Shown: positions 1-64,000 of the stretch, in pieces
How the letters are laid out: every line of letters starts with the position of its first letter
Numbering within the stretch: position 1 is the first letter of the stretch
Assembly: GCF_963576675.1 (NCBI RefSeq)
Contig: NC_088913.1
Coordinates: forward strand, 82,707,001 to 82,771,000
Origin: Euphorbia lathyris
Lineage: Eukaryota; Streptophyta; Magnoliopsida; Malpighiales; Euphorbiaceae
Length of the DNA: 64,000 nucleotides
Reading direction: 5' to 3'
The notes under the pieces: generated by a model
Told to the model about the DNA's origin: nothing
Database searches by the model: none
The model's input: only the letters and a program-made list of their open reading frames with translations
Program-made: the position numbers and the translations under genes

Positions 1-681
1 ATAGAAATGCTCAACCTCCTCCAACGTCTTCAACAATTTACTAAAATCCCCAATCTCTTCATCACTGAACCACACACCACCACCACCATTACTCTTCTTC
101 AAACCAATTCCCTCACTTCCATTAACATCAACCCTCTCAATCATCTCCGCCAATGTATATAACGCACTCTTCACTGAACTCCACGCAGACTCCATCTCCA
201 TCTCCCTCTCCCTCTCCCCCACACTAATTACATGCTCTTGCCCAGCAGCAACCAAACACTTAAGCAAAAACAACTCTCTGGACCCCAAATTAAGTTTATC
301 CAAAGCCCTAATTCCCCCTCCATTATTCAAATTAAAAAAACGTTTGACTCTAGGATCAGCATCCAGTACCAATAGCTTCCGGTCTAGAGATTCAACGTCC
401 GCGAGCTTCGAGCGGAGAGCTTTCAGGCGAGTGATTTCGTGGTGAAAATTGGAGTCGGGAGCAGGCGGAGCGTAGTCTAAAGGAGCGGTGGAAACGCGGA
501 TGATTCGGCAACAAGAGGAAGTAGAAGAAGATAGAGAAGAAGAGAAGGAGAGTAGAGAAGGGGGTTTAGTGAAATTGAGAGAAGTATTGAAAGAAAGGGG
601 GACATTATTAGAAGGGAAGGAAGGGTAAGTGTTGTTGGAGTGAAGAAAGGTGAGAGCTTTTGCAGAAATGGCATTGGCCAT
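1..681 (-). CDS. UGP3: 5' exon of a plastid-targeted protein, probably UGP3 (chloroplastic UTP-glucose-1-phosphate uridylyltransferase 3)
   Basis: From the ATG at 679-681 the minus strand is open for 227 codons to the window edge, with no stop and no splice site needed, so this is the start of a gene that continues to the left. The first ~65 residues are rich in Ser, Thr and Asn with few acidic residues, as in a chloroplast transit peptide. The mature region begins near STAPLDYAPPAP and continues with REITRLKALRSKL-type helices, RELFLLKCLVAAGQEHV and LAEMIERVD, ending in LKTLEEVEHFY. This matches my memory of the N-terminal region of plant UGP3, a plastid enzyme that makes UDP-glucose for sulfolipid synthesis; its nucleotidyltransferase domain would lie further left, outside the window. 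That the gene is plastid-targeted and real is fairly sure; the UGP3 name rests on recollection only. The nearest transposon remnant is less than 1 kb upstream of its start codon. Confidence 0.68.
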   Translation of the reverse strand, partial: MANAISAKALTFLHSNNTYPSFPSNNVPLSFNTSLNFTKPPSLLSFSSSLSSSTSSCCRIIRVSTAPLDYAPPAPDSNFHHEITRLKALRSKLADVESLDRKLLVLDADPRVKRFFNLNNGGGIRALDKLNLGSRELFLLKCLVAAGQEHVISVGEREREMEMESAWSSVKSALYTLAEMIERVDVNGSEGIGLKKSNGGGGVWFSDEEIGDFSKLLKTLEEVEHFY

Positions 682-800
682 AGTAAACGGAGAAGAAGGA
701 AGAAGAAAAGTGGAGAAGGGGTGTGTTTGTTTTGGAGGTTATTAGGTGGCGGGAGAAGGAAGAGAACAAAGGGAGGGAGAGGATAAGTTGAGATGCCCGG
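682..800 (-). promoter_or_regulatory. Pyrimidine-rich 5' leader of the plastid protein gene
   Basis: Read on the minus strand, the ~115 bases before the ATG are almost all C and T (purine-rich on the plus strand, with GAAGAAGGAAGAAG runs). Such tracts are typical 5' untranslated leaders of plant housekeeping genes. No clear TATA box is visible in the next 100 bases. Confidence 0.45.
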
Positions 801-1565
801 AGGATATACCGAGGACCAAACAAGAGTATTGTGTATTTATTTTTATTTTTTTATAAGAAAAAAAATCAGAAAAATCCGAGTGTTGTGGATATCAATTTGG
901 GCATTGGGATTGGTTGTAAAATGTGGATGGATTCTCCAACAACAATTTTGTTGGTTGTTACTTACAATAATAGATTGTATTTTTGGCTTAATAGAGACAC
1001 TTTTTATTTAATCGAATAATTATATTGGTACCCTAAATTCATGAGATACCCTAACTTTTTTTCTTTTTTTTTAAGTGTAGTAAAATTGTAACGTTTTCAA
1101 GAAATGTCAATTTTATCGCTACGTTACCGAAATTTTGAAAATGTTGATTTAACTGCTATTTAGCCTTTATTTGAGAGTTTAGAGGCTATGAAGCATGAAA
1201 ACCTGAACTTACATGGCATTTCACGGTTTCGATACGAAAACGACATGAAGCGAGTGCGATAAGTTTCTGGGCTGTTTCTGTAATGTTGGATACGCGATTT
1301 CTTCTCGAAAACGCATTTCCAAGAAAAAAAATGGAGTGCACTTATGTTTCAGAGACAAAAACAGAGAGTCATTGCAGAATGGCGAAAGGGCGGAGAGCAG
1401 TTGCAGAGAGACGAAAGGATGCGATATGACTCCTAATAGGAACTGGCTTTAAAAAATTTTTTATCTCTATAAATATGTTGTAATCTCCGGGACTTCTCCT
1501 TCACGAATCACAAATTAAATTTCTGTCATTGCTATGCATGAAACGAAAGTACATGATGCTTAACT
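801..1565. other. Intergenic DNA with no recognised gene
   Basis: AT-rich sequence between the plastid gene and the CACTA remnant. Short open frames here are not supported by any motif. The promoter of the plastid gene must lie in its left part. Confidence 0.5.
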
Positions 1566-2382
1566 TTGTTAATTTTCGGACCCAAGCAGCGTGAAAATGA
1601 TGTTGATGTGTATTTACAGCCTTTAATTGATGATCTAAAAGTCTTGTGGAATGATGGAATTGATCGTGTGTATGATGCGGTGAGAGGAGAATACTTTAGG
1701 TTGAAAGGGGTCTTGTTATGGACTACTAAAGATTTTCCCGCATATGGGAACTTATTAGGGAGCATTGTTAAAAGGTACAATGTATGTCATATATGTATTG
1801 ACCAGACCAAACCGATAAGATTAAAGTATTATAAAAAGACGACTTATATAAGGACTCGTAGGTGGACTGCAAGGAATCATTCCTTACAGAAAGCAAGCTT
1901 TTGCTTTTGATAACACTATAGAAAAGGATGATCCTCCTAAACCATTGACAGAGAGCAAATATATGAAAGAGTTCAATTCTTGACCAAAGCTAGTGGGAAG
2001 GGAGAGAAACATGTTCCGTACAAGGGTGACCCTGAGTGAAGACCATGCTGGAAAAAGAAGTCTGTTTTTACGAACTAGAATATTGGAAGTTTTATTCAGT
2101 AAGACATAATCTAGATGTAATGCATATTGAAAAGAATTGTTGTGAGCCTATTCTTGGCACACTATTGGACATCCCGTGTAAAACAAAGGATGACGTTGCA
2201 GCTAGAAATGATATGATTGATATGGGAATCTGCACTGACTTGTGACCCACACCTGGTGAAAAGAGAGACAAGTTGCCTATGAGTCAGATCAACTTATATA
2301 CGGAAGAACGAAAGATTGTTTGTAATTCATTTTTCAACATGAAAACTCCCTCTCGTTTTTCCTCTAATGTACGAAACCTAGT
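1566..2382 (+). pseudogene. Decayed CACTA (En/Spm) TNP2 transposase fragment
   Basis: Two open segments (1566-1910 and 2036-2245) carry the hallmarks of the plant CACTA transposase TNP2. The first has GPKQRENDVDVYLQPLIDDL, a W-N-D-G-I/V region, LLWTTKDFPAYGNL and a V-x-H-I-C zinc-binding remnant. The second has RHNLDVMHIEKN followed by PILGTLLDIPCKTKDD, the block normally found further along TNP2. The reading frame is interrupted between them (stops near 1910 and 1980), and a third conserved stretch (KTPSRFSSNVRNLV, about 2340-2380) is out of the second frame. The coding homology stops abruptly at 2382 where the family C LTR begins. No CACTA terminal repeats or subterminal repeats are visible, so this is an immobile relic. 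Confidence 0.85.
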
Positions 2383-3689
2383 TGTGAGTTCCCAATCCTT
2401 TATTATGGAAAGGTTCGTTTTGCATTACACTGTCACTTAATATTTTTAAGGACACCACTTGGCGGGTCCCTTCCGGTGCACGCGTTATTGATTTATTTTG
2501 CCTGTTTATCATGTTTTTAAGCTAATTCGATATGTTAAAGTCGCCACCCGGGATTAATGTCCGGAAACATAAAAATTAGATGACATATGGACTCACACTA
2601 TGTCATCTCTTCCGAGTTAGGTTCGTGAATTAAACATTAAGGGTCTGATTAATAAAATCGTAAACTTGTCTTCCGTTAAAATACCAAATATTTCTAAGTC
2701 GTTTTCAGTTTATACACATTCATCACACAGATTACAGGAAGCGATAAATAAATTCGGAATTATAAATTACATCTCAATTTAATATCTAAATCCTATACAT
2801 TTGATCTAGCTCTAAAAATAAATCGATTAAACCTGCAAAATAAATTTATTTCTCTCCTTATTTTTTTTCTTTTTCTTTTTGGTTCCCAATCTTTTTGTTG
2901 TGATCCTGCTCTCTATTTCTATCCCCCAGTCTTCTATAATTTCATGCCTTCTTTCCTCTCCCATCCCTCATTGTTTTTTGTACATACTCTTTAATTAATG
3001 CTTTTTCATCTTTTGTTATTTATTATTATTTTTGTTTTTTTAATAATAATAATAATAATAAGGTAAATTAAAATATTAATATATATAATAATGTAAATAA
3101 TAATATATGAATAAATATCGGGAGTCTCGTTTTTTTTTTTTGGAGTTCCGGGAGTCTAAAGTCGGTATGTTTCCTTTGTTTGGGTTTTTTCCACATTTAT
3201 GGACTACTGAGACAAGGAGTTGTTTCTAACTTTTTTCATTGGGTTCCGGACCGTGATTCCGTGCGATATGACACAGGATCCACTTGTAACATACTGAGCA
3301 AAGGCAACTATAATTTCAATCTTGAGGGTCGGAAAAGTCCGTGCTCATAGGCTGCCTTCCGATTAAGCGTTTTTTTTAAAGCCAATATGTCGACCTCTGA
3401 CCTTGGTGATAAAACATTTAATCAAAAAGAGCACGGTGAGAAGGAAGAGAGAAGCAAACCTGAGTGGTCGACTGTCCTCCCGGTGTAAACTTGATCCGCT
3501 TATGTTTGGGGTAATTTATATCCGTCTTTTCCTAACGGCTCGCATTATTCCTCAATTGATTTTTCCTAAGAAAAAATATATTTTGCCTCCTGGATTGAGA
3601 ATAATGAGGTGAAAAAAGTGCTTTCTTTGCATCCTGGATGCAAGATGCACTTGTCTCAAGGAGACGACTAACCTCGTCCAAGATGTTGT

Positions 3690-4560
3690 AATCAAACGAC
3701 CCGTGTCTAGACGGGATTCATTGTTTAATCCTGATGTTGTGTTCAACGACCCGTATCTAGATGGACATTGTTGTGTTGTAATCAAACGACCCATGTCTGG
3801 ACGAACTTCATTGTATAACTTTGATGATAATGTCAACTACATGTGTCTGGATAGACCTCGTTGTATAACTTTGATGATAATCAACTACCCATTTCTGGAC
3901 GGATCTCGTTGTATAACTTTGATGATAATGTCAACCACCCATGTCTAGATGGACCTCGTTGCATAACTTTGATGATAATGTCACTATCTATGTCTGGATG
4001 GACCTTGTTGCAAAACTTTGATGATGATGTCAACTACCCTTGTCTGAACGAACCTCGTTGCATAACTTTGATGATGATATCAACTACTCATGTCTGGACG
4101 GACCTTATTGTCTAACTTTGATGATGATGTCAACTACCCGTCTCTGGACGGACCTCTTGTATAACTTTGATGATGATGTCAACTATTTGTGTTTGGATGG
4201 ACCTTGCTGTATAACTTTGATGATGATGTCAACTACCCATGTCTAGAAGGACCTTATTGTATAACTTTGATGATAATATCAACTACCCGTGTCTGGACGG
4301 CCTCGTTGCATTACTTTGATGACGATGTCAACTACCCATGTCTCGACAAACCTCGTTATTTAACTTTGATGATGATGTCAACTATCCATGTCTAGACGAA
4401 CCTCATTGTATAACTTTGATGATGATGTCAACTATCCGTGTCTGGACAGACCTCGTTGTATAAATTTGATGATAATGTCAACTTCCCGTGTCTAGACGGA
4501 CCTTGTTGTATAACTCTGATGTTGTTATCGAACTACCCATCTCTACACGAACCTCGTTGT
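3690..4560. repeat. 50-bp tandem minisatellite, about 17 copies (first array)
   Basis: Successive units start with GTCTGGACGGACCTCGTTGT and contain TATAACTTTGATGATGATGT; for example the starts at 4391, 4441 and 4491 are exactly 50 bases apart. Units differ by point changes and by a few indels near the left end (3690-3900). Because 50 is not a multiple of three, open frames drift through all frames and are not genes. The array sits inside the family C LTR. Confidence 0.9.
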
Positions 4561-5545
4561 TGGTGTTTAAATCGAAAGAACCTCCTCTCCACGGTAAACC
4601 TGTTTTGAAAGTGATGTATGTATCCACGGATGCATGTATGAATGCATGAAATGTATGACACTTAATAAATATTTGATAGGGACGTTTTATCCCTATCTTT
4701 TAGGGTGAATTGCAGATTATTCTTGAACTAATAATAACGTTTAGTGATTAGTTTTTCGTACATTTCATCTAGCTTTAAAAATAAATCTATTAAACTTGCA
4801 AAATAAATTTATTTCTCTCCTTATTTATTTTTTTTCGTTTTGGTTCCCAATCTTTTTGTTGTGATCCTCATGCTCTCCATTTCTATCCCTCGGTCTTCTA
4901 TAATTTCCTGCCTTGGTTCCTCTCCCATCCCTCATTATTTTTTGTCCATGCTCTTTAATTAATGTTTTTTCATCTTTTGTTATTTATTATTATTTTTGTT
5001 TTTTAATAATAATAATAATTAGTAGGTAAACTAAAATATTATAATATATATAATAATGTAAATAATAATATATGAATAAATATTGGGAGTCTGAAGTTGG
5101 TATGTTTTCTTTGTTTGGTTTTTCCCACATTTCTGGACTACTAAGACAGTGAGCTGTTTCTAACTTTTTTTCATTAGGTTCCGAACCGCGATTCCGTGTG
5201 ACATGATGCGGGATCCACTTGTAACATACTGAGTAAAGGTAACTATAATTTCATCACGATGGTTGGAAAAGTTTGTGCTCATAAGTTGCCTTCCGATTAA
5301 ACGTTTTTTAAAGCCAAGATGTCGACCTTTGACCTTGGTGATAAAACACTTAATCAAAAAGAGCACGGTGAGAAGGAAGAGAGAAGCAAACCTGCGTGGT
5401 CAACTGTCCTCCCATTGTAAACTTGATCCGCCTATGTTTAGGGTAATTTACATTCGTCTTTTCCTTACGGCTCGCATTATTCCGCAATTGATTTTTCCTA
5501 AGAAAAAATATATTTTGCCTCATCGATTGAGAATAATAGGGTGAA

Positions 5546-5880
5546 AACGTCCGTGTCTGGACGGACCTCATTGTATAACTTTGATGATAATGTCAACTAC
5601 CCATGTCTATATGGACCTCATTGCACAACTTTGATGGTAATGTCAACTATCTATGCATGGACGGACCTTGTTGTATAACTTTGATGATGATGTCAACTAT
5701 CCGTGTCTGGACGGACCTCATTGTATAACTTTGATGATAATGTCAACTTCCCGTATCTAGACGGACCTCATTGTATAACTTTGATGATAATGTTAACTTC
5801 CCGTGTCTGGATGGACCTTGTTGTATAACTCTGTTGTTGTTATCGAACTACTCGTCTCTGGACAGGCCTCGTTGTTAGTG
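5546..5880. repeat. 50-bp tandem minisatellite, about 6 copies (second array)
   Basis: The same unit as at 3690-4560, at the equivalent place in the second copy of the duplicated LTR segment. It is followed by the same flank (GTGTTTAAACCGGAAGAACC) as the first array, so the two arrays are homologous and differ in copy number. Confidence 0.88.
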
Positions 5881-6079
5881 TTTAAACCGGAAGAACCTCC
5901 TCTCCACGGTAAACCTGTTTTGAAAGTGATGTATGTATGCACAGATGCTTGTATGAATGCATGAAATGTATGACACTTAATAAATATTTGATAAGGACGT
6001 TTTATCCCTATCTTTTAGGGTGAATTACGTATTATTCTTGAGCTAATGATAACGTTTAGTGATTACTTCTTCGTATATT

Positions 6080-7440
6080 TCAATAAATCAAATGAGATAT
6101 AATAAAATGTGTACTTTTAGTTAATTTGAATCATTTTGAATCTCATTTTGATATAAATAAAGTAAATAAATAAATCAAGTAATCTCAAGTTCAATGATTA
6201 TATTTTACAAGCTTAAGAAACACATGCAAGATGCAAGAGACAGATAAAAAGCACAGAAGTGACACATCACACGCCATATGAACATAAGAAAATAGCCTTC
6301 CAGAGCCCCACTCGGCGAGTGGGTGTGAAACGGACAAGAATGACGGTCAAAACGGTGACAATTCAGCATTTTTCGGTCAAACAGACTACCCACACGGCGT
6401 GTGGGAAGCATGTAACAACCCAAATTTCGTCGAATTTCACCCGAATTGGAGCAGAAGCAAGCCCACTCGCCGAGTGGGCCCAAAATTCAACATTTTAGTG
6501 TGTGAACAACCACAAATAAATGTAATTATGATTATACACTTGAGCTTGATTTATGTATAAATAGGAGTGTTTGGCACTTAAATAGACATTCAATTTCCAT
6601 GTAATAAAGTTCCTTACACCTTGAGAGCTTATTGTAATTCTCTCGTTCCCTCGACGAAGTTACGTTCCATCCTCGCTCCCCAAGCTTGAGAGTTCCACCT
6701 CCGAATCTAAAGCGACGGCCTTGAGTCCGGTTAGATAGTTCTAAGGGCTGATTCTTTTTCCCTTTTACCTTGTTAACTAGTTTATACTCTTCCTATGTGC
6801 TAGTTTCGGTTGTATTCCGTATTTACGCTTTTCATAGTAATAATATATGATTTACGGTTTTCAGTTTCACTATACTTGTTGATGTTTATTCCTTGCTTTG
6901 ATTTCATAATTGATTATTGTGTAGGTTGATTACGAACTCTGAAATCCATTAGGATTCATATAAGTGTTGCCTTACCGGCATTGACAACCCAGAAATCGTA
7001 GGAATTGATGAGCCACGGAACTTACGGGCGCTATTTTATGAACCTAAGAATTGGAGTCGCCTTAAGAAGGAACCACGATTTAAGAACCTCACGGAGTTGG
7101 TCAGTTTGCATATAGTCGTCTTTGCAAGAGTAAATTGTTACTCGTATATATTCTGAAATATTATTTATCACGTGTTGTAACTTAACGCCATCCATATCAT
7201 TCCATAAGGGATTGAAATACATGAAAATTGTCTTACCCATAGTCTAAGAGTAGTTTATAGTTGTTACCAAACCAAACCTAAAGTCTTCACCGCCTAGATA
7301 ATGTATAGACCCGAGTAGTTTAATACTTGTTAGTATAAATCCCATGGATTCGATACCTGGACTTAACCAGATTTATTACTTGATAACGACGGGGTATACT
7401 TATCCCTTAGTTGCAGACCCGCTATAGTGGGGATCGCCTC
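6080..7440 (+). mobile_element. Probable LTR (left part) of an unassigned gypsy-like element with palindromic U3
   Basis: No protein coding is visible. Three 17-bp palindromes of the form CCCAC(T/A)CG-N-CG(A/T)GTGGG lie at 6307-6323, 6389-6405 and 6462-6478, followed by a TATA box (TATAAATA, 6556-6563). Further right are GGATTCGATACC and a run ending GACCCGCTATAGTGGGG, a layout seen near the end of several plant gypsy LTRs. The sequence appears to resume at 29301-29339, ending CTCGCATCA, after the solo LTR and element A are removed. The left boundary and the family are not certain; no primer binding site is preserved beside it. Confidence 0.35.
6556..6563 (+). promoter_or_regulatory. TATA box of the palindromic LTR
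   Basis: TATAAATA followed by GG, about 80 bases downstream of the last 17-bp palindrome. This spacing fits a pol II core promoter with upstream binding sites. Confidence 0.4.
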
Positions 7441-8268
7441 TGTTGGGAATATAGGCTAAGGTATAGCAGCGGAAATATAAAAATTTTAACCTATTTCCAT
7501 TAACTCTAGGATCCGTTAATCGTTATTTCATATAAAGAGGGATAAGAAGAATTACCTTTTGATGATCAATCTACCGTTGTTAATGAAGTGCCCACAACTC
7601 TTCTCCGAGTTCCCAAGCACGAAATAAAACACGGGAAGATTAATTTAGAATCAACCGTTGAATAGCAACCAAAATAGATTGCCTCTAATTAATCAACACA
7701 AGATCAAGGATAAAAGAAATAGATGAAATCAATTGATCGGAAAGAAGCCGTAGAAAATCTCGTCCTCGAACTGGGGGGTCGAAAATTCTCTCTCTTGCAC
7801 TATGGGGATTTCAAAAATCTCTCTAGGGTTTGCACACTTGGATTTCGAAAATCCTAAGGGAGGGGGTATTTATAATCTCTTGTATCTAATCCCTAGTTAG
7901 ATAGAATTAGGTTACTGAATAGGAATTCAATCCGGAATAGAATTCCTAATTATTATCTCATTATATATCTAATATATTAAGGATAATAATAATAACCTTA
8001 TTGGATAATAATAATAGGAGTATTATAATCTAATTAAAACTCCTAACTTATTTATCTCTTAATTAATTTAATTCATAATCCTAATCTAATTAGAATTAAT
8101 AAAATCAAATTAATTATTCATGTATTTTACTACATGAATTTCGACCCCCCCTTGGTCTATGGGCCTTATTGGGCTCAATTGGGCTTCCATCAATTAATTA
8201 ACATCTATCTCTCTTTTAGGTTCCAAGTCTTATGTGTGACCCATTAGGTTCCTATTACTACTGGCCGT
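7441..8268 (-). mobile_element. Ty1/copia-type solo LTR, left (3') part
   Basis: Together with 28269-29300 this forms a ~1.86-kb LTR bounded by TGTTGGG and CCCAACA. It was split when element A inserted with target duplication GCCGT. Flanks are GCCTC (7436-7440) and GCTTC (29301-29305), a five-base target duplication with one change. In the minus-strand direction it starts TGTTGGGGTTTAGTGTCC and ends in CTATATTCCCAACA. No copia internal coding is attached, so it is a recombined solo LTR. Confidence 0.72.
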
Positions 8269-8836
8269 TGTTAGACGAGGTGCCGCGGCCTAATCTCCCG
8301 GGCGGACCGGGGGGTGGACAACCTCATGGCGACGTAAGCGGTGATTGGTGCCAAAAGCAACCAATCGTGGAATCAAGCTGCTCGGCAGGACCGGAGCTCG
8401 GAGATATGGAAGAGTCGCCACCCACGAATGGGAAAATGAACACCAATCCCTTGCGAGAGACCGGTGTGGGTTCGGAAAACTTAGGTACGAGACGAGAAGG
8501 CTAGCTCCTTTCCGGAGAAAGGCTACTAGACACCCCGACATCGCCCGGTTATGAACCACCGGCCTCCTACTCAGCATGTTAGGCGATAACGGACTAATCG
8601 TATACTTCTTTAAGTTTAAAATTCATTTGAAACCCTTTTCTTTCTCTTTTTAGAAACCGTTTTGAGCATATATTATTGAAAAGCCACATCAGTAAAGAAT
8701 CACCCATTTATGTTTATACATACACAGAAAGGGGGAAGAAAGAAGTGATTTATTTACACCCGTATTAAATGTGATGTTGTGTGTTCATTCTACATTAACT
8801 TATTTCCCCCAAAACGAGTTCATTTACATGGTTCGC

Positions 8837-9096
8837 ACCTTAATCGCCGTTGGAACGATTTAGGTGCGTTTTAAAACCCCGTTTGGTGAAATTTACCCGA
8901 ATCGCCGTTGGAACGACTCGAGTATTTGAAAAACGTTTGAGATAAAAACCTTTTAATGAGAAAACATGGTTTAAACATACAAGTCAATTTTATTTTATAC
9001 AAATTCTTTGAGAAAATGATTCAAAACTCTATTATTCACAAAGAAAACGATTTTAATTACAATGATCATTTAATCCGCCTTTGGAACGGATTAAGG
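8837..9096 (-). repeat. Three stem-loops with a nearly constant TTCCAACGG loop in the A 3' LTR
   Basis: Read on the minus strand there are three inverted repeats at 9069-9096, 8897-8923 and 8837-8866. Each has a 9-base loop (TTCCAACGG, or TTCCAAAGG in the first) flanked by arms of about 10 bases that differ from hairpin to hairpin but stay complementary, such as CCTTAATCCG with CGGATTAAA and ACCTAAATCG with CGATTAAGGT. The same three recur in the other LTR of A and in both LTRs of B. Confidence 0.7.
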
Positions 9097-10616
9097 TTTT
9101 AAAACGTGGTGTTTTGAGAAACGATTTGAAATATTAACAAGAATGACTCTATTTATTTACATTAGAAATCTAAAAACTCATTAGTTTAAATAATTCAATT
9201 GAAAACTCTCTTTTTGCGATTTATTTTCTCCACTTATTTAATGGACTCTTTACTAATTAAAATTACCATAATAAACCCATTTAAACCACCATCCATACTC
9301 AAACAAAGTCCACTTGAAACATGGACCCATGATTAAGCCCAAAAGAACAAAGAAAGCAATTCTAACATATATATATATATATTTAAATCAAAAATAGAAT
9401 ATGAAAATAAAAGTTAATACAAAAGGAACTATATGTATATAAAAATAATAGGTACAATATATCTATACTTTGAAAATGTGAAAATAGTAAGTAAATCCTA
9501 TAACTAAGAAAATAACATTTACCCAAAAATAATTTCATTCAATAATCAAGATAACCCAAATATCCCAAAACTATATGTATATATACATAACTAGTATAGT
9601 TTTAAATATCAAAAATGACACATACTAATATTTATCCATTATTTCTCAAAATATCAAGTAACTAATATTCAAAACATAGCCTAAATCAATAAAAAGGAAA
9701 TACATATATATATATATATACTTATACTCATATTGTAAAATAGAATAAAAATGATATACAAATATTCTAACATAAATATATATGCTAAAGTTCTAAAATA
9801 ATTTAAAAAACATATATTACATAATTATACATATATATACTAAGGATCAAAAGCTTAAAAGTTAAGAAAAAGGGACTGAATTGGCATTTTTTACATTTTG
9901 GCAGATTTATCGACGGAAAATCCGTCGGTAAACAGCATTTAGTGACAGAATAGGTAAATTACAGCAGCACTCCTAAATGTTTCCAGATTTATTCAAAAGC
10001 TTTAAATTAAATCTAATTCAATCGTTTTGGATTTCCGAACTACAAAAATGGATCATAGTCGAAAACGGAAGTTCCTAAAACGATGTTTTTATTTTAAAAC
10101 GTTATTCGGGAAATTTCTTTTAAATTAAAAACTTATAATTACAACGTTTTCGACACCCGAACTACCTTTTTATTGGATCACGGTTCGTATTGGGATATCA
10201 AAACGAGGTTTTTTATTTTAAAACAAAACCGGATTTTATTCAACACGAAGTGAAAATTAAATAAATACGCTAATTAAATAAAGTGTGACAAAATAAATAA
10301 GTAACTAAATGAATAAAAACAATAGCATAAAAATATAAATAGAAGAAGAAAATAACTTAAATAAAATAAAGAGTCTAGTCCTCGGATAATACCTTGAATT
10401 CGGTATCTGACAGTCGAAGCCGATTGATTCCACGAACCGCGAGCTTCCGTTTTTTTATGAAAAATTTAGTAAAAATTGAACTTAGGAAATTTGGAGATTT
10501 TCAATTTTTAGGAAAAAAAATGTTTTCTCCTAAAAAAATCAACTTCTTCTCTCTAGAAAAAATATTCTAGTGTGAGAAGCTCTCCATTCCTCCTCCATTT
10601 TCCTTTTTTTTTGCAT

Positions 10617-10651
10617 GGGGATCCGTGCCTTTTATAGGCAAACGGGTCCCC
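10617..10651 (-). promoter_or_regulatory. LTR promoter: TATA box in the loop of an inverted repeat (A 3' LTR)
   Basis: The minus-strand TATAAAA (10630-10636) lies between arms 10617-10629 and 10637-10651 that form an imperfect inverted repeat (GGGGATCCGTGCC on one side). In element B the same arms are perfect. About 25 bases downstream is the T/C-rich start of the transcribed leader. Confidence 0.6.
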
Positions 10652-10655
10652 GGAC

Positions 10656-10870
10656 CAATGGGCGACGCCCAAAAGAAATTGGGCGTCGCCCATTGGGGTT
10701 GGGCGGCCGCCCAACAATCGTTGGGCGATCGCCCAACGGCGTTGGGCGAGCGCCCAACGCTAGGTTGGGCGCCCGCGCCCAACCTCCGTCGGGCGTTCGT
10801 CCGACGTGGTTGGGCGCCCGCCCGACGGCCCTCGGGGCGTGCCCCGAGCCATCGGGCGTGCGCACCCTGC
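10656..10870. repeat. GC-rich palindrome array in U3 of the A 3' LTR
   Basis: At least eight 16-20-bp palindromes built as GTTGGGCG-NN-CGCCCAAC follow one another with short spacers; the two central bases vary (GA, GT, GC, AT). The array lies directly upstream of the LTR TATA box in the element's own direction. Confidence 0.8.
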
Positions 10871-11245
10871 GGCCGTCGAGCTCGCGTCCCGCGCCGCCGG
10901 ACGCTCACACGTCGCGGCCGCCGAACGCGCGCTTCGCGCTACCGGGCACGTGCGCTCAGCGGCCCACGAGGGCACGCCCCGTGCCACCGGATCCGGGCAT
11001 TGCTCGGACGTCGAGAGCGTGCCACTTGCGGTGCGTCCGACGGATGCCGAGCGCACGTCCCGCGCCGCCGAGCGGGCGTTCGACCATTGTCGTCCGCGTG
11101 CCGGATGCCGCTAAGCACCCGCGCCGTGCCGCTAATTTTCCTTCGCTTATTATTCTTTATATATTTTTCAAAACTTCCAGAATCAATCGCTTCAACCGTC
11201 TTGTTTTCAGGTTTTCGTCACAGGTCCTCCGACTCGGTGTCTACA

Positions 11246-11262
11246 GTTGCCCCTACTTTTCT
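11246..11262 (-). other. Polypurine tract of element A
   Basis: The minus strand reads AGAAAAGTAGGGGCAAC immediately before the TGTAGACACC start of the 3' LTR. The same 17 bases precede the 3' LTR of element B. Confidence 0.85.
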
Positions 11263-11495
11263 ATTTTGACAGTGATGTGTGTGTTTCGAAAACGTTTTTT
11301 TGCTAACGCAACACATGCAATGTAAAACATATAAAAGTAAAAGACACGTAAAGAGTAGGAGGGAGCATACCTGACCTTTGCGCTGCGCGCTCCGGCGTTG
11401 TTCTCTGATTTCTTCAGACTCTGCTTTGGGTTGCACCATGCTGCCTCTGAATCGGCTGCTGGCGAATGTTTTTCTCTCGGAATCTAGCGTACGTT

Positions 11496-12030
11496 GACTA
11501 TGGGTAAGAATGGCTCGAAAGCAACCTCGGTCGTGGACCGTAGGTAAGATGGCTAAAAAGCTACCTCGGTCGTGAACCGTAGGTAAGATGGCTAAAAAGC
11601 TACCTCGGTCGTGAACTGTAGGTAAGATGGCTAAAAAGCTACCTCGGTCGTGAACCGTAGGTAAGATGGCTAAAAAGCTACCTCGGTCGTGAACCGTAGG
11701 TAAGATGGCTAAAAAGCTACCTCGGTCGTGAACCGTAGGTAAGATGGCTAAAAAGCTACATCGGTCGTGAACCGTAGGTAAGATGGCTAAAAAGCTACCT
11801 CGGTCGTGAACCGTAGGTAAGATGGCTAAAAAGCTACCTCGGTCGTGAACCGTAGGTAAGATGGCTAAAAAGCTACATCGGTCGTGAACCGTAGGTAAGA
11901 TGGCTAAAAAGCTAACTCGGTCGTGAACCGTAGGTAAGATGGCTAAAAAGCTACCTCGGTCGTGAACCGTAGGTAAGATGGCTAAAAAGCTACCTCGGTC
12001 GTGAACCGTAGGTAAGATGGCTAAAGAGCA
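11496..12030. repeat. 39-bp tandem repeat, about 13-14 copies, 3' region of element A
   Basis: Units contain TAAGATGGCTAAAAAGCTAC followed by CTCGGTCGTGAACCGTAGG; repeat starts are 39 bases apart (for example 11544 and 11583). Copies are nearly identical, differing by CTACCT/CTACAT and AACCG/AACTG changes. It lies between the 3' LTR and the antisense PMD gene. Satellite-like arrays in the 3' untranslated region are known for Tat/Ogre elements. Confidence 0.9.
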
Positions 12031-12372
12031 GAAAAGTTCTTTCTAACGATTCTGGATTCTTTTAAAACACCATTGTCTGGAGCTAGTGTCTCGGAGGTTT
12101 AATGGGAACGTGTTTTGGTCTGGAATGATATAGACTAACGATTGTTTTTCTGTTGACTGTCGTCTGTACTTTGACTGGTGTCACTGTTCTGTAAAAATTG
12201 GCTGTTGTCTGGAGTTCATATCTTGACAGTATTGGTTGCTGTCTGGGAGAAATGCAGGCTGAAACGGACTGCAAATCGGAGGTCTGTGCACCTGGTAATT
12301 AATTATTTACTTTTTACCTTTATGTCAAATCGTACTTTTTTCACTATTTACGGGAATGCCATTCCCTTTTCC

Positions 12373-12380
12373 TATATAAG
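12373..12380 (+). promoter_or_regulatory. TATA box of the antisense PMD gene in element A
   Basis: TATATAAG in the context CCTATATAAGGTGGTGGGG, about 80 bases before the ATG at 12460. Element B conserves the same core and context (47859-47866, minus strand), although most intron sequence around the gene has diverged. The following CT-rich stretch would be the 5' leader. Confidence 0.65.
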
Positions 12381-12459
12381 GTGGTGGGGTTTCATTTCAC
12401 CCCCACACCTTCTCTTTCTTCTTTCTCTCTCTAGACTTTGATTTTGGATTATTCTCGGG

Positions 12460-15400
12460 ATGGATTTAGATGAATGGGATGGCACTAGAGGCATGGACGA
12501 GGTTTACGTAAACCTGGATAGAGTGGATACCTTTCACGACCCTACGACACATTTGAGCAGGACACACTGCAACGAGGTAAGTAATTTCTCATTTTTATTC
12601 GATTCGAACTCTAGGCTTTAGCATTCCTATACGAACATGATTCACATGCTAACCCTTAGACTGCCTTAGAGGACTTTAGCTAGAAAACGTGAATTCCTTT
12701 ATTTACAAGTAACACCTGTTTATTTTTGTAAGAATGCGCGCTATATGCATGTGAATAGTGACACTACGAATTTATGCATGCTAACAGTAAAAACGACGTG
12801 TATAGTGAAGACGTGAATAGTGCACGTGAATAGTAAAACGTGAATAGTAAAAACGTGAATAGCAAAAACTTAGCTAATGCACGTGAATAGTAAAAACGTG
12901 AATAGTGAAAACGTGAATAGTAAAAACTTAGCTAATGCACGTGAATAGTAAAAACTTGAATAGTGAAAACGTGAATAGTAAAAACTTAACTAATGCACGT
13001 GAATAGTAAAGCCTAATCTATGCTCCTCGTCACCGCAGACGAGGGTGGATTAAAGAATTGACTAAACCTTACGTGAATGACCCTACAGGAGAGATTTTTA
13101 TAGAAAATTGGTCCTAACTGACCGGATGTATCTAGGTTAGAAAATGAAAGAATACCTAGTCTTAACGCGTTCTTATCAATTGCATGCTTTAGGAGCTGTA
13201 TTTAAATTTTCTTATCTTGTTCCTTTTTAGTTCATTGAGATTTCGGGGACCACCGCCGAGGTTCATTCGTGGTATGATAGGCTAGGCGCCGCGGCGAGAG
13301 CCCGCGTGCGTGAGTTGGGCTTCGAGCCCTTTATTGCTGCGCTGCCCCGCACCAACGGGGTATGCGATCCTTTTGGCCTACGGGCCTTGTGTGAGCGGTG
13401 GGTTGATTCGACCCACACCTTCCACCTTTCCTTTGGGGAGATGACTATCTCGCCTCGAGATTTTTCGCTATTGACCGGATTGCGAGGGAGCAACACTCCC
13501 GTCCCTTTCCATTTTGGTATGATGCGACCGCGGGTCGACCCTGCTAGGCTTGCTGCCTTGATTGGACCGGGAGTTCGTCTATGCGCCAAGTCTACTCCGG
13601 CGAAGTTTGTTTCCACCGCGAGCCTCTTGAGTAGACGAGATTTTTGCGAGACGGACGATACCGACTTGGCGGTTCGTAGCTTCTTGGTATATGCTCTGAG
13701 TGAGATGATTTTCCGCACGAAGGGCGGGAAGGTACATGCGGGCCTCATTCAGGCGCTCAGCGATTTGGATGCAGCGGTTTCCTACGATTGGGCGGGGGCA
13801 GGCTTAGCCTTTCTTTACAAGTTTTTGGATCTGACTTGCCGGAAGCGCAAGGACTTCGGTGGTTATACCTTTGCTCTGCTGGTACGTGACGCCTTCTTGA
13901 CTTATCCGTCTTATCTTCTTCACATTTTTCACACTCCTAGTCCTCGTTTTTACCGCAGGTGTGGGCGTATGAGAGACACATCCTTCCCAGCCGGTCTCGA
14001 TCTCGACCGAGAGTACTGAGGCCGCCTTTCATGACTCAGTGGAGGGATTTTGACTTGAGCGCCGAGAGGAGTCGGACAGTGTCACGGCTTCTGGATCGGA
14101 TCGACTCGCTGACCCTCACACAGGTAGATTTTGCCTAATCATGCTTAGTTTTTTTGTTTGAGTCTTTCTGACTTTCTCTTTGTGCATTTTTTAGATTAAG
14201 TTCCGATGGGACGACCTCAACTTCGGCCCTGGTTATACATATGTATCGATGATCCAGGAGCAGTAGTGTGTGCTCACCGGCCCCTGCGTGCGGGCATGGT
14301 ATTTAGGGGATCGAGGCATCACCGGATTTAGGGATGCTCACTAGACGCCAGGCGAGATCCCCGTCTCTATGTTCGCGGTGCAGACCCTGCCACTATCGGT
14401 CATTCGTCGGGACCTGACCCGTCGGTATGTTGGTAGAGCGGTGTGGATTCACGCCAAGGGCCGTGAGCCTTACTTGTCTACTTTGCTGAGCGCGAGGGAT
14501 GCCCCGGCGGCGGCGATGGAGGTGGATCCGGTGGCGGATGTATTTTCGAGGGAGGCTGTCGCGGCAGTCTTTGGTCAGGAGGAGGTCCCGGTAAGTGATT
14601 CCATTCCTTTTTTATTTTACCCCTTTTATTCATGTGATGTTCAGAGGTTTTATGGTGTGTTTTGTTTGCAGGAGGGATCCTAGAGGAGTGCCCACTTATC
14701 TGATTTCTTCGACGGCACTCGGGCTCAGACGCCAGTGTACGAGCAGCCCTACTATGTTGGCGAGTCCTCCAGCGCTACCCGACCGGAGAGGTATTCCCTA
14801 GGCGTGCCTATACCAGACTATGGGAGAGATTATGCTACGATCTGCTATGACGAGTCCGGGGCACCTTACGTGGGATTTGAGGCGGCCCCTCCTATCTTCT
14901 CCTCGAGGGTCCCGTTTGATCCCTCGGACGCTTCTCTGACCACGAGAGAGACTTGTACGGATTATATGGGGCTGTCCGGTTATCTCCGAGACCGCCTCAG
15001 CTTGCGCTTCACCGATCACCTGGTATGTATCATTACTGTACTTTAGTGTAGTGAAATGTATGCATGTATGTATGATTTATGTTTTTGCCTATGCTGCCTT
15101 TTATCTGTTCTTTTTTTTTCTTTTTCTGTAGAGTGATCTGCATGCCCACGAGCGGAGACAGAGCGAGCTAGTGCGGGAAGCTGATGCCCGAGTTGGTCAT
15201 GTGTATCAAGAGAGGAACGACCACTGGTCGGGGATGATACGACGGGAGACTGAGGGTCGCCTTGCCGTCGAGGAGAGGGCGCGTGATGAGTCGATCAGAC
15301 GCCTTGCTGCAGAGGAGAGAGCACGAGCTGCTGATGAGAGAGCACGAGTTTCTGATGAGAGAGCGCGAGTTTCTGATGAGAGAGCGCGTGCTGCCGAGGA

Positions 15401-15470
15401 GGCACTATCTGCGGAGCGGGCATCACACCTGAGAGATTTTGAGAACTATTGGGACTTTCCTCCGTATTAG
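12460..15470 (+). pseudogene. Antisense plant mobile domain (PMD) gene of element A, six exons, three in-frame TAG codons
   Basis: Exons 12460-12576, 13231-13881, 13959-14123, 14195-14590, 14672-15022 and 15132-15470 join in one frame (673 codons with stop). Every intron is GT-AG and phase 0. Exon 2 holds the PMD signature: LRALCERWVDSTHTFHLSF, GEMTISPRDFSLLTGL and a KDFGGYTFALL end. Exons 3-5 continue the domain (WAYERHILP, CTDYMGLSGYLRDR), and exon 6 is a coiled coil of EERAR/DERAR repeats ending FENYWDFPPY. PMD proteins include MAIN/MAIL host factors, which act in gene expression and transposon silencing, and many transposon-borne relatives. TAG codons at 14264-14266, 14342-14344 and 14681-14683 replace sense codons of the element B copy, so this copy should not make full-length protein. 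It runs convergent to pol. Confidence 0.88.
12784..13015. repeat. Short direct repeats in PMD intron 1 (element A)
   Basis: About a dozen copies of ACGTGAATAGTAAAA and variants (AGTGAAA, GCACGTGAATAG, CTTAGCTAATGC) within the 654-base first intron. Fewer, diverged copies (CTATTCACGTTTTTACTATT) are in the matching intron of B near 47390-47500. Confidence 0.75.
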
Positions 15471-15784
15471 GCTCGTTATGTATTGCTTTGTAGCTTTTAT
15501 TATTGCTTTGTAGCTTTCATTGTTGCTTTGTAGCTTTTATTAGGGTTTCTCCGATGTATTGCTGATGTATAAGGAGTGGGGTGGATAGTAGGTAGGCTTT
15601 TTGTGAAAAGTAGGACAAGAAATGTATAACCCGTGATTCATATTACCATGCATTCGGTAGATTATAATGATTCCAATCATTCTCGTCAAATATATTCATG
15701 CCTCTATTTATTTACAAACAACAGAAATACTTAGTCTCTTATACGTTGTTTTTGTAATTGCTCAAGTCATAACTATTGTTACCA

Positions 15785-15933
15785 GGACCCGCCTTTCGGT
15801 TTTCGGATCCCGGCGATTTTTCTCCTCCCCTTTTACTATCCCGGAATTTTTAAATGAGTGCCCTTTCGGGTTTTCACCCATTGGGATTTCCCTCATTGTT
15901 GCATAGGTCGCCCTTTGCGGGTTTTCAACCTAT
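15785..15933 (-). repeat. Three compound hairpins between pol and the PMD gene (element A)
   Basis: Read on the minus strand the hairpins are 15903-15933, 15853-15882 and 15785-15809. Each has an outer stem that differs (ATAGGT/ACCTAT, AATGGGT/ACTCATT, GGATC/GGTCC), then TGAAAA or GAAAA on the 5' side, an inner CC(C)/GG(G) stem and an A-rich loop. Element B has the same three in the same order. They lie just after the pol stop codon and about 310 bases beyond the convergent PMD stop. Confidence 0.7.
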
Positions 15934-15965
15934 CGGGAATTTTTCTTTATTTTTCTTTTTTTTTT

Positions 15966-18900
15966 TTACGAAAAGTATTTCTTAAGCCTATCCAGGTTGG
16001 TAGGTTCGGAGAATTCCATGCCGTCCATTGTGGTTAACTTCACCGCTCCTTTGCTTAGTATCTTCTTTACGACAAATGGTCCTTCACAGTTAGGCCTGAA
16101 CTTCCCCCTCGGGTCGGTGTGCGTCACACGGATCTGTTTCAGCACCAAATCTCCTTCTTTGATAGGGCTGGTCTTGACTTTTTTATTGAAAGCCCGAGCC
16201 ATCCTTCTTTGATATAATTGTACATGGTAAAGGGCTTCCATCCTTTTCTCATCAACTAAAGCCAACTGCTCATATCGCCTCTTCACCCATTCCGTTTCGG
16301 GAATTTCTGCTTCCACTGCGATTCTCAATGATCGCTTTTCGATCTCAATCGGCAGGACTGCTTCTGTTCCGTATACCAAGGAGAATGGCGTTGCCCCAGT
16401 CGAGGTTCTGATTGTCGTGCAATAAGCCCACAACGCGAGTGGGAGGTGCTCATGCCAGTTCCGATGTGATTCCACCGTCTTTACGAGAATCCTTTTAAGG
16501 TTCTTATTAGCTGCTTCTACTGCCCTATTAGTCTGTGGACGGTACGGAGAAGACCTGTGATGTTCAATGCCATATTCTCGGAAAAGATTCCTTACTTCCC
16601 CCTGAAACTGGACTTCGTTATCCGTGATCATATGATGAGGCACTCCGAACCTGGTGATCAAGTGTTTTTCAATGAACTTTCTCATCTGCTTGGATCCCAG
16701 TTTGCTAAACGACTCTGCTTCTACCCATTTGGTGAAATAATCGATGGCGACTGCAATAAACTTATGTCCATTTGAAGCATTAGGCCTTACTTCGCCGATG
16801 ATGTCAATGCCCCAGGCAGCGAATGGCCAAATAGGTGCTAGCACATGTAGTTCCATGGCCGGAAGATGACTGCAATCGCCGTGGATTTGACAATCGTGAC
16901 ATTTCTTTGCATACTCGTTACAATCTCTTTCCATGGTGAGCCAATAGAAGCCTTGTCTGATAATTTTCTTAGCTAGTACTGCTCCTCCCATATGGGCTCC
17001 ACAAATTCCCGAATGTACTGATTCCATTGCCTCGCGGGCTTCTCCCGCATCCAAGCATCTGAGTTGTAATCCATCAACGTGCCTTTTGTAAAGCAAGTCA
17101 TTGTGGATGACGAACTGACGAGCTAGCCTTCTAATCACAGCTTGATCCCTAGGTTCTGACTCTGCCGAATATGTCCCATCTTTCATGAAGTTCACGATAT
17201 CGAAATACCATGGTTTTTCATCTGTCCCTAACAGCATTACGTCCTCGTAACATGGTTTGTGAGATCTTCTCAATACCAACGGCTTCGAAGCAAGGTTCCA
17301 GGGGTTGTCCCAAACTGACACCAAAGTAGCCAAGGCATCCGCCGCCTGGTTTTGTGCTCGAGGAATATGATAGAAACGACATTCCTTGAATCTTTGTGCC
17401 AACCCTTCTAGCTGATCTAGATATGGACGTAATCTTTCTTCTCTTACCTCCCAGTTTCCTTGTGCCTGTTCAATGATCAACTTTGAGTCCCCCCAGATTT
17501 CGACATATGACGCTCCCAGTGCCGCTAATGACTCTAAGCCATAAATGCATGCTTCATATTCAGCCATATTATTGGTGAGAGGGAAGGATAACTTCTTGGC
17601 CATCGGGATCCTTTCTCCTTCCGGTGAGGTAAGTAGTACTCCTACTCCGGCTCCATTCGAATTAACTGCTCCGTCGAAGAACATTTTCCACGGTATAACT
17701 TCGATTGCGTTCAAGTGCTCATCAGGGAAATCATAACTTATCTCTTCTTCCTCTGCATTCAGGGGCTGGTTGGCCAGAAATTCTGCCACGGCCCTCCCTT
17801 TGATAACCTTCTTCGTCACATATTCTATGTCAAACTCGGACAAAAGTAACAACCATCTGGCTAACTTCCCCGTCAAGGATGGAGTTCGGTATAGATACTT
17901 CACGGGGTCCATCCGAGAAATAATGATCATTTTATACGATTGGAAATAGTGTCGCAGTTTCTTTGTCAACCATACTACTGCCACACATGTCTTTTCGATC
18001 ATGTTGTACTTGAGCTCGTACTCCAGGAACTTCTTACTCAAATAATACACCGCGTGCTCCACACCGGTGTCTCCCTCTTGAGCCAACATTGCCCCAATAG
18101 ATCGCTCCTCAATCGCTACATAGAGGAGAAGCGGCTTTCCTAGTTTAGGCGGTCTCAGCACTGGCGGATTAGACAAATAGCTCCGGACGCTCTCCAAAGC
18201 TTGCTGACACTTATCATTCCAAACAGCGGGTTGGTCTTTCCTTAGCAACTTAAAGATTGGCTCGCAGATTGCGGTGAGTCTTGCTATGAACCGACTGATA
18301 TACTGAACCTGCCCCAGAAACCCTCTCACTTCCTTCTCATTTCTCGGCGCCGGCATCTCCTGTATGGCCTTCACTTTATCAGGATCCACCTCGATTCCCT
18401 TATTTCCGATTACATAGCCTAAGATTTTCCCCGACGAAACGCCGAAAAAGCACTTCTTCGGGTTTAGCCTTAGCTTGAATTCTGCGATTCGGGCCAAAAA
18501 CTTCTCGAGCGCGGCAAAATGCCCTTCTCTTGTCTCTGATTTGACCATCATATCATCCACGTAGACTTCTACCTCCTTGTGTATCATATCATGGAACAGT
18601 GCTGTGGCCATTCTCTGGTAAGTTGCCCCGGCGTTTTTCAAACCAAACGGCATTACCCTGTAACAGTACGTCCCCCACTCAGTTGTGAACGAGGTTTTCG
18701 CTTTGTGCTTTTCGACCATCTGAACTTGCATGTAGCCCATGAAACCGTCCATATTCGTGTGCAATACACTTGACGCTGCGCTGTCGATCAATACGTCAAT
18801 ATGAGGTAATGCGAACTCATCCTTGGGGCATGCCTTGTTAAGATCTCTGTAATCAACGCACATTCTCACTTTGCCGTCCTTCTTTGCGATGGGCACCACA

Positions 18901-21035
18901 TTTGCGACCCAAGGGGGATAGTCGATTACTTCGATGAATCCTGCTTCTAACTGTTTCTTCACCTCCTCTCTGATCTTATTTGCCCATTCTGGTCTCATAC
19001 GTCGGAGCTTCTGCTTTACGGGCTTCGCTTCGGGGTAAGTTGGAATGCGGTGGGTTACGATTGATTGATCAATTCCAGGCATGTCTTCGTATGTCCAAGC
19101 GAATACAATTTCGTATTTTTTAATTATTCTCTCAAATTCTTTTCTCTCTTCAATAGTTAATGCTTGAGCAATTTGTATAAGTTTAGGATTTTCATCCGTA
19201 CCAAGATTGAAAGTTGACATTTCTATCGTATTGATTTCAAATTTAGGCATGTTATATGAATGAGAATGCATGGAATGATCATGATCAACATCAAGCAAGT
19301 AAGCAAAATCAGAATTCATTTCATTGATAGCATGGGTGATTACATCATCTGATTCAAACAAAGCAGTAATATAATTTTCATCATCAGGGTTCTCGGGCTC
19401 CTCATGAACCTTGGAGGTACTAGGCTCATCCACCGCTCCCGCAGTCCCTTCGATGGTGATGACCTGCTCCTTGGCATTTAAATCCAGCATCATGATCTCC
19501 TCGACAAAGCAGCTCGCCTTTCCTTTGCCCCAGTCGGCAACATCATTGAAGATTTTGAACCCTGGCAGAATCTTCCCTTCCATGCTAGTCCATGCCTCGG
19601 GGGTTCCTGAATATGCCTTCCCATGCCCCTCGCTCACAAAATACTTCCTCAAGCCTACTTTTCCTTCAGCACTCGCATTGGACGGACTCCCCTGCTCATA
19701 TCCCAAACCTCTCCGGGTTTTCTGACTCTTAAAATCCGGAAATTCTGGCAACCCCTGATGGTGTGCTCCTAAACCCATTCCCGGGATGAAACCTCCCTTC
19801 ATCATTTTCACCACATCGGTGGTCATGCTCGACTCGTAAATCCCGGAGACTTGGAATCCGGAGAAAAGTTGAGGCTCAATTCCCAGTGCTGCCACCGAAC
19901 TCAATTTCTCAGCTCTAATTGTTACTATCTCCTCCCCGAAGGGGAACTTAATCATTTGGTGGAGCGTGGAGGGCACACCTCCTAACTTATGGAACCAAGG
20001 GCGTCCCAACAGCACAACAAAAGTTACCGGGATATCCAACACCGTGAACTCAGTTTCTTCCTCGTGCGGCCCCACTTTCAACTTGGCCTTGAAGACTCCT
20101 TCAATGTGCCTACGGCTGTCGTCATATGCTCTAATCACTGTTTCAGAGGCCGTCAAGTCTCCTCTTTCCACTCCCAACTTCGACAAGAGTTTCAACGGAC
20201 AAACATTAATGGCCGATCCATCATCGACCATCACACAGCTAGTCTTCTTCCCGTTAATTTCCGCTCGGATATACAATGGCTTATTATGAGCCTTCCCCTC
20301 TTCTGGGAGATCCTCGTCGGTAAATGTGATCTCAGTCTTCTTTCGAGCCATAATTGCCCCTACTAGCGCTGCCGGCTCAGTATCGGTGGAAATAACCAAA
20401 TTCTGCAACTCCTTCATCAGATTCTCACGATGGTACTTAGAATGGCATAAAACTTCCCAGACCGTAGACTTAGCTTGCGTCTTCTTCAACTGCTCAAGAA
20501 CTTGGTCATCGGGCTTAGGAGCCGACCCTTCTCCAATCTCAGTCTCTACCATTGGTGCCTTTCCCTCGGCCACACGACCTGATCTCGTCATTACCGCAAT
20601 TTCCGGCTCATCATCCGATTCGTCCCAAATGTTAATAGGAACCCTTCGATTGGCATCCTCCTCGTCCGAGGAACTCTCCCAAATGTCCACGACCATTAAA
20701 TCCATGACGTGAGGAACACTCGGATTCAGGAAAAAGGGATCCGCTGATCTGTACAAAGCCCAACCTATCAACTCATCATAGTCACGGAGGGACACCCGGC
20801 TCATCCTCCTTGCGGCCAACGGAATAGCACCTCGTTGTATGCACATAAGCCGCACCTTATCGCTCATTGTCTCATTACACTGCTCATAACGGTGCCTCCA
20901 CCTTCTAGCATAATCCATAAAATGTTCCTCGGGGAATTGCCTAATCCTGTCCAGATCATCCAGGGATCCCGTCCATGGAATGTACATTTCATATCTCGCC
21001 ACAAAGGCATTTCGGAGCGGTATCCAATGACCCAT
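15966..21035 (-). CDS. Element A Pol polyprotein: end of gag, protease, G-patch-like, RT, RNase H, archaeal-type RNase H, integrase
   Basis: An open frame of 1689 codons. Residues 1-55 are the C-terminal half of the fourth gag unit. The aspartic protease motif VDDGSA is near 270-274. A glycine-rich G-patch-like block (MMKGGFIPGMGLGAHHQGLP to RRGLGYEQG) is at about 410-450. Reverse transcriptase runs ~690-880 with MPFGLKNAGATYQ and the catalytic YVDD (825-828). A first RNase H at ~960-1090 lacks the usual catalytic Asp residues. A second RNase H at ~1115-1240 has FFDGA, NMAEYEA, GDS and AADAL. Integrase has the H-H-C-C finger (about 1341-1382), GIDIIG, TDN and VEAAN, with D1472 to E1507 being 35 apart. 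The frame shows no break, but one finger-to-core motif reads TDNEVQF and QTNRAVE where B has TDNGVQF and QANGAVE. The gag part upstream is interrupted, so the natural start of the polyprotein is lost; the ATG at 21035 is only the first one after the break. Confidence 0.93.
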   Translation of the reverse strand: MGHWIPLRNAFVARYEMYIPWTGSLDDLDRIRQFPEEHFMDYARRWRHRYEQCNETMSDKVRLMCIQRGAIPLAARRMSRVSLRDYDELIGWALYRSADPFFLNPSVPHVMDLMVVDIWESSSDEEDANRRVPINIWDESDDEPEIAVMTRSGRVAEGKAPMVETEIGEGSAPKPDDQVLEQLKKTQAKSTVWEVLCHSKYHRENLMKELQNLVISTDTEPAALVGAIMARKKTEITFTDEDLPEEGKAHNKPLYIRAEINGKKTSCVMVDDGSAINVCPLKLLSKLGVERGDLTASETVIRAYDDSRRHIEGVFKAKLKVGPHEEETEFTVLDIPVTFVVLLGRPWFHKLGGVPSTLHQMIKFPFGEEIVTIRAEKLSSVAALGIEPQLFSGFQVSGIYESSMTTDVVKMMKGGFIPGMGLGAHHQGLPEFPDFKSQKTRRGLGYEQGSPSNASAEGKVGLRKYFVSEGHGKAYSGTPEAWTSMEGKILPGFKIFNDVADWGKGKASCFVEEIMMLDLNAKEQVITIEGTAGAVDEPSTSKVHEEPENPDDENYITALFESDDVITHAINEMNSDFAYLLDVDHDHSMHSHSYNMPKFEINTIEMSTFNLGTDENPKLIQIAQALTIEERKEFERIIKKYEIVFAWTYEDMPGIDQSIVTHRIPTYPEAKPVKQKLRRMRPEWANKIREEVKKQLEAGFIEVIDYPPWVANVVPIAKKDGKVRMCVDYRDLNKACPKDEFALPHIDVLIDSAASSVLHTNMDGFMGYMQVQMVEKHKAKTSFTTEWGTYCYRVMPFGLKNAGATYQRMATALFHDMIHKEVEVYVDDMMVKSETREGHFAALEKFLARIAEFKLRLNPKKCFFGVSSGKILGYVIGNKGIEVDPDKVKAIQEMPAPRNEKEVRGFLGQVQYISRFIARLTAICEPIFKLLRKDQPAVWNDKCQQALESVRSYLSNPPVLRPPKLGKPLLLYVAIEERSIGAMLAQEGDTGVEHAVYYLSKKFLEYELKYNMIEKTCVAVVWLTKKLRHYFQSYKMIIISRMDPVKYLYRTPSLTGKLARWLLLLSEFDIEYVTKKVIKGRAVAEFLANQPLNAEEEEISYDFPDEHLNAIEVIPWKMFFDGAVNSNGAGVGVLLTSPEGERIPMAKKLSFPLTNNMAEYEACIYGLESLAALGASYVEIWGDSKLIIEQAQGNWEVREERLRPYLDQLEGLAQRFKECRFYHIPRAQNQAADALATLVSVWDNPWNLASKPLVLRRSHKPCYEDVMLLGTDEKPWYFDIVNFMKDGTYSAESEPRDQAVIRRLARQFVIHNDLLYKRHVDGLQLRCLDAGEAREAMESVHSGICGAHMGGAVLAKKIIRQGFYWLTMERDCNEYAKKCHDCQIHGDCSHLPAMELHVLAPIWPFAAWGIDIIGEVRPNASNGHKFIAVAIDYFTKWVEAESFSKLGSKQMRKFIEKHLITRFGVPHHMITDNEVQFQGEVRNLFREYGIEHHRSSPYRPQTNRAVEAANKNLKRILVKTVESHRNWHEHLPLALWAYCTTIRTSTGATPFSLVYGTEAVLPIEIEKRSLRIAVEAEIPETEWVKRRYEQLALVDEKRMEALYHVQLYQRRMARAFNKKVKTSPIKEGDLVLKQIRVTHTDPRGKFRPNCEGPFVVKKILSKGAVKLTTMDGMEFSEPTNLDRLKKYFS

Positions 21036-23359
21036 CTCCTCCTCTGATAGACCCTAATGCCATAATAAGGCTTCACCCATCAAGGTTTCCGAAAAATGTT
21101 CATGTAATTCACACTGCGGGAATCCGGCGTCATACATATGATTGCGGAATAACCTTGCATGCTCAACAGGATCCTGGTATCCACCATACCTAGGATCGCT
21201 AACACCGCATCAGGTGTTTGGTAAGACGGGGAATCCGGGGTTTGCTCTGCCAGCATCCATACTGTATACTCCTTGATAAATCTTTTCGTCATTGCCGCCC
21301 AATCGGTCTTAACATACATCGGCAACGACATGTACCACATTAACGGCTCACCCATCAACGAATTACAAAACAAGCTAGTGATCTCTTCTTCTTTAAAACC
21401 CAAGGGCGCCATGGCTGATAACTAGAAGTGAAGGTGCTCCATAGGGTCCTTGTTGCCATTATATTTGCTAACCCTCGGTAGCGGACGCTTGATAGGTCCA
21501 ATCTGCATTGCGAAGCGCTCTGCGGCCCTGTCCTCGGCTCTTTGGTACTTTTCTAAGAATAAATCTGATAATTGATCCCAATCATGCTTGCAAGAGTCGG
21601 GTAATGAGTGGAACCATTCCAAAGGCTCGCCTATCAGCGAATGGTGAAACCACTGAGCAATCTCATCCACCCCGAAGGATTCGACAAACATGTTGTGCAT
21701 ATATTCACGCAGGTGCACCTCGGGATCTCTTCCTCCACTATACAAACTCAAATCTGGCACAATAGTCCGAGACGACCCTTCTTCGGTCTCTTCAGCACTA
21801 TCCTCATCATACGGTGCGACACCATCTGACCCTTCTTCCATCGGTTCATCCTCTCGTTCCTCACCCAAGAAGGACACGTACAGACCTTTTCCCACATTGC
21901 TTTTTTCGACGGAGTCCAACAACTCCTCTACATCTTCCTCAAAGGATTCCATCACTACACGTTCTGTCAGACTCATTCCGATCATGCTTACCCTATGATT
22001 AGGCAATGGATTACGCCTAGTGGAAGGGTTCGCTGACGAAGGATCAGCTATCTTCTTCTCCTCAATCAAATCTTGGATTTCGTGTTTCAGCCTCTCGCAA
22101 TTCTCAATCGTATGTCCATAACTGCTGTGGAACTCACAGTACCCTCTAGCCTGAATCTGCGGAGTAGGTTGAGCTTTGTTATACGGGGTAAGGGCTTTCA
22201 ACAATCCCTTTTTCTGCAGACGTTCGAAAACTTTAGCATAGGTCTGATCGAACTTGGCGAACCGCCTCTTTTCAATAGCATTAAGATCAACCACTTTCAC
22301 TGCTGCGGATTCCGTACTCGCGCTAGGCCCTCCGGCACTATATCCAGACTTCGTCCACTTGGTATAAGCTTTCTTCGGCTCCCCATCACCTTCGACAGTC
22401 AAGGCACAACTATACATCTGATTGAAATCCGTAAACGGCATATACCGCAACTCATTCTTGATATACGGCAACGTGTTGCCAACCACCATTCGGATCTGAT
22501 CCTGCTCGAGCGGCTTTTGTTTCATCACTGCGGCCTTATCCCTCCATCTTTTCACAAAATCAGAAAAGGATTCCCCAGCCTGTTGCTTAGTGCTCTCTAG
22601 CTCTTTCAAAGTGACCTCCAGCATGGTGTTGAAGCTATACTGAGCGATGAATGACTTCGCTAACTCCTTCCAATCCCTCTTTGTCACCATCGGCAATGCA
22701 TGGAACCATGTGAGGGCAGCCCCCTCTAGGTAGGTGTTAAACAGCCCCAGGACTTGATCCTCAGTCAGGATCGTGTGCTTCATCACCGCAACATACTGAT
22801 TCATGTGAGCGGTGGGATCTCCGGTTCCATCGAACTTTTTCATGTCGGGGAGACGAAATTTCAGAGGCAAAGCTGTTGCCGACAAACAATTCTTCAAGTT
22901 ATAGAAGTCCTGATTTTCGGAACTTCTTCCACGCAAGTCCTGCACTTCCTGTGTGATGTGTTGCTTCCACTCCTCTTCCTTAGCTTTCTCCTTTTCCAGC
23001 TGTTTTCGGATATAATCCTGATAATCCTCCTCATTCCCAAAGCAAGGGCCATCGTTCACTTCATTCTCAGCACGCTTACTACCACTCTTGTTGTCCTTCA
23101 GGGCTAACTCAGCTAGCTGGGTCAAGATTGCGGCCAGCTGATCATTAATATTGTTCACAGAATTCTCCAATTCAGCTACTTTCTCGTCGGTCGCAGACAT
23201 ACTGACGGAAGACTGAGTATACCCAGACGAAGATGATTCAGAAGCCACAACTACTGATTCGGAACTGTCTACCCGTAGCTGATCAAACTGTCTGACAAGC
23301 CGATTACTCTCGCGAACCCACAACCGCTTAATGATGACGTCTGCGCGAACGGTATCCAT
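21036..23359 (-). pseudogene. Element A gag with four capsid-like units, disrupted
   Basis: Starts at the ATG at 23359 (MDTVRADVIIKRLW). It has a predicted coiled coil (about residues 59-90), a first capsid-like unit at ~168-275 (FDGTGDPTAHMNQYV, WFHALP, DWKEL), and a zinc-knuckle-like CEFHSSYGHTIENC at ~412-425. A second unit lies at ~538-607 (YSGGRDPEVHLREY, GEPLEWFHSLP, HDWDQL). A third unit begins YNGNKDPMEHLHF and is cut by TAG at 21422-21424; its remainder reads on in the same frame to about 21200. There a frameshift moves the fourth unit (YQDPVEHARLFRNHM, GEALLWH) to another frame, followed by TAG at 21054-21056. Element B shows the intact order, so the breaks are recent damage. Gag would form the particle that packages element RNA. 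Confidence 0.9.
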
Positions 23360-25281
23360 TAGTATGTATGCATGATTTTGTATGCATGATTCGTGGTGTG
23401 TGCGTTTATTTATTTACGATTGTAAGATAAGAAGAACAAACGTTAGTTCTATTTACACGTATCACAACATCTCTCTTCCACCCTTATTCCTCCACACACT
23501 CGTTGGTCCAGGTCTCTTTCCTATGATTTTGGTTTTTGGCTCACATTGCGGTCCAGGGGATGCGTGATGCCGTCGATTATTGCAGGAAATTAAATCATTC
23601 ATCAGACAACATAGTTCGTTTTGACGTATCCACGTTTGGTGACTAAGAAATTGACCAAGTTGGATTGTCCTTTCAGAATAACTCGTCTTTTGTCCTTTTG
23701 TGAGACGCATTAATTCGGGTTTTGACTCTCTTTGAGCGCATCTCAGTTTTTAGACGTGGTTCGAGTTATTCTTCTAGTTTAATCGTTCGTTATTGTCGAT
23801 GACTCGTTCCCTTTTGTTCGCGTGGGTTCGTGTCTCGATTTTGGATTACAACGGGATCTTTTGGATCTATCGAGAGACGTAACCACATGTTTATTTAGTG
23901 ATGGAATCACTTTTGGATTTTATTTTAGGGAACGGACTCATCACGTAACGCGTTTGTTCTTACCGTCGAGGATCCGTTTGCTCATTTTAGCTACGTGAAA
24001 AAGACGACGAGTCTTATTTTGAGCGCACGGTAACCTTTCGGCTAGCAACAGTTCGTTGTTCTTCCCAATCCACGGGATATATCGTCTTAGTGTGGCTATA
24101 GAAAATCAACGTTTCGTTGAATCGCATGCTTATTCAAAGCGAGGACATCACCGTTCTCTTTCCTTTAGGCACGAATTAAGCAAACACGTACATCGGGCCA
24201 TATTTCTTACAGTTTTGGTAACGGTCGAAATGATCGAGTCGTTAGTCAAAACCCGCAGTCTCGTCCATATGGCGCAATTATATGGTTTGGCTTAATTCGG
24301 CTTTGTGATTTTAAACGGGGTATACACTCGTTCGAGGCACGTACTCACAACGACATTGGTTTATTTTCTTTAACTACTCTCGGTATTGATATATATCATA
24401 GATTCGGAATGATTTTGGTCGTTTAGTTCATTTTTCTCTTCTTTATTTTCTTAGTCATCTGTACGGACACATCCATTTCTCTTAAGAACGACACGAGGCA
24501 TAACGTAAAAGCTCGTCTTTCATTCGGAAGGGACGGGCTACTTGTGCGAAACTTTTCGCGTTATGACAGGGTCGTTCAGGACAGAAATGTTCTTCGTTTT
24601 CGTTTCGTCTTGATCTCGTTTTATCCCAATTTATCTAAAGAATGTGAATAACGGCTACTGTTAATATAGTCTTTTGTATCGAAATGTAACTATCCTTAAC
24701 ACCGAACCGATTCATGCTAATACGTGCTTACGTCATAACGCATTTCCTGAACACGTGCCTTCATCGGGACACCGAAAGGGACAAGGCGGGTCGCACATGT
24801 TCATTCATATGAGATAACTAAGTCGTCTTTAGTTCAAATCGTTTTGATGTTTTAGGGTAATTAGTATGTCGATTCATGAGTATATATTAACGCATCGTCT
24901 CATTTTCTTTACATACTTTAGGATTAGACACGTATCATGGCGGTTTGAAAACACGAACTGATTCATTTATCACATCAAAAATAGTAACAGGTAACCCTAT
25001 GGAAACTTCTAAGGCTACTATATGCTGACACGGCTGACCGCGGGACCTCACAGGACCGCACAGATTCGACCCTAACGAATGGATGGGGACCCTCTGGCGC
25101 CTTACTGTAAGGGGGAACTTACGCTAGCCTCTTTCGAGCGACGAATGGACTCTCGCTAGAGGTTTCGCGGAAATTACCCAAAGGGTTTGCAATAATGCAC
25201 ATGAATGCATACGAAAAGAAGTAAAACGATCCGTCCCCGTTAAGGGCTTAATACACGCCTTCCGGAATCAAATTTCTCGCT
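23360..25281 (-). other. Leader of element A between primer binding site and gag
   Basis: About 1.9 kb without a supported reading frame, homologous to 36499-38411 of element B. Ogre elements carry an extra ORF before gag; I see none here. The long leader may hold packaging signals or splice donors, but nothing specific can be pointed to. Confidence 0.6.
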
Positions 25282-25299
25282 TCCCCAGCAGAGTCGCCA
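25282..25299 (-). other. Primer binding site of element A
   Basis: Minus strand TGGCGACTCTGCTGGGGA, two bases inside the 5' LTR end. It is the complement of a tRNA 3' end terminating GAGTCGCCA. Tat/Ogre elements are reported to use tRNA-Arg; the tRNA identity here is inferred, not shown. Confidence 0.8.
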
Positions 25300-27635
25300 C
25301 TTGTTAGACGAGGTGCCGCGGCCTAATCTCCCGGGCGGACCGGGGGGTGGACAACCTCATGGCGACGTAAGCGGTGATTGGCGCCGAAAGCAACCAATCG
25401 TGGAATCAAGCTGCTCGGCAGGACCGGAGCTCGGAGATATGGAAGAGTCACCACCCACGAATGGGAAAATGAACACCGATCCCTTGCGGGAGACCGGTGT
25501 GGGTTCGGAAAACTTAGGTACGAGACGAGAAGGCTAGCTCCTTTCCGGAGAAAGGCTACTAGGCACCCCGACATCGCCCGGTTATGAACCACCGGCCTCC
25601 TACTCAGCATGTTAGGCGATAACGGACTAATCGTATACTTCTTTAAGTTTAAAATTCATTTGAAACCCTTTTCTTTCTCTTTTTAGAAACCGTTTTGAGC
25701 ATATATTATTGAAAAGCCACATCAGTAAAGAATCACCCATTTATGTTTATACATACACAGAAAGGGGGAAGAAAGAAGTGATTTATTTACACCCGTATTA
25801 AATGTGATGTTGTGTGTTCATTCTACATTAACTTATTTCCCCCAAAACGAGTTCATTTACATGGTTCGCACCTTAATCGCCGTTGGAACGATTTAGGTGC
25901 GTTTTAAAACCCCGTTTGATGAAATTTACCCGAATCGCCGTTGGAACGACTCGAGTATTTGAAAAACGTTTGAGATAAAAACCTTTTAATGAGAAAACAT
26001 GGTTTAAACATACAAGTCAATTTTATTTTGTACAAATTCTTTGAGAAAATGATTCAAAACTCTATTATTCACAAAGAAAACGATTTTAATTACAATGATC
26101 ATTTAATCCGCCTTTGGAACAGATTAAGGTTTTAAAACGTGGTGTTTTGAGAAACGATTTGAAATATTAACAAGAATGACTCTATTTATTAGAAATCTAA
26201 GAACTCATTAGTTTAAATAATTCAATTGAAAACTCTCTTTTTGCGATTTATTTTCTCCACTTATTTAATGGACTCTTTACTAATTATAATTACCATAATA
26301 AACCCATTTAAACCACCATCCATACTCAAACAAAGTCCACTTGAAACATGGACCCATGATTAAGCCCAAAAGAACAAAGAAAGCAATTCTAACATATATA
26401 TATATATTTAAATCAAAAATAGAATATGAAAATAAAAGTTAATACAAAAGGAACTATATGTATATAAAAATAATAGGTACAATATATCTATACTTTGAAA
26501 ATGTGAAAATAGTAAGTAAATCCTATAACTAAGAAAATAATATTTACCTAAAAATATTTTCATTCAATAATCAAGATAACCCAAATATCCCAAAACTATA
26601 TGTATATATACATAACTAGTATAGTTTTAAATATAAAAAATGACACATACTAATATTTATCCATTATTTCTCAAAATATCAAGTAACTAATATTCAAAAC
26701 ATAGCCTAAATCAATAAAAAGGAAATACATATATATATACTTATACTCATATTGTAAAATAGAATAAAAATGATATACAAATATTCTAACATAAATATAT
26801 ATGCTAAAGTTCTAAAATAATTTAAAAAACATATATTACATAATTATACATATATATACTAAGCATCAAAAGCTTAAAAGTTAAGAAAAAGGGACTGAAA
26901 TGACATTTTTTACATTTTGGCAGATTTATCGACGGAAAATCCGTCGGTAAACAATATTTAGTGACAGAATAGGTAAATTACAGCAGCACTCCTAAATTTT
27001 TCCAGATTTATTCAAAAGCTTTAAATTAAATCTAATTCAATCGTTTTGGATTTCCGAACTATCAAAAATGGATCATAGTCGAAAACGGAAGTTCCTAAAA
27101 CGATGTTTTTGTTTTAAAACGTTATTCGGGAAATTTCTTTTAAATTAAAAACTTATAATTACAACGTTTTCGACACCCGAACTACCTTTTTATTGGATCA
27201 CGGTTCGTATTGGAATATCAAAACGAGGTTTTTTATTTTAAAACAAAACCGGATTTTATTCAACACGAAGTGAAAATTAAATAAATACGCTAATTAAATA
27301 AAGTGTGACAAAATAAATAAGTAACTAAATGAATAAAAACTATAGCATAAAAATATAAATAGAAGAAGAGAATAACTTAAATAAAATAAAGAGTCTAGTC
27401 CTCGGATAATACCTTGAATTCGGTATATGACAGTCGAAGCCGATTGATTCCACGAACCGCGAGCTTCCGTTTTTTTATAAAAAATTTAGTAAAAATTGAA
27501 CTTAGGAAATTTGGAGATTTTCAATTTTTAGGAAAAAAAATGTTTTCTCCTAAAAAAATCAACTTCTTCTCTCTAGAAAAAATATTCTAGTGTGAGAAGC
27601 TCTCCATTCCTCCTCCTTTTTCCTTTTTTTTGCAT

Positions 27636-27670
27636 GGGGATCCGTGCCTTTTATAGGCAAACGGGTCCCC
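27636..27670 (-). promoter_or_regulatory. LTR promoter of element A (5' LTR): TATA box in an inverted repeat
   Basis: Minus-strand TATAAAA at 27649-27655, flanked by arms 27636-27648 and 27656-27670. This is the copy that would drive the element's RNA; transcription would start about 30 bases further along the minus strand, giving a short U3 (about 600 bases) and a long R/U5. Confidence 0.6.
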
Positions 27671-27675
27671 GGACC

Positions 27676-27880
27676 AATGGGCGACGCCCAAAAGAAATTG
27701 GGCGTCGCCCATTGGGGTTGGGCGGCCGCCCAACCTTGTTGGGCGATCGCCCAATGGCGTTGGGCGAGCGCCCAACGCTAGGTTGGGCGCCCACGCCCAA
27801 CCGCCGTCGGACGTTCACCCGACGTGGTTGGGCGCCCGCCCGACGGCCCTCGCGGTGTGCCCCGAGCCATCGGGCGTGCG
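27676..27880. repeat. GC-rich palindrome array in U3 of the A 5' LTR
   Basis: Same kind of array as 10656-10870, with point differences in spacers and in one palindrome (CCAACCTTGTTGGGCG here). Confidence 0.8.
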
Positions 27881-28268
27881 CACCCTGCGGCCGTCGAGCG
27901 CGCGTCCCGCGCCGCCGGACGCTCACACGTCGCGGCCGCCGAACGCGCGCTTCGCGCTACCGGGCACGTGCGCTCAGCGGCCCACAAGGGCACGCCCCGT
28001 GCCACCGGACCCGGGCATTACTCGGACGTCTAGAGCGTGCCACTTACGGTGCGTCCGACGGACGCCGAGCGCACGTCCCGCGCCGCCGAGCGGGCGTTCG
28101 ATTATTGTCGTCCGCGTGCCGGATGCCGCTAAGCACCCGCGCCGTGCCGCTAATTTTCCTTCGCTTATTATTCTTTATATATTTTTTAAAACTTCCGGAA
28201 TCAATCGCTTCAACCGTCTTGTTTTTAGGTTTTCGTCACAGGTCCTCCGACTCGGTGTCTACAGCCGT

Positions 28269-29300
28269 ATGCAACTATTAAATTAATTTTCAAAGAATTA
28301 TATTTAATCTTTGCATAACGGAATGATGTACAGAGTATGTGATTAACAAGTCCGTAATCATTCCCCCAGAGCCATAAGAAGACAGGTTGATTCTGTCGTT
28401 AACCTTTCCGTAGTAGTTACAGTATAATTCGATCCTTTATCAACTACATCCTTGAACTGAATCTTATGACTATGGATGATGTCAAGTCACATATTGCGAG
28501 ACGTTCGTTTTACTTGTACATGCCGAGTCAACTCAAATAGATAGGTTAAGTGAAATCTGTATTTCAAGTCTTAAGCTATCACCTTACAAGGATTTAGAGT
28601 CGAGTCTTCCACACGCTATCCTTAGATGTATCTCCCATTTATCGGGAGTGATAAATGCTCAATCCAATATATAACGATCCCGTAATCACTTCCTGTGATA
28701 CCCAACGTCTACTGTTCACACCCCAGAGTCATCTCTGTTAAGGATCGTGTTACACCAGAGTCAAAGCATCACATTCTGTAATCCAGAATACCAACTAATA
28801 TTCCTTTGAGTCTGAGGATTAGTTATACCTATTAATACCAATGAGATGAACAGGTGACAAGGATGAATCTACCCATCCTGTTATCTCAAATCGGATCCCC
28901 AATCCTAATGAACTACTTTTCATCGGATCCATGTAACTGTCCAGATATCTGTATATATGAAGCTTGTGAGATCAGCTTTCTGTCGGACAGAAGACATTGT
29001 TACATGCAAGTCTCAACAGTGATATATCAATCCTAAACATATCACTTGACTTGGGGTGGTTTTAAGTTTATTAGTTTATTATAAAGTTTTGTCTCACTTC
29101 ATGCTTGTATGAACACTTTATAATCACTTTAAACAAACTTACAGATTTCCTTTTATTAGACTTTATTTAGTGCTTAAAAGGGATTGCCTTTATATAGTTA
29201 TAAAACATATATCTCATTAAAACAAATGATATAAAGAACAATTCATTTATATTAAGTTTGTATCCTAGAACAATTATCTATAGGACACTAAACCCCAACA
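28269..29300 (-). mobile_element. Ty1/copia-type solo LTR, right (5') part
   Basis: Continues 7441-8268 across element A. On the minus strand it begins TGTTGGGGTTTAGTGTCC at 29300. It contains stretches familiar from copia LTRs of many plants (GTTACATGGATCCGATG near 28930). No coding. Confidence 0.72.
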
Positions 29301-29354
29301 GCTTCGAGCGCATATTCGCTACTAGTTCGGCTCGCATCAATATTGCACTTTGGC
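29301..29354. other. Resumed flank of the solo LTR: probable end of the gypsy-like LTR of 6080-7440
   Basis: A short stretch ending CTCGCATCA at 29339, then ATATTGCACTTTGGC up to the hAT-like MITE. It joins to 7440 once the solo LTR and its target duplication are removed. Confidence 0.3.
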
Positions 29355-29832
29355 CAAGGTTGTAAAAAGCGCTAGGCGCTAGTCGGGCGGACAGGGCACT
29401 CGGCGATTAATCATGATTAATTAGATTTGTATTTTTGTATTTTTTTATTTATTAATCAACAAATTATTATATAAATTCAATTAAAATATGTATTATACTA
29501 TTGAAAAATAATATTATAAAATTATTTAATATGGAAAAACACGTATATTTGGAACATATATTTTTAAAAATGTGCAAATATTAACATTTTAACAACAATA
29601 TCATTGAAACAACTCAAAAGTGAATTATAAAAAAAAAATCACAATATAAAATGATTTTCTTCATCGTCGACTAGGTGGTCTAGGCAGCATCGAGGCGGCC
29701 TAGGCGGACCCAAGCGGCTAAAAAATGCCTAGAAACCAAAAAAACGCCTAAAGGAACTAATTGAAGAAAATCAAGGCGGATTCTTGATTTTGAGCGCCTA
29801 GGCGGTCGAGGCGGCCTTTGTTTTAAACAATG
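29355..29832. mobile_element. Non-autonomous hAT-like element, CGCCTAGGCGG-rich
   Basis: Ends CAAGGTTGTAAAA and TTTTAAACAATG are imperfect terminal inverted repeats, each followed inwards by GGCGC/CGCCTAGGCGG-rich arms. Flanking 8-mers ACTTTGGC (29347-29354) and GCTTTGGC (29833-29840) match at seven of eight bases, as expected for a hAT target duplication. The middle is AT-rich and carries no transposase. Confidence 0.6.
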
Positions 29833-29840
29833 GCTTTGGC

Positions 29841-31964
29841 TAAGCTTCAGACGAATCTGAGAGACATAGGCAGAGCTAGAGGTTGTCCAAGCCCAAACCC
29901 ACAGGTTGTGGTGCTTGGTTGGTGGAGACACATCTAGTTCTATTGTTGTTGTTCATTCTTCAAACTCTAAGTGCACGGATGAGGGTGATGGTAATAATGA
30001 TGATGAGGAGAACTAGAGCTCCTACCATTTGGTCTTGATGATGAACACCGTTGAGGTGCTTTGATTTTCCGATGAGGATTAGATCTCTTGCCCTACGGCG
30101 CTTTGACTTTGATTTTTCTCTACATTTTTCCTAGATCGCTCTTTGTTGGTTTTCAGTCTAACGAGCTACTCGTCTTTTGCTTAAGCCACCTTTTATAGGT
30201 TTTCAACTTAACGAGCGTTTGTCTCTTTTATTCTTCTTCCTTCTTTTCTCATACACGGCTTCAGGAGAGGCTCCTGGAATAAATGTGTAGTCCGCACAAC
30301 TTCAGAGAACGCGGGGTAATTTTGAAGGAATTCTTAGAGTATGATCTTGATGAGATTCTCACTCGGTTTACAAATAACCAATTCCGGTTTTAGTTTTTTC
30401 CTTGGTGGAGGATCATTGAGGTGTCGTTGGCTTGATGTGGGAAGATACATGAAACGCATGCTTCGTGGGATTTTTAGCCCGCTTTGACTTCTTCGTTTGC
30501 ATTTGAAGATAGAAACAAGTGATTCGTACTTCTGTTTCCACTTTTTCCTTTCTTTTTCTTTTGATTTTTTTCTTTGTCTCTTTTCTTTTCTTAGTGCTTT
30601 CTAATGCAAAGTCTTACTTGTGCATTATCTTAATGACAGGGTAATATGAATGCATCAGTCTTCCAAGGAAATGCATTTTAATAGACAAAATCAAACTTTA
30701 TTTGATAATAAACTTGGTACACATGTTTGTTTGTACATCAAAGTGATTCCACCTCTGTTATCAATTATCCCTTTCAGATTTTCTAACTGAAAAATATTAT
30801 CTCATTGCCTTACTCTTGCCTAGGTTGTCCTTTCAGATTTTCAACATAGCAAGCGACTCGACTCTTTATGGTCATTGCTTTTCAGTAGGCCACCCTTTGC
30901 GAGTTTTCAACCTAACAGAGCCTATTATCATTTTTCTTATATTTTTTTTGTGTGGGGCTTCGACTTTCGGGAAATTAGTTATGTTAGACTTCAGGTGATC
31001 TTGGTTGACTGGGTCCGTGAATTCATTTATGTCCATGTCTGTAATCTTTATTGCTTCTTTTGATAGCACTAGTGTGGATTTGTTCAAGTTACTTTTGATA
31101 TAATCTTGGTTCATTCTCTATTGGTGTAGCTTGTCTCTAGCTTGGTGCTTCTTGTTTATCAAACATGGTCAGATGTTCATATCTCAAACGAACCCCATTC
31201 TGCCTCCCGTAATTCAACTTCCATTGACCAGGGAACTAGGAATATAGCTAGCTGGTGTTGGGACATCATTATGTGGAATCGGGAAGTTATCTTTCGAAGA
31301 TGTTTTGCTCAAATCCCAAACGTGTACACAAATCCAGATTCTTCTGTCTTTCATTACCACATGGACAATATTAGCCAACCATTTTGGGTGCTGAATCGCT
31401 TGGATGATTTTGGTCTTAAACTGATTTGTTATGATTTGAGTCCTCTCAACTCCTATTTGATTATTTTTAAACTTGGAATCGGTTGGACGACCGTTTGGAA
31501 TTTTGGATCAGTTGGATCACCGCTTTTTGTTTTGGATCAGTTGGATGATCGCTTTCTATTTTCGATTGACTGATGATCATTTTGCATTTTCTTCATCTGC
31601 TCCCGACATGTTGTTGTAGGAACAAGCGAAATCCCTCATATGTTTTTTTTTCTATTTTATTCTCACATACCTTTCTTCAGAGGTTAGATTATTCGATACA
31701 TAAACATTTTTTTATGATTATCCTATGTACCAAGATTAATGTCAATTTAAAGATGATTCATGAATGTTGAAAATCTTCTATAGAAGACGCTGATGCACGC
31801 ATAAGACGATTATCAGAGACATCATAGAAGCAAGCAAGATGAGAAGTTCATTGCATTAAACATGGAAATGAGATAATTTGTCATTTTCCTTAAAGCGAAA
31901 AATAGAAAATACATTAATTAAAATTTGTCCCCCACAAGCGAAAGGGCTTTCCTCCTTTATCTCA
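29841..31964 (-). mobile_element. 3' region of gypsy family C, no pol coding
   Basis: Between the gag stop and the hAT-like MITE no RT, RNase H or integrase motif is visible on either strand. At least four degenerate hairpins of the type found after pol in A and B occur (minus strand, about 30131-30162, 30181-30211, 30821-30849, 30888-30917; plus-strand cores such as GAGTTTTCAACCTAA), so this is an old Tat-like 3' region. A short direct repeat (TTGGATCAGTTGGATGATCG) is near 31500-31560. Confidence 0.45.
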
Positions 31965-33417
31965 TTATGCCAGAAGTCTTACATCATCCACTGGTTGCTT
32001 GGAAGGATCCATGATCTTCCCACTATCAACAAGCTTTTTGATATCCTGCTTCAGTTTGATGTAATCATTGGTGTGATGACCCAATGCCTGATGATAGAAG
32101 CAGAAATTGTTGACATCTGACCCTAGAGGTAACTTCACAACTGGATTAAACGCGTCAATAATACCCACTTTCTTAAGCTTCCTGTATAAAGAACTTAAAG
32201 TAACCCCTTAATGATTGATACCTTGACCATTCATATGTTGACTGCCCTTCTCAGTTACAACCGCCACATCCACCTTTTTCACAAGCGCACCAACCTTATT
32301 CTCAAAACTAGAAGTTGCTGTTGGACTATTGAAATTGGTGGACATATTGACTCGATTGAAAGTCCACCCTCGATAACCTCTAGAGCCTAGGGAATTCTCA
32401 TATTTCTCGACCCTCAAAGCCATCTTGTAGGCTTCATCATAAGACTCGAATTCAAGATACTTCATCGCTTCTCGATAGACTGGCAATGCCCTATCCATCA
32501 ATTTTATGATCATGTCTTTTCTATCTGGCTTATCCTTGACAAGAAATTCCTTATCCATCCACTGATCGAAGTATTCTTCAAAAGGCTCATTGTGATGCTG
32601 CTTGACCATTTCAAGACCTCTCATCTTCACCTTCATTTGAGCTCTATACCCATGATGCTCAATGAAAGCATCAGATAACATTTTCCAGTCATTATGCACC
32701 TCCTCAGTGAGGTTGTTGTACCACATCAAAGCTCCATCTTCTAATGTGGTGGAGAAAAGGTTCACAAGCTGGCTCTTTGAAGCCCCCGACCCCATCATCA
32801 AATGAGAATATCAGTTTATGTGAGAAGTCAGAATTCCCTTGCCTTTATAGACTGGCAGTTTGGGAACTTGATACCCCATAGGAAAAGTTTCAATGCCCTT
32901 CTCATACTGGGCATCCACATCCATATATGCTAACTTGGCTGGGGTCTTGTCTTTCTTCTCAAGCTTTTCTTGAAGCTTCTTCATCTCAGCCATCTGTTGA
33001 TTGAATTTACGATCTCTCTCGCTCTCTTCTTCATCAGATGACGAATCGTCTTCACCGCCATCCTCATTCACCTTCTTCTTACCATTCTTCTTCCTTCTGG
33101 ATGCTGAAGACTCAGGAGCAGGACCCTCAAGAGTACCACTACCCGAAATAAAAGTTGACTACATCCATTACAATTTGCTTAAAACTATCATCCTTGAGCA
33201 TATCCAGCATCAACTTCCGAACATCTTCTACTGTAGCCATTGCAGGAGATTCTCTAAAGAGGACATAGTTATTCTGACTCCAATCTGAACTTTCGTTTGA
33301 ATCACTAGCAATTAACCCCTCGATGTATTCCCTTTCCGTGACCGACTTTCTACTCATACGACCTTTACCTATATGAGACCATACCGTGTTACCAGACAGA
33401 CTTGAAACAAGCAACAC
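31965..33417 (-). pseudogene. Gag pseudogene of family C, single capsid-like unit
   Basis: Reading from 33417 on the minus strand: an N-terminal segment (VTEREYIEGLIASDSNESSD), a frameshift near 33140, then an acidic/lysine-rich linker with a coiled coil (QQMAEMKKLQEKLEKKDK). The capsid-like unit follows (YKGKGI-TSHIN, LVNLFSTTLEDGALMWYNNL, NDWKMLSDAFIEH), and the end has a zinc-knuckle relative FCFYHQALGHHTNDYIKLK. Stops at 32811-32813 (TGA where Trp is expected) and 32208-32210 (TAA) interrupt a frame that otherwise runs from about 33140 to 31965. The protein ends with TAA and no pol follows. It has one gag unit, against four in A and B. Confidence 0.82.
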
Positions 33418-33573
33418 ACATTAGGTGACGTCTATTACCTCTATGCATGAATGATATGAATGGCATGAATGAGGTATGATGATGTTTTTTCACGCAATGT
33501 TTGACACAACAGACTGCGTGAGAATGAGCCAACCCAACAAAAATGAAACTTGATGGAATGTGAGTAGTGAGAC
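33418..33573 (-). other. Leader DNA of family C next to gag (left of element B)
   Basis: A short noncoding stretch between the gag start and the ACCGC target duplication (33574-33578) of element B. It continues at 51958 on the other side of B. Confidence 0.5.
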
Positions 33574-33845
33574 ACCGCTGTAGACACCGAGTCGGAGGAC
33601 ATGTGATGAAAACCTGTAATAAGACGGTCGAAGCGGTTGATTCCGGAAGTTTTAAAACAAAAATATATAATAAAAAGGGAAGAAGTTAGTGGGAGTCGTG
33701 GTTGTCGAGTGGACGGCTCGCGAGTGCTCAGCGACGTGGTGCGAACGCCTAGCGGCAGCCGACGCGCGTCCGATGACAGTTGGACGCGTGCCCGGCAGCG
33801 CAGGGCGCACGCTTGACGTCCGCTGGGTGCGTGCGCCCGACGGTC

Positions 33846-34145
33846 GTTGGGCGAGCGCCCAACGACGTGGGGCAAACGCCCAACGTAGGTGGGGCGGCCG
33901 CCCGACGTCCGTTGGGCGGACGCCCAACATCCGTTGGGCGAACGCCCAACCAGCGTTGGGCGAACGCCCAACCTGCGTTGGGTGCGCGCCCAACGAGAGT
34001 TGGGCATGCGACCAACGAGAGTTGGGCGTTCGCCCAACCAGGTTGGGCGTTCGCCCAACATAAGTTGAGCGTCCGCCCAACTAGGTTGGGCGTCCGCCCA
34101 ACCTGCTTTGGGCGACACCCAATCTTAATCGGGCGTCGCCCAAAG
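33846..34145. repeat. GC-rich palindrome array in U3 of the B 5' LTR, about 14 units
   Basis: About 14 units of GTTGGGCG-NN-CGCCCAAC with centres GA, AA, GG, TT, TC and others, and 3-7-base spacers such as GTCC, ATCC, CAG, GAGA. Period is about 22 bases. A few arms are mutated (GGGTGCGCGCCC, GGGCATGCGACC). Confidence 0.85.
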
Positions 34146-34150
34146 TCTCC

Positions 34151-34184
34151 GGGGATCCGTGCCTATAAAAAGGCACGGATCCCC
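34151..34184 (+). promoter_or_regulatory. LTR promoter of element B: TATA box in the loop of a perfect 13-bp palindrome
   Basis: Arm GGGGATCCGTGCC (34151-34163), loop TATAAAAA (34164-34171), arm GGCACGGATCCCC (34172-34184). The arms are exact reverse complements. In the other LTR the same structure is at 49642-49674 with loop TATAAAA. Immediately upstream is the palindrome array, downstream an A/T-rich leader. Confidence 0.7.
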
Positions 34185-34936
34185 ATGCATTAGAAGAGGA
34201 GAAATTTTTGGAGCTTTCTCACTCTAGACATTTTTAGAGAGAGAAAGTTAATTTTTTGGAGAAAATATTTTTTTTCTCAAAAAAAATCCAAATTTTCCAA
34301 AGTTGAATATTTTATCGAAAACACAAAAAAACGCCGGAAAATCATAACTCGTGGAATCAAACGACTTCGACTGTCAGATACCGATCTTAAGGTATTATCC
34401 GAGGACTAGACTCGTTTTATTTATTTCATTTATTTATTCGTTTAATTTATTTTCTTATTTTTTTTAGAATATAGTTTTTATTTATTTAGTTATTTATTTA
34501 TCACGTCTTATTTAATTTCCCGTATTTATTTATTTTTGTCTAGTATTAAATAAACATTCGTTTTTGTTTTGAAATAAAAAACCTCGTTTCAATATCCCAA
34601 TACGAACCGTGATCCGATTCAAAGGTAGTTCGGGATTAAAAAACGTTGTAATTATAAGTTTTGAAAATATTTCGAAATAACGTTTTAAAATAAAACGTCG
34701 TTTTAGGAATCTCCGTTATAGACTATGATCCAATTTTGGTAGTTTGGGGACCCAAAACGATAGAATAGATATAATTTAAAGCTTTTGAACAAATCTGGAA
34801 ACTTCTGGACTGTTTCTGTAATTCTGCCTTTTCTGTCACTAACAGCAGATTGGCGACGGATTTTCCGTCGGTAATCTGTTGGAATCCGAAAATTCCTCTT
34901 TTAACCCTCTTTTCTCAACCTTTTGGTATTTATACT

Positions 34937-34939
<3 letters not shown>

Positions 34940-34996
<57 letters not shown>
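34940..34996. repeat. (TA)n microsatellite in the B 5' LTR
   Basis: An uninterrupted TATATA run of about 57 bases. The same place in the 3' LTR (about 50429-50467) is roughly 20 bases shorter. Confidence 0.9.
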
Positions 34997-35000
<4 letters not shown>

Positions 35001-35648
35001 ATTATGTAACATGATTATAAAAATTATTTTTGAGTCCTCTAACTATTAAATACGTATTATATAGCTTATATTTCACATTTGGAATTTAAACCGTTTTAAT
35101 TTGGTTTGGTAAAGCATTATATTTGTATATATATATGGTTTTTGGCTCATTTAAGTTATATTGGCTATTATTTAGAGTGGAAGTTATTTTCCATATATTT
35201 ATTATGTAAAACTATTTTGAGATAAAAGTTATTTTCTATTTATGACTTTTGCCTATTATTCTCATATGTTTTTTTGTAGAATAAAAATGTATTATACTTA
35301 GTATTCTTCACCTTTATTATTATACATATGATTAGTATCTTTTACTTACCTTTTAACCTATATCCTTATTTTTAGATAAAACTATGTATATATATATGTA
35401 TTTCTGTTTTATTTTTGTATATATGTATATATTTTAAAATATATTTGGTTGGGTGAATTTGGGTTTAATTCATTGATGGTTGCAATTGTGTTCAAATAAA
35501 GGTTAATTGAGTGAAAATGGGAAAATAAAAGACAAAAAGAGGTTTCAAGTTAATTGTTTAAATTAAAAGCTTTTCTAAATATTCCTAAAGTGTAAATAAC
35601 GTTTTTTTGTCATTTTTAAGCCATTTTCTAAAACATCGCGTTTTAAAA

Positions 35649-35907
35649 CCTTAATTCGTTCCAACGACGGATTAAGCGAACATTGTAATTAAAATTGTTT
35701 TTCTTGTGAATAATGAAGTTTTGAATTGTTTTCCTAAGTAAATGGTTTTGTACCAAATAAATTGACTTGTATGATTAATCACGTTTTTAGATTAAAACTG
35801 TTTGCTCAACGTTTTCAAACGATCGAGTCGTTCCAACGGTGATTCGAGTGAACATCATTAACAAGACTTTGAAACGTATCTAAATCGTTCCAACGGCGAT
35901 TAAGGTA
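35649..35907 (+). repeat. Three stem-loops with a nearly constant TTCCAACGG loop in the B 5' LTR
   Basis: Hairpins at 35649-35676 (loop TTCCAACGA), 35821-35850 and 35877-35907 (both TTCCAACGG), in the same order as in element A. Arms differ (CTTAAT/ATTAAG, TCGAGTC/GATTCGA, AAATCG/CGATTA) but pair with each other with few mismatches. Confidence 0.7.
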
Positions 35908-36480
35908 CGAACCGTGTAAATAAACTCGTTTTTGGGAGTGAGATTAGCGTAGATGTAATATACGACATAAAGCCTAAATCACACTATGAATAAATCAATT
36001 CTTCCTTCTCCCCCTCTCTCTCCTATGTATTTTAAATTTATGCAAAATGGGTGATTCTTTACTAAAGTGGCTTTTAATGACATGCTCAAAACGTTTTTTA
36101 AAAGCGAGAAAGAAAAGGTTTCAAATGAATTTTAAACTTAAAAAAATATGCGATTAGTCCGTTATCGCCTAACACGCTGAGTAGGAGGCCGGTGGTTCAT
36201 AACCGGGTGATGTCGGGGTGCCTAGTAGCCTTTCTCCGGAAAGGAGCTAGCCTTCTCGGCTCGTACCTCAGTTTCCCGAACCCTCACCGGTCTCCCGCAA
36301 GGGATCGGTGACATTTTCCCATTCGTGGGTGGCGACTCTTCCATACTCCGAGCTCCGGCCCTGCCGAGAAGCTTGATTCCACGATTGGTTGCTTTCGGCG
36401 CCAATCACAGCTTACGTCGCTATGAGGTGTCCACCTCCCGGTCCGCCCGGGCGAGGCCGTTCGGCACCTTGTCTAACAAG

Positions 36481-36498
36481 TGGCGACTCCGCTAGGGA
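36481..36498 (+). other. Primer binding site of element B
   Basis: TGGCGACTCCGCTAGGGA, two bases after the 5' LTR end, differing from that of element A at two positions. Confidence 0.8.
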
Positions 36499-38411
36499 AG
36501 CGAGAAATTTGATTCCGGAAGGCGTGTATTAAGCCCTTAACGGGGACGGATCGTATTATTTCTTTTCGTATGCATTCATAAGCATTATTACAAACCTTTT
36601 GGGTAATTTTCGCGAAACCTCTAGCGAGAGTCCATTCGTCGCTCGAAAGAGGCTAGTGTAAGTTCCCCCTTACAATAAGGCGCCAAAGGGTCCCCATCCA
36701 TTCGTTAGGGGCGAATTTGTGCGGTCCTGTGAGGTCCCGCGATCAGCCGTGTCAGCATATAGTAGCCTTAGAAGTTGCCATAGGATTACCCATTACTATT
36801 TTTGATGTGATAAATGAATCAGTTCGTGTTTTCAAATTGCCATGATACGTGTCTAATCCTAAAATATGTAAAGAAAATGGAACGATACGTTAATATATAC
36901 TCTTAAACCGATATACAAACTACCCCAAAATATCGAAACGATTCGAACTAAAGACGACTTAGTCATCTCGTATGAATGAACTTGTGCGACCCGCCTGGTC
37001 CCTTTCCGTGTCCCGAAGAAGGCACATGTTCAGGAAATGCGTTGTGACGTAAGCACGTATTAGTTCAAATCGGTTTGATATTAAGGATAGTTATATCTCG
37101 ATTCAAAAGACTATATTAACAGTAGTCGTTATTCACATTCTTTAAAATACGTTGGGATGAAACGAGATTATGACAAAACGAAAACAAAGAACATTTCTGT
37201 TTCGAATGACCCTGTTGTAATGTAAAGAGTTTCGCAAACGTGGCCCGTCCCTTCCGAATAAAAGACGAGCTCTTACGTTATGCCTTGTGTTGTTCTTAAA
37301 AGAAATGGACGTGTCCGCAAAAGTGACTAAGAAAATAAAAGAAAAGCAAAAATAAAAAACGACCAAAATCGTTCTGTATCTACGATATATATCCATCCCG
37401 AGGGTAGTTAAAGAAAATGAACCAATATCGTTAAATACGTGCCTCGAACTGGTGTATACGCCGTTTAAAATCATGAAGCCGAATTGAGCTAAACCGCATG
37501 ATTGCACCATATGGACGAGACTGTAGGTTTGACTAATGGCTCGATCATTTCGGCCGTTACCAAAACTACAAGAAATATGGCCCGATCTGCGTGTTTACTT
37601 AACTCGTGCCTAAATGAAAAAAAACGGTAATATCCCTGCTTCGAATAAGCATGCGATTCAATGAAACGTTGATTTTATATAACCATGCTAGGGCGATATA
37701 TCCCGTAGATTGGAAGGAATAAAAAACTTGTTAATAGCCAAAGGATTACCGTGCGCTCAAATAAGACTCCCCGTCTTTTTACGTAGCCAAAACGAGCAAA
37801 CGGATTCTTAACGCTAAAAACAAACACGTTACGCGATGAGTCCGTTCCTTAAAATAAAAAGTGCTTTCATCACTAAATAAACACGTGGTTACGTCTCTCG
37901 ATAGATCCAAAAAGATCCCATTGTAATCCAAAAATCGAGACACGAACCTACGCGGATAAAAGGGAACGAGTCATTGTCAATAACGAACGATTGAACTGAA
38001 AGAATAACTCATACCACGTCTAAAATCCGAGATGCGTTCAAAGGGAGTCAAAACCCGAACTAATGCATCTCGCAAAATAACGAGGGACGAGTTATTCAGA
38101 AGAACAATCCAGTTGGTCGATATCTTAGTCACTAAACGTTGATACGTCAAAACGAACTGTATTGTCTGATGAATGATTTACTTCTCCGCAATAATCGACG
38201 GCATCACGCGTCCCCTGGACCGCAATGTGAGCCCCAAACCAAAATCCTAGGAAAGAGACTTGGACCATCGAGTGTGTGGAGGAATAAGGGTGGAAGAGAG
38301 ATGTTGTGATACATGTAATTAGACTAACGTTTGTTCTTCTTATATTATATATCCGTAAATAATAAACGCACACACCACGAATCATGCATATAAAATCATG
38401 CATACATACTA
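36499..38411 (+). other. Leader of element B between primer binding site and gag
   Basis: Noncoding, homologous to the leader of element A. No extra ORF and no motif that I can name. Confidence 0.6.
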
Positions 38412-41400
38412 ATGGATACCGTTCGCGCAGACTTCATCATTAAACGGTTGTGGTTTCGCGAGAGTAACCGGCTAGTCAGTCAGTTTGATCAGCTACAGAT
38501 TGACAGTTCCGAATCGAGAGTAGTAGCTTCTGAATCATCTTCATTCAAGTCAGCTTGATATTCTGTCAGTATGTCTACACCAGATGAGAGGATTGCTGGG
38601 TTAGAAAGAGTCGTAAACAATATCAGCGATCAGTTGACTACAATTTTAGACCAGCTAACTGGGCTGGCACTGAAGGATAATAAGAGGGGGTGTAAGCGTA
38701 CTCAGAATGACGTGAACACTGGTCCCCGCTTTGGGAACGAGGATGACTATCAGGATTACATCCAGAAACATCTTGAGAAGGAGAAAATTAAAGGAGAGGA
38801 ATGGGAGCAGCACATCACTCAGGAGGTGCAAGATCTGCATGGAGGAAGCTCCGGGGGTCAGGATTTTTATGATTTGAAGAACTGTTTATCGGTAACGGCT
38901 TTGCCTTTGAAATTCCGGATCCCGGACATGGAGAAGTTCGATGGAACAGGGGATCCTACCGCTCACATGAATCGGTATGTTGCTGTGATGAAGCATACGA
39001 TCTTGACTGAGGAGCAAGTCTTGGGGCTGTTTAATGCTTATCTGGAGGGAGCTGCCCTCATATGGTTTCATGCATTGCCGTTGGTAACAAAGAGAAATTG
39101 GAAGGAACTAGCAAAGGCATTCATTACCCGATATAGCTTCAACACTATGGTGGAGGTTACTTTGAAAGAGCTGGAGAGCACCAAGCAGCAAGCGGGGGAG
39201 TCCTTGTTTGACTTTATGGGCAGGTGGAGAGCCAAGGCGGCAGTGATGAAGCAGGAGCCGCTTGAGCAGGATCAGATTCGAATGGTAATTGGCAACACAT
39301 CGCCGTATATTAAGGAGGAGCTGCGGTATGTGCCTTTCACCAATTTCAACCAAATGTACTACTACGCCTTGACAGTTGAGGGAGAACCGAAAATGGCTCA
39401 TACTAAACGGAGGAAGTTGGGGAATGGTGCCGGAGGGCCGAGTGCTCACGTAGAACCCATCATGGTGGGAGTGCTTGAACTCAATACCATCGAGAAAACT
39501 AGCCATGGGGTAAGTGCAATCGGATCTAAGTTGGAGGAAAACTTGGGGGTAGGGTCATTCTGCGAATTTAAGGAGGAGATGTTGGACTCCGATGAGAAAA
39601 AGAATGTGGGAAATGGTTTATACGTGTCTGTTTTGGAGGAAGAGCCAACGGAAGAAGTGATGGACGATAGAACTAAAACTGAGGAAACTGAAGAAGTATC
39701 ATATCGGAAGATCATGCCTGTGTTGAAATTGTTTAGTGGGGTAGAAGACCCCGAAGTTCATTTGTATGGATACGTATGTGCTATGTTTGGGGAGCCATAC
39801 AAAGTGGAAAAAGTCGCTCCATGGTTCTATCTTTCGCTGGTGGGCGAACCTTTGAAGTGGTTTCAATCGCTACCTGACTCGACTAAGCATGATTGGTCAC
39901 TAATGTCAAGCTTGTTTTTGATGAAGTATCGAAGAGATAAAACACAAGCAGGGGAACATAGCGCGATGCAAATTGGGCCTATCAAACGTCCGTTTCTGAC
40001 TGTCAGCAAATATAATGAAGGGAAGGACCCCATGGAGCACCTGCATTTTTATCTGTCGGCTATGGGTCCTCTAGGTTTCAAAGAGGAGGAGATTACGAGC
40101 TTGTTTTGCAACTCATTGGCGGGAGAGTCACTGGTGTGGTATATGTCTCTTCCAATGCACGTTAAAGTAGATTGGGCAAAAATGACTAAGAGATTCATCA
40201 AGAAATACGCCGCATGGGAATGTCCAGAGGAAATGCCTGCATTACCCGAAGAGGAGGCACCTGAGGCAGTAATAGCCATGTCTAAGTACAAGGGAGATGA
40301 GAACCCCATTGATCACATAAACCGTTTCCGTACTTACATGTTTGATGCGGGACTCTACCGAAGTGAGTTGGTCCAGCATTTTCCAAAGACACTCATAGGA
40401 GAAGCTTTGATGTGGCACCGAATGCTCTCGGCCAAGACAAAAGGGGACTGGGGATCCCTCATGGAGGCCTTTGTGCAGAGGTATGAGATGTACATTCCAT
40501 GGACAGGGTCGTTGGAAGATTTAGAAAGGATCAAGCAATTTCCCGAGGAAGCATTCGTGGATTATGTTAGAAGATGGAGGTTCAAGTATGCTTCATGTCG
40601 GGTCACCTTGAGCGTTCAGGAGCAACTCATGTGCATCCGGAAGGGTGCTATTCCACTCGTGGCTAGAAGAATGAACGGAGTGTTCCTCAAGGACTATGAA
40701 GAACTGATAGGCTGGGCTCGGTTTGGATCGTCGGACCCTTCCTACGTAAATCCGAATGTCCCTCACATAATGGATCTGATGGTCGTGGACATTTGGGGAA
40801 ATTCCTCCGACGAAGAAGGTATCAATCAGAGGGTTCCGATCAACATCTGGGATGAGTCTGATGATGAGTCGGAAGTGGCTGCTAGCGCCGAAGGAAAGAT
40901 TCTGCCAGGTTTTGAGATCTTCAATGATGTTACCAGTTGGGGCAAAGGAGAGGCGAGCTGCTTCGTCGAGGAGATCATGATGTTAGATCTGAATGCTGAG
41001 GATCAGGTCATCACTATTGAAGCAACTGTGGGAGGGGTGGACGAGCCCAACACCCCCAAGGCTTATGAGAAACCCGAGAACCCCGATGATGAAAATTGTA
41101 TTACCGCTTTATTTGAATCCGATGATGTACTTGCCAACACTATCAATAAAATGAATTCTGATTTTGCTTACTTGCTTGATGTTGATTCTGATCATTCCAT
41201 GCATTCTCATTCATATAACATGCCTACATTTGAAATCAATACAATAGAAATGTCAACTTTCAATCTTGGCACGGATGAAAATCCTAAACTTATACAAATT
41301 GCTCAAGAATTAACTACTGAAGAGAGGAAAGAATTTGAGAGAATAATTAAAAAATACGAAATAGTGTTTGCTTGGACATACGAAGACATGCCAGGAATCG

Positions 41401-44400
41401 ATCAATCAATCGTAACTCACCGTATTCCGACATACCCCGATGCTAAGCCTGTGAAACAGAAACTCCGACGCATGAGGCCGGAATGGGCAGATAAGATCAG
41501 AGAAGAAGTGAAGAAACAGTTAGAAGCGGGGTTCATCGAAGTAATCGACTATCCCTCTTGGGTCGCAAATGTAGTGCCCATCGCGAAGAAGGACGGCAAA
41601 GTGAGAATGTGCGTCGATTATAGAGATCTTAACAAGGCGTGCCCCAAGGATGAATTCGCATTGCCTCACATCGACGTATTAATCGACAGTGCAGTATCGA
41701 GCGTCTTGCACACAAATGTGGACGGCTTCATGGGCTACATGCAAGTTCAAATGGCAGAAAAGCACAAGGCAAAGACCTCGTTCACAACTGAGTGGGGAAC
41801 GTACTGCTATAGGGTAATGCCGTTTGGTTTGAAAAATGCCGGGGCAACTTATCAACGAATGGCTACGGCCCTGTTCCATGATATGATACACAAAGAGGTA
41901 GAAGTTTATGTGGACAACATGATGGTCAAGTCGGAGACAAGAGAGGGGCATTTCGCGGCACTTGAAAAGGTTTTGGCCCGAATTGCAGAGTTCAAGCTAA
42001 GGTTGAACCCGAAAAAGTGCTTCTTTGGCGTTTCATCGGGGAAGATCTTAGGCTATGTGATCAGTAACAAGGGGATTGAGGTGGATCCCGATAAGGTAAA
42101 GGCCAAACAGGAAATGCCAGCACCCAAGAATGAGAAAGAAGTGAGAGGATTTCTGGGGCAGGTTCAGTATATCAGTCGGTTCATAGCACGACTCACTGCG
42201 ATCTGCGAGCTGATCTTTAAGCTGCTACGGAAAGATCAACCAACGGTTTAGAATGATAAGTGCCAGCAAGCATTGGAGAGTGTCCGGAACTATCTGTCTA
42301 ATCCACCAGTTTTAAGACCGCCTAAACTTGGAAAACCGCTTCTCCTCTATGTAGCAATCGAGGAGCGATCTATTGGGGCAATGCTGGCCCAGGAAGGGGA
42401 CATCGGGGTGGAGCATGCGGTGTATTATCTAAGTAAGAAGTTCCTGGAATACGAGCTTAAGTATAACATGATCGAAAAGACGTGCGTGGCAGTAGTATGG
42501 CTAACAAAGAAACTACGGCACTATTTTCAATCTTACAAAGTGATCATTATTTCTCGGATGGATCCCGTGAAGTATCTGTACCGAACTCCGTCTCTAACAG
42601 GGAAGCTAGCCCGATGGTTGTTGCTCTTGTCCGAATTTGACATCGAATATGTAACGAAAAAGGTTATTAAGGGAAGGGCCGTAGAGGAAATTCTGGCTAA
42701 TCAGCCTCTAAATGCGGAAGAGGAAGAGATAAACTATGATTTCCCCGATGAGCACTTGAACGCGATAGAAGTTATACCGTGGAAAATGTTCTTCGACGGA
42801 GCGGTTAACTCAAATGGAGCCGGGGTAGGAGTACTACTTATCTCTCCAGAAGGAGAAATGGTCCCAATGGCAAAGAAGTTATCCTTCCCTCTCACCAATA
42901 ATATGGCCGAGTATGAAGCGTGCATCTACGGGTTAGAGTCGTTAGCAGCACTGGGAGCATCATATGTTGAAATTTAGGGCGACTCAAAACTGATTATCGA
43001 ACAAGCACAGGGAAGCTGGGAAGTAAGGGAAGAAAGGTTGCGCCCATACCTAGACCAATTGGAGGGACTGGCGCAGAGATTCAGCGAGTGTCGTTTTTAT
43101 CACATTCCTCGAGCACAGAATCAGGCAGCGGATGCTTTGGCCACTTTGGTGTCGGTATGGGATAACCCTCGGAATCTTGCCTCGAAGCCTCTAGTGCTGA
43201 GAAGGTCCCACAAACCGTGCTATGAAGACATAATGCTATTGGGGGCAGATGAAAAGCCTTGGTATTTCGATATCGTAAACTTCATGAAAAGTGGAACATA
43301 CCCAACAGAATCAGAACTTAGGGATCAGGCTGTGATCAGAAGGTTAGCTCAGCAATTTATCATCCACAACGACTTGCTTTACAAAAGACACACCGATGGT
43401 TTACAACTGAGATGCTTGAATGAGGGAGAAGCCCGTGAGGCAATGGAGTCAGTACACTCGGGAATTTGTGGAGCCCATATGGGAGGAGCAGTATTAGCAA
43501 AGAAAATCATAAGGCAAGGCTTCTATTGGCTCACCAGGGAAAGATATTGTAACGAATATGCGAAGAAATGCCATGATTGCCAAATCCACGGAGATTATAA
43601 TCACTTACCAGCTATGGAATTGCACGTGTTAGCACCCATTTGGCCGTTTGCGGCTTGGGGTATTGACATCATCGGGGAGGTGAGGCCTAATGCGTCAAAC
43701 GGGCATAAATTCATTGCAGTCGCCATTGATTACTTCACCAAGTGGGTAGAGGCGGAATCATTTAGCAAGTTGGGGTCTAAGCAGATGATGAAGTTCATTG
43801 AAAAGCACTTAATCACCAGGTTCGGAGTGCCTCATCGCATGATTACGGATAATGGGGTCCAGTTTCAGGGAGAGGTGAGAAGTCTCTTCCAAGAGTACGG
43901 TATTGAGCATCATATGTCTTCTCCGTATCGCCCACAAGCTAATGGGGCAGTAGAGGCGGCTAATAAGAACCTTAAAAGGATTCTCGTAAAGATAGTAGAA
44001 TCACACCGGAACTGGCACGAACAGCTTTCGCTCGCTTTATGGGCTTATCGCACGACAGTTAGAACGTCAACTGGGGCAACGCCATTCTCCTTGGTATATG
44101 GTGCGGAAGCCGTTCTCCCAATCGAGGTTGAAAAGCGATCGTTGAGAATCGCAGTAGAAGCAGAGATTCCCGAGACGGAATGGGTGAAGAAGCGATATGA
44201 ACAGTTAGCATTGGTAGACGAGAAAAGAATGGAGGCCCTTTACCATGTGCAGTTATATCAGAGAAGGATGGCCCGAGCCTTCAATAAAAAGGTCAAGGCC
44301 AGCCCTATCAAAGAAGGGGACCTGGTGCTAAAACAGATCCGAATGACGCACACCGACCCTAGGGGCAAGTTCAGGCCAAACTGGGAAGGGCCATTCCTCG

Positions 44401-44504
44401 TGAAGAAAATCCTACGCAAAGGGGCGGTTAAGCTTACTACTATGGACGGTATGGAATTCTCCGAACCTACCAATCTGGATAGGCTTAAGAAATACTTTTT
44501 GTAA
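38412..44504 (+). pseudogene. Element B gag-pol: four capsid-like units, RT, two RNase H domains, integrase; protease deleted
   Basis: The frame starts MDTVRADFIIKRLW at 38412 but meets TGA at 38556-38558; an in-frame ATG at 38571 opens 1226 codons. Capsid-like units lie at about residues 117-190, 384-455, 477-546 and 569-640, each with Y/F-x-G-x-x-D/N-P-x-x-H, G-E-x-L-x-W and D-W signatures. Compared with A, the zinc-knuckle block (after residue ~310) and the whole protease plus G-patch segment (junction near residue 770) are missing without loss of frame. The RT catalytic motif reads YVDN (Asn codon 41915-41917). TAG codons at 42249-42251 and 42975-42977 each stand where A has Trp. The second RNase H (FFDGA, NMAEYEA) and integrase (GIDIIG, TDNGVQF, VEAAN) are otherwise preserved to the stop at 44504. 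Confidence 0.93.
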
Positions 44505-44538
44505 AAAAAAAAGAAAAAAAAAGAAATGAAAATTCCCG

Positions 44539-44689
44539 ATAGGTTGAAAACCCGTAAAGGGCGACCTATGCAACAATAAGGGACATCCCAATGGGTGAAA
44601 ACCCGAAAGGGCACTCATTTGAAAATTCCGGGATAGTAAAAGGAGAGATGAAAAATCGCTGGGATCTGAAAACCGAAAAAGGCGGATCC
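44539..44689 (+). repeat. Three compound hairpins between pol and the PMD gene (element B)
   Basis: Hairpins at 44539-44569, 44590-44619 and 44662-44689. The shared core is T-GAAAACC(C), an A-rich loop, then GG(G)C. The outer stems (ATAGGT/ACCTAT, AATGGGT/ACTCATT with one G-U, GGATC/GATCC) differ. They begin 35 bases after the pol stop and end about 270 bases before the PMD stop codon on the other strand. Confidence 0.7.
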
Positions 44690-44956
44690 TGGTAACAGTA
44701 GTTATATTTTGAGCAATTATGAAAATAATGTATGAGCGGCTAAGTATTTCTATTGTTTGTAAATAAATAAAGGCATGAATATATTTGAAGAGGATGATTG
44801 GAATCATTACAATCTACTGAATGCATTGTATTATGAATCATGAGTTATACATTTCCTACCTCTTTCACATAAAAAGCCTACGTCCTATCCACCCCTCTCC
44901 CTATATACAAGCTATACATCGGGGTAATACTAATGAAAAACCTACAAATAATAAGC

Positions 44957-47780
44957 CTAATAAGGGGGAAGATCCCAGTAATCCTCGAAGTCCCTCAGAC
45001 GAGAAGCCCGCTCCGCAGATAAGGCCTCCTCAGCGATCCGACGACCCTCCTCGGCGGCAAGGCGCCCCGCGGTCTCCACTCGCGTCCTCTCCTCGGTAGC
45101 AAGACGCCCCTCGGTCTCCGCTTGCATCATCCCCGACCAATGAGCATTCCTCTCCCGATAGACCTGGCCGACCCTGGCATCGGCATCCCCCAGTGACTCG
45201 CTCCGCCTCAGCTCATTTGCATGGAGATCGCTCTGTAAAAATATATATATATATAAGAAAAAGGAAGAAGAACAGACAACAACAGAAGTCATACATACAT
45301 ATGTGCATACATTCCACTACACTAAAATAAAATAAGAATACTCACCAGGTGGCTGGTGCAATGCAGGCTGAGCCGCTCTCTGAGATAACCCGACAACCCC
45401 ACGTAATCAGTGCATGTCTCCCTCGAAGTATGGAGGGCATCCGGGGGATCAAACGACACCCTCGATGTGAAAACAGGAGGAGCTATCTCAACGCCGGCAT
45501 AGGCCACTCCTGTCTCGTCGTAACGAACTACCGAGAAGTCCCTCCCAAAGTCAGGGATAGGTACCCCTAAGGGAGGCCACTCTGGCCGGGCAATGCCTGA
45601 GGACTCACCCGCATAATAGGAGGGCTCGCCCGCAAGCGTTCGAGCCTGAGCACCGTCGAAAAAGTCGGACATCCGAGCGCTCCTCAAGGAACCCTCCTGC
45701 ATATAAAGACACAATGAGTATCCCTAACCATCTCGCGAATAAAGAATAAAAAAGGGGTCGAACACTCACCGGGAGCTCCTCTCGACCAAAAACCGCAGCG
45801 ACAGCCTCTGCTGAAAACACGTCCGTCCTAGGATCCACATCCATCGCAACCTCGGGGGCATCCGTCGGAGTCAACAGCGTCGACAAATAGCGAGCGCGAC
45901 CCCCGGCATGGTCCCACACATCTCGAGGGGCAAACTCGCGGGTCAAGTCACGACGAATGTCCGACAGGGGCATGGTCCTCACAGCAAACATGGACACAGG
46001 AATCTCGCCAGGCGACCAATGCGAGGCGCTAACCCCGGTGATCCCCCGATCGCCCAAATACCATACCCGCACGCAGGGGCCTGTAAGTATGCACCGCTGC
46101 CCCTGGATGCGGGTAACGTAAGCGTAGTCGGGACCAAAGTCGAGGTCGTCCCATCTGAATCGAATCTAAAAAAAAGAGAGAAAAGTCAGGTCTGATCAAA
46201 CAAAAATCTAGCATAGTTAGAAGAGGTTTACCTGCCCCAAGGTCCGCGAGTCAATCCACGCTAGGAATCGCGCCACTTTCCGCCTCTCCTCAGTGCCCAG
46301 ATCAAAATCACCCCACCGAGCTATAAGTGGAAGCCTAACCACCCGAGGCCTGCACCTGCGTGTGCACGGAAGAATCCGCCTCTCGTAAGCCCAAACCTGC
46401 TCGTAGAAACAAAGGTTACTAACAGAAATCGCGAAAAGAATAAAGAAACAAGCTAAGGATGAACGATGTACCAGGAGAGCAAAGGTGTAACCACCGAAGT
46501 CCTTGCGCTTCCGGCAAGTCAAATCCAAAAACTTGTACAGAAAAGCCAAGCCGGCTCCTACCCAATCATAAGACGACGCCGCGTCCAAATCACGAAAGGC
46601 CTGGATAAGACCCGCGTGTATCGTCCCGCTCTTGGTGCGGAAGATCGTCTCGCCCAAGGCATATAGAAGAAAGCTGCGGACGGCCCGATCTGTGTCGTCT
46701 AGCCCGCAGGAGTCCCTGCGACTCAATAGTCCGGATGTGGTAATAAACTTCACCGGAGAGGCCTTGACACCCGTGTAGACTCCGGGTCCAATCAAAGTAG
46801 ATAGCTCGGTGCGGTCGACCCGGGGACGCACCATGTTGAAGAAGAGGGGAACCGGGATACCGCTCCCCCACAACCCGGTCAGCAGGGAGAAGTCACGGGG
46901 CGAGATCGTCATCTCCCCAAACGAAAGGTGGAAGGTGTGGGTCGAGTCTACCCATCTCTCACATAAGGCGCGAAGGCCGAATCGATCACACACTCCGTTG
47001 GCATGAGGCAACGCCAGGATAAAAGGCTCAAAGCCCAACTCTCGAACCCGGGCTTTAGCCGCCGGGCTCAGCATGGCATACCAGACATGAATCTCCTCAG
47101 TGGTCCCGGAAATACCAATGGCCTGGAAGGAACAGAACGGGTAAGTTTAAATCTCGCTCCTAGGCTTGTGTCTAATAAAGGTTTGTTAACCTAGTTGTTC
47201 TTTCGGTCATGCTTAAGTCTAACCTAGAGACTCTTTGTCAATTAGGACCGTCATTTGGTGAAATTTTGTTCTTAGGGTCGTTTGTATAAGATTTGACTAG
47301 TTCATTATTCTTTGGTGTTCCACTCTCCTGCGTGTTGGCAAAGAGATTGATCCAATTTTAACATTTAATTTGGTCGTTTAGGCTCTTTCTACTATTCACA
47401 TGCACTATTCACGTTTTTACTATTAATGTGCTATTCACGTTTCTACTGTTGACATGCATTGTTCGTGTTTTTACTATTCACATGCATATAATTCACATTC
47501 TTTCAAAAGATAAATAAAACGTTGCTTATGGGCGTAGAAATTCGTGTTTTCTAGCTAAAAGTCTTCTAAACGACTTAGAGGTTGGCATGCAAATCATGTT
47601 CAAAGTAGGGGTACTAAAGCCTAAAAGTCTAGTAAAAGGATAAAAGAGTAGAAGGGTACTTACCTGGTTAATGTGGGTCCGGCTCATATGGGAATCAGGA
47701 TCCTGAAAGGGGACCACTCCCGACAAGTTCTCGAAGCCCGCATCCATGCCCTTCGTGCCATCGTATCTATCCGAATCCAT
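44957..47780 (-). CDS. Antisense plant mobile domain (PMD) protein gene of element B, six exons, open
   Basis: Exons on the minus strand: 47664-47780, 46472-47122, 46232-46396, 45770-46165, 45346-45696 and 44957-45232. All introns are GT-AG and phase 0, and exons 1-5 have exactly the same lengths as in element A. The joined frame has no stop and codes 651 residues: a short acidic exon 1 (MDSDRYDGTKGMDAG), then the PMD (RWVDSTHTFHLSFGEMTISP, LLTGLWGSG, RRDSCGLDDTDRAVRSF, KDFGGYTFALL, GPCVRVWYLGDRGITG, CTDYVGLSGYLRERLS), and an Arg/Glu-rich coiled coil (EERTRVETAGRLAAEEGRR) ending DLPPY. Function is not proven; host PMD proteins MAIN and MAIL1 influence gene expression and transposon silencing, so a role in dealing with host silencing is a fair hypothesis. 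It is convergent with pol and has its own TATA box. Confidence 0.9.
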
Positions 47781-47858
47781 CGTGAGAATGCTCAAAGTTA
47801 GAAGTTAGAGAGAGAGAGAAGAGAGAGAAGGTGTGGGGTTGAAATGAAACCCCACCAC

Positions 47859-47866
47859 CTTATATA
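47859..47866 (-). promoter_or_regulatory. TATA box of the antisense PMD gene in element B
   Basis: TATATAAG on the minus strand, 79 bases before the ATG, in the same CCTATATAAGGTGGTGGGG context as in element A. The leader after it is CT-rich (CTTCTCTCTCTTCTCTC). Confidence 0.65.
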
Positions 47867-48236
47867 GGAAAAGGGAATGGCATTCCCGTAAATAGTAAAA
47901 AATATATGATGTGACATAAAGGTGAAAAGTAAATAATTAATTACCAGGTGCACAGACCTCCGATTCACAGTCCGTTTCAGCCTGCGTTTCTGCCAGGAGG
48001 TGACCAATATCCCAAGAATATGACTCCAGACGACAGTCGAAATTTTACAGAACAATGGCGCCAGTCAAAATACAGATAACAGTCAACAGAAAGATAATTC
48101 TTAGTCTGAAGTGTTCCAAACAAACGGGTAAGCGCGTTCCTACCAAACAACTCAAAATGCCCGAGACAATAGCCCCAGTGAAAATACAGACGACAGTATC
48201 TTAGAATTCAAAATTGCTAGAAAGAACCTTTTTGCT

Positions 48237-48800
48237 TTTAAGCCATCTTACCTACGGTCCACGACCGAGGTTGCCTTTGAGCCATCTTACCTACGGTCCA
48301 CGACCAAGGTTGCTTTTGAGCCATCTTACCTACGGTCCACGACCGAGGTAGTTTTTGAGCCATCTTACCTACGATCCACGATCGAGGTAGCCTTTGAGCC
48401 ATCTTACCTACGATCTACGATCGAGGTAGCTTTTGAGCCATCTTACCTACGGTCCACGACCGAGGTTGCTTGTGAGCCATCTTACCTATGGTCCACGACC
48501 GAGGTTGCTTGTGAGCCATCTTACCTACAGTCCACGACCGCGGTTGCTTTTAAGCCATCTTACCTACGATCCACGATCGAGGTAGCTTTCGAGCCATCTT
48601 ACCTATGGTCCACGACCGAGGTAACTTTTGAGCCATCTTACCTACGGTCCACGACCGAGGTTGCTTGTGAGCCATCTTACCTGCGGTCCATGACCGAGGT
48701 TGCTTTTAAGCCATCTTACCTACGATCCACGATCGAGGTAGCTTTCGAGCCATCTTACCTACGGTCCACGACCGAGGTAACTTTTGAGCCATTTTACCCG
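48237..48800. repeat. 39-bp tandem repeat, about 14 copies, 3' region of element B
   Basis: Units read GAGCCATCTTACCTACGGTC followed by CACGACCGAGGTTGCTTTT, period 39 bases with occasional indels. This is the reverse-strand relative of the element A array, but with more variation (ACGATCCACGATCGAGGTAGC variants). Confidence 0.88.
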
Positions 48801-49060
48801 CGATCGATTTAGAGACTAGGGTCGCTAGAAAGAGTTGTTTACCCGCGGTCGATTTAGGCTAGGATCCTTAAGGAAAACGTCCGCCGACAGCCGATTCGAA
48901 GGCAAAGACGGAGGGGATCGAAGACGAAGCTGGAGCACGCAGCGCGAAGATCAGGTATTCTTCCTCCTACTCTATATGTGTCTTTTACTTTAATATATTT
49001 CCATTGCATGTGCCGTGTTAGCAAAAAACGTTTTCAAAGCACACACATCACTGTCAAAAT

Positions 49061-49077
49061 AGAAAAGTAGGGGCAAC
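49061..49077 (+). other. Polypurine tract of element B
   Basis: AGAAAAGTAGGGGCAAC directly before the 3' LTR start, identical to element A. Confidence 0.85.
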
Positions 49078-50426
49078 TGTAGACACCGAGTCGGAGGACC
49101 TGTGATGAAAACCTGTAACAAGACGGTCGAAGCGGTTGATTTCGGAAGTTTTAAAACAAAAATATATAATAAAAAGGGAAGAAGTTAGTGGGAGTCCCGG
49201 TTGTCGAGTGGACGGCTCGCGAGTGCTCAGCGACGTGGTGCGAACGCCTAGCGGCAGCCGACGCGCGTCCGACGACAGTTGGACGCGTGCTCGGCAGCGC
49301 GGGGCGCACGCTTGACGTCCGCTGGGCACGCGCGTCCGACGGCCGTTGGGCGAGCGCCCAACGACGTGGGGCAAACACCCAACGTAGGTGGGACGGGTGC
49401 CCGACGTCCGTTGGGCGGACGCCCAACATCCATTGGGCGAACGCCCAACGCCTGTGCGCCCAACGAGAGTTGGGCGTTCGCCCAACCAGGTTGGGCGTTC
49501 GCCCAAAGCAAGTTAGGCGTTCGCCCAACATAAGTTGGGCGTCCGCCCAACTAGGTTGGGCGTCCGCCCAACTAGGTTGGGCGTCCGCCCAACCTACTTT
49601 GGGTGACGCCCAATCTTAATCGGGCATCGCCCAAAGTCTCCGGGGATCCGTGCCTATAAAAGGCACGGATCCCCATGCCTTAGAAGAGGAGAAATTTTTG
49701 GAGCTTTCTCACTCTCGACATTTTTGGAGAGAGAAAGTTAATTTTTTGGAGAAAATATTTTTTTTCCCAAAAAAAATCCAAATTTTCCAAAGTTGAATAT
49801 TTTATCGAAAACACAAAAAAACGCTGGAAAATCATAACTCGTGGAATCAAACGACTTCGATTGTCAGATACCGATCTTAAGGTATTATCCGAGGACTAGA
49901 CTCGTTTTATTTATTTCATTTATTTATTCGTTTAATTTATTTTCTTATTTTTTTAGAATATAGTTTTTATTTATTTAGTTATTTATTTATCACGTCTTAT
50001 TTAATTTCCCGTATTTATTTATTTTTGTCTAGTATTAAATAAACATTCGTTTTTGTTTTGAAATAAAAAACCTCGTTTCAATATCCCAATACGAACCGTG
50101 ATCCGATTCAAAGGTAGTTCGGGATTAAAAAACGTTGTAATTATAAGTTTTGAAAATATTTCGAAATAACGTTTTAAAATAAAACGTCGTTTTAGGAATC
50201 TCCGTTATAGACTATGATCCAATTTTGGTAGTTCGGGGACCCAAAACGATAGAATAGATATAATTTTAAAGCTTTTGAACAAATCTGGAAACTTCTGGAC
50301 TGTTTCTGTAATTCTGCCTTTTCTGTCACTAACAGCAGATTGGCGACGGATTTTCCGTCGGTAATCTGTTGGAATCCGAAAATTCCTCTTTTAACCCTCT
50401 TTTCTCAACCTTTTGGTATTTATACT

Positions 50427-50470
<44 letters not shown>

Positions 50471-51952
50471 ATTATGTAACATGATTATAAAAATTATTTT
50501 TGAGTCCTCTAACTATTAAATACGTATTATATAGCTTATATTTCACATTTGGAATTTAAACCGTTTTAATTTGGTTTGGTAAAGCATTATATTTGTATAT
50601 ATATATGGTTTTTGGCTCATTTAAGTTATATTGGCTATTATTTAGAGTGGAAGTTATTTTCCATATATTTATTATGTAAAACTATTTTGAGATAAAAGTT
50701 ATTTTCTATTTATGACTTTTGCCTATTATTCTCATATGTTTTTTTTTTAGAATAAAAATGTATTATACTTAGTATTCTTCACCTTTATTATTATACATAT
50801 GATTAGTATCTTTTACTTACCTTTTAACCTATATCCTTATTTTTAGATAAAACTATGTATATATATTTATGTATTTCTGTTTTATTTTTGTATATATGTA
50901 TATATTTTAAAATATATTTGGTTGGGTGAATTTGGGTTTAATTCATTGATGGTTGCAATTGTGTTCAAATAAAGGTTAATTGAGTGAAAAGGGGAAAATA
51001 AAAGACAAAAAGAGGTTTCAAGTTAATTGTTTAAATTAAAAGCTTTTCTAGATATTCCTAAAGTGTAAATAACGTTTTTTTGTCATTTTTAAACCATTTT
51101 CTAAAACATCGCGTTTTAAAACCTTAATTCGTTCCAACGACGGATTAAGCGAACATTGTAATTAAAATTGTTTTTCTTGTGAATAATGAAGTTTTGAATT
51201 GTTTTCCTAAGTAAATGGTTTTGTACCAAATAAATTGACTTGTATGATTAATCACGTTTTTAGATTAAACCTGTTTGCTCAACGTTTTCAAACGATCGAG
51301 TCGTTCCAACGGTGATTCGAGTGAACATCATTAACAGGACTTTGAAACGTATCTAAATCGTTCCAACGGCGATTAAGGTACGAACCGTGTAAATAAACTC
51401 ATTTTTGGGAGTGAGATTAGCGTAGATGTAATATACGACATAAAGCCTAAATCACACTGTGAATAAATCAATTCTTCCTTCTCCCCCTCTCTCTCCTATG
51501 TATTTTAAATTTATGCAAAATGGGTGATTCTTTACTAAAGTGGCTTTTAATGACATGCTCAAAACGTTTTTTAAAAGCGAGAAAGAAAAGGTTTCAAATG
51601 AATTTTAAACTTAAAGAAATATGCGATTAGTCCGTTATCGCCTAACACGCTGAGTAGGAGGCCGGTGGTTCATAACCGGGCGATGTCGGGGTGCCTAGTA
51701 GCCTTTCTCCAGAAAGGAGCTAGCCTTCTCGGCTCGTACCTAAGTTTCCCGAACCCTCACCGGTCTCCCGCAAGGGATCGGTGTTCATTTTCCCATTCGT
51801 GGGTGGCGACTCTTTCATACTCCGAGCTCCGGCCCTGCCGAGCAGCTTGATTCCACGATTGGTTGCTTTCGGCGCCAATCACCGCTTACGTCGCCATGAG
51901 GTGTCCACCCCCCGGTCCGCTCGGGCGAGGCCGTTCGGCACCTTGTCTAACA
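49078..51952 (+). repeat. Element B 3' LTR (2875 bp)
   Basis: Homologous along its length to 33579-36478. Differences cluster in the palindrome array (49344-49635; some units lost, one unit reduced to GCCTGTGCGCCC) and the TA run. TATA palindrome at 49642-49674; stem-loops at 51122-51150, 51294-51323 and about 51350-51381. Confidence 0.95.
49344..49635. repeat. GC-rich palindrome array in U3 of the B 3' LTR
   Basis: The same type of units as in the 5' LTR, but with a different number and order, showing loss and gain of units since the two LTRs were copied from one template. Confidence 0.8.
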
Positions 51953-51957
51953 ACCGC

Positions 51958-53543
51958 CTAGACAAATATGTGTGTGCACCTTGTGTGACAGACAACATGT
52001 CGACACATTTAGGGAATAGTGACACATGTGGAAGGCGACATACTTAGTATGTCAAAATTTGGTTCGAGATATAAATAAGATGCAAGTGACGACATACGGG
52101 GTACATGTCAGGGGTCAACTTATATTCGAGACACAAACAGCATAACAACTTATTTTGAAAATACAACGTATTACACGATAGCATGACGACATACGTGGTA
52201 TATCTTTTGAGGTAAAAGTAAGATGCGATGACGACATATGTGCCATGATTGACTTAGACTTAATACACAGACGACATAACGACGCATTCCTGAAATACTG
52301 ACATATTATGGGAAATGATGACATACTTGATATGTCTATCGACCCATGATGCAAATAGGACACAATGACAACATACGAGGTATGTGTCAAAAGGTTAATT
52401 TGGACTCGAAATACAAACAACACAACAACGTATTTTTGAAATACAGGTGCATTATATATGATATGGTGACATACATGGTATGTCTTGAGGTACAAATGGG
52501 ATGCAATAACAACATATGAGGTATGACTCACTTGTGAATTTAACAAGGTAAAGACGTATAAGATACGTCATGACATATGTGATATGTCTCCTGATTGGTG
52601 TGTGTGATATGGTAAATACGTACGAGATATGTCACGACATACGGGGTATGCCTCCTGATTGGTATATAAGATTTGGTAAAGACACATGGGATATGTCACG
52701 ACATACATAGTATGCCTCTTGAAGGATGTATATGATATGGTAAAGACGTATGAGATACGTCTCGAAATATGAGGTATGCCTCCTAACTGGTGTATGTGAT
52801 ACGGTAAAGATGTACAAGATACGTCACGACACACGTGGTATGCCTCCTGACTGGTGTATAAGTGACAACTGGGTCGACTCTTTCTCACGTTTGGACAAAA
52901 ATGAAGATATTTCTTAACTCTATAAAACCTAGAATGGCTGCCAAAACTGGTTAGCGTGCGACATTCTATATGGTATGACTTGTATGATTTATTTTGACTC
53001 AATTGACATGAAAATAAAAAGGGAATCAACATGAACAAACAAGGTTATGAAGATCACACATAGCATGCAATTTAGACCACTCCATTCCAACCTTATTCCT
53101 CCATAAGCGATTGGTCAAAATTCATCTGTCCTAGAATTTGGCTTAATTTATTCATCAACTGGGACAAATAAATCCGTCTCTCAAAGTAACCAATGCAAAT
53201 TTTGGTATCCTAAGGGATATTACTATGGCTGCTTATATAAGCTTGGGACCGACCTGACTTGGGGTACTGAAAGGTTCTCAAAGCACAATTATTTGCCTAC
53301 GCCTCTCCTTGTTCAGGAGTTCTAGCGATTTGTAGGGGTATAACTAATGAGTGTTTTACAAGTATGCACACCCAAGGCTTCCATGAATGTATGGAATGTA
53401 CATACCGGCAAAACGGGGCTAATTAGGCATATGTGCAAATTGTGCAAGTGTCGTGAAGTGATGCAACGGTCATATTTTAACAGAAGTCAATTTTAGTTTC
53501 ATTAATCATTAGACCCTTAGTATTGTTTAATTCATTCATTTTA
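51958..53543 (-). repeat. Leader of family C with a 64-bp tandem repeat
   Basis: From about 52550 to 52865 a unit containing GACATACGGGGTATGCCTCC recurs every 64 bases (starts 52635, 52699, 52763, 52827). Diverged relatives with GACATACGAGGTATGT cores extend left to about 51990 at longer spacing. The rest (52866-53543) is unique noncoding DNA. Open frames over this region follow the repeat and are not genes. Removing element B joins this to the gag of family C. Confidence 0.75.
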
Positions 53544-53561
53544 TCCCCAACAAAGTCACCA
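53544..53561 (-). other. Primer binding site of family C (mutated)
   Basis: Minus strand TGGTGACTTTGTTGGGGA next to the LTR end. It matches the element A site except for three C-to-T changes, as expected from deamination of methylated cytosines. Confidence 0.65.
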
Positions 53562-53562
53562 A

Positions 53563-54476
53563 TGTGAGCGCCCGATCCTTTATCGTGGAAATGTCTGTTT
53601 TGCATTACACCGTCACTTAACGTTTTTAAGGACGCCGTTTGGCGAGTCCCTTCCGGTGCACACGTTATTTATTTATTTAGCCTATTTATCATGTTTTTAG
53701 ACTAATTCAATATGTGAGAGTCGCCACCCTAGATTAATATCCAGGAACATAAAAATTAGATGACTTATAGGCTCACATTATGTCATCTCTTCAGAGTTAG
53801 GTTTGTGAATTAAACATTAAGGGTTTGATTAATAAAATCGTAGATTTGTCTTCCGTTAAAATACCAAACATTTCTAAGTCATTTTCAGTTTATATACATT
53901 CACCACACAGATTACAGAAAGCGATAAATAAATTCGGAATTGTAAATTACATTCCAATTTAATATCCAAATCCTATATATTTGATCTAGCCCTGAAAATA
54001 AATCTATTAAACCTACAAAATATTTACTTCTCTCCTTATTTATTTTCTTTTTCTTTTTGGTTTCCAAATTTTTTTTTTTTTTTGTGATCCGCATGCTCTC
54101 AATTTCTATCTCCCACTCTTCTATTATTTCCTGCCTTGGTTCCTCTCCCATCTCTCATTATTTTTTATCCATGCTCTTTAATTAATGCTTTTTCATCTTT
54201 TATTATTTATTATTATTTTTGTTTTTTAATAATAATAATAATAATAAATAATAGGTAAACTAAAATACTAATATATATAATAATGTAAATAATAATATAT
54301 GAATAAATATCGAGAGTCTAAGTTTTCTTTTTGAACTTTTGGGAGTTTGAAGTCGGTCCGTTTTCTTTGTTTGGTTTTTTTCCACATTTCCGGACTACTG
54401 AGATAAGGAGTTGTTTCTAACTTTTTTTCATTGGGTTCCGGACCGTGATTCTGTGTGACACACCGCGAGATCCACT
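53563..54476 (-). repeat. Truncated 5' LTR of family C
   Basis: Begins TGTGAGCGCCCGATCC and matches the start of 2383-6078 through the T-rich block, the TAATAATAAT run and the TTGGGTTCCGGACC region. Homology stops at GATCCACT (54476), before any 50-bp minisatellite, where L1-type DNA begins. Confidence 0.7.
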
Positions 54477-55140
54477 ATTGAGTAGATTTGTCATCGTTTT
54501 ATCCTTGAGGGACAATGACTGTTTCTTATATCGAGCAATCTTCCGAGCATATCGCCCTCAGAATTTCCTTCCCCATTGCTCCATAGAGCTAGCGCAGGCC
54601 GCCAGTTTCATGTGAAGATTAACCCTGCTACCCGTGACCCATGATGAACGGACTAAAGTTGCAAACCCATCATCCTGCATCCACGCCATCTTATAACAAA
54701 ACCAACCTCGACCCATGCATGTGGTCTGCGACATAGTTTCCAGAAGAAGAGGAGAGTGATCGAAATAGCTGGAGATGATATTTGATAGTTGAGCAGTGCA
54801 GAAATAGTCCAACCAAGTGGAAGAGACAAAAGCCCAGCCTAATTTTTCCTGAACCCAAAATGGAGTTCCCCGACTGCGTTCCCATGTAAAGTCCCCTCCA
54901 TGCATTACTAGCTTATGTAAGCCATTTAAAGGTACCACATCCTGAAAAGCCCGCATGAGATGAGGAGGAAACATAGGGCCACCCCTATTTTCATGTTGTT
55001 CAATAATATAATTAAAATCACCAATCACAACAATAGGAAGAATATATGCAATAACCAGAGAGGAAAGAAGAGCCCATGACTCCTTATGCCTATTTCAATC
55101 AACGAACCCATAGGAACCAACCAATCTCTAGTCACCCATG
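54477..55140 (-). pseudogene. L1-type LINE endonuclease fragment
   Basis: On the minus strand the protein reads (G)FVD-NRHKESWALLSSL (with a stop), then PIVVIGDFNYIIEQHENRGG, FTWE, EKLGWAFVSSTWLDYF, and FDHSPLLL, followed past a TGA (54558-54560) by ARKIARYKKQ. This is the exonuclease-endonuclease-phosphatase domain and following linker of plant L1 ORF2, with catalytic GDFN and DHSP motifs. Reverse transcriptase is absent because the fragment ends at the family C LTR. Confidence 0.85.
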
Positions 55141-56127
55141 TTAACATCTCTAATTTTGTTCTTGCTTTATTTTTATAAAACAATAGTTGCTATAATTCCA
55201 TCTTTGGAAGATGAAATTCCCTTTCTGCCGTTATCCAAATTTAATTGTTAAACTTCATTGTTAGGTTTTTCCAAATTAAGAACCTCGTAAAGTCAAACAA
55301 ATTTTTTAATTTGAATTTATCTAATTGATATGGATTGGATTTATTTTTATTTTTATGCATTTTGGTACGAATATATATAAAATTTAACACAATAATCGTT
55401 AGCTGAAGTTGGAAACATATTGAAGAAAATAATTAAAGAGGTATTGAAACATTAAACATTACAATGAAGTTTATTTAAATTTAAATTATGTTTTATCATG
55501 ATTACATTTCTAGGTTCCCTTCTCATCTTTTAGTCATGGATTCTCTATTATTATATCAAGAAGTTAAGTTCTTTTGCACAATCCTCTAAATAGATAGATT
55601 ATAAGCATCCAATCAATTTGCAATTTGTATTATGCTATATATGAACTCAAAATGACGATAAATAAATATATATCTTGATTATCAAAATCCTAAAATATAT
55701 ATTTTTTTGGTAGGAAAAATCCTAAAATATATATTAATTATAAGATAGTTGCTTTTGTAATACTGGCTATTATAGTTATTAATCGTTATAGTGTGGTTTC
55801 CACAAAAATCGTTAGCAAACTAATGGTTTAGTAATTAATTTTTTACAACAGTTTTATGTGTGTCATAAATGATAATAAGTTCAATTATAATGTATTCATA
55901 TATTCACTTCCATATGCAATTCTTAGAATTTATTAATTGTAATTTTTATTTATTTCAAATGAAAAATATTTAATTGGCTCATCATATTCCTTAATTTCAT
56001 TTATTGCCTCTTGATATAAGTGATTTTGTTGAGAGATGGTTTGAAGTGTAGAAAAATATTTTTCTGATTTTCTGGTATTTGTTTGCTTAGGAAAATAAGA
56101 CAATGTAAACTTTAGGTTAGTCAAGAG
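55141..56127. other. AT-rich DNA without recognisable gene
   Basis: Noncoding, about three quarters A+T by eye, with one short direct repeat (AATCCTAAAATATATAT, near 55687 and 55730). No transposon ends recognised. Confidence 0.5.
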
Positions 56128-56136
56128 AAAAATTTA

Positions 56137-56697
56137 GGTCTAATACATCACCAGCTCCCTGAACTTGCCCAAAATAGTAGATTGGTTCCATGAACTTTGC
56201 AAGTGTCTCACCAGCTCCCTAGACTTGCTTATTTCATATCACCAGCTCCCTAAACTTGTCAATAAAAGTATATTAGCTCCCTGAACTTTGCAAGTGTCTC
56301 ACCAACTCCCCAAACTTGCTTATTTTGTAACAACTAAATACAAAAACCATAATACTAACTCTCAATAATCCTTCATTCAATCTCTCAAACCTGCAACACT
56401 AATTCTTATAATAGGTTGAAAGGTAGGAGAAGCGAAAAAATTACCTCTCGAATAGATGAAGACGTATTTTTAGAATTTAGACTTAATAAGTTTTTGTATT
56501 TAGTTGCTACATAATAAGCAAGTTTAGAGAGTTGGTGAGACACTTGCAAAGTTCAGGAAGCTAATATACTTTTATGGACAAGTTTAGGGAGCTGGTGATA
56601 CGAAATAAGCAAGTTTAGGGAGCTAGCGAGACACTTGCAAAATTCAGGGAGCCAATCTACTATTTTAGATAAGTTCAGGGAGCTGGTAATGTAGGCC
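56137..56697. mobile_element. Long-TIR (foldback) Mutator-like MITE
   Basis: The two halves are inverted repeats of about 220 bases each: GG(T/C)CTA at each end, then ACCAGCTCCCTGAACTT and repeated CACCAGCTCCC units. Flanking 9-bp direct repeats AAAAATTTA lie at 56128-56136 and 56698-56706. A 9-bp target duplication and long TIRs fit Mutator-like elements. The central ~100 bases are unique and carry no transposase. Confidence 0.8.
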
Positions 56698-56706
56698 AAA
56701 AATTTA

Positions 56707-57600
56707 TGAAGAAAGTGAGGAAAATGTTTTCCCATTTCGAAAAGAGTAAAATTGTTTCCTTATCCTTTTGGAACCATACTCCATTTCTTCTTACCATTTT
56801 GAAAATAATAACCATTCACCACTTCTTTCTATTTTCCGATGTTATAGTCAAAGACTGGAAAATATTTCATTTTTCAACAAAATAATTTCTCTTACCCAGT
56901 ATTTTTCCACAAACAAACGGAGTTTTAATTTTTTTAATTTTGAAATTCAATTCTATTTGTTCGCTCAACACAACTAGGTACAAAATTTCGAGTAGAACAA
57001 TTAGTGGAATTAGTAGAATTTGTGATGTTATTGACATTTTATATATTTTAGTTTGAAAATTACAAAAGAAACAAATGAGGTACAATAATTTTTTAAGTAG
57101 GCTGATATTGATGTGTATGTCATATAGAGACATGTCATATGCAGTCTCATGCTACTTTTAGAATCAAATTACAATCATTCATTTTAATTCTTTATTCATG
57201 GATTTGATACTTCTTCCTATAAAAATCAGAATTGTTGTTCATTTCATCTTGAGTTTTACAGGATTGCGGCAGCATTAATTGCATTCTTGCTTAGTTGATA
57301 TACTATTAATTCAAGCATATTGACATTATGAAAGATCTATTAATGGTAGTATTTGCTTATATGGATCCTATACGCTTTTTTTAATATAAAATATGAGTAT
57401 TTTATTATTGTTATAAATATATTTATTTTATTACATATTTATTTGTTATGTATACCTTTTACTTTTTATATATTATATTGAAAATATTGTTAAAAAATAA
57501 AAGCATTTTTTTAAAATAATCCAGACATTATTATTCAAAAGTACAACGAATATAATAGGCTAATAAATAATAAATTAGCAAAATAGTTAAACAATGTTGT
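56707..57600. other. AT-rich DNA without recognisable gene
   Basis: Noncoding; short open frames only. The right part may be the body of the possible Helitron that ends at 57632. Confidence 0.5.
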
Positions 57601-57606
57601 TATAAT

Positions 57607-57632
57607 CCGTGCAACACTGAGTTTTCAACTAG
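57607..57632 (+). mobile_element. Possible Helitron 3' terminus
   Basis: CCGTGCAACACTGAGTTTTC followed by AACTAG and then T. Plant Helitrons end with a small hairpin of the CCGTGC...GCACGG type and CTAG before a T. The hairpin here is degenerate and the 5' TC end was not found. Confidence 0.3.
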
Positions 57633-58618
57633 TATATCTTAAACTATATAATGTCAAATTTAATTATTTTAGTATTTAACCTACACTATTTGAGATAAAG
57701 AAAAAAGAGAAAAAAAATAGAATAAAAATAGTAAAGAAAACAAAATAAATTTCAACCCGCTATCATCCACCCAATCCATATCATCCAATCTATCAAATCC
57801 ATCTAAAAAATTATTCCCATCTACATAATCCATCCAACTCGTGTAAGGATAATCCTTACACGGGTTGGAGAAAAACCGAATTATAATCCACCTAATCCAA
57901 GTTTGAACACCCCTAATCATGATATTAATTTCAATAAAAAAATCACGATAATAAATTAGCTAGTTTGATAAGTTTTTATTAATTAATTAATTAATAGGCA
58001 AACAAACCTAAATTCTCTACTTTTTACCCTAGATAATAGTTTTTTTTTATAGAAATTGAGACGAGACAGAACTTGGGCGGGAAGAGCAACCTAAATAATA
58101 ATGATATATCAATTGATTCTATCTTATACTTAAATAAAAATATTCATATAACTATTTTCAAGAAAAATGTAAACTTTCTGAAATTATTTTATTGATGTCC
58201 TATAATTTTTTTTTTTAAACTAAGCTCTTAAAATTTTATTGTATTATTAATTAGTCCCTTCTATAATATAAAATAATGTTTGTTTACCTTATGTTTTAAA
58301 AATATTTTTCATCGTTCTACTGTGTTGTGGATATGGGCTATTGGGTGGTCTCCTGAGAAAGTTGGGCCAGACATTTTGTGAACATAATCATTAAATTGGA
58401 TCCAATAATTATATATAAAAAAATGATAACTTTACTCTTCTATCAAAAATTTCTTTAATGATTTAAATTTTTTAATTTGTTACATGTCATATTAAAAAAT
58501 TTAATAATAAAACATTACTTAAACCCTAAAAAAAAAACATTACTTAAACTATAAACACTACATAAAATAAATAATTATTATAAAAGATATGTTTTTTCTT
58601 CAAAATATTCACAATAAT
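57633..58618. other. AT-rich DNA with one long palindrome
   Basis: Noncoding. An inverted repeat at about 57834-57868 pairs CCAACTCGTGTAAGGAT with ATCCTTACACGGGTTGG (one mismatch). Confidence 0.5.
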
Positions 58619-58700
58619 CGTGGCCTGTGAGATTCGAACTCACGCGGGGAAACCCCACTTACTTAGCAGGCAAGCGCCTTAACCACTCGGCCAAAGCCAC
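58619..58700 (-). tRNA. tRNA-Ser (anticodon GCU)
   Basis: The minus strand folds as a class II tRNA. Acceptor GTGGCTT pairs with AGGCCAC (one G-U). A box is TGGCCGAGTGG, anticodon loop CTGCTAA in stem CTTGC/GTAAG, extra arm GTGGGGTTTCCCCGC, and T arm TGAGTTCGAATCTCA containing the B box. Discriminator base is G and no CCA is encoded, as in nuclear tRNA genes. A TTTT terminator follows within 20 bases on the minus strand. It reads AGC and AGU serine codons. Confidence 0.95.
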
Positions 58701-59143
58701 AAGATGATGTAAGGTAATTAATTATAGAATGGCAAATTCATCATTTTGTTTAAAATATAACCATTAATTGATAGAATTATGGACGAGGAAACTAAGTAGT
58801 TAATTTTGTCAAAACTCGGACTCTATAGTGTGTTTTTTAAAACAGAGAGATCGGTTATTGTAATATGCATAAATTTAGAGGCAATAAATTATTTATCCAA
58901 ATATTTACTATGTTATAACACAGTTACAAACAACTTGCCAAAATATATTAAACTATTTCAGTTTGTTATATCGACAAACTTGTTCATAAGATTCGATGTG
59001 ACAGTCAAATGACGGTTAAAATAGTCCATCCAAATGAATCAAAATCTGTCGATAATTTCCCATACATTTACTGATGAAATCTCTTGAAAAAAAATTGGAC
59101 TCTCGAAAACCTAATTAAGGGTACAACTGAGTCTGTCTAAATA
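58701..59143. other. Noncoding spacer between tRNA-Ser and the MITE
   Basis: AT-rich; nothing recognised. Confidence 0.5.
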
Positions 59144-59263
59144 CAGTAAAACCTCTATATAGGAATACTCTATATAGGAATAACCTCTATTTTGTTATAA
59201 AAAAAATTCGGTCCCAACTTGGTAATAACCTCTATTACCAAACTCTATTTAGAGGTTTTACTG
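59144..59263. mobile_element. Emigrant/Lemi-like (pogo-type) MITE
   Basis: Terminal inverted repeats CAGTAAAACCTCTATA and the reverse complement of CTATTTAGAGGTTTTACTG, flanked by TA on both sides (59142-59143, 59264-59265). TIR sequence, TA target and 120-bp size match Emigrant/Lemi1 MITEs mobilised by pogo-like transposases. The inside holds further TCTATATAGGAATA direct repeats. Confidence 0.85.
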
Positions 59264-59339
59264 TACATCATTAATCCATTAAACCTAATCAAGAAGCCAA
59301 CTAAATTTCATTCATTTGAGTTCTATCTCTACCCGTGAG

Positions 59340-60842
59340 CCAATGTGCTTTAGCTCGTTGATGCCCTTTAAATTTCCTCAGTTTCCAAAGCTAGACTAAA
59401 ACTCCGCCTGTGAGGGTCACTTGGTGGCCTTTACAGCCGGTCCCAAGCCCGGACAAAGGAGGAGGGTTCCGGTAGGTTTGTGGCGGCCAGCGTAAAACTT
59501 AGCTACATCTTATGACATGAATCATAATATAAATATCATGGGGGCGTTCCCTACTCAGCGACGTGCTGCACTTCCTAGACCCGGGTGTAGTGATAAATGT
59601 GCAAGGGTTGCTAGGTCGTCGCCCCAAAGCGGCGTGCCACCCCAGGACCCGGGGGTGGTGTCAAATATGCAAGGGTTGCGGGTAAATAAGCTAGTCCACG
59701 GTAATGGTAGGGGTAGGGGTGAGGGTAGTAGGTTACGCTTTGGGACATGGAACATAGGTTCTTTGACAGGAAGATTAGTTGAAATTGTAGATGTTATGAA
59801 GAGGAGGAGAATAAATATAATGTGCCTACAAGAAACCAAGTGGGTTGGAGCCAAGGCTAAAGAGATAGCTCCTTGGGGTTATAAGCTTTGGTACTCAGGA
59901 AAGGATAAGGATAGAAATGGAGTGGGTATTCTTATTGATCGGGAGTATATTGATGATGTAGTAGCGGTGTCTAGGAAGAGCGATAGAATTATGAGTGTTA
60001 AGCTAGTGATAGGGGATGAGGCTGTGAATGTCATCAGTGCATATACGCCACAAATAAGATTAAATGTCTCTATAAGATAAGCTTTTTGGGAGGACTTAGA
60101 GGAAGTGGTGCAACAGGTGCCTAGGGATGAAAAGATGGTACTGGGGGTGATCTCAATGGGCACGTGGGTTCTAGGCGAGATGGGTTTGAGAGTGTTCATG
60201 GAGGGTATGGTTTTGGAGATAAGAATGAAGCAGGAAATGATATTTTGGAATTCGCATCAGCCTATGACTTGAGTATCATGAACACATGGTTTATGAAGAA
60301 AACATCCCACTTAGTGACTTATCGGAGTGGCGGTAATGCGAGCCAGATTTACTTTTTCTTAGTAAGGAGTGCTTGGAGAAAGAGTTATATTGATTGTAAG
60401 GTGATCCCTGGTGAGAGTACGACAACCCAATATAGAGTAGTGGTGCTTGATTTTCGAAGTAGGAAATGTATAAGAAAACGAACACCACAAATGGAGACTA
60501 AGATTAAGTGGTGGAAATTGCAAGGGGAGAATCAACAAAAATTTATGGATGAGATGACCAAAAAAGATATTTGGACTTGTAATATGGATTTAGATATAGA
60601 TTCGATATGGACTAAGATGGAGCATAGTATAAGGGAAGTAGCGAAGGAAGTTCTAGGAGAATCTAAAGGTAGCATGCCATCGGGTAAGGACACATCTTGG
60701 TGGACAGAAGAAGTACGACAAGCAGTAAAGAGTAAGCGCGAATCCTATAAAATATGGGAGAAATGTAGGAGTGACGAGAACTATGAAAAATACAAAGAGG
60801 CTAAAAGGGAAGTAAAGAAGGTGATAACAAGCAGAGAAATTC
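59340..60842 (+). pseudogene. RTE-type LINE, 5' region and endonuclease domain, interrupted
   Basis: The 5' leader (GTGAGGGTCACTTGGTGGCC, CCAGCGTAAAACTTAG) is typical of plant RTE elements. From 59517 the protein gives RFGTWNIGSLTGRLVEIVD, INIMCLQETKWVGAKAKEI, NGVGILID and NVISAYTPQ: the APE-type endonuclease with the QETKW catalytic motif. TAA near 60078-60080 replaces a Gln codon, and one lost G in the GGDLNGH motif (near 60147) shifts the frame. It continues as NGHVGSRRDGFESVHGGYG and ends in the Lys/Glu-rich linker before RT (YKEAKREVKK). A catalytic SQIDF motif is changed to SQIYF. The coding stops at 60842 at the LTR of element D. Confidence 0.88.
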
Positions 60843-61305
60843 TGATCAACTTCCGTCCCTGTGGGGGCGTCGTTGGGTTCGACGGGGGGAAGCTCCGATG
60901 CCAAAGTCAGTAAGGTGAATCAAGGGAACAAACTGAATTGACAAAGGATGTGAGAATGTGTACCTTGATATCCTAGGGATGTAGGCTATATATAGCTAGG
61001 AAGTCGTAACCTTCAGCAACTAGAAAGTCTCCATTAATGCTCCATTAATGGCGGTTACAGGTTATCTTTAACCTGGCGGTTAGCTAATTGATAGCTCATT
61101 AATGGTCTTTATGGCCGAGTCGGCGTTCATCCGTTACAGTGACGAATCAGGTGAATGAGGAGATTTGCCTCCTAGGTTCGCTAGCGGATCCCTTCAAACT
61201 GGATCAAGGAGATCCGCCCGCCGGATCTTCTTTGGGGATCTGTACACGACGTTTCTCCAGGTGAATATCCCTTTCGGTCCTTGGGATAATATCTCAATGT
61301 TATCA
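60843..61305 (-). repeat. LTR of element D (probable 3' LTR, 463 bp)
   Basis: Ends TGATCAACTTCC and GTTATCA (TG...CA on both strands) interrupt the RTE LINE. On the minus strand it starts TGATAACATTGAG and is directly preceded by a polypurine tract, so it is a 3' LTR of an element whose body lies to the right. A TATATATAG box is near 60987-60995. The candidate target duplication is AATTC (60838-60842); its partner is beyond the window. Confidence 0.6.
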
Positions 61306-61320
61306 GAAGCCCCCCCAAAA
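61306..61320 (-). other. Polypurine tract of element D
   Basis: Minus strand TTTTGGGGGGGCTTC abutting the LTR start TGATAACATT. Confidence 0.6.
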
Positions 61321-61394
61321 GTCCCTTAAAGTCCTTTAGGGCTTTTGAGCTTCCGCGCGCCGTCATGAACACCTGTATTAATGCGCACTCTGTT

Positions 61395-61500
61395 CGATGC
61401 CAATCGAGGAGTGACACGTGTAACGGGCGCACTGTCCTAGGAAAGAGAAGACGTCCTTCTTTCTCCCTTGCTTTCTCTCTCTTCCCCATTTCATCTTCAC
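61395..61500 (+). promoter_or_regulatory. Promoter-like region of the element D antisense gene
   Basis: A CCAAT box (61400-61404) and a palindromic G-box ACACGTGT (61414-61421) precede a CT-rich stretch (61450-61500), a usual plant 5' leader. A GTAAGT at 61564 followed by TTTAG near 61605 could be a leader intron; if used, translation would start at a later ATG (61865). Confidence 0.35.
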
Positions 61501-61597
61501 TTTCTTCTTTACTGCTCGAAGCTTTTCCTGGGAATTTCAGAGTTCAAAGCTTTTCAATTTCATGTAAGTTCATCTTTTCCTACTTGATTTGTTCTGA

Positions 61598-63872
61598 ATG
61601 TTTAGGAGTTCTTCTTCATCTTCTAGATCAACTTCGGAGCTTTTTAATTCGACCCCTTCCCTTGAAATAGTAGTTGATTTTAGTTGGACCACTTCGTCAT
61701 CGGAGAACTCATCTTCCTCCGAGGACTCCATTAGCTCTGAGTTAGCTGGGTTTTATAACTCGGCGTGTAATCGCTACCAAACTCGTTCCACTAGGAATCA
61801 AGTTCTTTCTACTTCTGTCTCCGGTACCACTCCGGCCGCTAAGTCCAGGTGTTTTCCGGGGACAATGGCCTCTTCTTCAATCCAACCTAGGAAAAAGAAC
61901 CCTCGAGCGGAGACTACTCCGTCGCGTATGAGTGCCGCGGATCTAATGGATCTGGCGAATCGCTTCCCTTGGATCAATAATTATGAGACTCAGTTAGCCG
62001 CAGCCCATCAACGACCCTCCTGTCCGCCTAGTGGTTTTCTAACAGTATATTGTAGTCATGTGGAGAGAGGGTTCCGACTTCCTCTCCCAAAGATGATGGC
62101 GGACATCCTCTCCTACTTTGATATTACGGCCAACCAACTGCATCCCAATGGTTGGTTGGATATTGCTTTAGACTGCTACCTCGCCTCAAATTTAGGAGTG
62201 GTATATACGGGTCGTATCTTTAGAGCTTTCCATAAACCCTCGAAACGGAAGTACGAATCCTATCTCACTTTCGCCAAATTCGGAGTATATTCGCCATTTA
62301 GTGACAAAATGTCCAATGTCCATTGCTGGGATGAGAAATTCTTCTATGTGAAGATAAAAGAGGGCGAATCACTGGGATTTCCCTCGTTTTGGAATCCCAA
62401 GCCTTTACACATGGCGGGTGATATGCGAATATTGACCGATAGTGATGAAGAGGTGGCAAAGCTCATGAAGAAGATCAAGGCGGATGCATGGACATACGCA
62501 GACGCTTTAGCCTTCATGATGAGCGATATTCCGTTGATTCGTCGAGAGGGGGAACAGTTCATTTACTCGAAGATTACGCAATTTGATCAAGGTAACTTTT
62601 ATTTCGTCTTGAACCTTGATTACTTTACTGTTTTCTTTGGCAGGGGTTTATCTAAGGCCAATCACGCTATTGCAGAGAAACGTAGGAAGTTCCTAGAGGC
62701 TGAGGCGCGTAGGAAAGATCAAGCGACAAATCCTCAAAAGGATACTGGAAAACGCCCTGTAGAAACAGTGGTTGAGCCGCCACTAAAAAGGAGGAAACCT
62801 GCAGCTTCTGGAGGTTTTAAGCTTATGGCGGATGCCATGAAGTCCGCCATGCCTGTAGGGGAGATGGAACAGGTAAGTTGCCTTTTATTTTTATCTGTTC
62901 ATCAAGTTTTGGACTTGAGTTTTGACCCTTGAATGTTTGTGCAGATGGCGAAGCCTGATATGGGCGGATACTGGTCCGCTAAATATGGCGCTCAAGGATC
63001 TTTTGAGAATGAATCCATCATAAACGACTTGGATGAGGCCCTGGGTCAGGTGGGCGAAGTGCAAAGGAATCAGAACCAAATTCCTGGTTCCATTCATGCG
63101 CAAAAGGGGAAAACGGAGCTCCTTATGGTGAGTCCCCTAGAAAGGATTTCTTTTTGTAGAGAAAGTTGTTCCTTTGCTCTTTTCTTTCAACGAAGCTGTT
63201 TGTTTTTGATAGATGTATACCCGCATACGTGCCATGGAGGCCGAGCTCCTTCAAGGTGTGGTGGATAAGGCAACCATTGAAAAATTAGAGAAAGAGGTAG
63301 CGGATGCCAATGCGAACATTGCTTCTGCTAATGCGAACCTTGCCTCTGCCACAGCCGCCTTAGTCCTTAGAGATGCGGAGATCGAGAAGCTAAAGGAAAA
63401 GATTGTGACAGACTCCAAGAACCATGAGGACGCCCTAGGAGAAGCTGAATATACGGCGGGTAAGCAAGCCTTCTATTATGGCGAACTGCTCATGGCATAC
63501 TTTTCCCTGGCGCATCCCGAGATTGATTTTATAGATCCGCAGCTCGCCGTCCCCGAACCAGAAGACGTAGCCAAATATGACAAAATGTCAGACGCTAAGG
63601 AATACCTCCGCGAATATGTTCGGAGATGGATGAAGGGACCCATGGAAGAAAGCAAACCTTCCACTAATGTCACGCTAGTGGAGCTTGAGGAAGTGCCCCC
63701 CAAGACGGGTGAAGAACCGATCACTGATAACGCCCTTCCTCTTGGTCCCACATCTTCCGTGGAAAAGGAGGTACCTTTGGTTGGCGTATCTGAGGCTGTG
63801 GAGAAGGAGGCTTCCCAGGCAAGCACCATAAGCAAGGATAGTGTAAAGGAGGATGCTCCCATTATTACTTAG
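61598..63872 (+). CDS. Antisense gene of element D: Transposase_28 ('putative gypsy type transposon') family protein, three exons
   Basis: Exons 61598-62872, 62945-63127 and 63213-63872 join in frame (705 residues). Introns are 72 and 85 bases, GT-AG, phase 0. The N-terminus is Ser-rich (MFRSSSSSSRSTS), followed by a basic segment. At about residues 158-190 is the family hallmark FRLPLPKMMADILSYFDITA with QLHPNGW. A nuclear-localisation-like PPLKRRKPA comes near the end of exon 1, and exon 3 begins with a long coiled coil (KATIEKLEKEVADANANIAS). This domain is widespread in plant gypsy-related proteins of unknown function. The gene lies next to the 3' LTR on the strand opposite to the element's genes, as the PMD gene does in A and B. 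The start is uncertain because a leader intron could remove the first ATG. Confidence 0.75.
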
Positions 63873-64000
63873 TTGTTTACTCGTGATTTGTAAAAAATCG
63901 TTAAGTACAATTTGTTTTAATCCTTTATGGCAGCTATTTATTTTACTATTACGTTTGCGTAAGTAAATATATAGGCATCTAGGATTTATTTGGGAGTAGG
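63873..64000. other. 3' flank of the element D antisense gene
   Basis: AT-rich sequence after the stop codon; the element D body (expected pol, minus strand) would follow to the right. Confidence 0.4.

What the first reader, a model, noticed from the sequence alone, without database searches (positions are those of the whole stretch)
44957..47866. A retrotransposon carries an open six-exon plant mobile domain gene on its antisense strand
In element B a complete 651-residue PMD gene with its own TATA box lies between pol and the 3' LTR, opposite to gag-pol. Six exons, five GT-AG phase-0 introns and no stop codon are visible, while gag-pol of the same element has an in-frame stop after Met, two TAG codons and an inactivated RT motif. 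A spliced gene on the antisense strand keeps its introns through reverse transcription of the sense RNA, which explains why introns persist. PMD proteins of the MAIN/MAIL group affect transposon silencing, so the element-borne copy could act on host silencing or on the element's own promoter.
Basis: partly seen in the sequence, partly recalled or inferred. Interest (0 to 1): 0.9.

Follow-up and report, generated by a model that had tools for sequence, protein, structure and literature searches.

The report
Spliced antisense gene inside plant retrotransposon
A giant plant retrotransposon carries, on the strand opposite to its own genes, a spliced gene for a plant mobile domain protein that selection has kept working over the family's history; such genes are already known from this retrotransposon lineage, but their job is not, and this copy gives a clean place to test it.

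Summary
Element B (33.6-52.0 kb) carries an antisense gene at 44957-47780: six exons, five phase-0 GT-AG introns, 651 residues, no stop, PF10536 at E 4.5e-24. Element A (8.3-28.3 kb) carries the same gene, exons 1-5 of identical length, with three TAG codons. A/B dN/dS is 0.18 (0.14-0.23) at dS about 1.1; 100 neutral shuffles gave 0.72-1.21; gag gives 0.19. A 120-bp promoter window is 95% identical, introns 57-72%. Annotated Euphorbia lathyris relatives mostly use the same exon joins.

It is not new in kind: PF10536 is reported in 57% of Ogre elements (PMC6317226), two clades of the domain are exclusively Gypsy-encoded (PMC5418596), and a counter-silencing role has been suggested (PMC8616336). 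The 'open gene in a dead element' contrast is weak: unselected, the gene stays open in 38-48% of simulations.

Best reading: an accessory gene of an Ogre-lineage element, selected while the element was moving, probably acting in the nucleus on the element's transcription. Expression was not testable.

The parts
33578..51953 (+). Element B, Ty3/gypsy LTR retrotransposon, about 18.4 kb; LTRs 33578-36479 and 49077-51953, 96.4% identical by blastn; 5-bp target duplication ACCGC if the LTR is taken as TG...CA (one base inside these ends)
38559..44504 (+). Broken gag-pol of element B: three consecutive same-frame pieces parted by TAG codons, after a TGA at 38556-38558; RT motif YVDN; no counterpart to A's protease/G-patch stretch
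44957..47780 (-). PMD gene of element B, six exons, 651 codons plus stop, PF10536
47664..47780 (-). exon 1 (117 nt)
46472..47122 (-). exon 2 (651 nt), holds most of the PMD match
46232..46396 (-). exon 3 (165 nt)
45770..46165 (-). exon 4 (396 nt)
45346..45696 (-). exon 5 (351 nt)
44957..45232 (-). exon 6 (276 nt with stop), charged C-terminal tail; A's exon 6 is 63 nt longer, in frame
   Evidence: the matching region of relative P0001 is a long helix and the only part of a poor structure model with pLDDT above 50
47841..47960 (-). Promoter block, 95% identical between A and B over 120 aligned bases without gaps; TATATAA at 47866-47860 and the dyad GGGAATGCCATTCCC at 47887-47873, both unchanged in A
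   Evidence: chance 6.6e-12 at a background identity of 0.70, 2.6e-6 at 0.80, 0.008 at 0.88, per window, uncorrected
48232..48798 (.). 39-bp tandem array (14.5 copies) between the PMD promoter and the 3' LTR; unit consensus differs from that of A at 2 of 39 positions
8268..28264 (-). Element A, same family in opposite orientation, about 20 kb; LTRs 8268-11246 and 25301-28264, 97.8% identical by blastn; target duplication ACGGC on the same reading; long gag (21422-23413) and pol (15966-21053) ORFs
12460..15470 (+). PMD gene of element A: same six-exon structure, 672 codons, three in-frame TAG codons (335, 361, 447)

Best explanation
The gene is an inherited accessory gene (extra ORF) of a giant Ty3/gypsy retrotransposon of the Tat lineage, most likely the Ogre clade, probably in Euphorbia. 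SHOWN: an antisense PMD gene with the same exon-intron structure and a strongly similar promoter in two separate insertions, whose protein has been under purifying selection about as strong as that on gag. INFERRED: the gene is transcribed from its own promoter opposite to the genomic RNA and spliced; its introns persist because the sense RNA that is reverse transcribed reads their splice signals backwards; the protein, a PMD core with a charged helical tail, enters the nucleus and acts on transcription or silencing of the element's own copies, most likely counter-silencing. Selection acted while copies were moving; B itself is a decaying copy that happens still to be open.
For: PF10536 match. 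Exons 1-5 of equal length and all splice sites GT-AG in A and B. dN/dS 0.181, bootstrap 0.143-0.226, 648 codons after dropping A's 3 stop codons and 21 unaligned codons of A; 100 neutral shuffles gave 0.72-1.21, and third codon positions carry 308 of 566 differences. gag 0.194 (494 codons); pol pieces 0.027-0.084, and 0.233 for the first part of pol (162 codons). Promoter window 95% against introns 57-72%. Exon joins in 8 E. lathyris proteins: junction 1, 2 of 2 that span it; 2, 6 of 7; 3, 7 of 8; 4, 8 of 8; 5, 6 of 6; the other three hits are told under evidence against. Second RNase H-like match between RNase H and integrase in A, the position given for Ogre and Retand (PMC6317226). PMD in 57% of Ogre elements (PMC6317226). 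A counter-silencing role is suggested for TE-encoded PMDs (PMC8616336) and for MULE-captured PMDs (PMC5418596).
Against: No transcript, protein or phenotype was seen. Only two nucleotide copies were compared, so lineage-specific selection cannot be parted, and dS near 1.1 is close to saturation. One of the five wrong frames also gave a low dN/dS, 0.35 (an antisense frame with 21-28 stops); the other four gave 1.28-2.21. A second, overlapping alignment of gag gave 0.29, so gag's value depends on the alignment. The promoter and array conservation could partly reflect recombination between families, because the sequence just beyond the PMD gene towards pol is also 81-93% identical. Annotated relatives do not all follow the model: P0005 has 15 extra residues at junction 2 and P0007 departs at junction 3; P0009 joins exon 1 to exon 3, P0010 and P0008 enter exons 3 and 4 from unrelated gag- and copia-like sequence. 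The DOWN motif of PMD-dependent Arabidopsis genes is not enriched in the window: 3 hits with one mismatch, 4.5 expected. The structure model is unusable (mean pLDDT 35). Nothing ties the protein to silencing except its distant relatives.
Confidence: 0.55

Rival explanations
1. Same accessory gene, but the protein serves another step: nuclear import of the integration complex, choice of integration site, or genomic RNA handling, not silencing.
For: Purifying selection says only that the protein matters to the element. The review PMC7264820 (passages read) proposes retroviral-accessory-like roles for antisense ORFs and cites nuclear localisation for Grande's gene23.
Against: A separate promoter would give expression independent of the genomic RNA (inference); the domain's studied host relatives act in transcription and silencing (PMC7156037, PMC5418596, passages read).
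Confidence: 0.25
2. The antisense RNA, not the protein, is the functional product, by pairing with the genomic RNA or feeding small RNAs.
For: Promoter block more conserved than the coding DNA; dsRNA regulation is proposed in PMC7264820.
Against: Third-position excess and dN/dS 0.18 point to translation; introns and synonymous sites have diverged widely.
Confidence: 0.04
3. Copy B's PMD gene has been taken over by the host (domesticated) while gag-pol decays.
For: Open PMD, broken gag-pol in B.
Against: The element still has both LTRs and target duplication and its LTRs differ little (K 0.0255); without selection the gene stays open in 38% of 3000 simulations at 1.87% change and 48% of 3000 at the 1.28% given by the LTRs.
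Confidence: 0.04
4. A recently captured host gene, a neutral passenger in one element.
For: It has introns and a promoter like a host gene.
Against: Present in both elements at dS about 1.1 with dN/dS 0.18; annotated relatives in E. lathyris; PMD is recurrent in Ogre elements (PMC6317226).
Confidence: 0.03

Closest known systems
Extra ORFs with the plant mobile domain in Ogre-clade retrotransposons (Neumann et al. 2019, PMC6317226, passages read; Steinbauerova et al. 2011, not held, known here only as cited by others)
   Same: Ty3/gypsy Tat-lineage element, second RNase H before integrase, PF10536 in an extra ORF; reported in 57% of Ogre elements
   Different: The passages read do not state strand or splicing of those PMD ORFs; here the gene is antisense, has six exons and a conserved promoter region
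Gypsy-encoded PMD-A1/A2 clades (Ikeda et al. 2017, PMC5418596, passages read)
   Same: PMD encoded by Gypsy elements across angiosperms
   Different: Clade membership not tested here; no reference sequences at hand
Antisense ORFs of Retand elements and Grande gene23 (Vicient 2025, PMC11963269, parts 1-3 of 5 read; Vicient and Casacuberta 2020, PMC7264820, passages read)
   Same: Antisense ORF between pol and the 3' LTR, tandem arrays in that region; for Grande gene23 an own promoter and a nuclear protein
   Different: 97% of Retand clusters have Transposase_28 (PF04195) in an antisense ORF; the protein here carries PMD and no Transposase_28 match
MAIN / MAIL1 (PMD-C host genes; PMC7156037, PMC9899485, passages read)
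   Same: Pfam domain
   Different: Host genes in another published clade, part of a complex with PP7L; no evidence of that here
VANC anti-silencing proteins of VANDAL transposons (PMC10398659, abstract and outline read)
   Same: Would be the same logic: element-encoded protein, tandem repeats in non-coding element DNA
   Different: No protein relation tested; DNA transposons; VANC target repeats diverge rapidly, whereas the array here is better conserved than the gene

Membership tests
Plant mobile domain (PF10536) | Match above the curated cutoff | tested here: met
   85.7 bits against 34.9, residues 90-315
LTR retrotransposon, intact insertion | Two LTRs and target duplication | tested here: met
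   ACGGC (A), ACCGC (B) with the LTR read as TG...CA
Tat lineage, Ogre or Retand | Second RNase H (aRH) between RNase H and integrase | tested here: met
   A pol: RT_RNaseH 972-1074, RVT_3 1126-1243, rve 1410-1506; criterion from PMC6317226
Ogre clade | Reverse transcriptase phylogeny | not tested
   no reference set at hand
Ogre clade | Primer site for tRNA-Arg | tested here: inconclusive
   TGGCGACTC(C/T)GCT follows the 5' LTR in both; its match to tRNA-Arg is recalled, not computed; Ogre use of tRNA-Arg is in PMC9289625
Ogre clade | Two polyprotein ORFs parted by a short (average 274 bp) region | tested here: inconclusive
   A has gag and pol ORFs 368 bp apart, but the weak protease match is in the second ORF and decay could make the gap
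Ogre clade | PMD in an extra ORF (57% of elements) | tested here: met
   PMC6317226
Retand-type antisense ORF | Transposase_28 (PF04195) | tested here: not met
   only PF10536 matches the 651-residue protein at E up to 0.1
Gypsy PMD-A1/A2 clade | Position in the PMD tree | not tested
   three protein searches returned only Euphorbia lathyris proteins and one Apium protein
MAIN/MAIL (PMD-C) silencing factors | Position in PMD-C; interaction with PP7L | not tested
   no PMD-C reference set at hand; interaction needs an experiment
VANC-like anti-silencer | Binds the element's repeats and removes silent marks | not testable with these tools
   needs expression in trans and methylation data

The most novel reading that the evidence does not exclude
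The PMD protein is a sequence-specific counter-silencing factor of the retrotransposon: expressed from its own promoter when the LTR promoter is silent, it binds the conserved promoter dyad and/or the 39-bp tandem array beside the 3' LTR and opens only members of its own family, an Ogre counterpart of VANC in VANDAL transposons; host MAIN/MAIL silencing would then be the tamed form of the same machinery.
Probability: 0.12. Interest if true: 0.8.

Novelty: new member of a known kind. Interest (0 to 1): 0.36.

Why it matters
PMD proteins such as MAIN and MAIL1 are host silencing factors of unknown mechanism that share ancestry with Gypsy-encoded proteins. A retrotransposon family that keeps its own PMD gene under purifying selection, with a conserved promoter region and a definite exon structure, makes the question 'what do element-borne PMD proteins do for the element?' testable. 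It also warns that surveys which look for uninterrupted extra ORFs can under-read spliced antisense genes, and that plant annotations can list such element genes under host-gene names (one relative, P0004, is named 'protein MAINTENANCE OF MERISTEMS-like').

Tried and rejected
Considered and rejected: 'one open gene in a dead element shows function' (P(no stop) 0.38 at 1.87% change per copy, a rate that I had set higher than the MAFFT LTR figure; 0.48 at the LTR figure of 1.28%). Told against my own reading of decay: three or more stops, as in A, arose in only 2.4% (rate 1.15%) and 1.0% (rate 0.87%) of simulations; these used B's coding sequence and a uniform site model, so methylation hot spots (recalled as common in silenced elements) or older decay may explain it, or A's copy was damaged before insertion. 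A link to the DOWN motif of PMD-dependent Arabidopsis promoters (no enrichment). A strict dyad in the 39-bp array: 10 of 15 B units have all 5 arm pairs, 1 of 13 A units does, so it is not a kept feature of the family. Structure prediction of relative P0001 failed (mean pLDDT 35.3, pTM 0.21), so no fold search was run. No solved structure matched (best E 0.82). In one search three low-identity gag rows (28-48%; dN/dS 0.29, 0.46, 0.40) were not used as the gag figure. A PMD tree was not built. In the ten paper searches I saw no paper describing splicing of, or selection on, an antisense PMD gene of an Ogre element; most hits were seen as listings only, and Steinbauerova 2011 is not held, so this is not a claim that it is unpublished. 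PMC11152179 (passages) had nothing on strand or splicing.

Full report
WHAT IS THERE. Two Ty3/gypsy elements of one family lie in the window in opposite orientation. A spans 8268-28264 (LTRs 97.8% identical by blastn) and B spans 33578-51953 (96.4%). Taking the LTRs as TG...CA, both have 5-bp target duplications, ACGGC and ACCGC. In both, a gene runs against gag-pol between pol and the 3' LTR. Exons 1-5 have equal lengths in both (117, 651, 165, 396, 351 nt); A's exon 6 is 63 nt longer, in frame. The protein matches PF10536 (E 4.5e-24, residues 90-315), and the A exon-2 frame does too (E 6.1e-21).

SELECTION. A and B coding sequences differ with dS about 1.1, dN 0.20 and dN/dS 0.18 (bootstrap 0.14-0.23) over 648 codons; 3 stop codons of A and 21 unaligned codons of A were left out. 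Third positions carry 308 of 566 differences. Moving the differences to random sites gave dN/dS 0.72-1.21 in 100 trials. The five other frames hold 11-26 stops in B and gave 1.28-2.21, except one antisense frame at 0.35. Every exon is below 0.37, but exon 1 (39 codons) has a wide interval, 0.15-0.78. gag gives 0.19 at dS 1.04 (494 codons; a second, overlapping alignment gives 0.29); pol pieces give 0.03-0.08 at dS 0.54-0.85, and the first part of pol 0.23. So the PMD protein has been about as constrained as gag and less than the pol enzymes. Because LTR divergence is small (K 0.017 and 0.026), most A/B divergence predates both insertions, so the selection acted while the lineage was moving (inference).

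PROMOTER. A 120-bp window around the TATA box (B 47960-47841) is 95% identical, with TATATAAGG and a GGGAATGCCATTCCC dyad unchanged. Introns are 57-72% identical and the coding DNA 71%. The 39-bp tandem array upstream (B 48232-48798) has a unit consensus that differs at 2 of 39 positions between A and B. Against a purely functional reading, the stretch just beyond the PMD gene towards pol is also 81-93% identical, so exchange between families cannot be excluded; and a perfect dyad with six-base arms and a three-base loop is common as such (48 in the window).

RELATIVES. Three protein searches returned 11 Euphorbia lathyris proteins (P0001-P0010, P0012) and one distant Apium protein; the first two scored only the 7997 candidates sharing most words. 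P0001 (704 residues) covers all of B at 70% identity; A is 82% identical to it, and B is 83% identical to P0004. Of 8 E. lathyris proteins aligned, those that span a junction use the predicted join in 2 of 2, 6 of 7, 7 of 8, 8 of 8 and 6 of 6 cases for junctions 1-5; P0005 has 15 extra residues at junction 2 and P0007 departs at junction 3. The other three are partly at odds with the model: P0009 joins exon 1 straight to exon 3, P0010 enters exon 3 from gag-like sequence and P0008 enters exon 4 from copia-like sequence. Several are named as isoforms in NCBI records; whether reads support them was not visible. The window is therefore probably from Euphorbia lathyris or kin (inference).

THE CONTRAST WITH gag-pol. 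B's gag frame has a TGA at codon 49 from the Met shared with A, pol has two TAG codons and YVDN for YVDD, and there is no blastp counterpart to A's pol residues 165-485. But a coding sequence of this length stays open in 38% to 48% of simulations of unselected decay, and A shows the opposite: long gag and pol ORFs, PMD with three stops. Three or more stops arose in only 1.0-2.4% of simulations at A's rates (uniform site model on B's sequence), so A's damage is heavier than that simple model predicts. The contrast in B is no evidence that this copy is kept by the host.

WHAT IT IS. The second RNase H-like match between RNase H and integrase puts the element in Ogre or Retand by the criterion of Neumann et al. 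2019 (PMC6317226, passages). That paper reports the plant mobile domain in 57% of Ogre elements and Transposase_28 in 23% of Retand elements; the PMD protein here has no Transposase_28 match. The primer site looks like the tRNA-Arg site of Ogre, by recall. Ikeda et al. 2017 (PMC5418596, passages) found PMD-A1 and PMD-A2 exclusively in Gypsy elements. PMD is also the most frequent non-canonical domain in a survey of plant LTR-retrotransposon consensuses (PMC9289625, passages). Antisense ORFs between pol and the 3' LTR are general in recently active Retand elements (PMC11963269, parts 1-3 of 5 read), and in Grande one has its own promoter (PMC7264820, passages). The finding is therefore a well-preserved member of a known kind; its explicit exon structure, shared promoter block and measured constraint are the added value.

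HOW IT MAY WORK. Shown: spliced-gene anatomy in two insertions, constraint on the protein. Inferred: antisense transcription from the TATA promoter and splicing; retention of introns through the sense RNA; nuclear action. Most likely role: counter-silencing or activation of the element's own copies, an idea already in print for TE-borne PMDs (PMC8616336, passages); for MULE-captured PMDs Ikeda et al. make the same suggestion. A role in import or integration is the main rival. The DOWN motif linked to MAIN/MAIL1 targets (PMC7156037, passages; the MORC1 sequence CATGCAGTTT from PMC9899485, passages) is not enriched in the window.

LIMITS. No expression data; the genome search tool did not complete (12 identical requests); structure prediction failed; no PMD or RT tree was built; Steinbauerova et al. 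2011, cited by others for PMD in Gypsy elements, was not readable.

Noticed in passing
window 61598-62932 (+): A 444-residue ORF matches Transposase_28 (PF04195, E 2.2e-9), the domain typical of Retand antisense ORFs, so a second Tat-type element with the other kind of extra ORF may lie at the window's end.
   Followed up: no
window 38559-42251 (+) and 21422-23413 (-): Retrotrans_gag matches as three stretches in B and two in A, and non-corresponding gag parts of A and B resemble each other at 28-34% identity (one pair 20%): the polyprotein may hold tandem, diverged gag domains. No within-protein hit was printed.
   Followed up: partly
window 15966-21053 (-): A's pol carries a G-patch match (PF01585, E 1.6e-5) between a weak protease match and the reverse transcriptase; B has no counterpart to that stretch.
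   Followed up: partly
window 48232-48798: In B's 39-bp array 4 of 15 units change CGGTC/GACCG to CGATC/GATCG on both arms together, keeping a dyad; 11 of 13 A units have one mismatch.
   Followed up: partly
P0005, P0009, P0010 (Euphorbia lathyris proteins): Annotated isoforms join a gag domain to PMD-gene exons: P0005 and P0009 just before the PMD start codon, P0010 at exon 3, as if transcripts from another element splice in, or as annotation chimeras.
   Followed up: partly
window 56144-56347 and 56490-56693: Inverted repeat of 204 bp, 92% complementary, 142 bp apart; possibly a foldback or small DNA element.
   Followed up: no
window 59496-60080 (+): ORF with a match to the endonuclease/exonuclease/phosphatase family (PF03372, E 1.2e-6), perhaps a LINE remnant.
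   Followed up: no
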